This document shows positions 1 through 60,172 of a stretch of 60,172 nucleotides of DNA, one piece after another. The translations under genes were made by a program, and so were the position numbers. How positions within the stretch are numbered: position 1 is the stretch's first letter; the number at the start of each line of letters is the position of its first letter. The notes below the pieces were generated by a model. That model had not been told where the DNA came from. It ran no database searches and was given only the letters and a program-made list of their open reading frames with translations. Source of the stretch: Ectocarpus siliculosus (lineage: Eukaryota > Sar > Phaeophyceae > Ectocarpales > Ectocarpaceae); assembly GCA_000310025.1 (NCBI GenBank), contig FN649752.1, forward strand, positions 1,748,159 to 1,808,330, in the 5' to 3' direction.

Positions 1-290
1 CCCCCTTCCCCCCCCGGGGGGTTTCTTTGGGAGAGTGGGGGGGGGGGGTAAAAAAACCCCCCTTTTTCGTGGGGGGCCAACCCCCGGGCTTTTTGGGGAA
101 AATTTGTTTTTTTTTCTTGGATGGGGGGGGGCCATGTTATTTAGGGGAAAGGGGGGGGGGGGGGGTCCAATTTTGCCCCCCGGTCCTTTGGGGGGTGGGG
201 GGACCTTTCCGGGCCCGAGGCCCATTTTTTCCTTCTTTTTTTCCAAAAGGGGGTCCGGGGGGGGGGGGGGGGGGGCGAACGAACACACGC
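1..290. other. Low-quality homopolymer edge
   Basis: The stretch is made of long runs of G, C and T with almost no mixed sequence, unlike anything beyond about position 300. The same texture flanks the N gap near 46.8-47.15 kb. It is most simply read as poor base calling at a contig or read end. Open frames here are Gly/Pro-rich artefacts of the runs. No gene is called. Confidence 0.8.
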
Positions 291-1368
291 ACCGCGGAGG
301 GCTGGCGGGAAAGGTGACTTCCTGTTGAGGCGTTGTGGTCGTAGTCGTCGCAGTTTTGCGTTTGTGTCGTGCAGTCTTATGGTCATGTCGAGAACACGAG
401 GGCGTGGTTTGTTTCCGGGACCGGCGATGATAAGTGAGAGGCGTGGGCAGAAGGACGGCTGCCTTTGGGCAGGGCACGGGGGCATGAAAACTGCGTGTGT
501 CCTCCTCTTGCGCTATGCGACACATTTGTAGTGAAAGCAGCAGCTATGACTTTGCTACGCAGTCGGTGGCCCGTGAGGCTGCGCACGTGTGCGAGGCCCC
601 CATTTCGAGCAAGAAATGCCACTGGCGGCCGCGCGCTCGGCACTTGCTACCACATCCTGCATGTAGTGATGTTGCCACTCTGACCCAGCCCGACGTTGTG
701 GGAAAACTCGTCTACCTTCGGATGATAAAACGTACACGCAGCAGCGTGGCGCTCTTGGTCTTCAATATCGGCACCGCCCGGATACACCGAACCTCTAGCC
801 ATGTCAAGCCGTTACTTGGGCGGCAACAAGACTTTGGACAGCAGTATTTGCAGAGCCGAAGAGCACAAGCCGCTACCAGATGGAGACAGACTAAACGCGT
901 GTTGTTGCTGACATTTACAACGTAGTTTCCTCTCGACGTTACTTGTTTTGATAGGCTTCTTTAAATGAACTCGACAGCATCTGATTGTAGCCCATCGTCG
1001 CAGTCGTGTCGTCGGTGACCTCAGTACGCGTAGCAACGATAGGCCGGGGACTCGAGTCTCCAAAGACGACTTAAGCTCTTAGCGAATCACACCTCATGGT
1101 TGAAGAAGGCGGTTGTTCATGGATGCACTACTCGCGGGAATTCCTGGACGTAGATGCCCCGCTCCGACGAAGGGATAATCTCCTAGTTTTGGGATTGGGG
1201 TCTAAGATACTTGGGAAAAAATGAAAAAATCCCGTGCGGACCCGGGCTGGTGAGTCCGAACACACCGAAATGGATGAAACCTTATGTCCACTACGATCAG
1301 TCGGACGACAAAACACAAACACAATACTACAAAAGCGCGTTCGCGGTTTGTTCCGCTAGAAGACTTGC

Positions 1369-1530
1369 GCCTTTTCATTGGTCCGCCGGCGGTTACAGAG
1401 GTCGACGCTAATTTTAGAAATTTACACGGCGGGGTTCGACGACTAAAAAACGTGCTTGCGTTTCATATCCTCGTGCCATGGTGACGTCTTTCCTTCACCA
1501 GTCGGTTGGCGAGTCTCAATATTTTAAAAA
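1369..1530 (+). repeat. Degenerate partial copies of repeat family A
   Basis: Two short stretches (about 1369-1415 and 1481-1530) resemble the 3' end of the longer A copies at 1596 and 1809. They keep a cattggtc-like core followed by a ggcg...gtcgatgc-like core. They look like older tandem copies of the same unit. The match is short and eroded, so confidence is modest. Confidence 0.4.
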
Positions 1531-1595
1531 AATCAAACGCACACACGAATAGATGCTTATCATAATAACACACACACAGTAGACGTGGTGCAGTG

Positions 1596-1768
1596 TTCTT
1601 CTGTTGCTACCAATTCAGTCTTTGATCCGGAGAATAAATTGGTCTCCCACATGCCGCCCCATCACGGGGTCCCAGTTAATGGCATTTAGAAGTGTTTTGT
1701 GTTTCCCACCGCACTGAGACTGACGTCTTTTCATTGGTCACCGGTTAGCGCAGTCGATGCAAATAAAA
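1596..1768 (+). repeat. Dispersed repeat family A, copy 1
   Basis: This roughly 175-bp unit begins ttcttctgttgct and ends gtcgatgcaaataa, followed by a CA-rich tail. It matches copies at 1809-1990 and 57866-58043 along its length, including the shared cores cacggggtcccag, gtgttttgtgttt and gactgacgtctttt. Copies 1 and 2 lie in tandem and copy 3 is about 56 kb away. No open frame is shared by all three. Confidence 0.8.
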
Positions 1769-1808
1769 CACACACACACACATAATAGCCTTGGTAGATG
1801 CGTCCAGT

Positions 1809-1990
1809 TTTCTTCTGTTGCTGCTGCTTCTGTCTTTGATCCGAAGCATAGTTTAGCCTCCCCCATGCTGCCCCCTCACGGGGTCCCAGTTCATGGCAGA
1901 TATAAGTGTTTTGTGTTTTCAACCGCACTACTCTAAGACTGACGTCTTTTCATTGGTCAGCCGGTTAGCGCGGTCGATGCTAATAATAAA
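1809..1990 (+). repeat. Dispersed repeat family A, copy 2
   Basis: Second unit of the family described at 1596-1768, separated from it by a short CA-rich spacer. It keeps the same internal blocks with point differences and small insertions. Copy 3 at 57866 abuts an EsV-1-7 relic; no such coding sequence is visible beside this copy. Confidence 0.8.
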
Positions 1991-1995
1991 AACAC

Positions 1996-1998
1996 GAA

Positions 1999-2029
<31 letters not shown>
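1996..2029. repeat. (CA)n microsatellite
   Basis: A near-perfect CA dinucleotide tract follows directly on repeat A copy 2. A shorter CA tract follows copy 1, so the tract may be a habitual tail of the family. Confidence 0.9.
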
Positions 2030-3331
2030 CTCGAACCTGTTCACTGCGTGTCTGTCAAATGCCAAAACACCCGTTTCTAAAGATAAAACACCCCGTTTAC
2101 CTGTACGATACATGCCCGTTGAGTCCAACAACGAAAAAATATAAACCAGAGTTGGCGATGCTATCCTCTCCCTCGTGCGAAGCAAGGGAGTGTCTATTGG
2201 CAACAATATACCGACGATGAAATCGCCAAATGACGTGCACGCCGAGTTTTCTTTTTCCCAAACCCGGTACTCCGGTTTCTAGCCCACAATAACACTTCAC
2301 AACAAAGCACAGGTCAGCACGATTCCACAACGCAACACACACGCTTACACGTGTCTTTTTTCGTAGAGTACGGGCGCTGAGGTTGGGCAGCGCTAACCCA
2401 CTGGATGAGAAGCTATGCAAGAAGTCGTAGGACTAGGCAAGCGCTTCCTAGCGTCCCCTATTATAGTAGTAAGACGATCGTTTCTCTTGTTACATAGATG
2501 CTTAAATAGCGTCTGCACGCCGTTGACTTAGCCAAAAGTGGCCTACTTGTGGTTCCTGAATCTTCCTAGGGGTTACTACTGACGCATCTAACGTCGGACA
2601 GTCCCCACCTACTTGGATGAAAGGTACCTCCAGCCGGAGTCAACAACATGTGCCCGTACACAGCTTTACCGTACGGCAAATGGCGACGCTGCGTCACAGG
2701 CCAAGTGACAGACGCCGCAGCTCTGCCCCGAACCGGCACCAGCACAAAAATACGTGTTCCGCGCTGCTGAATCATCATCCACAAATCATAATCTTGTTTT
2801 TGGAAGCTTGTGGAAGGCTTACTTTGGGATCGTCAGCCTCCCCTTGGTTCTTACCGCACACCTCGGGGGACGCGTGTAAGGCAACGGCGACCATGTCTAG
2901 CTGCACGAACGACGAGTAGAACACTACTACCCAGGGCGAACATCTTTGCCGCTCCTGCAGCCGGCCCGTTGGGCCGCTCACCCCCATCTGCGCTTTGTCA
3001 AGTACCAGAATCACGAACTTCATTGACGTCGTTGCTGGAGACAGAGCTCACAGGCAAAGGGCGGGAGCAATTACACCCAGCAGCGGCGGGGTCAAGGCCG
3101 GAAACAAGACGAAAGAGACTCACAGCAGTGGGACCCGTTTGTTGGCGTGCCTGTGACAAGCCGGACACGATGATTTCGTCGAGTAGCACAGCGAGATGAC
3201 ACAACGCCACCGGCGAGGGTAGGACCGGAAAGATTAAGAGAAGAGAGCGAGGGGAGAGAAAGAGAGAGGGAACAAAAACGACAGAGACAAAGGCAGAGGC
3301 AAAGGTGAAGACAGACATGATACAAACATAC

Positions 3332-3388
<57 letters not shown>
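3332..3388. repeat. (GA)n microsatellite
   Basis: About 55 bases of almost pure GA repeat. Minus-strand frames across it read as Ser-Leu repeats and are not genes. Confidence 0.95.
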
Positions 3389-3389
<1 letters not shown>

Positions 3390-3834
3390 GTTGATCACTA
3401 GGTGGACGCTTCGTTGAGATTTCAGCGCCGTGCTGCTAAATGTCGAACGGGCGTGGGTGCAGCTGCTGCGGTTGCCAGCAGCATGCTGCAGGCCAAACCT
3501 AGACTTTCCGGGACAAATCACAACGTGGAGGATGCAGTTTGTGACACATACTGTATCCATGTCCGATTGCTGCTCATGATATCCTACGGGAGGAAAAGCA
3601 AAGCAGGCCGTCACCGGACGCATCGCCACACAAGGCGATTGTGCTGGTACATCTTGGCGAAACAGCGCAAAGCTCGACCCCCCTACAACTTGCCGCGTAC
3701 TGTTCCCGAGCGGTCCAAAATGCGACAAGCCAAGTTTAGGGGCGCAAACACCACCAGCAACTATTGCCATACCTTGATTTTGTGGTATACCCCTACCCTG
3801 CGCTTTAAGGGGGGGGCAGCTCCTACTATGTACC

Positions 3835-5842
3835 TCACCTCCACATCGCCGCCCTTAACCTCGGCCCCCGCTTGCCATGCCGGGGTATCAACGTTAACCC
3901 CGAGAGTGCCCCCAAGGGCAAGCTAGTCCTCGACCCGTTGTCTTCCACAACGGTAGCGGCGGTGGTGGTAGCGGCAGCACTGGGCCACCGCCACGACATC
4001 GCACGAAATGCCGGGCCGCGGTGGAGCACGTGCGCCACGGCTAATAACCGGCGCCGGAGCTCTTCCTCCGGGGTCGCCGGCATGGACGACACCAAGGTTC
4101 CGGCGACACACAGGGCGTCCCGCCCCACCTGGTCAAGGGCATTTTCGTGCGCGCCGGCCTGCAGGAGAAGGTGGGCGACCTCTGGACGGGAATGGGCCTG
4201 CCGTTGGTTTGCATATACGTTACGCGCGTAAGAACAACAACACGTACTTGTGGACACACCCGGGGGGGGGGGGGTGACGAAATTGTTGCCAGAATTTCGA
4301 GACCGCACAAGAACCAAAATATTCCCCCAGAAGGAGCATGCCGGGTTGCTATTAGCACATCACCAAGCGCGAAGCACGGTGAGGTATTCGGCGAGGGTGC
4401 GCTGCATCCTGCTAAGGGTGTTTGTCGGCATCTTGTGCTTACTTCCTTGCATATGGATGGCAGCTGCGAATGGCAGTCCTCCTCGGGGGGGGTAAATTTC
4501 TGAGGTAGACTGATGCTGTCTGTCTGTCTGTCCCCGAACTGGCTCACCGCTGCCCGTGAGAGGGCCGTGCCGAAGATGTTGTCGTTGGCCTTCCCCACGC
4601 TGGAGGTGCTGGCCCCGGCGCGGAGCAGGGCGACCATGAGCCTCCGGGACCCTGACCCTGCGGCCATGTGGACCGCCGAATCGCCGAGGTGCCGCACCTC
4701 CAGGTCGATGCCGGAGGAGATGAGCAGCTCGGCGATGTCGAGACGCCGCCGCTTCAGGGCCTCCGGGGTCGCCTGGAGCTGCAAGAAGCTCTCGAGCACG
4801 GGCGAGGTCTGGCACAGGCCGAGGATCACCTGGAGGAGGCACCCGTGGTTCATCGGAGTCACGGGGTTCATGCCGAGCTCGGTGAGAAGGATCCGGACGG
4901 GGGCCACGGAGGCCGAGCTGCAGGAGATGCTCAGCGGGGTGATGCCGCCGGCCGCCACCGGGTGCACGTCCGTCCCCCCTCCTGGCGAGAAGCCGCATCG
5001 CGTCGAACTTCTTCTGGACCGTCGCCACCGCGAACGGGGTGGACCTGGCCGGAGCGGGTTGGGGTTACGCGGGCAGACAGATCAAATTTGCCTCTTGTTG
5101 TTGTTGTTGTCTCCACATTCTTGTGAGGGGGGGAAACACTCCGGGTATGTTGTATTTGGTGTGTACCCGATACATACAGTTTCTTCTGCGAAGCGACGAG
5201 GGAACGCACAGTTGTGCGATTGATTCTTCAACCTCCATTGCTCCAAGAACCAGAGGGGCTGCCAATACCGAAAAGGGTGGCTGTGCGAATGATGTCGTCG
5301 AGAGCTTTTTCCTTTGCAAGTTCAAGTCGGGATTGGCACACCTCGTGTCGTGGAGCAATCGATAGATAGATACAGAATCGATCGCACACGTTTCGCGTAC
5401 GCCCGCGCTTTTCGGGACACAGTCTTCGGTGTTTACAGGCGGGGTCCTCGGTGGACAGCGCACCGCACCCACTACGTACGCCGGAACATCTTTGTATCAT
5501 CATCATCATCATCATCATCATCACCCACCTTCCGTCATCGAGTGCCTCATGTCAGCGCCATTGCCGAGCAGCAAGTCGACTAGCGCAAGGTGCCCCTGGT
5601 AGGTGGCTGCGTGTAGGCAGCAGAAGTCCGCGTCGTCTTTCGCGTGGACATCAGCCCCCTCGCGGATCAAGAGCTCCGCGGTTCTCTTGTGCCCTTCCCA
5701 ACAGACCTCCACCAAGGGGGTCTTGCCGGTGGCTGATTTGTGTTCGAGGTCGATGGAGCAGCTTGAGAGAAAGGCCACGACCGCTCCGTTGTTTCCGCAC
5801 TTACTTGCAAGCCGCGTAGAGGAGCTCTTGGTGAATGTCCAT
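3835..5842 (-). CDS. Ankyrin-repeat protein gene, probably disrupted
   Basis: The minus strand encodes ankyrin repeats with typical helix motifs such as KTPLVEVCWEGHKRTAELL and ALVDLLLGNGADM. The proposed start is an ATG at 5842 (peptide MDIHQELLYAACK). Exon 2 continues to 5525, exon 3 is 5044-4548 and the last exon is 4197-3835, ending in TGA. Introns are GT-AG, and both later junctions keep frame and join ankyrin halves correctly. There are two lesions. Near 5804-5811 the string AAGT is doubled, shifting frame and creating a GTAAGT. At 4974-4979 a run of six C carries one base too many, splitting ...LLARRG from TDVHPVAAGG. Ankyrin repeats bind proteins, but no partner can be inferred. It may be a pseudogene, or the lesions may be sequence errors. 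The end at 3835 could instead be a further splice donor. Confidence 0.65.
4341..4475 (+). repeat. Dispersed repeat family B, copy 1
   Basis: About 135 bp matching the minus strand of 59905-60033. Shared blocks include acatcaccaagcgcgaagc, gtgaggtattcggcgag and gctgcatcctgctaagg. This copy lies inside the last ankyrin-gene intron (4198-4547). Both copies keep an in-frame hydrophobic peptide resembling RCILLRVF-G-LCLLPC, differing by a whole codon and by silent changes, so a former short reading frame is possible. Confidence 0.75.
5496..5523. repeat. (CAT)n microsatellite at an exon boundary
   Basis: About nine CAT units sit directly beside the proposed donor of ankyrin exon 2 (exon end 5525). 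On the minus strand the intron therefore begins with a GTGATGATG tract. Length change here could alter use of the splice site. Confidence 0.85.
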
Positions 5843-7490
5843 TTGGGATCGTACCCTGCGGCTGCTGGTGCTGCTGGTGCTGCGAGATGTGATTGGGCGT
5901 GCGGAACGCAGAGGGGGACGCAATTAAGACCAGCAACACAGTGCTCAAGTATGTATGATCACCCGATGTTGGGGGCTGACTTGATCCATAATTGAAGGTG
6001 TCGAAATGTCGACATTGACTCCTTCCTCTCTTGGTGTGGACGAACTGGGAATAACCCTACGTCGTGACGTGTAAATGACCGCGACTGAAATATGTACCGT
6101 GTAGTCTAAAACATGGGAAGGGTACCAGTCAGTATCTAAAACTTGCAGCGTTGTAAAACCTAACCTGCCGGCTGGTACAGATGAAGTAGGAACTACTGTA
6201 GTTGATTATGTACCACGCCCCACCGTTTCTTAGGCGCTTGAAACCTCAACATCAAGGGTACCAAAGGGGTAACGACGCCGAATTTTATGTCTCTCGACAG
6301 TTGTTGACCAGGATCATATGCAATATCCAACTCCGCTCGTACAATATCTATCACCAGAAATTGCATACAACTGCTCATGAATACGAGGAGATCGGAGGGT
6401 GGTATGCATATTTGGCGACTCGTACAAGCTGTATTTTAGTTCAACTGTACTGCAGAAATGACTGCTGGAAGAAATCTGAGAAATTCACTACTGCTGTGGG
6501 CCAATACTGCAGGTGCTGACGCACTGGACATCAGTTACCCTTTCGGACGGACTCTGTCTTGTGGCTTGCCTTTGTGAACAGCAGACAGAGCCGGGAGCCA
6601 GGGGATGATCGGATGGATGTGCGGTGGTTATGTAGTTTTCCCGGGGGGCACCGTGAATCATGCTCTACGCCTATTGACCCCCCACGGCTGCGGCATGACA
6701 GGTGATGCAGCACCACCAGCAGCACAAAGTTCACATCCTTGCACTGCACCGACACACCACAACGCGTCACCGACACACACAGCATGACAGGAAGAGAAGG
6801 ATCCATACAAGGAGAAGATGACGCCCCGCGTGTTGACGCAACCGAGGTTCTTCCTGCTGTCACGGAAGCCGATGGGGGACACATGATCAAGATTCACGCG
6901 GCAGTGCCTGTGAGAAACAGCCTCTCCGCAATCGTTGATGATGATGTGAATCCAAACGGCGCAATGCTGGTGCAGATTTTCCTGTCAGTTGAGGCAATTT
7001 GCCGGGGGAATGCTGCCACGGTTCTTGCCTGCCGTTGTGTCTGTTTGGCTGCTGGCTGTGCCCGTAACTATCTCCTTGACGGGCACCACATGTGCTCCTG
7101 TAAAATGAACTTTGCAACTTTTGAATACAGTAGACGAAACACCGCCGTTCGCTTCGAGCACACAAGCAACGGCATTCGGCGTGGGGAACGGTCGGTACGT
7201 ACAACCTTTGCAGCTCTCACAGCAGTATGCTACTGCTGTAGTATCGCAACCGATTGCCCGGTTCTTTGATTGTTTCGGTTGACCCACACGTCCCCAGAGG
7301 ATGAATGTTTCACGCCGTCACGCTGGGTCAAATTCTGAGTTCTGGGTTGCACATCAACAATGGCATCCATCCCAGGTTTGATCCAGTCACGTACACAGCA
7401 GCAACATTCGCTTGCGTCTCAATGTGTTATCTCTGTGTCTCCCTTTCCCCCTCTCCCTCTTGCTCGCTTCGCGCTGCTTCTTGCACATAG
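5843..7490. other. No recognisable gene
   Basis: Frames here lack domains and coding texture. The 5' exon or exons of the gene at 7491 should lie in this stretch or upstream, because that gene's first visible exon starts at a splice acceptor. None could be assigned in phase. A perfect inverted pair of the recurrent motif ACAGCAGTA lies at 7219-7239. Confidence 0.5.
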
Positions 7491-10400
7491 CTGGTGCGGC
7501 TGGACCACCAAGACATCAAGATTGAGGACGTACCACCAGACTTCGTGTTTCCGGAGCCGGACTGGCTCTCGCCGCCAACAACGCCGCCGCCACCAGCAGA
7601 AGGAGAAGCAGCATCGACGACGCCCGAACCAGCTTCTTCTCTCCTCGTCCCCCCGTCGGCAGGTCTAGCAGGAGGCGTGCTCGCGGCCGCGGCCACCGCG
7701 GCATGGCTCGGGCGCCGCACTCTGGCGCGACGCCGCTCGTTCTCGCTTCGGCTCCGCCGGCTGTGTGATGCCGCTGACCTAGCCCTAGAAGAAGAGAGAT
7801 CGCTGGCGAGTGCGCGCCAAGGGAGCAGCAGCAGCAGCACTAGTAGGCTGAGGAGTCTTGGCAGTAGCAGTGGCAGTCTCCGGGAACGTGCAGCAGAGGC
7901 CGAGCGGCAGCGGGCGGCGCTACAGGAGCTCGTAGAGGAAGGGCTCGAGCTGGGCAGGCGTTACCCTTGGGAAGCCGCTCGGCGGCGCAGGGGGGGGGAG
8001 GAGAGTCGGCGGCTCGAGTCCTGCGCGCGGGAGCTGTCGCAGCGGCTGGCGAAGGTGGAGCGGGCGGCCCAGGAGCTGGGCGTCATGGCGGAGGTAGAGC
8101 AGCTGCTCGCCCGGTTAGCCGGCGGCGGCGGCGGCGTGCGGGATGGAGGCAGCAGCGGCGGCGGGGCTCTAGATGATGACGGCAGCGAGAGCGACGACAG
8201 CGATGGCGATAGAGGTGGCGCGGCGTGGCAGCGGAAGCGGAACCGGCCCCAGTGTACGCCTCGGCGTGCTCGGCTGTCCACCCGGGCAGCATTGCTGCTC
8301 TCCCGGCGGCCTAGCGGCAGCAGCGACAACGGCGGCGGGGGGGGCGGGGGTACCACTGCTCGTCGCACAGACTCGCGCTGCGTGTTTCGAGAGGAGCTTG
8401 CGCGATGGTGCGATAGGCTTGCCGAGAGGGAACAGGAGGCGGTGGACTGGCTTAAGCTGGGCCTCGAGACTTGGGACTTGGAGATGGCGGACAGGGCGCT
8501 CGCGCAGCTTCGCTTACTGGAGCTCCCCGAGATCGTGCAGGAGTTCGAGAAGAAGCGGGAGGATGTCCGCGGCAAGCGGTGGCGGTTACAACAAGAACTC
8601 AAGGTGGGAGGGTTAGAGGCAGCACGGTCCTTGTATTTGTGTGTGCATGATGGAGCGGGGGTTTAGTTGCTGTTTACCGTGTGGACTCCCCGTTCATCTC
8701 TCTTGTTGTCGATATCATGTTCAGTCAAGCAATGGCACCGGTGTTTTTGTAGCTGAGCTTTTGGCGGTACTCACAGAAGCGCCAAAAGCGAGCTCAAATC
8801 TTCCGTTCCCTGCCGCCCTCGGCGTTCTGCCCTCTCACGATGCCCCCCCGGCACCTCCCGAAGCGCCGACGTATGTACCTCTTCCTCTTTCTAGCTCGTC
8901 GGTTTTTCCTCGATGACATCAAAATTTTTGCTGCATGCCGACCGTGCCGAATTATCGCACAGACGGCGGAAGAATTGGCGAAAGAAGGCAACCCGTCCCG
9001 CCTCCGAAACGCCTGCGTGAAGGCGGAAACCTTCTCTTGCGAGGACCTGGACGAGTACCGACCCGCGAAGCGGTCGCTGGAGAACGCGCACGCGGCCCGG
9101 CTTGAGGTGAAGGCACGAAGGATACTGTCGATCTACGGCATCCCCGCCGACCCGCGATGCAACGTGCGCCTCGACTCCGCCGGCGGCCCCGCGCTCCTGC
9201 TGAGGGATGTCCCGAGGCTTGTCGACGACGGCGGTGCCGGACTCTTCACCGGCGCAGACACCGCAAGCCCCAGTGTGGGCAGGCGGCTCGTTCTCGACTC
9301 CGTCAAGCGGGAGGCGGGAGAGAAGCATCCCAGCGGGGCCCCTGACAATGGTGATGCCAGCGACCGGAGAATGGATGTTTCCGAGGAGAATTGCGGGCGC
9401 GGAGGCAACGGGGTGGTTCGAGGCGAATTTTCTTGTTCTCCGCGGCGGCAGCCGCCGGCGGATGCTCCAGCGGTGGGAGTTGACGGCAACAGCGACGTGG
9501 CGACGTGGGCCCGGTCCTCGGCTGGAGGAGGAGAGACACAGCTCTCTCGGCGGCAGCAGGAGCTGGTGGTGGCGGCGCGGCGCAGCGCGGAGACGGACTT
9601 CATGGCCTGCGTCACCAAGCTGGAGGAGGAGCACAGGCGGGCGTGCGAGCGGGAAGCGTCCAGCCTGAAGGCGCGGGACGCGGAGGAGAGCTACCGCCAG
9701 GCGTACATCGCGCGGCTGGACGAGCGCAGCGTGCGGGAGGACGCCCGGCTGGTGATGGAGAAGAAGCGGCTGCAAGACGAGGAAGCGCGGCGCAGGCGGG
9801 AGGAAGAGGACCGCCAGCGCCGGAGGGACGACCAGCGGAGGGAGGGGCTCCAGGCGCGCGACGGCGATTTCTGGCTAGCCCTCTCGGCGTTCGAGGTCTG
9901 CCTCGCCGCCGCTGCCGCCGCCTACAAGAAGGGGATCAGCCTTGCCCCCGGAGCGATTCTAGACGCCGCGTGGCGGCTCTTGGTAGCCGAGTGCGCGGAC
10001 GGCGGCGGCGGCGGGGTGGTCGTCACCGGTGCCATGCCGCCTTTCTGCCAGAACCCCTTCGGCGCCGCAGCTCCCGCAGCCACGTCGTTGGAAGGAGGGA
10101 CTGCTGGCGCGCTAGACAACAACGGGGAGTGCGGAGCAGGGGGCGGGTGGGGGGGTGCGGCGGCGGCGGCGGCGGGCGGACCTAGTGACGGAAGCGAGAG
10201 CGCTCTGTGGTGGGCGTTGTCCTACGCGGGGTCGACCGCCGGGGCCGTAGTGCGGGCGGGCTACTCGTCCGGCGGCTGGCTTCTGGGGCAGACCCTCGGC
10301 CGGGTTACTCCGGGTGTTCGGTGTGAGGTGCGTGCGGTTTTCTCCCTGGTCGCGTGGCTCCTCTCCCTCGCGCTGGCCCAAAAAATCGTCGGGGGCCTGC

Positions 10401-10705
10401 TGCTGGGACCCGGCGGCGGGGGCCCCGCCACGGGGGTGCTGCGGTGGCTGCTCCTGGCCGTATGGGTGTGGGCGCGGTTCCAGGGCTGGGTGGTGAGCGC
10501 CGCGCGGGGCATGCTGCTGCTGCTGGCGCCCGCACCGGCGCTTGTGCTGGCCTACGGGCTCGTGATGGGGTACGTGGAGCGCCACCGCAAGCCGGACGGG
10601 TGCTGGTGGGTGCGGGGGTGGGACGTGCGGCCCGTCTGGTTCAGGGTCCTGCCGGCCGTCGTGGCGAGTGGCCTGGCTTGGTTTCTGGGAGGGCGGGCAT
10701 CGTGA
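7491..10705 (+). CDS. Unrecognised coiled-coil protein with hydrophobic C-terminus
   Basis: Two exons are clear: 7491-8603 (371 codons) and 8963-10705, ending in TGA. The intron 8604-8962 is GT-AG, and the join is phase 0 (...QQELK then TAEELAKEG...). The first exon starts at an AG acceptor without an ATG, so the N-terminus is missing. The visible protein is about 951 residues. It has a short Ala-rich hydrophobic segment (GGVLAAAATAAWLG), Arg/Glu-rich coiled coil, Gly/Ser/Asp-rich linkers and a second charged coiled coil in exon 2. The last roughly 170 residues hold three or four probable membrane segments, for example VFSLVAWLLSLALA and GMLLLLAPAPALVLAYG. No family is recognised. A membrane-anchored structural or trafficking protein would fit, but that is inference. 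Confidence 0.7.
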
Positions 10706-13590
10706 ACTGCTGTTTGCTGTTCCCGCGGGATGAATGCTGTTGTTTAAATACTACCGCGTTGGGCCAATCGGATGTAAATAGTCATTACGTGGTTTCTTGT
10801 TGGTGGTACAGTGTCCTTCCCGTAGATTTTTGGACTCGCCGACGTTGTGTCTACGTGGGCTTGTCAACTCACAGGCACTTTGAAGACTGTGCTGCTCCTT
10901 TAGCACTTAAAATTTTTGTGTCAGGAACAAAGTTTAGCGATTCATAGAGGGAAGAGAGCAAGCAGTGGTGAAGCTCGTAGGGTGGCGGGACGCAAGAAGA
11001 AATAATGAGTTCGACGTTGTTGACGTTATTGTCGGGCGGTCGTGGTGGTTTTCTAACCCCACAACATGGCGGGGGCGAGATGGTGCTCGTCTTGAGGCTC
11101 GGTGTTCTTTCAGGGGCCTTCAGAGATGGCGAAGATTGCTTAGTCAGGCTCAGCGGCCTTCAACGGAGAAAGTCAGTCATCATGCGTTCGTCCGGCCACT
11201 GCCGTTGCTACTATAGAAGGCTTGAATTTGCTGAAATACATCGGAACACGGCGGAAAGATGCAACGCGTTTAGGTAGCAGTAGTTTCGGCCGCCTCGCTT
11301 ACACGACACAAAAACGCTGACGCAGTTCTCACCACGTTTTGTAGCTCACGTGACTCAAATGATCGCCTCCGGCTCCGGTATTTGCGATTAACTGGTGAAA
11401 GAGAAACAAGCGTTCAGCGCCTTTCAAAACTCGCTGCTGTGGTTGGTGCCGTTGAAGAAGTGATGCTCAATATTTCTCAACTTGATTTGGAGTACTTTCC
11501 CTACCTCGTACTTGTTGTTCGGAAGGCAGCACACCCGACAGGATGTCAAGTGTATGCCACCGGCGGGGATTGTTTCCTGTGGTATTTGTCCGCGACTTAA
11601 AAGGAGGAGGTACGGTAGCAGGAGTCAAGGAGACCGTCTGTCTCACCGGTATCAATCGTGATGGGTTAGGCAGACGGAACTCCCGGCAGCTCACGGCCAA
11701 TTGACTTCGTACCACAATCGGTACACCCCCACATGTTCGTACAGTACCTCATCACTGCCCCTGCTCTCAAGCGTTGTTCTTATCTCCGGTGGAAATTCCC
11801 CGCATTTTATTTATTGACGTCACAGAGCTGTAGCAACCCGACACATGGAATGTCCAACTTGTGCGCTCCCTTTGCCAACCTGCTCTCTGGTGAAAAAAGA
11901 AATCGTTTTGAGATGAGGTCGGTGGGCACCCACCCCGAGATAATATTATTTTACACCCGGCCCGTCATCCCGGAAAGGCACTTCTTTTTACGGCAACGTG
12001 CCCCCACCCCCTATGCGTAATTCGATCGCCAAGACCAAAACGCGAGTCATGGCACACCTCCTTGACCGGCCAACCGCGGGTATCATTCCACGCGTTTGCT
12101 TCGGTCTTACAGGCCAGCAGTCACCATTCCACTTACTCGCTTCGTTAGATTTTTCCACTTAGTTGGCCTGTAATTGTGATGATTGTGATGTCGACAACGA
12201 AAACACTCTTCATGTTTGCAGCAGCGGCAGGGTCAACCGCGCCGAGATTACAACAACAGTAGTACACACGTAAAAGTCTACACCCCTCCAAAATAAACCA
12301 ACGCACTGATGTCTGATGCAGGACCAGCGACAAATATCACGGCACTCTCACGATGTCGCGCACCGGCGTCTGATACAGGACCGGCAACTAAATAGATGCT
12401 TCAAGCACGACCTACCCCCCAGGAGAGTAGCAGATCTTTTTCAGAGCAAACATTTCATACAAAAAACAGCACCAAAAAGGGAGAAGTTATCTCACATCCA
12501 ACGCACCCTTCTCAGCAACTACGACAGGGAAGCGCATACATACTATACCCCCATCTGAATATATCCTCATGCAATGGATAGTACCAGAAAAAAATAGGGT
12601 TCAAGGACAACAACAGCGGACGAGCACGGACCAAACAAGAACACAGCACTCGCACAAGGAAAAAAAGTTCGAGCAAAATACTGAAAACGTTCCGTCATGG
12701 TCGCCTTCGCTTCCCGCGACTACACGCCTTGATCGTTACGAGGCTTTGTTGAAATCACTATTTCACAAGCTTCGCCCGGAACCGCGGGCTCGAAATCCCC
12801 AAGGAACAGTGGTGGACGCCAAACACATATAAAAGCCAGTCGACGTGCCGTACCGCGATGATACGCGGAACGCGTCGCAAGTCTGTACACACAGCCACAG
12901 CAATGCACGCTGCCACAGGCCGAGAGAGGATAGAGAGAGAGAGTCCGAGAACCATGCCCGGGCCCAGGCAGACGCCCAGGCGCACGCTCCTACCCCCCGC
13001 CGCGGCGCGACCAATTCGACTTCCTTCGCCCGCACAAAATTCTCACAACAAACCAACAACGAAAACGAAGAAAATGAGAGGGGCCAAGACACTCCGCACC
13101 CCTGGGATGTTGCCTTTGCTGTTGTGCAACGCTGCTCGCTGTAGCGGCGACTCCACGCCACAGACTGCACGTTTACCTCGAGCCACATCACGGCCTACTC
13201 ATTGATCCTCGAGCCGGGGGATACGACCTCGGTCCCGCGGACGCCAGCAGACGGTCCTCGCCATGATACGAAAATCCCAACCGACAATCAACACTTCTCA
13301 AATCAACACTGACCCGGCTTTTGTCACGACGGCACAGAGCAGCTCTTGTCACCCGAATGACTGCCATGCGCTAGCCTGGTAACGGGGGGGGGATTGCCAT
13401 TTCTTGCCGGGTTCGTTACCAACCACGTCGCCAACAACTCTTCACCGACGTGGCATCGTGGCGTGACCCTCGCGTTGACCCCACCACCCCCGCCTCTGTG
13501 CCCCTCCTCTCCCGCCTCTACGTGGCCCTTCGAAGCGCTTCCGCAACCCCCCCCCCCCCCCCCCCCTTCATGCATCCCTCTTCATGTCCA
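10706..13590. other. No recognisable gene between convergent genes
   Basis: This stretch lies between the 3' ends of the plus-strand gene at 7491-10705 and the minus-strand gene at 13591-26787. No frame shows a domain or linked exons. It should contain both 3' untranslated regions. No polyadenylation signal was identified with confidence. Confidence 0.6.
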
Positions 13591-16500
13591 TCAAGGCCTG
13601 GGAGGAGCGTTTTGGCCGTCGATTTCCGAGCTTGTCGGCACCGGGGCCGAGAAGGGAGGGGGTGGAAGCATGGTTGGGCGGGGAAGGTCCCCTACGGCCG
13701 CTCCCACGCGAGGCATCGTCTCCTCCGCCCTTGTGTTGTATGATCCACAAGCTCCGCACTGGAACGCCGGTTGATACAAAATCCCAGCGGGGAAGAGGGA
13801 CGAGGAGAGCAAACGTGGGGATAAGGATGGTAGTAGTAGTTGTTGCTGTTTTGTTGTTGTCATTATATCATCTTCACATTGAGAATTGTTCCGACCTCTT
13901 CTTACCAACTTACCAACTTTTCACAGGCAAAGAAAATAATAACTTCCAGGTCGTGCAAGCTGTAGCCAGGAGCAAGGGACAAACACGGGCCCACGCCAAC
14001 CAAAACAAGATGAACCAACAGCAACCACCAACAAAATTGCAGTCTCTCAAGTCCGTCAGCAACGAGAGCTCCGATAGACAAAACTATCTCCCCCCAAACA
14101 AGAAACCCAACCATTTCAGTGCCTTGACACTACACTATTCGAGCGCGCTTGTGTGTGTTAGAGAGTACTCCTGTTGACGCCGTCGATAAAGCAAACCGGT
14201 CGACCAATGACGCGAGAGTAATGCGTCGATCGGAACCCGCCATCTCAAAATGCTGTCACGGAAGGACCGATATCCAATAACAGCTCGTGCACGACTCACA
14301 CCTTACGGAGAACCAACAGGTCAAATCTCCACCGAGACCTTGACAAATAATATTAGTCACAGCAGCAGGTGGTTCAACAAAAGAAAGGTCGCACGTGGCG
14401 TCGAACTACGAGCAACATTATACCTTGAGGTAGTAGAAGTGGTAGGGCACCTCCGTGTAGCGCTCGCAGTCGTGGCAGAGTACCTTCGTCTTCCACCCGG
14501 CGTACGCCTCTGAGACGAAAGGGTTCGAACGGAGGTACAGTAGTATTATAGTACAAGCACAGAGAAAAAAAAATGGGTGAGACATTTAGATATGGCTGGG
14601 AGGGGAGTCTTTTTAGGCAGCGACTAAGAATGAAACGGGGGATAGGATACGACCTGGGTGTCAAAAAGACGCCGTTGCTGAGCGGTAATACTGGCGGTTA
14701 CAAAATCGACGGCCTGCACCGACGGGGGAAAAGCCGGGACAAAAAACAAAACAATATTCTGTACGTATCTTCCTCCTAGATATGACCCGGGGTGGTGCGA
14801 CGTACATATGGGAAGGAAAAACAACGAAACACACAAATAGTAGTCGAGAGAGCAACCCGTGCACAGAACACAAACCTCCGAAACGCATCAAAATTACAGC
14901 TTCGCCGCCAACCCTTCCCTCTCGGTAAATTGGCAAGGGAATAGTAAATAGTTGGGGTCTCACCGGGCATTGGTTGACTGGCGACAACCGCGTCCTGATT
15001 TGTTGTTGTTGTTGTTGTTGGTCGTGGTGTCGTTGTTGTCGTAGTAGTGGTTTTTCCGAGCACGTATTGCACAGAGACAAACGCAAAGAAAAAAAAAAAC
15101 AGAGAGAAAACATCGAAGGCCAACAACACACACGGGGGTAGGGGCGGGGGCACGTCGCGCAAAGGAGAAGGAACGGAGGGCCAGGATCAATCAAGATGGA
15201 GAACATGTACTACCAGTGCATTCGCGTCTTGTGCGCCATAATGCCGAGAAGACCCGCAGGGTTGTTGAAACTCAGCCTTTCTTGTGTGCCGAATGCCGCA
15301 TACGGAAATACACTCCCGTACACCCCCGTCCCCACCATCGCACTAGCCGTGACTTGGCCCACTCACCATCTGCGAGAAGTACTCGCGCATGTCCTCCATG
15401 CTCTTGCGGCAGATCGGACAGCGATACCAGAACTCTCTCGACTCCGCCCTCCCGATGTACTCCTGTACATGTCATGAAGGAGGGGTGTGATATCGATGTC
15501 ATGATATGGCAATAACGTAGGGTGTTTTTCTGTTTGGGATATTTTTTTAGTTTTCAGCTTCGGGGACGCAGCATCACATGGCGAAAAAAAAAAATCGACG
15601 GGTCGTCTGTCAAGTCCACAACTTTTAAGACCACTCCGTATCCTCCCTGAGGGCTCACGATGATGCACCACCCAACTTGACGTACAACGTCAACGTCAAG
15701 GTGACAAGCCTCCATGATAAACACCGTTCAGGCGACAAACCGCTCCAGCTAGAGCAAGCAAGCCGGCATACCTTGTAGCACGCGAGGTGCATGAAGTGTC
15801 CGCACCGGAGGCCCTTGACCTGGCTGGTGGAGGTGAAGAGGCTGTTGTTGCAGATGGGGCAATCGCTCTCCAGGCTCTTGCTCAGGCAGGTGTGGCTCGG
15901 CGCGTTCATCGAGACGCACGCGTTGCAGGTCATGCAGTGATAGTAGTCCTGGTGTGGTTGATGGACATAAGAGGGGAAGGGGACGGGAGGGGAGAGAGAG
16001 AGAGAGATAAGAAAAATAAGGTGCTGTGGGGAGCGGTGTATTAATCACCTCGCAGCACTTCCATGCCCAAGACTCGAGGCTGAGGCTGCTGAGGAGGGCG
16101 AAGGAGCGAGAAAAATGTAGATCGCCATCAAAGGGGCAGCGTTGCCAACCAACGCCACAAGGGACAGAGACTCTCCAAAACAACACAAAAAACTGAGACA
16201 TCTACCAGCCCAACATTCCCGCCGCATTTTAAGAGCATGGAAGCAGCATATACCCGCGATATTCAACAGGTCGACATGGCAAAGAGACGTTTACAAGACC
16301 ATCAACAGGCAAAACTGTGTCAAGTCACACAGCGTACACAAACCATTGGCGGCGCGACTAAGAGACGGCTCACGATATGACTAAACAGGCAAAGTGGGTC
16401 GGGTCCGGGCACACACTTCCAACATGGCGGCGTCCTCTTAAGCTTCACAACAAAGCGACTCGACTCACCACTCCCAGCCCTTTCCCAAGTCGGCACACGT

Positions 16501-17222
16501 TGCAGTAGGGGCAGTGGTAAATGTCCTTCTCAGGGGCATCGTCGAACAGGTGGCAGATGCCGCAGTAGTACCTGGAAGCGCGTGTTCGGGTGGGGGACAG
16601 GGAGAGGTTACTCTCGTGAACAGTGGTGGGGCATGGCGGGGCGGTGATGCACTCCCGTGTACGCGCGGACATCCCTCACGCGCATGGAGGTGGAACGGAG
16701 TACCGTCAGGCCGAGGAGGGAAGAGACGCAGCAAATGTTAAGACAACGACTATCGTGGGGAGACGAAAGAAGGGACCCAACAACAACAACAACAACAACA
16801 ACAACATGTTGAGATGACAAAACCGTGAGACACAGATATGAGACTACAGCTGTATCGTGCCGGCGACGGAGAGGCACTCGAGGGACGACGACGAGACCAC
16901 AAGCACTTACGTACGTACGCGTGTAGTGAACCAAGACTTCAAACAAGCACTAGTAACACACCAGCCACACGGGAGTGGAATTGAAGGACAGAACAACCCG
17001 CGCTTTGCATCAGAAGCCCCGACGACCCGACAGCGCGTCCACAACAGCAAATCGCCTTAGTATTCCCAGTTGAGCGCGCGTGTAACGTATTTAGTGGGAT
17101 CGATGCCCAAGCCTTGCTGCGAAACACACTCAACACAAAATCCGAACCTGGCCATCTTCCTCCCAGTACAAGGAGGCTTCCCCTCCGCGGCAGCTGGACG
17201 ACAGCTGGGATTCCGGCACTCA
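13591..17222 (-). other. CTCHY, RING-H2 and zinc ribbon of the BRUTUS-like gene
   Basis: Exons 12 and 13 give the CTCHY finger (YYCGICHLFDD, DIYHCPYCNVCRLGKGLGV), continued by DYYHCMTCNACV in exon 14. The RING-H2 uses C1111, C1114, C1130, H1132, H1135 and C1138 in exon 14, and C1155 and C1158 (CPIC) in exon 15, the normal ligand set for binding an E2 enzyme. Exon 16 has only 31 bases (DAVVASQPMP). Exons 17 and 18 build the zinc ribbon from LCHDCERYTEVPYHFYYLK and CGACGSYNTR. The protein then ends in a Pro-rich tail with TGA at 13593-13591. Confidence 0.9.
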
Positions 17223-20200
17223 CTGAAAACAAAAAAAATGAAAAGAGAAGGAAAGAAACACGCAAACGCAGGCACGCGCGCAGAGCAAAGCGACAGCGTG
17301 GTCCGAAAGGCATACAGGGAGGAGGATGTTGGGCCGGGAAGAGGCAGGGGCAGAGGCAACGTGAGGAAACAGACGATCGAGCAACGAAAAAATCATAGAA
17401 CACCTTTGCCGTTGGCGATTTGGTCGACTGCGCCTTCGATGTCAAAACGAACGGGCACTGAAGATACAGTTCGTCATCAAGGTGGGTGGCAATCAGACTC
17501 ACCGCGCGGGCTAACAAGAGCGCGTTGCGACCAAGGATGGGTGCGGGACTGCTCCCAAGAACTACTCGGTGCTCCACACCCAGAACGGCGAATTGTCATC
17601 GATCACGCCACTAAAATAATGGACCACACACAAAAAATTCAGTAACGTCTAGACAGGCGAAGACATCTCCGTGGATCATCACACACGAGCACCATCTCCC
17701 CGCCCCGCCCCCCCCTTCCCCCGAAACCGCACCTGTTGATCGGCTGCAGGGTCTCGCACCGCATGCACAGCATCTCCGTCACCTCCTCCCGATCCATCTT
17801 GTGGTCCGACACCTGGTCGTGGCAGAGCCGGCACGTGAACAGCTTCTGGCAGCAAGGGGCGCGGATCTTGCACGCCCGACGGTAGTGCGGGCACCCGAGC
17901 ACCGCCACCTCCGCGCCACCGGGCCCGCCGCCTTCCCCGCCCAGCTTAGCATCCGCCCCGTCGCCGGGAGCCCCGCCGCCCGCGGGGGCGCCGCAGTGAT
18001 ACGTCGGAGCTAGCTCCTCCGGGGTGAAGAGGGTGGGGGGCAGGACCGACGTCCCATCCGCGGCGCCGCCGCTGTCCTCGATGTCCGGCTGGGTGGACGT
18101 GTAGTACCTTGCCGGCGCTACCAAGGCCACCTCGGGCCTGCCGGCCGCCCCCCCCTCCCCGGCCGGCGGCGGCCATGCTCCGCCGGTGGCGAACGGCGGC
18201 CGCGCAGAGGGGGAGGAGGAGGAGGAGGAGGCGGTGTTGCTCGCCGGCCGGGGGCGCTTCCGGCCCTGGTACATGTGGTTGCGCATCATCTGGACGAGAG
18301 TTGGAAGGGGGAGGGAGGGGCGGCGTCACGCGTTGGAGAGTGCAACTGGATGGATGTGTGTCGAAAATTTCTTCGGGAGGAGGAGAAGGGAGGGGCGTCA
18401 CGGCGCCATCACTCCTGCCCTATGCAGGTCGACTCTGCTGTCGAGACTTCCCACGCGAGAGACAAATTAAAGCAGCTTTAGAACGTCAGCAGTAGTATCA
18501 TCACCATCACATCATGCTCTGCTCTCTGGAAATCTACATGTCAGTGTAGAAGTAACAGCCGCCGCCGCGTCGTTACTCTTGCGCTTCCTCTAAACAAGCG
18601 ACCAACGCACCTGCACCAAACCGCTCTTGCGCTCCGTGCTAAGGTCGCTCACGTGCGCCAACCGCTGCGGGAGTGACCATCAAGAGAACAAGAGGGCGGG
18701 GGGGATCAGGAACGACACGGATCAAATAATCCCCGCGTCGAGAGATGACCACAAAGAGGGAGTTTGTTGTTGTTAACCTGGCCCGAAACGAAAACGCTTG
18801 CCGAAATGAAGGGAGAACTTTTCGGGTCAACGAAAACAAAAAATAAAAAACGCGCCGGCACGCAAGAGTCTCGGTTGGAAGAGCACGCCGCACAAAACCC
18901 ATAGCACCGCCCTCCCTGCCGCCGCGCACACATCCCAACGAAGGTTGTACACATCACTTTGCTAACACCGCGGGACACCTCTCTTCATCTGCATAAACGA
19001 CCAGGTAGACGGGAGTTTGCCAATGAACAACAACACGGCCAAGTGTCCACGCAGACACATACGTCTCCCCCCCCCTCCAAATTTCTTGTTTTTTCCAAGA
19101 GGGTTCGTCGGTACAGCAGGCCCGCGCACAAGCACAGTTTGTCTAACCATCACGTCTCAAGGCGAGATAGCTTTCGAACGGTACGTGAGTAAATAACAGC
19201 TTATAAGAAGCTGTTTAACATCACGTGAGGTAATCATTTCGCCAAAAGCGTCACCGCCATCGTCATGCATTCATCCACCTACCCTCTTACCTTTACCGCC
19301 GACTCGAACTCCATCTGGGTCAGCGGCTCGTTCACCGGGCAGCGGCCGATGTAGCTGCACACGCTGCACGACTTATCGCGGCGCTCCTCTCCGTCACCGG
19401 GACCTAGGCTCAACTCCGCCCCGCTAACGCGCCCTCCCCCCGCCGCCATTGCTTGCTGCCGATCACTATCGCAGCCTCTGGACCCTCCATCGACAGCCGC
19501 CGCACCGGAGGCGGCGCTGCCCGGCGGCGAGTCCCTGCCACGTCTTCTTCCGTCACGAACGGTTGCAGGGGGGGGGGGGAGACGGGAGCGGAGGCACGAA
19601 CGGCAACAAAAACGCCGTGCAAGGGTTAGAAGAGCCTGTAGGTGTATATATACATACTTCTACGTGGCATTCCTTCATCGCGTCGACCAACGATGAGGCG
19701 CAAGCAGGAATATCGCAACTATGTAGCGCCCTACAGTAGCAGTAGAGCGGTAGCAGTGAACACAAAATAAAAAAAACAGCCTGCGATGGCGACGAAGCAC
19801 GGGTATCGCAATTCCTGCGCGCGCGACAGCACAGAGTAGCAGCCAAGAAAAAAAAAAAACATACCACATTTGTACACATGACACGAAGAGCGTCGGGCAG
19901 CCAGGCACGACCACGAGGCAGGTGCGCCACCCATTCTCCCGTGGTCCCAACACTCCAACCCGCGTCACGCACGCGCAGAAGAGGGGCGACGGACTACCTC
20001 TCCCTTGCCCTCGTAATAACACCAACAATCCTCCGTCCTAAGTCGCTTCTGTGTACGGCTGGCTGCTGCACGTATTTTTGCTATTGTAGTCTCGCGCGCG
20101 TGCGGGTAAAAAACACCTCTGCCGCCCGTCACTGTGCGCCCCCCACAGGAAACGAACCCGGAACAAAAAAATGCCTCCCGAAAACCTCGGGCGCGCGTTT

Positions 20201-23200
20201 GTCCATTCCGGTATCAACGACAAACGTGTGAACCTATCCCCCCCCTACCGTGCTCACCCGCCGCGGAGACTCAACCCCTCGAACTCCCGATCCAGAGAGC
20301 AACACCCGTCGAGCCCCCGGGCGCCCCCACCCACCCCCGCTGCCGCCTCTCCCAGCGGCCCCCCCTGGCGCTTGATGCCCCCGCCCCCGCGCCTCTCCTC
20401 AGCTCCGGGCGCCGATGCTGCTGCTGTCGGTGCCGGCATCGCGGCGAAGCCGGAGGCACTACTGTCCGCCGATAGGGCGCCTGAAGAGCGCGAGGCCGCC
20501 TGGTGGAACGGGCTGTGGCCGCAGCTGCCGCCGACGCCGCTGGAAGAGGTAGTGCTAGCACCGGTGGCGGCGTAACCGATGCCCTGGACAACCCCCCCCG
20601 CTCCGGCCCACGCGGCGCCACCGCCTCCGATTCTCTTGGTGACCGTTCCTCCTCCCGCCTGCGGGCACGATGAATCCAAGAGGGAGAACCGTCACATCGT
20701 AAAATCTATGGTAGCCGTTTTGTCTTCCGCAGGTCGTCCTGTTCACTATCCAACACCAATCTGCTGCTCTTTGGCAGTCCCTGCAAAACAACCCAGTCAC
20801 AGGTTTCCTGTGCCGGCGAGAACCGGGCATATCGCTGCTCTGTCCCGGCATCGTAGCGATAGGAGTCCAGTGCAATAACGATGACGGCATGCTTTTTACA
20901 TGAGTACCCTCCCCCCCCTCCCCCCCCACACAGACCACCACTACCGCAATGACCCGCGGAACTCATCGAAAACAGAGACAACAACAGCGACACCACCCAC
21001 CATCTTGGTCACGCTGTTCTTCAAGCTGTGGCTGCTGTTGCTGTTGCTGGGCGCGCTGTTCGTCGGCCACTGGAACCCCCCCGAAGCCAACCACTTCTCG
21101 AAGTACGTGTCCTTCACGGCGTGCTTCATGTAGCCCATCACCGTACGCACCTCCTCTTCGGGAAGGTTGTTGATCATCATCGATAATATCGTCTGTGTGC
21201 GTGTATTTTTTTATTTTATTTTTTCACGGCAGGGAACGGGAACAATAAGAAGAGAAGGGGATGGGGAGGTTGTTGATCATCATCGATAAGATTGTCTGTA
21301 ATGCTTTGCTTTGTTGCAACTCAGCGAGTGGAGACAAAAAGGCAGAGAGGTAACCATGTGGTTTGTGCACGAGGCAGGCGTGAAGGGACTACAGGAGAGA
21401 AACGAACGTTGCACCCAAGATGATTGAGGGGCAACAGGGATGCTGGCACCAGCAGCTATTTAGAACGCAGGCAGTCGTGCTCTTTGTCTCTCTGTGGGTG
21501 CTATCACGTGAACACACAGGACACCCAACACTGGCGCGCACAACAGTGCGGTTGGGGAAAACGGGGGAAACAAAATAATACGTCGTTCTCCATCTTTTCG
21601 CCCCGGTGCACGTCCAAGCACGCTTTGAGGCTCGAGCAGGCGACGCCCTCATTCAATCTCTAGGTCAAAACCTTGTCTCCAAAAACATGATGCATCAACT
21701 AATAAAAAAACGTTTCTTGCTTTTTTCACCTGCATCAGCTCGGTGGGACGCTTGCCCATAATCTTCCCGACCAGGGCCCCCATCTCCGGCCCGGTGAAGT
21801 AGTGCTTGATCAGGGGGAGGGCGCTCTCTTCCTCCTATGTATACAGGTCACATAACGTGTCGCGCGACCACAAGGATGGCAGGCGTGTATCAAAGTACTG
21901 CTGTAGGTAAACGAGGCAAAATAAAAACTTGCACGCTGCTGCACATCCGAGCAAAAGGAAACGAAGCATCAAGAAATTGAAACAACAACAACAACAACTA
22001 CTACTACTACTACTACTACGAGGAGGTACGTAGCCGCAATCTGGCATGGCGGTCGACCATGCCGTGATGCTGCGAGAACTGCCAAGGAGTAGGCATCTCT
22101 TACGGTCGACGTTACCCCAGACACTCATCAGCTCTACCAAAGCATCGCTCTTTGGAACCACCTGGCACGCAACATCCTACAGTACGCAGAATGGGGGCTG
22201 TGTACAATCACCTGCTGTCCACCACTGACCACCTGATGAGAACTTGGTGCTTTGACAACGCGAAGGAAATTCGCCAACTATTCAGCATGCCTCAAACCCG
22301 TTCCGTCTCGACGCCTCGTCAACCGTTGTCGACTATTTACAACGGCTTGGACCTCTTACGATTTTACGCCATCTCGGACGTTCGCGCGCGACCAGCCTGG
22401 GTTGCCCAAAAAGAGACGACCGACCGACTTTCACCCACGCACCAAGCATCCTCCACGTCCCCCCAAACAAAACCAGTAACAATGCTGGTGCGGTAGACCA
22501 CCACCACCACCACCACCAGCTGCACACGCACACCTTGTCGAGGTGGGTCATGAGGTGCCTGCACATCTCGTCGGCCTTCTTGCCGAGGCCGTTTACGACC
22601 TCCAGCCGCTCGGTGACGCTGCTGTGCCGCGTGTTTCGCAGACCCTTTTTGGGCGAACATAAAACAAAAAAATCGGACACACACGCGGCCGGAAAACGAC
22701 GGTTGGTTCTCGAAAGTCGGCAGGAGTCACCACACGCAGGCCACACTGGTGTCTGTGCTTGCTTGCACACACAGCAGCACAACATCAAACATCGTTGACA
22801 AGCGTGTCGTGTAACTATCGGCTGGCTTGCCTCTTGGTTAACGCCATCCTTTTATCTCTTCGCGTTCACAAATCTACAGCAGTAGCTGTGTTATGCATGC
22901 TCTGGGGAACCAAGCTTGTTTCCACCTATTTTATCTTTAAGCATCATGTTGCTGATGTGCACTCAGGATCTTGAAAATAGCAACGTCGTATGGATGAAAG
23001 GGCTTCGAAGTGACTCACATGGACGGTGCTTGCAAATTGAGCGTGAATTTGTGCTCAAAAAGTAAGACGGGAAAAAATCTGCCACGAACGCTTGGTTGGG
23101 TTTCTCACTTCCCCGCCCCACACCACGAGCATTTCCTTGAACACGACACATGCAACTCCGATTTCGATTTCAAGGCCTCAGCAAACTTCGACCAAGGAAC

Positions 23201-26200
23201 ACAAAACCATGGGGAGTAGTACCGTTCCACTCTAGCCTTTGTGGTACAACTGATTTCGACTGCCCACCCCACCCCTCGTCAACGGTCTAACCAGTAAAAG
23301 GCATGCAAAGCATGAGCGTACTTCCCCCCGCCCTTCCTCCCATCCCGTTAGCCGGCGTTCCGTCTCCCTCACCGTGAGCACTTCTTGCATTCCCTCGAAC
23401 AGCAGCTGCTCCTCGTGATGCTCTTCCGTGTACTCGGCCTCGTCGATCATCGCTTCCCCGAACTGCCCCCCATCCCCGTCCTGTCCCCCCCCTCGCCCTC
23501 CCTCCACACCACTACCACCAGCGACAACCTCTCGCTGCTCCGCCCGTCTAGCGCCATCGGTTGCGGTGGCCTCTCCCTTCACGCGAGAAGGGTCATCCTG
23601 CTGCTCGTCTTTCGAGGTTTTGCCTTCGTTTCTTGCGGCCCCCGTGCCGTTGGACGGGATGTCCTCCGCAGCTGCTGTAGCTGCGGCTGGTGGTGGTGGT
23701 GGTGGTGGTGGTGCTGCTGTTGGTGTGTCGGAACCATCACCGTGGTTCACCAGCTTCAGCTATTGTCGGATAGACGAGACAAGACAAGACAACAGCCGGT
23801 TTCGCGTTGAAGGTCTAGACAAGACAAGGCAAGGGCCGTCAACACGAAATGTGGGAACAGTGACACCGGGATGAACTATTACTATTTATATAGGCGGAAC
23901 ATTGCACTCTGCGTCCGCAAACCGAGTGATAATGCGCCCTTCAGAAGGGTACGCTAGTTGTTCTAGGGCGCGGGATCTCCACGTCCTGTCTGGTCGCCTG
24001 GCTACCGAAATCGCAAGTGCTGCTGTGACAGGCGTCAACGCGCAGGAGGAGTTACAGTACTGGAATCACATCCCCGGCGCCATCACATTTCTCGGGCGGA
24101 GAATTGAATGCGATGGACAAAGGTTATACGGGCCTCCCTTTCCTCCAGGTGAAGACCGGCGGGCGTTCTCGTCATCTAGTTAGACCAGCTAAAGCGGGGG
24201 AAAAGCACGCGCAAAACCGTAAACCTATCTCCCCGCCACGTTTCTCAAAAAAACACTACAGGCACAGCCACCACCACCACCACCACCACCACCAGACCCG
24301 GCACCAGAAAAAAACAAAACACATGCTACCCTAGGGAGAACACATGTGTGGTGAAAACGGAGGTCATGGAACTAGAAGCACATATACCGCCGCCTCACCT
24401 TTCCACCGCTGGAGCGGGCCTTCTCCTTAAGCGCGGGCCAGATAACCTCGTCCTCCGCCGTGGAGTGGCTCTGGAACACGGCCCACAGGAGCTGAAACTG
24501 GCTCTGCACCCGCACCTCCAGCTCCAGGTGCTGCGCCGGAAGCGACTCCGCCGTCGGCCCCGCTGCGGCAGAGGAAGAAGGCGACATCGGCCCTGGTGTT
24601 GTTGTTGAGGCGTCGTTGGCGGTGGACGGGGCCGCCGCCACTGCTGCCGCTGCCGCCGCCGCCGCCGCCGGTACCGTTTTCTCGGTCCGATCAGCGTCGT
24701 CGCCCTCTAGCTCAAGCGTCATCGGCGCCGTTGCGGCTTGGTCCCCGTCGTGGTGGTGGTGGTGCTGCTGCCGTGGCGAAGGCGCTGCTGCCACGGCGGA
24801 CGGCGTTTTGTGGTGGAGGTCTCGCATCTGGCGGCACAGGGTCTGGACGTTTGTTCGGAGGGAACGCAGCTCCCCGCGCAAGCACTCTGTGCATCGGTCG
24901 TTGGTGTTGTGCGAATCGCACGGTACGGTAGGCAAAAACAAGGTGATCGTTTAGCTCGTGGTTTTGGGGGATAAACGCCAACTCAGGCCAAGAAAACCTG
25001 AACAGGTCACGCCCATTTGCAACGGCTGCCGCTGTGCCAGTAGAAGCGCCTAACACGGATTATTCAGCACAGGGGCGCTGTGGGGAGTATGGATCAATGC
25101 AGGTAGGTGTCATGTTTGACGCGAATCAGCCCCGATGTTTCGCCCGACCACCTCCTGACGAAGCGGCGGTGCACCGCCACCGTGTGAAAGCACCATCGTC
25201 GTCGTGAAAGCGCAAGGTTGCCCGCGGCAATTGTTGGGACGGTTCAAATCGCCATTTCTCGTACAAATAGTGTGGTCGGTCTGAGGGTGCACTGGCTCTT
25301 TGCACTTTGCCCTACTCTTCGAATACTGCCGTACGTCGGCCACGGGATCAAAATCGACAGAGCAGTTTCACCTTTGCTTACCACGCAATCAATACAACGA
25401 GACGGTCTATGTACCGCCCCCCCTTTCCCCGCCGGCATAATCTCTCTCTCTCTCGGCTTACCATGGAAATGTACGATCTCGATGAGCGGGCAGTCCTCGA
25501 AAGCTTGTCTGGCCGATCGTCTGCTGCCCCTGTTCAAAGGGGATGGAACGTGAAACCAAAATTGGTGTGAACATTGGAAAACGCGTAAGCCTGGCGTTGT
25601 TCGGCACGGCGGTTTCAAAGGTTGTGAGTACTGAAAATAGCGTAGAAACAAGATAGTGTATCTACTGATGTACTTCAATTCGCGAAAAAAGTTTGTTTGT
25701 ATCTACGAGCAGCATGCCTACACATAGCGGTCGGTTTATGGTAGGAGGTGGTCCGGGCGGGTCACCAGAACCACGTCCTTCATTTAAGATATCGTCGATT
25801 GTTTGTTGTCCACTCGAACAGAATCCGAAAAGGTCAGTGAGAAGTACTACAACACACAGATCGTCCCAGAGGGGGGGGAGTACTAGAACTACGTTCAACG
25901 GGCTGTAGATGCATCGATGCATCCGAGAGAGAAAATACAACCAACAACCAACAACTAACAACCAACACAAGAGGGGGGTGTTGCGGCAGAAAGCCGCCGC
26001 CAACTGACGCCAACCGTCCGCCGCTTGGGGCGACAAGCCCAACTCATGCGCAGTAAGTTACGCCGTCGCGGGTGCAGGTACGTCTAGGCACACGATATGC
26101 ATATCCCAGACAAGAGTTTTTTCCAACGCGACGGCACGACGCAGACACCATGCGGAACAGCGTGGTCATGCTTACAGTATCGACGGCGGTGAAGGTGGTT

Positions 26201-26787
26201 TCAGCTCCCCGCCTGCTCCTCTGGGGCAACTAGATTCGAGTTTGAGCCTGCTGGCAAAAAGTATCAACACAACAAATGTACAAAAATCAGTTCAATTTGT
26301 TGCAGGAATGCTCAATCAAATATTAACCCCCCTGTTCTCACTTGCTCTCGGAAGCAGTCGAATCGCCCATTCTTCCGTCGCCGTGCTTCTCCAGGTCGCC
26401 CGGAAGCTGCGCTTGCTGCACGGGCTGCTGCTTCCCCATCCCGCTAGTTGTCGTGTTTGAAGGGTGCCGCCCTCCAGGGGCACACGCAGATAGGCGTTCG
26501 CCAGCTCCATTGAATCTTTCTGCCATCCGCTGGTCCCTCCGAGCTGCTTCTGCTGCTGCCGCCGCCGCCAGCCCACCTGTGGCGCACAACAACCTACTCC
26601 TCTCTCTGTCCCTCCGCGGCCCACGATGACCTCTCCTAGACGAAGAAACCCCGATGCGAAGGGCGTCCGCTTCAGGCCAACGGCATGGGCTTGACCGCCT
26701 CTGCAGCGAGCGACGCCTGCTGCACGCGCAAGCCTGCCGCTGCCTGCTGAGCCCCACCAATCCTGTGGGGCGACGAGGGGTCTTCAT
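13591..26787 (-). CDS. BRUTUS/HRZ-like hemerythrin-CHY-RING E3 ubiquitin ligase
   Basis: Eighteen exons join without a frame break into 1266 residues: 26787-26342, 25529-25462, 24886-24399, 23759-23373, 22644-22534, 21834-21730, 21192-21001, 20658-20258, 19546-19291, 18664-18611, 18289-17733, 17222-17148, 16571-16469, 15948-15772, 15462-15367, 14994-14964, 14509-14424, 13758-13591. The start CCACCATGAAG is a strong context. Order: hemerythrin (about 160-570), conserved linker, CHY zinc finger (967-1021), CTCHY finger, RING-H2 and a C-terminal zinc ribbon. This is the architecture of plant BRUTUS/HRZ ligases, which bind iron through hemerythrin and mark transcription regulators for degradation; length is close to Arabidopsis BRUTUS. 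One hemerythrin domain is seen where plants have up to three. An iron-sensing role is inferred from family. Least certain boundaries are the exon 9 acceptor (two in-phase choices) and the weak exon 12 donor. Confidence 0.9.
16781..16806. repeat. (CAA)n microsatellite in an intron
   Basis: A run of about eight CAA units lies in the intron between exons 12 and 13 of the BRUTUS-like gene. It has no evident role. Confidence 0.85.
17733..20658 (-). other. Linker and CHY zinc finger of the BRUTUS-like gene
   Basis: Exon 8 is Gly/Ala-rich. Exons 9-11 read ...PLTQMEFESAVK, RLAHVSDLSTERKSGLVQ and MMRNHMYQGRK, matching the conserved helical linker that precedes the zinc fingers in plant BRUTUS proteins. 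Exon 9 also carries CSVCSYIGRCPVNEP, an extra cysteine cluster of unknown role. Exon 11 ends in the CHY finger: LGCPHYRRACKIRAPCC, FTCRLCHDQVSDHKMDR and MLCMRCETLQPIN supply the Cys/His ligands. Confidence 0.85.
21163..21301. repeat. Duplicated exon 7 boundary segment
   Basis: About 33 bases spanning the acceptor and first codons of exon 7 (21163-21196) recur at 21267-21301, upstream of that exon in gene orientation. Both share ggttgttgatcatcatcgat and a following gtctgt. The second copy keeps the acceptor-like AG, but has no full exon behind it. It is a local duplication inside the intron and could act as a decoy splice site. Confidence 0.8.
23276..23330 (+). repeat. Repeat family C (poly-C-tailed), copy 1
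   Basis: The core gtcaacggtctaac is followed by gcatgcaaagcatgag and then a C run. Related copies lie at 42401-42478, 43331-43415 (minus) and 60061-60146. The constant order of core, direct catg motifs and C tract suggests a short retroposon family. This copy lies in the intron between BRUTUS-like exons 4 and 5, directly beside exon 4. Confidence 0.55.
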
Positions 26788-29700
26788 GGTGGAGAGGTGC
26801 GTTTTGTTGTAATCAAGACCTGCGAAGGTGTTGGTCGTTTGTTTGCTGGGCGGACATACACTCGGGCTCTTGTTTTCCCGGTAGTGACAGAAATGACGTG
26901 TGCCGGAGAGATGAGTGCGTCGGGGTGGCGCGCGTTCGCTCGCCGCAAAAAATGGCGCGTGCCCTCCGCAAAAAGGTGTGCGTGCCTCACTAGGCACACG
27001 CGCGAAACAGTCCTATTCCGTGGCCCGTGCGTTCAGGGTAGAAGGCTCCTGTTTGATGCTGTCCCGTTGCGTTCCTGTGCCCGAGATGGATGACTGGCTG
27101 GATATAGCAACTCTCTTGTCGTGCTCACACAGCAGTCAGCGTTGATGGCGCGAGCAAATGGTGGGCGGCCCAAGGCTAACACGGCAATATTCGTGTTCCG
27201 TTGGTAGGGAACATGCGTTGGTTCATATCTATTGTAGCCTGCACAGCTGTAGCAGAGCGCCCCCTCGATGCAAAGATCGACATGCAATACGCTTACCCAG
27301 CTGCCGTGCAACGTTGTGCTTCGATTGGCCACGTTGATGACCACAGCACTCAAGTGCGGCCATGTTGCTTGCTTCCATCCACTCCCCGCCATCGCCTGCC
27401 AGAGGACATTCCGCCCTTCTCCCGCGATTTTTTTTCTGTGAAATGCTTTGTGCACTGCACCAACACACAACTTGGTTGCATCGTGCGCTAAAAGGGCAGC
27501 CGCCGGGAAAGGGTATGCAGAGCCGCTACTCGCTTTGCCATGGTGCCTGTTTCCATTGCTACACACGTCATGCTCAAAATGACACCCGTTTGTGATGAAC
27601 AAATTCATTCCGCGTCCGGTCTGCTGAGAAAATGGCGCGTGTGTGGCTGGGAATCGTTCCCCGTGACACCGACCAGGGTGTTGTCTTGCGTACCACTGCT
27701 GTAGGTGACATGATATACAGCAGTAGAATCCAAACGATGCTAAGTTGCCACCTTCGTAAAGTTGCGCAGTACGCCACCGGGATGCTTTGATTTGTTATCC
27801 AGATAACCCCCCAATACCACCAGTTTTCAGTACATCGACGCGTGTTTTTCACGGATGACGCAAGAAACCACACGGCTGTGGTATCTACCACACAACCATG
27901 ACCATCCGGGTGCTACGTACTTCAATTATCCCATTCGTTTGTCACACAGATATGGTATCTTGTGTAGAAGTACCGTATTGTGTTTTGAACACTCTTTGCC
28001 CGTGTTGAAGGGGAGGCGTTGTGTCTCTCGAGCTAGCTATTTAGTACATACAGCCAGCAGTCTCATTTGCGACAGGGAAGGGCCGACGCGACTTCGAAGC
28101 CCCCTCGGCGTGTCAGAGGCCCGCTTTTCCCTCTTCCTCGGAAGGAGAAGAGGCGGTTTTGCCTCCGCTCCGAGGGTCCCATCGTGACAGCGTCAATCTC
28201 TTGACCCTTTTCCTTACTAAAGGCTGCGACAGCATTCCTCCGACGTGTGCTTTGCAAAGAGCCATGTCGGGGGGTGCGCCGTGTTGAGTTTGCCCGTTTC
28301 CGACAACCCCACGGAATTACGAGCATAATTATTCGGCGAGACATTTTCCTACTCATATTTGAATATTTGAAGCCGTACGCTGGAAAGAGGAGTTGTACTC
28401 CTGTTGACAAAAATTGCCTGGTTGTCGCGAATCCTTTTCACGAGGGCATCGAGTCATACTGCCAACCAAGTTCGTCACACGCATTGGTGTGTCCTTCTCC
28501 ACCCTTTTGTCCCCTCTGGAGTCGAGAAACTCGTCTGTCCAAACTCACGCGCTCCTGGCGTCTTGTCTTTTCGTACCTATTATATGCGCACGTCAGGCCG
28601 GACCAACGAGGTCATCTTCCCAAGTCCGGGGAACGAGCGACGTCACGACACGTCTTAAGATGGACGGCGAGGCGTTCGTCGAAGGGGTGTTCCTGGTGAA
28701 CGTTTTCTCGAAGTGCTTCACCACGAACCGTTGACGATTAGAGCGCATCATCGAAGGGCGTGTACCGCACGCACTACACTGCTGTCGTGGAGCTTGAGGA
28801 AAGATTTCACTCGCCCTGCAGCAGCAGTCGTCCCTAGGCTCATCGCGCGTGCGTCCTTGCGTGTGGTTCTAATGGTGTAACTGATGTCCAAGCACGCTGT
28901 GGCTTGCGACAACGAGAGGTATGAGATAGTCACGAGTGCTGTAGTGAAATTTGGTGGATGTAGGTTGCAGCCCTCCTCTCTTGTTGGAAGTTAATCAAGC
29001 ACTTGGATGCGCATACAAGGACCGCGAGTGTTGCAGTCGCGAGCGGGTCGAACCGTATCGTGGTGGCATTGGAAACGAGAGAGCAATGAGGAGATGTACT
29101 ACCCAGCTCACTATTAGGCCCCTGCAAAAGGCAGACAAGGCTGATGCCGATAGCTAGTTTCAAAGACTGAGCTCTCTCGCGTTTTCCTCTTGCCGCGCAC
29201 GAATATTTGACCAGTTTATATTCCAATCGATGCACCCGGCCGACCCCCGCAACAATCCAATTTTTGCCTTGTAGAAAGTACGATCCTATCAACGCGTTAT
29301 GAAGCATGAGCGACGTTCGGTGGTGGACGGGGATGACGATCACAAATGGATTCCCCTTCAAGAGTCCCCGGTTATCCCCGTGGGATAAATGATGTACACC
29401 TTGGATTACAAACAGGCCCGACCCGTCCTACCCCCGGCCCGTACGCCGTGCTTCCATCTATGTTTATTGGCTTTGTGCCCGTGCAATACTCGGTCGGACT
29501 CCACCTCGTCCCTGATGGTAAATCGAAATAGGGAAATCCTGTCGGGAGCATTTTCCAGCGTGGGTTGCCCCTTGGTTGCCGAAATGAAATTGGCCGCAAT
29601 GGATACGCCTGCCCATACCTACCAAGCCCGGAAAAGCAAACTTCCTTCTACTGCAGTCGCCCCGTCAAGCACTTGTATCATTAGTGTATGGTAGTTTTAC

Positions 29701-32300
29701 CTGTTGCTTCATGAAACTGTTGCGCTCCGCTTGTGCAGGCGAGTGCGTCGAAATTTGGCTCTTGAGATGCGAGCGAGCCGCCGTCTTTGGTGTCTTGGTT
29801 TGATTGTCGTTGCCTGGCCCTCGTTTCTTCCGTTTGTGTCCTGTCGGCAGGGCGACTTCCTTCTTCAAGTTGTCGTCGTAAGGCTTCACCTGCGGGGCAA
29901 TGATACGTCGACGAAGCGGGTCACGATTTTCGCCTAAAGGAATGAGGAAATTCAAACGTAGACCAGCAACGACGTTTGTTGTTGAGAACGGCTGCAGACA
30001 CCAGTGCGCATGTGTTGCCATCAATCGTGTGTTTCGTTATACGCGAGCGAGGAATGAACCGGCTCGTAGGGAGTTCGATGCTGTTTTGGTTCAACGACAC
30101 GTAACTCACACGAGGACGGGGATTGGTTCTAAAGTAGCCCTGCCTTGCCCACTGCTGTGCGCTGTAGGGCTGTAATCTTTTTTGGAAGCGGCGGCAAGGA
30201 TCTGGTGTACATTGCCATCTTGTGATATGTAGTGCAAAGGGTGTGTGGTGTGTGTTTGCTGTCGTTGCGCCTTGCGCGGGCAACGTGGTTGGATCGGCTT
30301 CGCGTGGCGTTACCCGCGGGCCGTAGCTTACACCCTGCACCAAGAAGCGCTCGTTTGTTTGTGTGTGCTATGTTGCTAAATAAAATACCATGTTTGCGGA
30401 ACTTGTGTAAGAATCATATCAGGGTCGTTGCGATATCTCGACCGTTTTCAAGACACAAATGGTCTTGGTTTCGACGGGGGGTTCGGAGGTTTTTCTTGCG
30501 TAGCCTATGGAAGATGTTTTCTGACAACTCTTTCGGAGAATCCGGTCTGTTCGTGTTCCATCATGTGGAAAGGCTCAGGAATTTGTTTTCTTGTTTTGTT
30601 TTTTGGGGAAGAACGATCAAAAGAATAAGCCGGAAAATTAACTCCCGGTGTCCGTATGACAACGTTATCAAGCCCAACCAAAAGTGTTCTTCCAGCTTCT
30701 TGTCCATCGAAAGGAGGGATAACGCAACATAACGTTTGTTGTGGGCGTACTTTCTTCCGTATGCATCCGCACATGTCACAATGGTTGTTGTCCAGCCAGG
30801 GCTACGCCTCGACGACCGCGAATGGTTGTCACAGCGGTCCCGCATCCTTCCCGTCCGCTAGACTGACACAAATGCAGTGTGGAGTCATTTGGACTGATGT
30901 AGACCAACATACAGACGTATCACCCTTTCACCCTTGTCCCTAGATTATATATTCCGCTACCGATAGAAGGATGGGCGGCAACCGGATGCAAGTTTTTTTA
31001 CCGTGTTGCCCTTTACGAGCGCGTATGTGTGGTAAGCAAGTGAGTGGTGTGATATTGAGGTGCCTTTACTACTGGAGACGCAATCCTAGGCAAGTGGTCA
31101 GCCATCTGCGTCGCCAAACCTAACGATGGGCGTCCAGTACTACGTAAGTCAGTGATCCTACCCCCACGGCGCTTGGATGTGGCCGAAAATGGAACCACTC
31201 TGTGACATGACCTGAGAGGGGTGTCACCACTTCTGCTGAATGTGTAGACCGATTTTCAAAGCTCCCCCCGTTGTTTTGAATGAAGCACTACTAAAAAACT
31301 ATGAAGATGCCGTGAAAAGCGGTCCGGTGTGTTGGAATCTCGAGAAATCCCGAAAAGAGTTTCCCTCTACCACTAATTGTAGCCTGTGGAATCCGTTTAG
31401 TCCAAGGGCATAGGCATCGTCGGACGATTGGCTTGGTAGTTTGGCGGAGGTGCAATTTCTTCTCCCGACGACACGAGTTGGATGCCGAAACAACACCATT
31501 GACCATTAATTATCACGCGTTTTCTTTGTGCCTCGCAACCCCGCCAGTTTACATGCTATACGGCCATCCTCTCGAACAGAACGTCACACGGGCGGCGGGA
31601 GCCCTTCAGGAGGGACACACAACACCAATCCAACAAACGCCATCACCGCAGAGGGAGTATTATTGTACTTCCTTCGTAATAGTGTCATCACCGGCGCACG
31701 GGTTCCCTGTGGAACAAAGAGGGTCTCGTCACTTGTCACACGTACTTGTCGCAGATACACAGAACGCAAAGAAAGCAAGGTCAAAGATAGAAGAGGAGAA
31801 CTATCACGGCATTTTCAAGATATGATGAGCGCAAAAAAAAAAATGATATCACGGCATTATTCTCATGACGTGAGAAAAGCAACGTAGAGGTGGCACGGAG
31901 TGTCATTACTGCCGAAGATGGAGGAATATTTTGCCGACCGACGTAAATTCGTGCCTCCGCATGGTACCGGTGACTAACCCCGCCGGGCTATAGTATACAC
32001 GGCACGCTTTGTAGATGGCCTCGCAGCGATTCTCCACAGGCACGCGCACACGCTCTTCTTCCGCCGCCAGGAGACCAGAGGACACGCCGGATACCGCCGC
32101 CAGGAGACCAGAGGACACGCCAGAGGACACGCCGGATACTACTTAGTAGCATACAGCAAATAAAACGAGAGATACTTACAGCCTTCCGATTCACCAACAA
32201 CAAAGCAACGAACGGCGGCGGCAGGTCTTTATCGGTTAGAAACTTCCCAAGTCAGTCAGTGGGTGACAACAAAGGTGGTGCTGGATATCTTCTTCGGCAT
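26788..32300. other. 5.5-kb stretch without a recognisable gene
   Basis: It lies between the 5' ends of two divergent genes: the BRUTUS-like gene (start 26787, minus) and the CLN7-like gene (start 32301, plus). It should therefore contain both promoters. No frame has a domain or coding texture, and no TATA box could be assigned with confidence. The recurrent motif TACAGCAGTA is present at 27716-27725. Confidence 0.55.
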
Positions 32301-35300
32301 ATGGCGTCGAAAACCGGTGAGAGGCAAGCGTTGTTGTTCCCGTCTACTGGCGGTGGCGGCGGCGGCAGCTTTGGGGGTCGTCATGGCTCTACCCGGAACA
32401 GCAGCAGCCACAAGATCAACCAAGGTTCGCCTACGATCACCGTGCCAAACGACAAGGATCATCACCTTCTTCCTGTCGAAGTTCCCGGCGGCAGCGACGA
32501 GCACTCTTCTTCCTCGTCAACATCGTTTCGAGGAGAGGTGGGCCCAGCGAGATGGTATTTCTACACTCGATTGATGCTTCATCTGAGTTGCAACACGTGG
32601 CGATCAACAACAACCTGGTGATGATTGTTATGGAAATGCCTACTACGCATGTCCTGTCTTCAGTAGTTTTTGCAGTCTGTTAGTGACTCTTCCTATCTAA
32701 CGGCTTTTACGCCCTCTGATTGGTCCGGCGTTGGTTCCTAGCCTTGACCCTCTCCAGCGCCCTCTCGCCGTTCGCATTCCGAGAACGCGGCGCAGCCGCG
32801 TTCTCGACCAGTTCGCGGCCGCTAGGCCGTGCTTTGGCCGTGGGTGAGGGTTAGGGTTAGGGTTAGGGTTAGGGTAGATGTGGGGTGAGGAACCTAGCCT
32901 TGCTCGCGTGAGGAACCTAGCCTTGCAAAGTGCAACATCGGTTAATAGACCTCCCTGTCTTAGTCAATGTTCAGTACTACTGCTTATGTAGACGAATGAC
33001 GTATTGTATGTGTTATCTAGTCCATGCATCGGTTGGAACGTAACGTATGCGGAGCAACTACTGCTGTGAGAGCTGTACGTAGTTTGTAGCTCGTTCTGTC
33101 GTTCGGTGCACGACCTCACTCTTTGGGATATCTCTCTCTGTGATCTATCGGACTGTCTGGGTACTCTAGCTGTCCTTGTCGTACCTTGGGTGCTGCTGGC
33201 ATACTGCCTGATCTATAACGGTCTGTCTGGTGTGTCTGTCTGTGTTGGCCACCTAACCCCCTTACCACGCACAGAAAATTCGGCGTTCGTGCGAAATTTC
33301 TGAAATGTAAGACAAAGAGCGAACGACGCCTGCTGATTGGATGGTGCAGACAGTTCCATCCCTGGGTGCAAGTGCAAAGCTGCCTTCCGACTTGAGCCGT
33401 CTATTGCGTATAATCCCTATCAAATTGTCCCCTCGATACGAGGGGACATTTGATAGGGCTTATAGACAGCAACTGGCGGGAGGGTGGAAAACGGGGCACG
33501 AAAAGGAGGTTTTCAAGATATTTCTCTAGAGGGAAAAGCGAGACCTTCTAACTCAAGCCCTGGGTTGCTCGGTGCCTCCTATCAACGGTGGGCTAGGTAC
33601 TTCTTCCGCGCTTGCCCCTAGTAGCGCTTTCCACCCAAGGGTAGACAGACGCGGCGCAACTTCGCTGTTGAACCCGCGGCGTAATCGCCCCGCGATTCGA
33701 CCTGCTCATTACCCTCCTCATACTCCTCTGTTGGTAAACTCGTGGCTTCTGGGGAAAAGATGTTGTATTGATGAGACCTTGGACCAGGAGAACAGGTCAA
33801 AAGGTGGAGTGAGCTGGGTGCGCGAGCACCGCAGCATCAGCCATGTCGCTCGACCAACACACAAAACATGGAACTCGGACCAATGTACTATCCGACATAC
33901 CGAGAACACGCTCGGGTCTATGAACCATCCGACATACCGAGAACACCATCCACGAAGAACATTCCTAGAAACATTCCTACCAAACGACAGTCCCGTTATT
34001 TGAACTTCCTGTTAGTGTTCTGCGCTACTTGTCGACACACAGCAGCAATAATCACGAACACCCTCCCTTGGGGCTGTTGTCTCGACCAGACCAAATATAT
34101 ATCAGAAATAGCAAAAATAGAAAACACGACTCAGACCTCTATCTACTTCTCAGATCTCGAGCCTAGAGCAAAATTACGATGAACTTCAAAAAGATCTTTC
34201 GGCAGCGCCTTCGTCAGGATGTCCGCATGCTGTCTTTCGCTAGCGACATGACTGATTTCCAACACTCCCTCTTCTGTCAAATTCCTAAGGAAATGGTGCC
34301 TCACGTCAATGTGCTTACTGTTACACGAACTAAGTGGATTCTCAGCAAGTGCAATCGCACCCTCGTTATCCTCGCGTACCTGGATCTTACCAAGCTTCTC
34401 ACTAGGCCTCAAGAACTCGAGCATTCCGTTGACAAACAGAGCCTCTTTCACACCGTCACCCATCGCAACATACTCTGCTTCAGTGGTTGAAAGTGTGACA
34501 CATTTCTGCGTCCTAGAAATCCAAGCAACAAGACAGTCAGCTACAAGAACTAGTGCTCCCGAAACTGATCTACGATCAGTGGCCTTACTGGCAAAGTCTG
34601 CGTCTACGTATACCAACGTGCCTACGTCTACCATAGTGTCCTGCTTGTACTTCAAAGTTAGATGTGCCGTCTCCAGAAGATAATTCAGAATCTTCTGGGC
34701 CGCCTTCCAGTGGCTCTTCTTTGGCTCGTGAGAGTGCCTCGCCACCGCCCGCACAGCATTTGAGATGTCGGGCCTTGTCTGGTTGGCGATCCACATCAGG
34801 CTCCCCACCACCTCTCGGAACGGCACATCTCCTGCCCCCTCATCCTCCATCACGGACCTGTAATCGTTAGCAGGGGAAGCAGGGATCGAGCTGGTGCGAC
34901 AAACATTGAATCTCTCGAGAACACTCCTGATGTAACTCTCTTGAGACATCTCAATCGTACCAGCCTCACGGTCGCGAACGAATGCGCAACCAAGAAAGAA
35001 CTTGACCTCGCCCAAATTCTTCGTGGGGAGAGAGTCACCTAGCGCTTCCACAACCATCTTGGCAAGCCTCTCAATGCCTGCATACAGAATGTCATCCACA
35101 TGAATCGCAATCATACCCAACACCTCGTCTCCCATAATGAAACGAAGAACGCAGGGGTCAGACAGAGACTGTTCGAAACCAATCCTCTTCAGGTCCGACA
35201 CAAGTCTCTTGTGAAATGTTGTTCTAGATGCCTGTCTCAGTCCATACAAACTCTTGTCTAAACGGACTACTTTTCCTGTCATCGACTCACAGCTAGGAGG

Positions 35301-38300
35301 CAACTTCATGAACACCTCGTGATTCAATTCCGACTGAACAAACGCTTGCTCAATGTCAAAGTGAAGAAATTCCAAATCATACTTGCACGCCAATGCTACC
35401 AACAAACGAATCGATGCAGCATTTGCAGTAGGCGAGAAAGTCTCAAGATAATCCAAACCATGCTTCTGCTTGAAGCCCTTCGCTACAAGCCTAGCCTTGG
35501 CCTTCATTATCTTGCCTGTTTCATCTGCTTTCCATTTGTAGACCCATCTAGCATCTATCACGTTACAGCCTATTGGAGCATTTACTGCTAACGCAAACGT
35601 TCCTGCTCTTAACAAGCCTTCAAATTCTACAGACATGGCTTCGTCCCAAATCGTGGAATACTTCGATTGGCGGGCTTCTAGATAGCTACCCGGTTCCGAC
35701 TCTACATCTTGAATTAGTACTTTCGGCAATTCCATTGCATCAGATGCTCTCTGTTCGACTAAGAGTGCCAATATTATTTCTGATGCGGAGATGGGTCCTA
35801 GAGTGGCCATGAGGCCGGGTACGCTCTGCTGATTTACTGCCCGAGTTTGCGCACGGGTTCTGCCTTCTCTGACTTCAACATTCTCATTCATAGCAGTGTT
35901 GTAACTAGCAAGCTCATGCCGCGCACGACGATTGGATGGTACGTGCGTAGCAGGGGGAAATGCCTCCGATTGTACCTCCTGCCCTCCCGGCTCAACCAAC
36001 TCTTGATCCAAACCTTCCTGACTCTCCGACTCTACCTCCTGCCCTCCCGGACCCGCCGATTCTGTCTGCCCTGTCTCCGGCCCTCCCTGCCCTCCCTCAT
36101 CGGAGAACTCGTCTGCTGGAGAAGACACAGGGGGAGCTGCGCTACTAGAGGAATTAATCGCGGGCGAAGATGGCATAGAGGGGGGTTGACCTACACTGCC
36201 TGCATCAACACTGCCAACCTCATCGATTGTTCCACCAGAGATATCACGTCGCAAAAGAATGTGGGGAACTCCTCTTCCTAAAAGCGGCCATACCTCAGCT
36301 TCTACATCGTCGTCACGTTCCTCCCCTCCCTGCTCTGCAACCTCTATCGGCAAGAGAGACGGTTGCGGTGGAGGGAGCTGTGACGGCAACGCTTCTCATG
36401 TCACATTCCTCGTTTCCTGAATAGTTCCAGCCCTCGTAAGTACTCTATGACAGTCACGCGGGTGGTCTCTTGAAGGACCGACATAAAAGCAAGCCTCACC
36501 CTTCGGTAGCAGCTTAGACGGACGCTGCCACCTACAGTACGCCGGTTTCAAAAACGGATACGGTCTAGCATGACTAGCTTCACCATGCCACATCTCATAC
36601 GGTGACTTACTGTCGGGGTTAGCGGAACAAGCTGTGTGGTTGATTGCTTCGCAAGCCCAATGCATCGCCTCAGCCCATAGTCTATCAGTCTTAGGTAATT
36701 GCACATGCCCAAACAAAACTTTTGCCTGAATACGAGCAGCCATTGCCGCCGCCTCAATCAATCCCAAACCACGCTCTGCAACACCGTTGTATTGGGGACT
36801 GTAAGCCGGGGTGAACTCTTGCTTAATCAAGAGCTCGTTGCACACGGACGCAAATTCTCCTCCGAAAAACTCCCCCCCATTGTCAGATCTAACAATCTCA
36901 ACCAATGATGGGATACCATCAGCACGCACACTTGCAAGGAAACTCCGGAAAGCACTCGCAGCGTCTGATTTACTTTTCAGGAAATACATCCATGTACGTC
37001 TTGTGAAATCATCCTTCACTATCATGGGGTAATGTTTACCCCCTACGGACGCAACGTCCTTCCGCCCTCCCAGGTCAACAACAACTCTGCCCAACTTTTT
37101 GTCTGATCTGCATTTTGTTTCATGAGCAATCCCTTTCTTGAATGCCTTCGACATCGAACATCCCGTACAAGCATGCATTTTACCGGTCAACTCGATACCT
37201 AGTCGCTTTGCAGTTGTACGAAGCAATCCCTCATGCGAATGAGCATAAATGTTACGAAACTCGTTCACATCCATCTTAGATTCATGCTTGGGGTTTGAAG
37301 GAGTGAGGGCAGTTAACACCGAACCAACAGATTCATCTTCAAGACGATACGCAGTCTTAAATAGCATGCCATCGAAGCTCTGAAAAATAGTATGTCCGTC
37401 GAAAACAGTCATCACACCATCAGGACCACCAAGCAAGGTAATTCCATGACTCACCACCAATATCTGCGCTGGGAGAAAAGGTGATATCCCAAGTTGGGAG
37501 ATTACAATACATGCTCCAACTCTACAGAAACTCACGTCAGCAGTCACAAACACCAACTCCAAGGTTCCAGACAGTGCTCTGGCTCAAGGGTAGAAAGTGA
37601 TTTTTCAACACTCGAAATGACTTGCTGGGGGAACCTGCATGCCTAGCCATGGTATTGAGAGAGTTCTTATTCAAACAGTCGAACAAAATCCACCTTGATA
37701 TCTCAGTCTGGCACAGCACACCCATGTAGTATGTTGTATCCTTTCTCTACCCAGGGGGTCAGATCGAATTCAATGCTTGCAATCGAAATCCCTACATGTT
37801 GCACAGAAACAAAAGCCTCATACAGATTATTGTTGTGGGCACTCAGTACAGACAATTGTGACCACGACGGATACAACACGTCCGTCCCGTCAAAAACAGA
37901 AGCTTTGGGAACTTTGAAAGGACTCCTACCCAAGGTTTCTCCTGTGTTATTAATGCCGGCCCAGGAATATATGTGTTTCCACTGGCGACACGTCCCCACC
38001 ACTCACTCGATGGAGTAGATGGGGGCGGAATGGAAGACTGGCTACCTAAAGCCCCACTAACCATTCCCGGAATGGAAGACTGACTATACACCTAAAGTCC
38101 CACTAACCATTCCCGAACCGAAAGACTGGCTACTACCCGAAGCCCCACTAACAGTTCCAATCGAACCAAAGCTTGCAGCACCAGCAGAGGGACGATTTAC
38201 AGCAGATGCATGACGGTTCAAGTCTGAGTCTAGAAGACTACTACTCCCAACTCTCACGCTGGACATGCCAAGGACTTGGGCACTGCTGCCCTTACCTCCC

Positions 38301-41300
38301 GCAGTCCTGCCAGTAGCATCTACAGGATGCCAACCGGCGTCGGTTCCGCCGCTGGCTCTACCACCAGCAGAGGAACGACAAACAACAATTACACGAAGGT
38401 TCAAGCCTGAGTCTGCAAGACTACTACTCCCAACCCACATGCTGGACATGCCAAAGCCTTGGACACTACTGTCCGTACCTCCCACAGTCCTGCCAGTGAC
38501 ATCCGATTGATGCACACCAGCATACTCTGTTCCGCCGCTTCCCGGCGCAGCAGCAAATGAAACAGAGGACTCCACCTGATCACCTCGTTGCCCAACAAGC
38601 GACTTGATTATGCTCGTGAGCTGGGACAACAGTGTCTCAATCGAATCCAGTCTCTCACCACCAATAACATCCTGCGAATCACCCGAAGGTGGGTCATCCA
38701 CATGATCCCCAGCAAGCCCACTCATCACGAAGCAAGGTGATCAATCTTCCTCCGTTCAGTCTTGACGTACAGTCCAAGGGGACAAGCAGCAGTCGACTGG
38801 TTCGCTATAGCGTGTTGGTAAACTCGTGGCTTCTGGGGAAAAGATGTTGTATTGATGAGACCTTGGACCAGGAGAACAGGTCAAAAGGTGGAGTGAGCTG
38901 GGTGCGCGAGCACCGCAGCATCAGCCATGTCGCTCGACCAACACACAAAACATGGAACTCGGACCAATGTACTATCCGACATACCGAGAACACGCTCGGG
39001 TCTATGAACCATCCGACATACCGAGAACACCATCCACGAAGAACATTCCTAGAAACATTCCTACCAAACGACAGTCCCGTTATTTGAACTTCCTGTTAGT
39101 GTTCTGCGCTACTTGTCGACACACAGCAGCAATAATCACGAACATCCTCCATTCTACAAAACATCCATACTAAATAGACTAGAGTCGTCCCTGTGTACCC
39201 TGGCACCCCCCCCCCTGGTCGAGTATAGTGCAAAGGAGGAGACAATCATGCCATTCTTCGCGAGGTAAAGCAGGTGAAGAATATGGGGACAAAAAGTGTC
39301 CCCAAAAGGCGATCCAGCCCTAAAGGGCTTAGCGCCGTGTTTGCAACATCTCTCCATCTTCTTCTGCACGGAAGCTGCTGTGCTTCTGTTACGCTACAAG
39401 CTCCACGAGCTATCACACCGACTAGCTAGCGTCGGTGGGCGTCAGCTTCTGCTGCTACGTGCTGGGGTACGCACACAATCAATCAGCATAATAGGTTATG
39501 AGCCTCTTGCTGCCCCATGCGGTTCGTCGACTTACAAGCGGGAAATGTGTCTTCACTTGGACGACTGGAATGTATACCGTCTTTCAGTGTTAAGATGTAC
39601 AGCATATCCACTATGCTACAAGTCAGCGCTGACTTGTGGTATTATATATGCTGTACATCTCAACAAAAGTACAACCGAACCGGGGTCCTTCAACTTGTTA
39701 CAGCTATAGGACGTCGTTTACTATTTGGGATTAGTTGGGTCGGGTTGTTCGGTCGGTCGGGTCCATCGAGCGGGCCTCGGGTAACCTTGCGTCGCCTTGC
39801 GTCAATCGAGACGCAGTCGCCCCGTCTGATGCCCTCTCCATGTCTTGGGAAAAAAGAAAGGCATTGCACGCAAGCAACTACCACTATGCAAACAGCAGTT
39901 TTAGGTATTCTCTCGTCGCAAATGATGGATTCCTATTTTCCATCTTGACGGGTTTAGATGTACAGGATATGATGATGATTGGTTTCTTCTATCCCACAGG
40001 TACTGACTGGATAGAAGTATGTAGGATTCATATGCTGAACCCACTACAACTAACTAACTGCAAGACAAAAAAATGAATGGTACCACCAACTCTGGCGTAC
40101 GTATTTACTTCTTGGTTAGTTGTGTGTGGTGATGATGCTCTTTGTTTCTTCGTGGTTACAGCAGTGAGTGCCGGCCCGCTCGTGAGAAACACGTCAGAAA
40201 CCGAGGCTGAGATTTTGGACAAAGTTAAGAAACGCCCTCTAAGAAATTGAGCATTATTGCGGCCCTGCGCTACATTATTATTCCCTACATTAGAATAAGC
40301 CTTTGCGCGGTGGTGGTGGTGGGGACAAAATAAAGTTTGAGCGTCGCTCAAAATAGATTAGTGTTTCTCATGAGCGGGCCGGCACTACTGCTGCTGTGTT
40401 CGTTCATGTGCAGGTGCGGCCGACGCTGGACGACAAGGCCTCGTTCGCGATCGATCGTGCTCGGCAACCTCCTCCTGATAGACACGGCCCGTGGCATTTT
40501 CTTCCCGACTCTCTGGACCCACGTCATCCAGCTCGGGGGAGACAAGATCGCCCTGGGGTACTGCGTCGGAGCGTTCAGTCTCGGGAGGTAACCTGTCTGT
40601 GGTCATCCTCACGCAGGCTACAACGCCGGCCCACTCAAAAAGAAAGTCCTTCTTTGATTGTACAGAAAATGTGAAAAGAGGGAATCGTCCTCGACAGACG
40701 TTGGGGAGTTTCTACCTTTATGAAGGTGGTCTCCACATTACCCCCCCCTTTTTTCGAGACTTTTTCTTGTTTTCCAGGCAAGAGAAGTCTTCTTGGGGTA
40801 ACCGGAACCCGACCGGCTGGCGGCGGGGCGATTCACATTCCTCACAATCTTCTGTACGTGTTTTACGGATTCGCTACGTCTGCCACGTTTACAGAAGTTC
40901 CGAGTTCGATAGCCAGTGCGTCCTCCCTTGGCCCACCCACCGTTTTTCTTTTTCCGTTTTTCGGAAGAAAATTTGGTGACCAGCGGGTTTTGAACCCGTG
41001 TCTTTAGCAACCAAAAGCAGACACTCTGACATCTCACGTCGACGCCATTGTGAAAAGAGGGAATCGTCCTCGACAGACGTTGGGGAGTTTCTACCTTTAT
41101 GAAGGTGGTCTCCACAAAAATACCACTTTATTGTTTACGAACACACTACTACAGTATTCCCGCAAGAAGCCCTGTGTTATAGGATTCAGATGTGTAGACG
41201 GAACATAGAAGAGAATGGTTCCTTCTAGAAGGCGCGGAGAGATGTAACTCCCCGCGGAAGGATAAAACAGGGGACATGATCTATTATAGTAGTAGCCCCT

Positions 41301-44300
41301 GCTTGTACTGAGGATCCTGCGCCCCTTGGTGTCGTTCCTACCGATACCCAAGGCAACAGCTACTGCTGCTGCTGTTCTCCAAGAGTAATAACAAGTGAGT
41401 TCTGTCTTCACGGGTCAACCAGACTTCATCACGCGTGCATACCACCACACTTGGCGTCGTCGGCTTATTCGTACGGTGCTGTCTGGGTTGGTTGTGTCTT
41501 GGCACGGTTTGGTGTTTTAGGCTGCTTCACGCGTGCATACCACCACACCTGGCTCAGATTGATGAAAGGGACTGATGAGCTCATAGAAGCCGGAACTCTT
41601 CTTGTAAAAGAGTGCCACATTGTTGCAAGCAAGACCCGTGATTGATTGCCCCCTGCTCCCGAGAGGTTTATTCGCGACGAAGAGTAAGATCACTCGGGGA
41701 ATAATTAGTGCCTCCCGGTGTTCGAGACGATGCCACATATTCGAGGTGCGTTCTCACTCGCATTAAAAATACACCGTAATATCCTCTGTCATAGCCTCCC
41801 GGGGCGATCGTCTCGCTTTTGTGAAACCGTACACGGCACGGCTATCTCAAAGATAGAGGGGCGATATTTCTAAAACCAAATCAATAACCCGGGGCGAAAA
41901 GGTCCTGGGGGACGTTCGTTGTCTCTTTTTTGCAGTGATGCACCTGCTGTATTGAACAACAGTGTACAGCACAGCGCTGACACGCTGACCCACACGATGT
42001 CGGGACTCAACAGCATCTATGAGACGATGATGGAAAGGAATGGATTTGTGAGCATCCCGCTTGTAACATCAACACCAAACCACTACCGGTACAGTACAAC
42101 AAATACGGCAACTGGCACACGCACGAGAAATTGAACGCTGCCACAATGGAATGCCGTCCGTGGGTTTGTGTGCGAACGCCCTGTGGGGCGCCCAAAATAG
42201 TTGCCGATAAACGAACGGACTCAATCAAAGGTAAAGGGGCGAAAAAATGAAAGAGAAAAAACAAGCGATACCCCAGGGGCTAATTGAAAGTTTTCGGGAT
42301 ATCACAGCGATTTTTACGGAGGGGGGGCGATGATAGAGGATATTACGGCAAGACAGCGCGGCTGTTGCCCGTGATCGGCCCTGTGAGAACAATGCTCCGT
42401 CCTCTCGAGGATGCGTGGTCAATGGGCTAACCGCTAAAAGACGTGTGTGTACAACATGATGAGTGCCCCCCCCCCGGCCGCCCCTCCTCCCCCTCCTCCC
42501 CCCGCCACCACAACGATTGCCCGCAGAACGCTCCTGTCGCCTGTTTTTGGGAGGATGTCCACGGAGCACGGCTACCGGCGAGCGTTTCTGATCTCCACGG
42601 TCCTCATTCCCTTCGCGTCTCTCTTCTATGCGGTGGCCGACAGCGTGTTAACGGTTTTCCTGTCGCAGCTCTTCCTAGGTACGTTAAAATCGGCATTGCT
42701 CATCGTTTGCTGACGACATGCAGGGTTGAACACGGGATACCTGCAGCACCTGCCCAATACGAGTTGATGGGAATTTGTGAGCGTATTTGTTAGATCCGAT
42801 GTGACACTGCACTGAAAACAATTGGTGTACAACTACACATTGTATAATACCAATTCGTTGACGGCGTCTCAGCTTGCGGCGCATGGCGCATGTCTTGTTG
42901 TGTGTGTCAGGCGTGCTCATGTTCGTTCGATGCGGTTGTTTTATGCGGAGGCCCCAGCACACGCGTTAAAATGGATTAATTAGTTTTGTGTCTTGCTTGA
43001 TTTCCTTCCAAACAGTCAATCGTTGATGAAGCGACACCAACGTAACGACGCTGAAGTCAATAGCTCTATAGCCGCCGCCGCTGCCGTTGTCCTGCTTCGT
43101 GTCTTTCACGACCAACTCGCACACCTGAGGTCAGGCATGGGAAGCGGAACGTTGGGAGTGACGCGGGCGTACGTGGCTGACAAGACAACGAAGGAGCAGC
43201 GAACCTACCTCCTCGCCTATACCACGTGAGAATGTCGCTTGACAGCCCTGCGACCGTTAACTGCCGTGGTGGTTCCAGAACAATGGCACCAGTAGTAGCC
43301 AAAGTAGACAAGCCGCTGCACATGATTGGGCGGGGGGGGGCGTACTCATGTTTTGCATGACTTAGCAGTTAGACCATTGACCTCGCGTCCTCTAGAAGGG
43401 GGGGGGGGGGGGGGTTGGAAAAACGTCAAGTGCCATTTAGCCGTGCTTGCTTCTTGTTGTACCTCGCTGCTTTTTTAAATGGTCCAAACCCTTCTGACTT
43501 ACACACCCCCCCCTCACCACCCTATGCCCCAACTACTCGAACACGAACGTCGTAAAGTTGAGCAAGTGCTGCACCCTCTGCTCGGAGTAGTGTCGCCCTA
43601 ATTTGTGCCAAACGTAAGTGTAAGCTGAAACGCTGTGATGCGCTTCGATCCATGCCGCTATCTACCAAGACCCGCCGCTGCCAGCTCCTCCTCCTTCACC
43701 TACCCGTTCACGCGCTCCTTGCTGCCACCAACGCTGTCCCATCGCGATGCGCCTTGTTTCTGACTACTGTCGCCGTCATGGACGCTCCTTCCCTGCCCTC
43801 TCGATGCCGTCTGCCTCGACACACGCACATCCCTTTACTTTGTTCGCCCCTCCTCTCAGATCTGTGCAGTACGCCGGGCTTACCGTCATGCCGATTCTGG
43901 GCGGGTTCTTCAGCTACCTGCTGGGCTCGACGGAGATCCCGCTGCTGGGGCGCTTCCTCTTGCTGACGCAGTTCACGGCCCCTGCCTTCTTCGTGGCGGC
44001 CATGTCCACCGTCTTGTTCTTGCTGCTCTGGTCTGTCTTCCAGGACGGTGAGGGGAAGTTGCGAAGGAGAAATTGTCTATAGGGGGTGAATTTTCTCTCA
44101 CACACGCCTTCTCCTACCTCAATGCCCTCTGGTCGGATCTTCGTGTCACCCCTCACCCTACCCTACCCCAGTTCCCCCTGTCATGGGAGGACTGTAGACG
44201 GAGAGATAAATGGTAAATGGTTTCTGTTCCCTCCAATGGTGTACTATCCGGGACGAGAGTGAAGAGTTGAATGGTTTGGTTGTGTTTGTTTAGTTTGTTT

Positions 44301-47300
44301 TCGTTTTTGTTGTGGTCTTTACCACCCGTTGTGCCCTCTCCCCCACCGTCGCGAGGATCATGCCGGCGCACACCGAGCTGTCCGATGACGATGACACTAC
44401 GCCAAGGACCAAACAATGTCACACCCGTCGCTGCCGGACATTCTCTTGAATGCCGGCAAGACTTCCTGTTGTCGCACCTTGGTGCTACAAATACTTCTGC
44501 CGGCTTCGGAGAAGAGTTGCTCTCTTTTTTCGGGTTGCATTCCAAGAGCTCCAAACAATTGTTTTCCCAACAAGTATTAGACGTAAACGTTTGGACAGCT
44601 TTTCGTAAATAGTGTATTCCTTTCGCCTCTGCAAGCACTCCCTCGCTCCGGAGCTGAAAGATTGCGTGGTCTCCCCGCCCGCCTGCCACTCACCGCCGCT
44701 TCCGCCGCCACTTCCCGGTTGCCACAGGAATTGAACAGAAGCCGGCCAAGACTAGTTCCTCTGGGAAGGAGCTGTCCGGAACTGCGTCGGGGGTCACCCT
44801 GACCACTGATCTAGGTAGCGACGACAGCGGCGGTCTTAGCGACGGCGATGTCCCTTACCAAGAACAGCAAGACCTTTGGCCGGCGGCGGAGGTTTCCCCT
44901 CCGGGAAGCGTCAGCAACAGCAGCAGCGGTGGTCGCACGGGAAGGGGAAGCCCCCCGTCGGTTGTCGGGCAGTACGTCGATACCTCCGGCGACGGCGACT
45001 CGGGCGGTAGCGACGACGACAAGGGAATGGGACATGTAGAAGGCGGGTATCAGACGGGGTTAGGGTCGGCGGGGAACAGAGCGGGAGTGCAAGCGGCCTT
45101 CCACGTATCAGCCGAGGATGAGGCGAAACACGGGGATGTGGTGGGAAGGGAGACGTCGACGCTGGGGGAAGGGGGTTGGCTCGCGCGGAATCTCTGGCTC
45201 CGCCTTCCGAGCAGGGGAGACATGCTTATCTACGGCGGTTTCCTCCTCAACGTCAGCACCAAGGGCACCATCTCGTGCTTCGAGACCATCGGCGCGGCGT
45301 ACGCGATTATAAATTTTTCGCTCACCAACGCAGAGGTGACACGGGGAGACAGAGAGGGGATACTGATCGGGAAAACGAGACGTTTTGGGGGGGATGCTGC
45401 TGCTCGAAGAGATGCGCAATACCCTCCCCGCTCTGTTCATGATAGCAAGCCAAGCGAAATCGCACGCGCCCACGCTAGTAAACGTGACCTTTACAAGGAT
45501 GCAATTCCCCAACAACAGCACGTTTCATCCTCTCCCTGTTTGGTGTACAAGGGCGGTCGGTATGATACACGAACCCTCGCATGGTGTGATCGATGATTTG
45601 GGAGTTACGGAGTCCCCTGTGCCTTGGGGTCTCGTGGTTCACCTCTGCTCGTGCTCCGTGTGCGTCAATACGACTGATGACCAAACTAATGGAAGTTTAT
45701 CTTATATCTTATATATCTCTACATGGATCGGCTGCTAGGGTACCAACGTCTGGTCACCCGCCTAATTCGCGAGTAAAACATGCCGAACATATATTCTACG
45801 AAACTCCATTTATTTCAGGCCGGCTCCATTTTCGCGGCCTGCGGAGCGATCGGCGTGGTCACCCTTCTGTCCATGCGGCTCTTGTGCAAGCACTTCAACG
45901 ACATCCAGCTGGTCCTGGGAGGGGTGTCGCTCATGATCGTGACGTGCGCCATGCTGGCCTTGCCTCCCACGTTCATTGGCTTGCACGTGTTCATCGCGGC
46001 GGTGTTCTTGGTATACTCCATCGGATATCCTATCGGCCACACGGCGGTGAGTTTTATCTTCGTTTCTCTTCGTTCGGCGGCGCGTTGAGGTCTCCCAGTC
46101 CATGTCTATTCTTGGCTAGATTTTCGTCCGTTTGTATTGGGCAAGCCGCGAGTCGCCCTGACTCTCCGTTTCATGTTCTTGTCGGAGCACGCACGGTGTA
46201 AGTGCTCCTTGAGCCTGAGGCCGTTTGTGCGGTGCGTTCCTGTTCTCTTCCTGCTGGAAGTTTAAGTGTAGGCTCTCGAACCCATAAACATGTCGGTTGA
46301 TTCAGGCGGTGCAATAAGCGGTGGGACAGCTTTCCTTCTTGACTACAATACCTTGAGCCCACCTTTGTGGCCACGTAATTTGTTTGGACGCCTTTGAACA
46401 GAGGGAAGGAAGGAAGTTATACGTCACGGTGTCAAAGGTGAACACAAGAACGGCATCAACCTCGCGTACTCGAGAGAGGGCGACACCGGCGGCGCGGGGC
46501 TCGCAACGTTACCGCACTGCTCTACGTCGGTTGTCATTTTCTCCCTAACCCGTGTTAGTTCGTGCAGTACGTCGCTCGGCATGTTAGGGTCGCCATCAAG
46601 CGGTCCCCCTTGTCGACATGCACCCCCACCCCCGAAAGGTTTAAGAAACCACCCACATCGGCTGTGCCGCATCGTTCCGCAGGTTCTGGCATTGTTCTCG
46701 AAGGTGGTGGGAGCCCAACCCCAGGGAACACTGATGGGCTGGTTTGGATCGGCCGGCGCAATATCCCGTGCTAGTTTCCCCGTCCTCGCTGGTGAGCCCC
46801 CCCCCCCCCCCCCCCCCCCCCACATTTTATCCCAAAAAAAAACCTCCCCCCACNNNNNNNNNNNNNNNNNNNNNNNNNNNNNNNNNNNNNNNNNNNNNNN
46901 NNNNNNNNNNNNNNNNNNNNNNNNNNNNNNNNNNNNNNNNNNNNNNNNNNNNNCCCCCCCCGGGGGGGTGGGGGGCCCCCCCCCCCGGGGGGGGCCCCCC
47001 CGGCCCCCGGGGGGGGGCCCCGCCCCGGGGGGGGGGGGGGGCCCCCCCCCCGGGGCCCCGGGGGGGGGGGGGGGGGCCGGCCGGGCCCCGCCCCCCGGCG
47101 GGGGCCCCCCCCCCCCGGGGGGGGCCCCCCCCCCCCCCCCCCCCTCCGCAGGTGTAAGGTCGAACGATAACGTCTGCCCACATCATTATAGGTAGTGATG
47201 ATACCTCACAGATCCTATGAAGCAATAGGGAGCATGCGGTAGATAGTCGCAGCTCTGCTGGGAGTTGACACGTGGCGATATAACGCCAAGAAAGAAGGGG

Positions 47301-47646
47301 GTGGGGTATGAGACAACTCTACCACACGTTTGGGAGCGCCCAAACGTTGGCGGATCGCCCCGGGGTGCGGCACGTCATCAATGGCCGACGTACTTTATGG
47401 CGAGCAACACCCCCCCCCCCCCCACCCCCCCTCGTCTCCTGGCTCTACGCAGGGGTGCTCTGCGAAGTTTTCGGAACCTCGGCGCTGTTTCTGTTCTTGG
47501 GGGCCCTGCTCTCCGTCACATTCGCCCTGGTCTTCACTTTCCGGAGGCCGTACCTGGACTGGATCGAGGTCCCAAACAGGCGTAAGGGGGCCGTGGGAGC
47601 AGCCAACCCGCCCCCTCATGGCGCCGGGAGCACCGGAGCGGGGTAG
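32301..47646 (+). CDS. CLN7/MFSD8-like major facilitator carrier
   Basis: Nine exons: 32301-32554, 40414-40587, 42527-42678, 43135-43225, 43860-44047, 44728-45335, 45819-46046, 46683-46791, 47453-47646. All phases agree, giving 665 residues. Exons 2-9 are firm: IVLGNLLLIDTARGIFFPT and VIQLGGDKIALGYCVGAFSLG (first helices), LLSPVFGRMSTEHGYRRAF (loop 2-3 motif), GMGSGTLGVTRAYVADKTT (helix 4-5), then a Ser/Gly/Asp-rich loop in exon 6 before helix 7, and ALFSKVVGAQPQGTLMGWF. The pattern is closest to MFSD8/CLN7, a lysosomal membrane carrier. Exon 1 is less certain: it joins exon 2 in phase through a GTATTT donor and begins MASKTGERQALL, which holds an ExxxLL lysosome/vacuole sorting motif at residues 7-12. 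Substrate is unknown. The N gap lies in the last intron. Confidence 0.8.
32781..32805. repeat. Perfect 11-bp inverted repeat
   Basis: GAGAACGCGGC and its complement surround a GCA loop. It lies 45 bases before the telomere-like tract inside the first carrier-gene intron. A short hairpin in transcript or DNA is possible; no function is assigned. Confidence 0.85.
32851..32874 (+). repeat. Interstitial telomere-like (TTAGGG)4
   Basis: Four perfect TTAGGG units lie within unique sequence, followed by a 19-bp direct repeat (gtgaggaacctagccttgc at 32885 and 32909). Genes lie on both sides, so this is not a chromosome end. Such tracts can arise by repair or telomerase capture at breaks. Confidence 0.9.
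33411..33464. repeat. Imperfect 54-bp foldback
   Basis: Two arms, ccctatcaaattgtcccctcg and cgaggggacatttgataggg, pair almost perfectly around an ATA loop, with one unpaired base. Weak pairing extends outward. It may be a relic of a small foldback element. It lies in the proposed first intron of the carrier gene. Confidence 0.75.
33724..33728. other. Left target-site duplication of the Copia element
   Basis: TCCTC precedes the left LTR and is repeated at 39145-39149 after the right LTR. Five bases is the usual length for Copia integration. Confidence 0.85.
33729..34060 (-). repeat. 3' LTR of the Copia element
   Basis: 332 bp, reading as identical to 38813-39144. On the element's strand this is the downstream LTR. 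It contains an internal direct repeat around atccgacataccgagaaca, present twice within about 35 bp. Confidence 0.92.
34061..34069 (-). other. Polypurine tract of the Copia element
   Basis: On the element strand AAGGGAGGG directly precedes the 3' LTR. This is the expected primer site for plus-strand DNA synthesis. Confidence 0.7.
34143..36389 (-). CDS. Copia reverse transcriptase and RNase H (3' part of pol)
   Basis: 748 codons are open. Residues 1-240 are a Pro/Ser/Glu-rich linker after the integrase. The reverse transcriptase follows: ARWVYKWKADETG, then FHFDIEQAF-type motif (LHFDIEQAFVQSEL near 343) with the first catalytic Asp, LYGLRQA, and IHVDDIL near 430 as the catalytic DD motif. RNase H has YVDADFA near 595, TEAEYVA near 637, EDNEGA and KHIDVRHHF, ending HADILTKALP. 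These sites look intact. This frame is continuous with the integrase frame upstream except for one TGA at 36396-36398, so the polyprotein is interrupted unless the stop is read through. Confidence 0.9.
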   Translation of the reverse strand: MPSQLPPPQPSLLPIEVAEQGGEERDDDVEAEVWPLLGRGVPHILLRRDISGGTIDEVGSVDAGSVGQPPSMPSSPAINSSSSAAPPVSSPADEFSDEGGQGGPETGQTESAGPGGQEVESESQEGLDQELVEPGGQEVQSEAFPPATHVPSNRRARHELASYNTAMNENVEVREGRTRAQTRAVNQQSVPGLMATLGPISASEIILALLVEQRASDAMELPKVLIQDVESEPGSYLEARQSKYSTIWDEAMSVEFEGLLRAGTFALAVNAPIGCNVIDARWVYKWKADETGKIMKAKARLVAKGFKQKHGLDYLETFSPTANAASIRLLVALACKYDLEFLHFDIEQAFVQSELNHEVFMKLPPSCESMTGKVVRLDKSLYGLRQASRTTFHKRLVSDLKRIGFEQSLSDPCVLRFIMGDEVLGMIAIHVDDILYAGIERLAKMVVEALGDSLPTKNLGEVKFFLGCAFVRDREAGTIEMSQESYIRSVLERFNVCRTSSIPASPANDYRSVMEDEGAGDVPFREVVGSLMWIANQTRPDISNAVRAVARHSHEPKKSHWKAAQKILNYLLETAHLTLKYKQDTMVDVGTLVYVDADFASKATDRRSVSGALVLVADCLVAWISRTQKCVTLSTTEAEYVAMGDGVKEALFVNGMLEFLRPSEKLGKIQVREDNEGAIALAENPLSSCNSKHIDVRHHFLRNLTEEGVLEISHVASERQHADILTKALPKDLFEVHRNFALGSRSEK
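36396..37562 (-). CDS. Copia integrase (5' part of pol)
   Basis: 388 codons. The N-terminal zinc-binding region includes IYAHSHEGLL and CTGC (C132, C135). The catalytic triad is visible as D163 (VVVDLGG), D227 (VRSDNGGEF) and E263 (NGVAERG), with the D,D-35-E spacing typical of integrases. The C-terminal region carries PYEMWHGEAS, a usual Copia motif. The frame ends in TGA at 36396-36398 and resumes at once as the reverse transcriptase frame. Upstream, the usual protease motif (D-S/T-G) is not seen; the frame opens into pre-integrase sequence, which suggests an internal deletion at about 37560-37700. Confidence 0.88.
   Translation of the reverse strand: MELVFVTADVSFCRVGACIVISQLGISPFLPAQILVVSHGITLLGGPDGVMTVFDGHTIFQSFDGMLFKTAYRLEDESVGSVLTALTPSNPKHESKMDVNEFRNIYAHSHEGLLRTTAKRLGIELTGKMHACTGCSMSKAFKKGIAHETKCRSDKKLGRVVVDLGGRKDVASVGGKHYPMIVKDDFTRRTWMYFLKSKSDAASAFRSFLASVRADGIPSLVEIVRSDNGGEFFGGEFASVCNELLIKQEFTPAYSPQYNGVAERGLGLIEAAAMAARIQAKVLFGHVQLPKTDRLWAEAMHWACEAINHTACSANPDSKSPYEMWHGEASHARPYPFLKPAYCRWQRPSKLLPKGEACFYVGPSRDHPRDCHRVLTRAGTIQETRNVT
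37537..38728 (-). pseudogene. Broken gag region of the Copia element
   Basis: From an ATG at 38728 a 214-codon frame encodes a Ser/Gly-rich protein with two diverged copies of a roughly 70-residue unit (SGGTEYAGVHQSDVTGRTVGG... and SGGTDAGWHPVDATGRTAGG...). It stops at 38084 inside three tandem copies of a roughly 46-bp repeat (38021-38160). Gag-like sequence follows in other frames (PFKVPKASVFDGTDVLYPSW, WILFDCLNKNSLNTMARH), where LTR gag proteins usually have a W...L...I core. No zinc knuckle or protease motif is seen. The region looks broken by frame changes in the repeat and by deletion. Confidence 0.7.
38021..38160 (-). repeat. Three tandem 46-48-bp units in gag
   Basis: Each unit carries a gaatggaagactgg-like block followed by a ccccactaaccattcc-like block, with point changes and small indels. 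The unequal unit lengths change frame and coincide with the end of the 5' gag frame. Confidence 0.85.
38813..39144 (-). repeat. 5' LTR of the Copia element
   Basis: 332 bp, reading as identical to 33729-34060; on the element strand this is the promoter-bearing LTR. The sequence next to it inside the element (38790-38812) did not match a primer-binding site I could assign to a tRNA. Confidence 0.92.
39145..39149. other. Right target-site duplication of the Copia element
   Basis: TCCTC, identical to 33724-33728, follows the LTR end directly. Confidence 0.85.
39593..39660. repeat. 68-bp foldback with perfect palindromic centre
   Basis: Outer 15-bp arms (agatgtacagcatat and its complement) and a central 20-bp palindrome (39618-39637, centred on AGCGCT) pair around a few mismatched bases. 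It looks like a small foldback element or a relic of one. It lies between the Copia element and carrier-gene exon 2. Confidence 0.85.
40670..40737 (-). repeat. 68-bp terminal direct repeat, left
   Basis: Identical over its whole length to 41049-41116. It starts TGTGAAAAG and ends CTCCACA. Confidence 0.93.
40974..41047 (-). other. tRNA-like sequence inside the miniature LTR element
   Basis: On the minus strand 74 bases end in CCA and contain a T-arm-like CGGG-TTCAAAA-CCCG with a B-box-like GGTTCAAAACC. A longer GTGTCT/AGACAC stem lies where the anticodon arm would be. The acceptor stem pairs for only about four positions and no standard 7-base anticodon loop is found, so a working tRNA is unlikely. 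It may be a captured or decayed tRNA, or an extended primer-binding region copied from one. Confidence 0.4.
41049..41116 (-). repeat. 68-bp terminal direct repeat, right
   Basis: Identical copy of 40670-40737. The tRNA-like sequence ends one base away from it. Confidence 0.93.
41429..41548 (+). repeat. Spaced 22-bp direct repeat
   Basis: tcacgcgtgcataccaccac followed by ac occurs at 41429-41450 and 41527-41548, about 98 bp apart. Both are followed by a tgg. Origin unknown. Confidence 0.8.
41774..42348. mobile_element. Possible 575-bp element with 27-bp inverted ends
   Basis: The left end (41774-41800, ccgtaatatcctctgtcat...) and right end (42321-42348, ...atgatagaggatattacgg) are inverted repeats matching at about 24 of 27 positions. 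The interior has no long coding frame. No target duplication is evident. It could be a non-autonomous DNA transposon, or an older rearrangement. It lies in intron 2 of the carrier gene. Confidence 0.35.
42401..42478 (+). repeat. Repeat family C, copy 2
   Basis: Contains gtgagaac...ctccgtcc...gatgcgtggtcaatgg, then ctaaccgctaaaag, catgatgag and a C run. The left part matches the copy at 60061-60146 closely. It ends about 50 bases before carrier-gene exon 3, so its C tract merges into that exon's pyrimidine-rich acceptor region. Confidence 0.6.
43331..43415 (-). repeat. Repeat family C, copy 3
   Basis: On the minus strand: gacgcgaggtcaatggtctaac, then gtcatgcaaaacatgagtacg and a C run. A second C tract also precedes this copy. 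It lies in the intron between carrier exons 4 and 5. Confidence 0.6.
46800..47150. other. Assembly gap with flanking low-quality sequence
   Basis: One hundred N bases (46854-46953) are flanked by C runs on the left and alternating long C and G runs on the right to about 47150. The texture is not biological. The gap is inside the last intron of the carrier gene, so no coding sequence is evidently lost, but intron length is unknown. Confidence 0.95.
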
Positions 47647-49927
47647 GGGCACGCACAGTATGATTTGGGGGCAGGAGGTACATTCAAGCTCCCTGCAAGT
47701 TGTTGGGTGTGTGGCTGGGCATCACGTCCGCAAGCAGTACATTTCCATGCTTGCGTGGGATTTACCTACTATTGTTCGTGGAAGTGAGTGGGTAGTACTT
47801 GTTGTCTGTCGCACGTATCGCGTATGTGTCGGTCCGTGTGTTAAGAGCTTTGTCTCTGGCTGTATGCATGTACGCGCGAGCACCCCAGGCTGTGTGTGTG
47901 CGTGTTTGTGTGTGACCCAGACCGGGGGGGGGGGGGGGGGGGTTACCGTGAGCTCCTGGCATTGTCTTGCATGCTTCTCATCAGCAATGCCGACCAGTAT
48001 GTGTATGGGAACATGGGGGGGCATGATTCAGCGAGAGAATACCTATTCTCCACGAAGGCCCAGGCAATAACCGGCGCAGTTTCAGACAATGTCACCCGTG
48101 GCTGTGTCCGAACTTCCGCATGATAAACAGCTTTCGGTCGAGGAATTGTTGTGCGGCTAATTTGTGGATCTCTGCCGTGTGTTGTAATTTTTTCCAGTCG
48201 TTCCGATTTCAGGCTCGTTTGTGAAGTACATGAACATCCACACGCTTCAGGCTGAAACATATCATCACCCTGGGATCGATAGTCTGGGATCGACACCGGT
48301 CTCTCACTGCGTTGTGTAGTAGGAACCTGGTTAAAGGCCTTTTTCTTCACGTTCATCGATGATTCTGTGTGTGGCCAGTTGCCCTCTCGGCCAAATCCTT
48401 CGGCACCATGCCGCCTTATGTTTTGTTGTTGTGTTCTGCTCATAAAGAACAGTTCCGATCTCTCTATCCCGTACCCCCTCTCTCGGTACTGATCTCGTAG
48501 TAGTGAGTGGTAAAACGTTCGTTTCCGAATGAACGTCCTTATCGGAGGACGGCGGAAGGAATCGTTCTCGCAGCGTTACAGATTTACGGCATGCAGAGAA
48601 TATGCATCACCCCGGATCCGAACTCTTGAGTGCCACCGCGGATCGGAGCTCGGGTGGCTATAGGTATGTAGTGCACGGCTCGCTTCGGTCGAAAATTCAT
48701 CCAGAATGAGCCCCAACGCTCTAAAAGAAGAGGAACATTCTGAGACAACCAAACATACTTATGTACGTGCAGGGCAGGTCCAAAAGAAAACTGAATCAGA
48801 TTCGAATACTGTATTCGCTCACGTGGAGCCTGGGCCGCACGCAACGCACTTCAGCAGGATACCCGAACTATGGCTGTCGGTCTGAAGAAGCTTTCCTGCC
48901 AACTCGACATCAGTTGGGGATTATTGTTGTCGATTTTGTGTCGTTGCATCCCAGGCGAAGCCACTCTCCGTATCCTGGAGTTGGCGGAGAGGGCTTTAGT
49001 CTTGACCACTGTTGTACACACACACCCAAACGGCCAGATGGTCATAGCATGTGTTGGCCCCAGCTCGAGTCATGGACAAAACGAGGTAACACCCGCCCAC
49101 TAGACCGACCATCATAGATGGATTGCTTCAAAACCGATGGGGTGCGCTTGCCGAAAGGGGGTGACGGTGGAATGATCGCGGCGAAAGATTCCTTTGCAAA
49201 CGTCGGCCGATGTTCGCACCCTCTCAGTTACGGCTGCAAAACTTTGTTTTATCTCGTGTGTGCGGCCACCCTTTCTCGTCCTCTTTACGGTATTCAATGA
49301 ATCGTTGAGAGTGACCACGACCACCGAGAAGAACAAGGCTGACGATTGTTTTCAACTTTCTTGTAAGGGCGACGAAACGTGCGCAGCGGGAATGGTGAAA
49401 CACTCCGTTCTCTTCACCATTGAGATGTGATTCGAAACGAAACTTTTTAACGTCCAATCGTGCCTGAGCCGAGGAGTGCTTCAGCGCCTTGGTGTGCAGT
49501 TTGACATCCAGTCTCAAAGCTGCTGGCAGAAAAGCGATTATTCGTGGCCCTTTCTGCGCTGGCCCAAAATTCATTGAGTCTGAATTGACATTTTAACACG
49601 TTGGCGAGATCCTTTCAAGCTCGGCTCACACGAAGAGACGAACTCCCCGTCGGGATCCTGGAACCTTCATCAACTTGCAGGAGAGAGGCATGTAAATCCG
49701 ACACGGGAAGCACAATCAATTGTCATGGCGGTTGATGCGCCTGACAAGTTAGCTTTCGAGATATGGATACTACTTCATGGAAATGAAAACAAGCAAATTC
49801 CCCCACGCTACAAACACATGGGCACCGAAATTTTGCAAACATATGATACACTTCGGCCATGGAACCTGAACAAACCATCCGTCCGTCTCCACCGACTTTG
49901 GAACCGCGCAATCACTTCAATAAACTT
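47647..49927. other. No recognisable gene
   Basis: This is the 3' flank of the carrier gene and the flank of the FNIP-repeat gene. Frames show no domain. A G run of about 20 bases sits at 47923-47942. Confidence 0.6.
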
Positions 49928-50934
49928 TCACAGCAGCTTCTCCCGGCCACACATCAAATGTCGCAGCGACCTTGGCCACGTCACTCGGGGAAAAGGTTGA
50001 TCGAAACTCGAACCGAACGCTAGCTGTTGCAAGGAGGCCGGCCACACGACTCCGGCCATAGGCTGATTGAACATTGCCCCGAACGATAGCTGTTGCAGGG
50101 ACGCCGGCCACACAGCTCCGGCAATCGGCTGATTGAACATTGCCCTGAACGATAGCTGTTGCAGTGACGCCGGCCACACGACTCCGGCAATCGGTTGATT
50201 GAATTTCCACCCGAACGATGGCTGTTGCAGGGACACCGGCCACACGACTCCGGCAATAGGCTGATTGAACCACCCGAACGATAGCTGTTGCAGGGATACC
50301 GGCCACACAACTCCGGCCATAGGCTGATTGAATATCACGAACGATAGCTGTTGCAGGGACGCCGGCCACACAACTCCGGCAATCGGCTGATTGAACATTG
50401 CCCCGAACGATAGCTGTTGCAGTGACGCCGGCCACATGACTCCGGCAATAGGCTGATTGAACTCATGCCCAAACGTTAGCTGTTGCAGGGACGCCGGCCA
50501 CGCGACTCCCTCAACAGCCTGATGAACATTCCCCCGAACGCTAGCTGGCGTAGGGACGTCGGCCACAACACGCCGGCGATAGACTGATCGAACTTATCCC
50601 CGAACGATAGCTGTTGCAGGGACGCCGGCCACGCGACTCCTTGAATAGACTGATTGAACTTCCCAAGTACCACACGCTCCAGGAACATGGGCCACGAAAC
50701 GTCGTGTATTGGAATATCTAACTCGGCGTCCAACGCCAGCTGTGAAAGCCCTCGGGGCCAAACCGCTGATCTTATGCTAGCGTACACATAGATCCCAGCA
50801 GCTAAAGGCATTCTGACAACGTCCACAGCTCGATGGCGGCTCTCCGAAGGAGAACTTCCATTGGAAGTGCCCATGCCAATCGGAGAGCTCGCACGACCGG
50901 CACACGAGTAGAGATGCGAATCTCCGAGCCGCAT
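49928..50934 (-). CDS. FNIP-type repeat protein, one-base frame lesion
   Basis: The minus strand encodes about twelve tandem 21-22-residue repeats of the form FNQPIAGVVWPASLQQLSFG, ending ...FDQPFPRVTWPRSLRHL and TGA at 49930-49928. Repeat length and the FNQ...P.SL..L pattern match FNIP repeats, a leucine-rich-repeat-like fold used for protein binding. An ATG at 50934 opens a frame through the first three repeats. At about 50522 the unit reads ctgatgaac where every sister unit has ctgattgaac: one missing T shifts the frame in repeat 4, after which the remaining repeats are open. Neighbouring repeats are nearly identical in DNA, implying recent homogenisation. The true 5' end may lie further upstream. 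Whether it is a pseudogene or a sequence error is undecided. Confidence 0.75.
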
Positions 50935-52618
50935 GTGTTCAGCCGACTCTGTGCTTCACGAGGAGACCATAAGCTTGTTGGAGTCTGATCCTCCACACGG
51001 ACGCGCAAGGTCGAGACATTTCGGCACGCCCTGCACATACCCAACGATGTCAGCTGCAGCTCCAAGTGTTGACACATATCAGCGCTTCTCTCCTCCCTCG
51101 CATGCTTGGCTCAAGGCGACGACGAATGCATCGAAGCACTGGGTTGGCCTTAACAACAAGCAGCACAGAGCGAAATCGAACAAATACTCAAGAAAAATGA
51201 ATCGGACATGTGACAGTTTCTCATATAGATACAATACCGGGGACAGGGAGAACCATGGGACGAGAACATGTACAAGGGCATGACACGTGAAGGATTGATA
51301 TTCGTTATCTCCGGGAACAGGACGACGACAACCGGATCCAAAGTGGCAGAGACATCGCATTCTTGTGGGAAATGCTGCCGACAGATTGTTTTATTTTCTC
51401 GACCGGGGATCGTTCTCTTGGACGATTGGTTGTAAGGGAAAAGCGGGCAAAACATCTTGCGAGGACACATCAGCAGAGAGGTCCCGGGGTACCGTCAGGC
51501 TCAACTTTCCACATCGCGGCTTTCTAGGTCCCAACCGACTGTTTGGCCGATGATGACCGTGGTTTGACTCCTGTAGGCGTTGGCCAATATGCACCACAAT
51601 ACCCTTGTTTCTTGGAACGTCAAGTACGAGCAATCGCTAAGGCTACACCACGATCCTCGCCGGAGCTCCACGATGGTGTTTTTCTCCCAACCATACATCT
51701 ATTTATCACAGGTCAAACTGCAAGATTAAAAAATCCCGGGCAGTGCCCCCGCTGACTGCTGAAAAATGTCAATTGTCCCCTATGGTGCTTAACCCAGGGA
51801 GGTACAAACCTCTACACCTTTTGGGAGAAATCATACCAGCTTGAGCAACCCCGTCGATCAAAACTGTACCCCATGTCAGTTTAGGCCTCGTAGCGCCAGA
51901 TCGAGGTGCTTGGAGTCTTGCGATTTGAGTACAATCTGCCCGCCGACATTATCGGTGAACCGGCGCAGCAAAGTGTGCTTCAGTTGCTGGCAGCTACAGC
52001 ACGCCTAAAGCAACCACGCTGCTCGAAACTGCTATAATAGAGCCTACCGGTATGTTGTGGGAGTGGCGTCGCATGACTTGACAGCCATAGCAGTCAGACA
52101 GAAACGATTCTAACGTGTTTTTGTGACCTAAGTGCGGTTTAATGCAGCAGCCTGAAATTTGGCCAAAATGACGGATGTTCTGGGTCCTTTGACGCGCCGC
52201 CGCCGTTCTCTGTGTGTATGCCCGATCAACAAACGGATTGAACGCGAATGTAGCTGGTTCACCGGGTGTTCTCATACTGCAAAAAAGTAGAGGCTTTAGA
52301 TTGGGAACAGTTTGATTTTCCGATCTACATCCCAAAAGTTACTTAAATATTTCGGTCTACTTTTCGTCCCCCTCGTATAAAACTGCTTTGGTGCAAATCC
52401 TTCCGTGTTTAGTTCAATTTTTTTCGATTGGCTTGCGAAACACCGTTCCCTTTTACAACGCTGTTGTTTTTGTGAGGAGCCTGGCGAAGCCTCAAAAACA
52501 ATCAGAACAGTGAACACAGAATGCGTAAATTTAAGAGGACGCATGTAGATGTATCATTTCGATGATTCGGCACGTATTGTCTCTCGCGTCAAGCAATCTT
52601 TTCTCACGTTTCGTTCTC

Positions 52619-52775
52619 AGGGACACGCAGGGTGCTCGTCGTCACCCTACCACTCATACCTGAGGACCGCCACGCATCCGTGGCACGCGCAATCGACGCC
52701 TAATGCCGCCGTGACTGGCTCTATTTCGCGGGAAGGCATTCCGAACCTAAAACGCCGTCGCAGGGAATACAAAAC
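52619..52775 (+). repeat. Dispersed repeat family D, copy 1
   Basis: Matches the minus strand of 54020-54190 over about 150 bp. Shared blocks include gtggcac, acgcctaa.gccg, tgnctctatt and a final gaaatacaaa-like end. Translated in matching frames, both keep HxWHxxSTPxAxV and RxRxxYK patterns, so the family may be a decayed coding element. Confidence 0.65.
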
Positions 52776-53306
52776 ATCTTTGCATAAACAGCTACACTTT
52801 CGACTTATGCCCAACAACACACGAAAACACATGAGAGAGCGATCCGATGCAGCGGTTTACAGCAGTAGAATCTGCGGCAATGGCACCGCTTGTTAAAAGC
52901 ACACACTCGCGCACCCGCGAAAAAGTCATGGTGAGAAAAATACAGTTTCCTGGTACATGACGTGATGTGAGATAATTCTGCAGTTTGTACGGAAACCGGC
53001 ACTACCGAACATCGGCATACAACCACCGTGACAACAGTGACCATGCCCTTTTGCGTGGTCCCTGGGAGGCACGTCACAAAACTCCCGAAGGGGAGCCTTG
53101 TAACGCAATATCTACTGAGAAAGCCCCCGAAAACAACACAACATAGTGAAGCACGTCAGAGTTGAGAACGCTCCCGGGTGCCCATCGTTCGCTCGCCTGA
53201 TATTGCGTGGCTGCCGGCCGCCTCGAGACCGTTCATCGGTAGATCCAAGGCACGCCCTTGGCAACCCTATTGTAGCTGTTGAGGTAAATTGTTGTTTTGC
53301 GTGCGT

Positions 53307-53308
53307 GG

Positions 53309-53345
<37 letters not shown>
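53307..53345. repeat. (GTT)n microsatellite
   Basis: About thirteen GTT units. Confidence 0.9.
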
Positions 53346-54019
53346 CTGAGGATCTTGAAGAGGTCGAGGTATATGGTCGTAAAATAGGGTGAACTCGGGA
53401 AGAGTTGATTACGTGGAGAGCGGGGTGAAGCATCCCCGTTTGTTCAGGGTTCGACTTGCCCTGGAGCTCTGGAGGTCAATAACACACACTGATCGCTAAC
53501 ACCTTTGCGACGCTTACATGCACGATCCCACCGGCACATCTACACAAACATCTGCGCAAGAGAGACCAACGCCGGCAGATCGCTCCACACCATTGTAGAA
53601 ATGTGTCGTGTCGAGGTGCCCTGTACCCAAGGGTCGTGTCTGCAGGCGGTTAAGCCTGTGTGTAGTCGTCGAGACTGAAGCTGGTATCATTGTTGCCTCA
53701 ATGGGACTTTCATTATTGCCTGCCGGTGGCACCGGAGCCTAGCTCAGTTGCAGAGTTGAGATGTTAAGGGATAGTTGGGGAGTGAACCCGGTGGGGCTCG
53801 CAACACCTCGTGATCTCGCTACAATTACAATCCTCTGCTCAACCATCAATTCATTCGTGAGTTCCTCGCTAGAACTCGTCATACATGTTACGTTTTACCA
53901 AACGTCACATATCACACCGCATGTATGTATCATTGCATACAGCAATCATACAGCTGCATCTATTCTACTACACACATCCTACAGCAGTAATGCGCTGTAT
54001 TTCAACAACCATTAATAGT

Positions 54020-54190
54020 ATTAGTTGCTTTGTATTTCGCCCGAGTTCTTTGGCGGCTACGGACTACTTCTCCGGGAATAGAGACAGTGGCGGAGACTTC
54101 GGCTTTAGGCGTTGAGCTCATGTGCCACGCATGCCTGGCGTTCCTCGGGCATGCGTGGCAATTTACCAAACGAGCCTCCTGCGTGCCCCT
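54020..54190 (-). repeat. Dispersed repeat family D, copy 2
   Basis: Inverted relative to copy 1 at 52619. It contains an internal near-palindrome (ccacgcatgcc...ggcatgcgtgg, at about 54122-54162), which copy 1 keeps only as a shorter form. Divergence between the copies is high, so the family is old. Confidence 0.65.
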
Positions 54191-55281
54191 TGGGAGGAGG
54201 CGTTGGTGAGAAAAGGGTCGTTGCCGCCAGAGAAAGAATACACCGAAGCACCAAAAACATCGCAATGTTATGTACCCAGCCCATACTCATTTGTGTTGTA
54301 CTTCGAAATAAGTATTACGTAAAAGTCTATGCAAATAGGATGGATTCAGCGCTCTGCCTGGTCCCGCGGACGGTCCTTCTCAAGTTTTCTGAGAGGACGA
54401 CAAGTGTCAGAAGGAAGCGCTTCTCCGACATGGGTGTTGGTGTTTCTAAATCTCAAATTTACACTTCTCAGAAGACTTGACGAGCCCAAGCCCAGCAGTA
54501 GTCTAGAAGATTGAGGGCTACCAGGTGGCATGAGATACACCCCCTGGACCGATTTTCAAAGCCCGATTGTTCCACAGCACAAGAGTGGCGGTGCCGAAAA
54601 TGGCGTTGGGGAAACCGCCCTTGTAGAGGCCATTCCAAAAAACGCCTCGTTTGATTGATGGGTCTTCTTGGTCGTGGAGTACTCGAGCTTTAGGAATCGG
54701 TGCCGGGGGGGGGGGGTATCTTACGTCACCTACTGCTGTAGTCAGCACTTGTAGGGTATTCGAGCTCGCATGGTGGTACCAGCCAGCACGCCCGGAACGA
54801 AACAGCCGTTGCTCCTGTAGGAGCGTTTTCGAAGGGGCATGGACCCGGCGAAGGGGTGGAAACTATACTACACATGACAGCTGACGGTGCTGCAGTAGGG
54901 AGAGGTTGGTGCGGTGTTGCTACACCAGCACCTCGACGACTACTTGTACTGCTGCTGCTGTACAGCAGGATGCTGTAGTCTAGATTGCTGAGGTGCCTGC
55001 ACCTCCCGGTCTCACCTTCTGGATTAGCCATCGGCAAACCTTCACCAACGGTTGTTTCGAAGTCCAGGTGCACGTAGAAGGGTGACACTGCTGTTCCCCC
55101 CTCGCTCCCAGTCCTCAAGGGCACTCACTGGGGGTCACTCAACCGGGAGGATTGAGAGGAGATGGTAGATGTACCGGTTCGGACGTCGATGAGTTCGGGT
55201 TCGATGAGACATATGGGACCTGGTTCGGAGTGTGCCGAACCTGGTTCAGAGTTTTGCCGCGCTGCCGCGGCCCGCGGCGTC

Positions 55282-55320
55282 GAGACTCCGAGACTCCGAG
55301 CCTCGTAGTCTCGGAGTCTC
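55282..55320. repeat. Perfect 13-bp inverted repeat
   Basis: gagactccgagac (55282-55294) and its complement (55308-55320) flank a 13-base spacer that itself repeats ccgag. A hairpin is possible. It lies about 210 bases before the kinesin exon. Confidence 0.85.
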
Positions 55321-55526
55321 TACGAGCCTACTGCAGTGGCGCAGTGTCTGCAGTGTACACGTAGTGCACGACTACTGCTTACTCGGAATGAGAATCGAGA
55401 TTACGTACTGCTGTACAGCCGTACATTGCACAGAAGAGATGACCGGATGCTGTTGTTTGTCGAGGACGATCCCACGTAGCGAATATAACCCAAAACCGCA
55501 AATCACCCCATCCCACGAGGACGCAG

Positions 55527-57030
55527 GTGCCCTACCGCGACTCGAAGCTGATCCGTATGATGGCGCACTTCCTTGGAGGCAATAGCAAGACGGTGCTCGT
55601 TGCGACGGTCTCGGCAGGCGTGCCGAAGGCCGGGGAGACGCTTTCCACGCTCAAGGTGTTTGTGTGTGTGTTGGTGCTTGCTGTTGCTGCCGTCGGTTGC
55701 TATTGATGGCGGTGGCGGTGGCGGTGGTCATGGTATTGTTGTTGATGCTGCTGCTGCTGCTGGCGTTGGTTGCTCCCGCGCTAACGCCCGTAGTCTGTGA
55801 GTGTTGGGCGTAGTGCAGACATCTGTAGTCCGTACAGCCTGAATGTCAACAACCCTTCAGTTCTGTCCATCTGTACTCTTCAGGGAAAAACTGTTTCGTG
55901 GACAGCCAAATACCAAGCGCAAGTACATTCATGACAAGCTGGCCGTCCGATGGGGACGGCACGGAACGGTGGCGAAGGAGAAGAAGCAGGGGGTGGTCAC
56001 GGCGACGGTGGCCGGAGCCGGCGGCGGTGGCGGTAGGGATGGCACCGACAGTAGCAGGAACCAGGGTCTGGAAAACCCCGCCGTCGCTGCTGCTGCTGCT
56101 GCAAGCGGAGAAACGGCTAGCGGCACGGCCGCGGCTTCGGAGCTGAACGCAGCGGCGGCAGGGTAGGGGGCGAAGGGCCGTGAGGGCTCAGAGATCACCA
56201 CCAGCAGCAGCAGTGGTGCTGCTGCTGCTGATGGCAATGGCAGCACCGGCCACAGTAGCGGCAGGGGCGGCGGCCGTGGTGCCGATTCGGGTGGTTCGAC
56301 CGAAGGGCCGGGAGGAGACTACGCCGCTTTCTTGGGCGCGCTCGTTCGGCAGGGGACCGTGAGGGATCGAACCGCCGAGGCTAATTCGAGATATAAACAA
56401 GAATCGGCCGCCGCTGCCGCTACCACCGCTGCCGCTACCGCCGCTGCCGCTACCGCCGCTGCCGCTACCGCCGGCTCTCCTGGCGCCGCTCCCGTAGCTG
56501 GTGACGGCGGAGGCGGTGGCGGTCACGAAGGTAACGGTGGTGGTCCTGATCCTGCCGCGTCGGACGGTGATGGTTGTGCGGCATTTAGCGGTGCCGGTTC
56601 TGCCCACCTGTCGCCACCGTGGCGCCGCCGTCGTCGAACGCGTCGGTGGTGAACCCGGCGTGGTGGGCGAGGGTGATACCGCTGCCCGGCCTGGTTGCGG
56701 CCGCTGCCGGCGGCGGCGGCGGCGGCGGTGGAGCGGTGGCGCTTGTTCGTCGGCCACCTTTCCCGGGAAGACCGGGCGAAAACAATGACGACGACAACGA
56801 TGACAACAGCGATGACAACAGCGATGGCAACAGCGATGACAACGGCGATGACAGCAACGATGACAGCGACAGGTGCGACGACGACGACGATGACAACCGG
56901 AACAGCAACAACAGCCGTGGTCGCACACTAGGAGCAGCGGCAAGACCTGCGGCTGCACCAGGACCCCGAAAGACGAGTTGGGAGGACATGGAGGAGGATT
57001 CCAGCGATGAAGTCGAGGGGGAAGACAGCG
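55527..57030 (+). CDS. Kinesin motor C-terminal fragment with low-complexity tail
   Basis: Exon 55527-55655 (43 codons) lies between an AG acceptor and a GT donor. It encodes VPYRDSKLIRMMAHFLGGNS then KTVLVATVSAGVPKAGETLS, the conserved end of the kinesin motor (switch-adjacent VPYRDSKLT..L and the ETLSTL motif). A following frame from about 55886 (KRKYIHDKLAVRWGRHGTV) may continue it, but the usual FA.RAK motif is not seen and the junction is unsettled. The tail is Ala/Gly-rich (DYAAFLGALVRQGTVRDR) and then Asp/Asn-rich, ending at a good donor, GTAAGT, at 57031. An in-frame TAG at 56164-56166 and a frame change near 56600-56620 interrupt it. No earlier motor exons (ATP-binding loop) were found. 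It is probably a truncated or decayed gene, or a real gene with distant exons. Confidence 0.55.
56409..56470 (+). repeat. 15-bp minisatellite
   Basis: About four units of gccgctgccgctacc in tandem, encoding Ala/Thr runs in the plus frame and Gly/Ser runs on the other strand. Confidence 0.85.
56783..56890 (+). repeat. Asp/Asn-coding minisatellite
   Basis: Imperfect units of gatgacaacagc encode DDNS repeats in the plus frame just before the GTAAGT donor at 57031. The same DNA yields a long Cys/His-rich frame on the other strand, which is a by-product. Confidence 0.85.
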
Positions 57031-57600
57031 GTAAGTGGCTCGACCTCTCTCACGCATCACGATCGGCCCGTTCTGTTTCACGTGCGTAGTTGCTCTACCG
57101 GTGCTCCGGCAAAGAGAGAGACTGGGTTGGGCAGAGTGATTTTTTTCCCCTGTGAAGCCTGTTGGCCGTGTCCGTCGTTTTCTCCCCTTGGTCGTGGGTG
57201 TATGGTTGGACGTACATTGCTGCCTTGTTTTGCTAAAAACCCCACTCAATTGTTGCATTCCTTATCTGCTGAACATTTCGAACCGGCCGCCGTTTCGACA
57301 CGGGTGCGGTTTGTTCCATATTTAAACGGTTTCGAACCGACTGCTGGGCATCTCAACACGTTGCTGCTGTTGAGATTTGATTCCACAGCAGTTTTTTTTG
57401 TGCTTGCTTTTTCGCCGGCTTGATGAAACGTCAGCATCATCAGCACCAAAAAAAACTGGCGAGGTCACACATTGTTAACAACGATTTTGGAGAAAACCGT
57501 ACGAACACACGCCCAGCAATTCCTCACTCCTCACAATGCGCCCCCTGGTCTTACATACGCGGCGTGCTGCACATTGATCATCCCGAGCTCGGGGCTGGTG

Positions 57601-57894
57601 TCAGAACTCCAGCTTCTTGCTGCCGTCGGTACCATATGGCGGCCGCTTGGCACCCTGAGTGGCCGCACCTGATGCCGACGACATCCCTTGCTTCACGTGC
57701 TTTGCGCAGAACTCCGGCTTCTTGCTGCCATCCTTAACATATGCCAGCTGCTTCGTGCAATCCGGATGGCCGCACCTCCTGCCACGGACACGAACCATAC
57801 CCTCCTGGCTGTGCTGTACGCAGAACTCGGCCTTCTTGCCAAGGTCGTGACCATATAACGTGCAGTTTTCTTCTGTTGCCACCGTTTCTGTCAT
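57601..57894 (-). pseudogene. EsV-1-7 cysteine-rich repeat relic
   Basis: The minus strand encodes EsV-1-7 repeats, short Cys/His motifs first named from an Ectocarpus virus gene and expanded in brown algae (the IMMEDIATE UPRIGHT family). One unit is complete: CGHPDCTKQLAYVKDGSKKP followed by EFCAKHVKQGM. The unit before it starts incompletely (CTLYGHDLGKKAEFC VQH). In the unit after it, RCGHSGC is in one frame and KRPPYGTDGSKKLEF in another, and the next Cys codon reads TGA. The frame lesion and stop indicate decay. The first codons overlap repeat A copy 3. The function of the family is regulatory or unknown; this copy is probably inactive. Confidence 0.8.
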
Positions 57895-58043
57895 TTATCC
57901 GGAGACTAGCTTAGCCTCCCCCGTGACACCCCCTCACGGGGTCCCAGATCATGTCCTTTGGAAACTTTTTTGTGTTTTCAGCCGCACTGAGACTGACGTC
58001 TTTTCAGTGGTCAGCCGGTTAGCGGGGTCGATGCAAATAAGAA
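57866..58043 (+). repeat. Dispersed repeat family A, copy 3
   Basis: Same unit as at 1596 and 1809. On the minus strand it lies immediately 5' of the EsV-1-7 relic and overlaps its first codons. The unit may therefore be, or contain, the 5' region of an EsV-1-7 family gene that was copied along with it. Confidence 0.8.
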
Positions 58044-59904
58044 ACACGCATACCTCGTGCGGTAGGCTACTATTAATCTTGGGATGTAGGCTTGAGGATG
58101 TTCACGAGTGAGCCCCGTATCGGCTCTCGAAAGAGGTACTGTTGACTATTATTATCGAAAAGGTATGTCCTGACTGACTATTATTGAGTTGGTGCGATCT
58201 CTCTCCCCAGGGACTCTGGGTACCCAAGAAGTCCAACGGAGAATAAGTCCAACAGAGAATAAGATGGTTACGTGAAAATGAAGTTGATCAGTGGAGGCCA
58301 GAAAGAATGCAGACGAAATGAGAGAAACAAGACAGCCAGCTCTCTCCACCAGAAAACTGCAGGGGCAAAGGTCCCCAAAAAAGCAGAGTGAGAAGATGGG
58401 GCGGGTGCGTGCCTATCCCCGAAATCTGGAATCACACCCATTCAGCAACGTCAACTAATCACACGTGTTCAGAATACGGTACCTGTAAGCTAATTTCTGC
58501 CAGGTAATGCACATGAAGTACTGCACTTGCAACCGCAAGTTATTACTTGCGTTGATATGCGACTAAACGCAGAATACAGCAACAACTGAAATACCTAGCA
58601 CATTCAGCTGTAGAGGGCATTCGAATATTCAATTATCCTACGCGCGCAAGTCAAAGTTACTTTCGATGGTACATATTCCCTCAACTAACTCAAGTCTGGT
58701 TACTTGCAACGTCATGTACTTTCTTCCGGACATTTTAACCATTTTCTACATACATAGAATAGATTATCTGGTATCCCTTCTCAAGCATTCCATATTCCGT
58801 GTTTTGACAATGTACCGAAACAACTTAAACATGGCGTAGCGACATTGCCAACATGAGCAGCAGCCATACTGATACCTTACTAATCATGTTGTACTTGTAA
58901 ATCTACTCCTTAAAAGCACAGCACAAGCCACGCCTATTCGATGGCATTTCGCACACCTCGGGCTACCATCAGGAAGATCCACGATCATTCGTGTACCAGT
59001 GCTACAGCACGCGCTATAGCGTCAAAAAAGGAGTTATGAAATTCAGGCTCGAAACAAGATACCCTTAGGAACTCGACCCACAAGAACAGACCCCACAGAA
59101 GAAATATACATTCGGTACCTGTTGGGCTAGAGAGTACCCCGCAGAGATATTGAGAAACGAACAGAGACCCAAGAACAAACACGGCGGTTGCCGCTGTCGC
59201 AATAAGCACACGCAATCGCCCTACTTGTTGCTTGCTGTGTGGGCGGTACAACGCGTAGCATTCGTTCGTGGGCGTTCTGTAAAGTACCAATCGCGACCCC
59301 AAATGAAGGTGCCTCGCCGGACCGCCGTGCTGCAAGCCCAACTGAGATTTGTTTTTACTGCACAGCCACAACTACCCTATAAATATATATGTCATACACA
59401 CATTTGAACAGCTCACCCCAGCAGCAGAGACACAGGTTTGCCTATGGGCCTGCTCACGACGGCGTACTGTTTAGTGTGCCTGTCTTCTACTATTTACCTT
59501 AATTCTTCAGCTACATATGAATATGCACATATTGTAGATCGTTGTCGCGCACTATGTTTGTATAGGAGACAAGAGAAATTTCGGAACAGCGAATACCTAT
59601 CTCCCCCCCCATCGGGATTGGGTTTTCGTCGCTTTGCAACAACGTTGTAAAAAAAGCCAATTCACTTCGTGAACTCGGCAACCAGGCTACCGTTTTTTTT
59701 TTACCTCTGATTTGTTTTTGGCGGTAACCATAACGGTGGTCGAGTAGATCAAGTTGTGCGGGGCCGAGAACCCTCAGTACGCGCAAGGGGGATATTCGCA
59801 CCACGTTGTGTTAAAATGGTAAAGCATCCTCGAGGCAGTTACGCAGTGCTTATACATTGTAACTGTCTCTGAAAGTGAAAGCACCAGAAAATAAATTAAG
59901 CCAT

Positions 59905-60033
59905 ACGCAGCTGTCACCCGTACGCATGGAAGTAAGCACAAGAGGCCGAACACCCTTAGCAGGATGCAGCGCACCCTTCATGCGGCTCGCCGAATACCTC
60001 ACGGCGCTTCGCGCTTGGTGATGTGGTGCTAAC
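59905..60033 (-). repeat. Dispersed repeat family B, copy 2
   Basis: Minus-strand match to 4341-4475. Its in-frame hydrophobic peptide (RCILLRVFGLLCLLPCVRV) lacks one codon that is present in copy 1. Repeat C copy 4 begins within about 30 bases. Confidence 0.75.
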
Positions 60034-60060
60034 CTGGTCCGGTGAGAACCTGGCGTACTC

Positions 60061-60146
60061 CGTCCCGGCTTTGTAGGGATGCGAGGTCAATGGTCTAACT
60101 AACGACTACGGCATGCACGACTATGAGTACCCCCCCCCCCCCCCCC
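60061..60146 (+). repeat. Repeat family C, copy 4
   Basis: Contains gatgcgaggtcaatggtctaac, then gcatgcacgactatgagtac and a C run of about 17. It agrees with copies 2 and 3 in both order and tail. Confidence 0.65.
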
Positions 60147-60172
60147 ACCATCCCCGGGAAAAAAGGGAAATG

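Follow-up and report, generated by a model that had tools for sequence, protein, structure and literature searches.

A BRUTUS-like gene with a single hemerythrin-like domain and a complete E3 ligase module in a probably brown-algal genome

The window analysed here is the whole stretch of 60,172 nucleotides, and an independent rebuild of its gene structure places a BRUTUS-like gene of 18 exons on the minus strand, from 26787 to 13591, its first ATG being at 26787 and its stop at 13593-13591. Each of the 17 introns has GT-AG borders and a length of 309-812 nt, and the phases are consistent, which upholds the exon count of the initial annotation. The spliced product is one open frame of 1256 aa; the complete frame described before is retained, but not its length of 1266 residues, and the difference could stem from several near-equal acceptors at the Gly/Ala-rich exons 8 and 9. 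The exons are listed below with their window coordinates, strand, content and, in brackets, the basis of the assignment.

26342..26787, minus: exon 1, aa 1-148, N-terminus of low complexity with an uncertain start codon (open frame, GT donor)
25462..25529, minus: exon 2, aa 149-171, first part of hemerythrin helix A, candidate ligand H171 being the last residue of the exon (gene model)
24399..24886, minus: exon 3, aa 172-334, remaining helix A, then helix B with H312xxxE316, separated by a low-complexity insertion of 82 residues (gene model, loop-free hemerythrin profile match)
23373..23759, minus: exon 4, aa 335-463, helix C with H449, preceded by a low-complexity insertion of 96 residues (FBXL5 chain 3v5x alignment)
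22534..22644, minus: exon 5, aa 464-500, helix D with H497 (FBXL5 alignment)
21730..21834, minus: exon 6, aa 501-535, helix D continued, E501 (FBXL5 alignment)
21001..21192, minus: exon 7, aa 536-599, post-hemerythrin, probably helical (open frame, codon bias)
20258..20658, minus: exon 8, aa 600-732, linker rich in Gly/Ala/Ser, with an ambiguous acceptor (open frame, codon score)
19291..19516, minus: exon 9, aa 733-808, further linker, with an ambiguous acceptor (open frame, codon score)
18611..18664, minus: exon 10, aa 809-826, pre-CHY linker, probably helical (gene model)
17733..18289, minus: exon 11, aa 827-1011, low-complexity, then CHY zinc finger (zf-CHY aa 959-1021, 5.8e-18)
17148..17222, minus: exon 12, aa 1012-1036, part of CTCHY, insert not in RCHY1 (RCHY1 alignment)
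16469..16571, minus: exon 13, aa 1037-1071, CTCHY zinc fingers (RCHY1 alignment)
15772..15948, minus: exon 14, aa 1072-1130, end of CTCHY and first part of RING (zf-RING_2 aa 1100-1149, 2.2e-6)
15367..15462, minus: exon 15, aa 1131-1162, last part of RING (Pfam, RCHY1 alignment)
14964..14994, minus: exon 16, aa 1163-1172, 31-nt microexon (completes ungapped RCHY1 chain 2k2d alignment)
14424..14509, minus: exon 17, aa 1173-1201, first half of zinc ribbon (zinc_ribbon_6 aa 1154-1211, 1.5e-23)
13591..13758, minus: exon 18, aa 1202-1256 plus stop codon, remainder of the zinc ribbon, C-terminal tail (Pfam, RCHY1 alignment)

The identity of the C-terminal, ligase half is secure at the level of sequence. 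A Pfam search with the whole spliced protein returned zinc_ribbon_6 at 1.5e-23, zf-CHY at 5.8e-18 and RING_2 at 2.2e-6 (28.2 bits against a cut-off of 27.3), and RCHY1 chain 7ynx aligns with the C-terminal module at 1.3e-38; this alignment and a second one at 1.4e-10 together cover exons 11-18. CHY, RING and zinc ribbon are assigned from both Pfam and RCHY1, and CTCHY from the RCHY1 alignment. The order CHY, CTCHY, RING, zinc ribbon is the one that defines the C-terminal part of HRZ/BTS/BTSL proteins, so that the domain order and the BRUTUS-like E3 module proposed in the initial annotation are borne out. The animal protein RCHY1 (Pirh2) shares this module: 105 of the 238 aligned residues are identical, and of the 43 Cys/His of RCHY1 39 are conserved. 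It is described as having no hemerythrin domain (PMC6381054), whereas one precedes the module here. As RCHY1-type ligases without hemerythrin exist, and exons 8 and 9 are low-complexity with ambiguous acceptors, it might be argued that two adjacent genes were wrongly joined, one for a hemerythrin protein made of exons 1-7 and the other for an RCHY1-like ligase made of exons 11-18. We regard this as highly improbable, since the two halves have the strand and order seen in HRZ/BTS, the reading frame stays open through exons 8 and 9 with a positive codon score, and RCHY1 has neither the CTCHY insert of the E3 half nor its two additional residues around GKGLG. In exon 7, which precedes the linker, codon use is strongly biased (GC3 0.91). 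The conservation of the helical linker proposed in the initial annotation is tentative, the comparison having covered plant sequences only.

The hemerythrin half is well supported by sequence, though more weakly than the ligase half. With the whole protein as query the Pfam Hemerythrin profile gave E=0.013 and 16.4 bits, under its cut-off of 25.3, and the best stretch (aa 445-510) covers profile positions 7-62, so that the first half of the model was matched but its second half was not. When two loops of low complexity, aa 203-284 and aa 340-435, were cut out of the query the value improved to 3.2e-5 and 24.9 bits, just below 25.3, and the NCBIfam profile TIGR03652 (di-iron RIC) matched the loop-free query at 9.6e-7 with 28.8 bits, its own cut-off being 204.7. 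Candidates for all six di-iron ligands can be named, H171, H312xxxE316, H449 and H497xxxE501, which gives the N-terminal H-HxxxE-H-HxxxE arrangement of HRZ/BTS/BTSL proteins with a profile score just below the cut-off and H171 outside the match. Three of these candidates, H449, H497 and E501, align with H80, H126 and E130 of FBXL5 chain 3v5x. The loop-free Pfam match starts at residue 34 of the query and H171 is residue 17; this ligand therefore rests on its position and on its likeness to the plant helix-A sequence, by which H171 is a candidate for the helix-A ligand. A strict pattern (H...HxxxExxxxxP...H...HxxxExxxxxP), which was composed after the sequence had been inspected, was satisfied by 1 of 20,000 shuffled sequences. 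A loose ligand pattern was satisfied by 2145 of 20,000 and was dropped as proof of a hemerythrin.

In the search of solved structures with the loop-bearing hemerythrin region, the top match (8zf0, 0.00077) is a low-complexity one that lies in the loop, and FBXL5 follows at 0.021. Pfam matches adjoining the hemerythrin were set aside as being at chance level, namely DUF7607 (0.019) and TGT (0.072) with the loop-free query and CR_prot_dom_plant (0.36) with the whole protein. FBXL5, an adaptor of the F-box/LRR type, is not known to carry a RING itself; it resembles the present protein in having one hemerythrin linked to ubiquitination and in the three aligned ligand positions, though sequence similarity is weak (E 0.012-0.024) and Pfam matched no F-box or leucine-rich repeat anywhere along the present protein (1256 aa, E up to 10). 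The two loops may also be excised as cryptic introns, although among the best six in-phase pairs listed per exon these span 111-264 nt in exon 3 and 48-144 nt in exon 4, against 309-812 nt for the 17 introns of the gene model, and have weaker donors.

One hemerythrin domain was detected, as the initial annotation had read it, and upstream scans of limited power gave no second. HRZ/BTS proteins are described as having two or three iron-binding hemerythrin motifs in three hemerythrin-like folds (PMC6381054, PMC12022348), against one found here within the limits of the scans; where the earlier wording was up to three domains in plants, all HRZ/BTS proteins investigated are now described as having three hemerythrin-like sequences (PMC12022348). 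It may be noted that rice HRZ2 was initially annotated with one hemerythrin and received a 5′ extension later (PMC6381054). Upstream domains could similarly have been missed here, the gene really having two or three; codon use in exon 1 shows no frame preference, so its coding support is weak, and a crude helix-A pattern has two other matches, of which one lies upstream at 31288 on the minus strand with a stop codon immediately following. Yet the helix-B pattern has no other match anywhere in the window, and its relaxed form has none on the minus strand from 25.4 kb, which is above helix B, to 46 kb. The helix-A and helix-D patterns missed the gene's own motifs that cross exon junctions, and the motif scans therefore test helix B only. 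A phmmer search with the loop-free hemerythrin query, in which a hemerythrin protein on contig C9 reached only E about 2, returned below E 1 only exons of this gene and a duplicated exon 7 fragment. The coding scan of the minus strand from exon 1 to a copia-type element found a single short stretch, rich in lysine, at 29.7 kb. Taken with these scans, missed upstream domains appear very unlikely. The copia-type element itself lies at 34-38 kb, upstream of the ligase gene.

Genome-wide, the hemerythrin profile search omitted this gene's own hemerythrin exons, and its silence elsewhere is weak evidence; the other match, on contig C9, adjoins frames that are hydrophobic and membrane-like, and on visual inspection it looks unrelated. 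The CHY profile has two matches in the genome, and no RING was seen by eye near the second (contig C18) in plus-strand frames of at least 35 aa over part of 9 kb. Zinc_ribbon_6 matched this gene and, weakly, contig C6 (E 0.86) only. On searching for relatives, 4 stretches in viral contigs and 11 in genome contigs matched the pattern and none was confirmed. The genome, of 189.5 Mb, is that of a photosynthetic organism (87 Chloroa_b-bind stretches), and this, with the ferritin result below, is in keeping with a brown alga. Ferritin gave no match here as against matches in 14 of 14 control genomes, and bHLH gave one match, both in searches that can miss genes split by introns; brown-algal iron storage has been described as ferritin-free (PMC10588612). 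The zero matches for FTR1 are uninformative because of such splitting.

As far as the sequence goes, then, the locus is a consistent spliced frame with one hemerythrin-like domain, six candidate ligands and a complete E3 module. With the green HRZ/BTS proteins it shares an N-terminal hemerythrin followed by CHY-CTCHY-RING-zinc ribbon, candidates for the complete H-HxxxE-H-HxxxE set, and a length (1256 aa) inside the published 1200-1400 (PMC12022348). It differs in having one detected hemerythrin where the green proteins are described as always having three (PMC12022348, 2025), in the two low-complexity insertions within that domain, in a host that is probably not of the green lineage, and in that the bHLH family targeted in plants looks nearly absent, given the one match. 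Plant HRZ/BTS act as an iron-responsive brake on iron uptake (PMC6381054, PMC12022348). We consider it likely that the present protein is a hemerythrin-RING E3 ligase of HRZ/BRUTUS architecture with a single hemerythrin, gated by iron and marking an iron-uptake regulator; its substrate probably differs from the plant bHLH factors, as the single bHLH match suggests. In such a mechanism a single di-iron centre would, through its iron or redox state, gate ubiquitination of the regulator: with rising cytosolic iron the centre would fill and become oxidised, the E3 module would be stabilised or un-gated through the long low-complexity linker, and the active ligase would mark the regulator for degradation. 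The three plant domains have been argued to be interdependent (PMC12022348, 2025), and so a single one may sense differently.

The hemerythrin could instead sense oxygen, nitric oxide or redox state and not iron supply, with the ligase controlling a stress regulator, a reading to which the second profile match, to the di-iron RIC/YtfE family with its link to nitrosative stress (PMC9052748), lends some weight. This is unlikely in our view, as the complete architecture matches that of iron-regulating HRZ/BTS and a diatom gene with hemerythrin and CHY responds to iron (PMC5156380). That gene, Phatr3_J12097 of Phaeodactylum tricornutum, was reported in 2016 among those most induced by low iron (PMC5156380), and diatom homologues are described as induced by iron deficiency (PMC12022348). 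Phatr3_J12097 has in common with the present gene a stramenopile host, a hemerythrin-like domain and a C-terminal CHY finger; the likeness is one of domain summaries, and the passage on it in PMC5156380 mentions neither RING nor zinc ribbon. A 2019 review states that the hemerythrin-E3 combination is absent outside the green lineage (PMC6381054), and among the titles and abstract starts listed from the open-access literature none concerned a brown-algal HRZ/BTS. The proposal in the initial annotation that a stramenopile RING ligase senses iron through hemerythrin thus stands for the architecture, with iron sensing as our interpretation, and is not new in outline given the diatom precedent (PMC5156380). 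The present protein is probably an iron sensor of a sort of which diatoms have already offered a glimpse. More tentatively, stramenopiles as a group may carry a single-hemerythrin BRUTUS ligase, with one di-iron iron sensor and a non-bHLH substrate, as a state before triplication or as an independent reduction. If true, the BRUTUS architecture would be older than, or lie outside, the green lineage in which it was described. A complete one-hemerythrin version outside that lineage would offer a natural way to test what three domains add to one, would be simpler to handle in biochemical work, and would give brown algae a candidate regulator of iron.

The gene was rebuilt from minus-strand reading frames and runs from 26787 to 13591 in 18 exons, with consistent phases and a single terminal stop. 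All 17 introns are GT-AG and span 309-812 bases. The 18 phase-consistent exons of the initial annotation are thereby recovered; the product, which had been given as 1266 residues, comes to 1256 on rebuilding. GC content is 0.662 in coding sequence versus 0.520 in introns. On a codon score that compares the three frames of each exon and leaves stops uncounted, the model frame ranks first in 13 of the 18 exons, the others being exons 1, 2, 4, 12 and 16. Exons 2, 12 and 16 were accepted despite this weak score because they are placed within a conserved domain, and exon 4 has a low-complexity first part with helix C of the hemerythrin domain at its end. Exon 1 has neither codon nor domain support, and therefore the start codon and residues 1-148 are uncertain. 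Exons 8 and 9, for whose acceptors several near-equal alternatives exist each, encode a Gly/Ala/Ser-rich linker. A 37-base stretch holding the start of exon 7 and its splice acceptor (21160-21196) is repeated at 92% identity in the intron directly upstream (21263-21299).

The ligase half is recognised by Pfam as zf-CHY (5.8e-18), zf-RING_2 (2.2e-6) and zinc_ribbon_6 (1.5e-23), in that order. Solved structures of RCHY1 (Pirh2), an animal E3 ligase devoid of a hemerythrin domain, align over CHY-CTCHY-RING at 1.3e-38 and over the zinc ribbon at 1.4e-10, so that both searches agree with the order CHY-CTCHY-RING-zinc ribbon first read from the sequence. The zinc-ribbon alignment is ungapped across exons 15-18, a 31-base microexon included, and therefore supports the three introns between them at codon level. 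Over both alignments the two proteins share 105 of 238 aligned residues and, with RCHY1 as reference, 39 of its 43 Cys/His; the four non-identical positions are His in every case and, judged by RING and CHY spacing, are probably not zinc ligands. Compared with RCHY1, the gene product is longer by an insert in CTCHY and by two residues around GKGLG, presumably BRUTUS-type features.

HMM searches had also been proposed for the hemerythrin, CHY and RING domains; CHY and RING are clear, and Pfam Hemerythrin gives 16.4 bits (E 0.013) on the whole protein against a cut-off of 25.3, with the best stretch (aa 445-510) falling on the model's first half. Two low-complexity insertions interrupt the domain, of 82 residues between helices A and B (aa 203-284) and of 96 residues between helices B and C (aa 340-435). 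On deletion of both, the loop-free query scores 24.9 bits (E 3.2e-5, profile positions 16-127) against the same cut-off, and 28.8 bits (E 9.6e-7) with the NCBIfam di-iron RIC model, far under its equivalog cut-off of 204.7. Among solved structures, the hemerythrin domain of the animal protein FBXL5 aligns along helices C and D (E 0.012-0.024); in one search with the loop-bearing region a low-complexity loop match outranked it. H449, H497 and E501 align to H80, H126 and E130 of the FBXL5 chain, which we assume to be iron ligands. H171 is not within the loop-free Pfam match, and we take it as a candidate helix-A ligand from its position at the exon 2-3 junction and from plant helix-A sequence. 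Together with H312xxxE316, these residues would complete a candidate set of the H-HxxxE-H-HxxxE form described for plant HRZ/BTS, the BRUTUS-type ligases of the green lineage, in PMC12022348. Shuffled sequences often match a loose form of this pattern (2145 of 20,000); the form with a proline after each HxxxE, which was composed with the sequence already in view, is matched by 1 of 20,000.

According to PMC6381054, rice HRZ2 formerly seemed one-domained solely through an incomplete reading frame, and therefore the region upstream of the gene was searched for further hemerythrin domains. The helix-B pattern has no match in the window outside the gene. A crude helix-A pattern has two other matches in the window, one of which (31288, minus strand) lies directly ahead of a stop codon, and a helix-D pattern has none in the entire window; these two patterns miss the gene's own motifs, which span exon junctions, so that the motif scan is informative for helix B only. 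The minus strand at 25.4-46 kb has no match to a relaxed HxxxE pattern. With the loop-free query, phmmer against 2218 reading frames from the window and one other locus gave, below E 1, nothing besides the gene's exons and a small duplicated piece of exon 7. Above exon 1, a coding scan of the minus strand picked out first a single short stretch rich in lysine (29.7 kb) and further up a copia-type reverse transcriptase (34-38 kb); by the same threshold the plus strand has two short stretches, at 32.0-32.1 kb.

Other features of the window
34146-37583, minus strand: copia-type retrotransposon whose two neighbouring reading frames carry RVT_2 (1.8e-47) and integrase (1.1e-10) domains
about 43134-46046, plus strand: pieces of what is probably a major-facilitator transporter (MFS_1 at 45816-46046, E 0.0014, below cut-off; remainder by eye)
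46854-46953: run of 100 N, a possible assembly gap
49931-50593, minus strand: reading frame of 221 residues bearing FNIP repeats (six stretches, 1.3e-34)

Domains that are badly split or have diverged strongly would escape these upstream scans, the hemerythrin protein on contig C9 having reached only E about 2 with phmmer. That a further upstream domain of the gene was missed is unlikely but not far-fetched, and we keep to a single hemerythrin domain.

The genome (492 contigs, 189,456,909 bases) was searched exon by exon, so that all counts are lower bounds. Of the two CHY matches one is the gene; the other is a short C18 stretch, at which no RING was seen by eye and no zinc_ribbon_6 was found. 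Hemerythrin gives one match, on C9. A second hemerythrin gene lies there (locus L007, G000:C9:769500-778500, at about 4432-5586), its frames bearing HxxxEDE and HxxxEE motifs and adjoining hydrophobic frames. Plant HRZ/BTS ligases act on bHLH factors; bHLH has a single genome match here, and therefore a substrate other than the plant bHLH factors is expected. The organism is photosynthetic, and Chloroa_b-bind marks 87 stretches. Those matches cluster on C16, C92, C232 and C488, many on the last three with identical scores. FTR1 has 0 matches, and ferritin has 0 versus positive results in 14 of 14 control genomes; the missing ferritin match fits brown algae, whose iron storage is described as ferritin-free in PMC10588612.

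A hemerythrin-RING ligase in a stramenopile, as claimed at the outset, is not new in outline; for a complete ligase with one hemerythrin domain, our literature search found no description among the matches listed. Published HRZ/BTS proteins have two or three hemerythrin motifs and one was found here; the gene product is therefore classed as a variant that would work like HRZ/BTS rather than as an ordinary member of the family. In PMC12022348 and PMC6381054, plant HRZ/BTS are produced under iron deficiency, and filling and oxidation of their di-iron centres is proposed to lead to ubiquitination of transcription factors and so to shut down uptake. The same parts are present here, with a single predicted di-iron centre and a linker that is long and of low complexity. 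Judged from sequence, the gene product would bind iron and act as a ligase gated by it on a substrate of its own, and by the same logic as in plants it would exert negative feedback on iron uptake.
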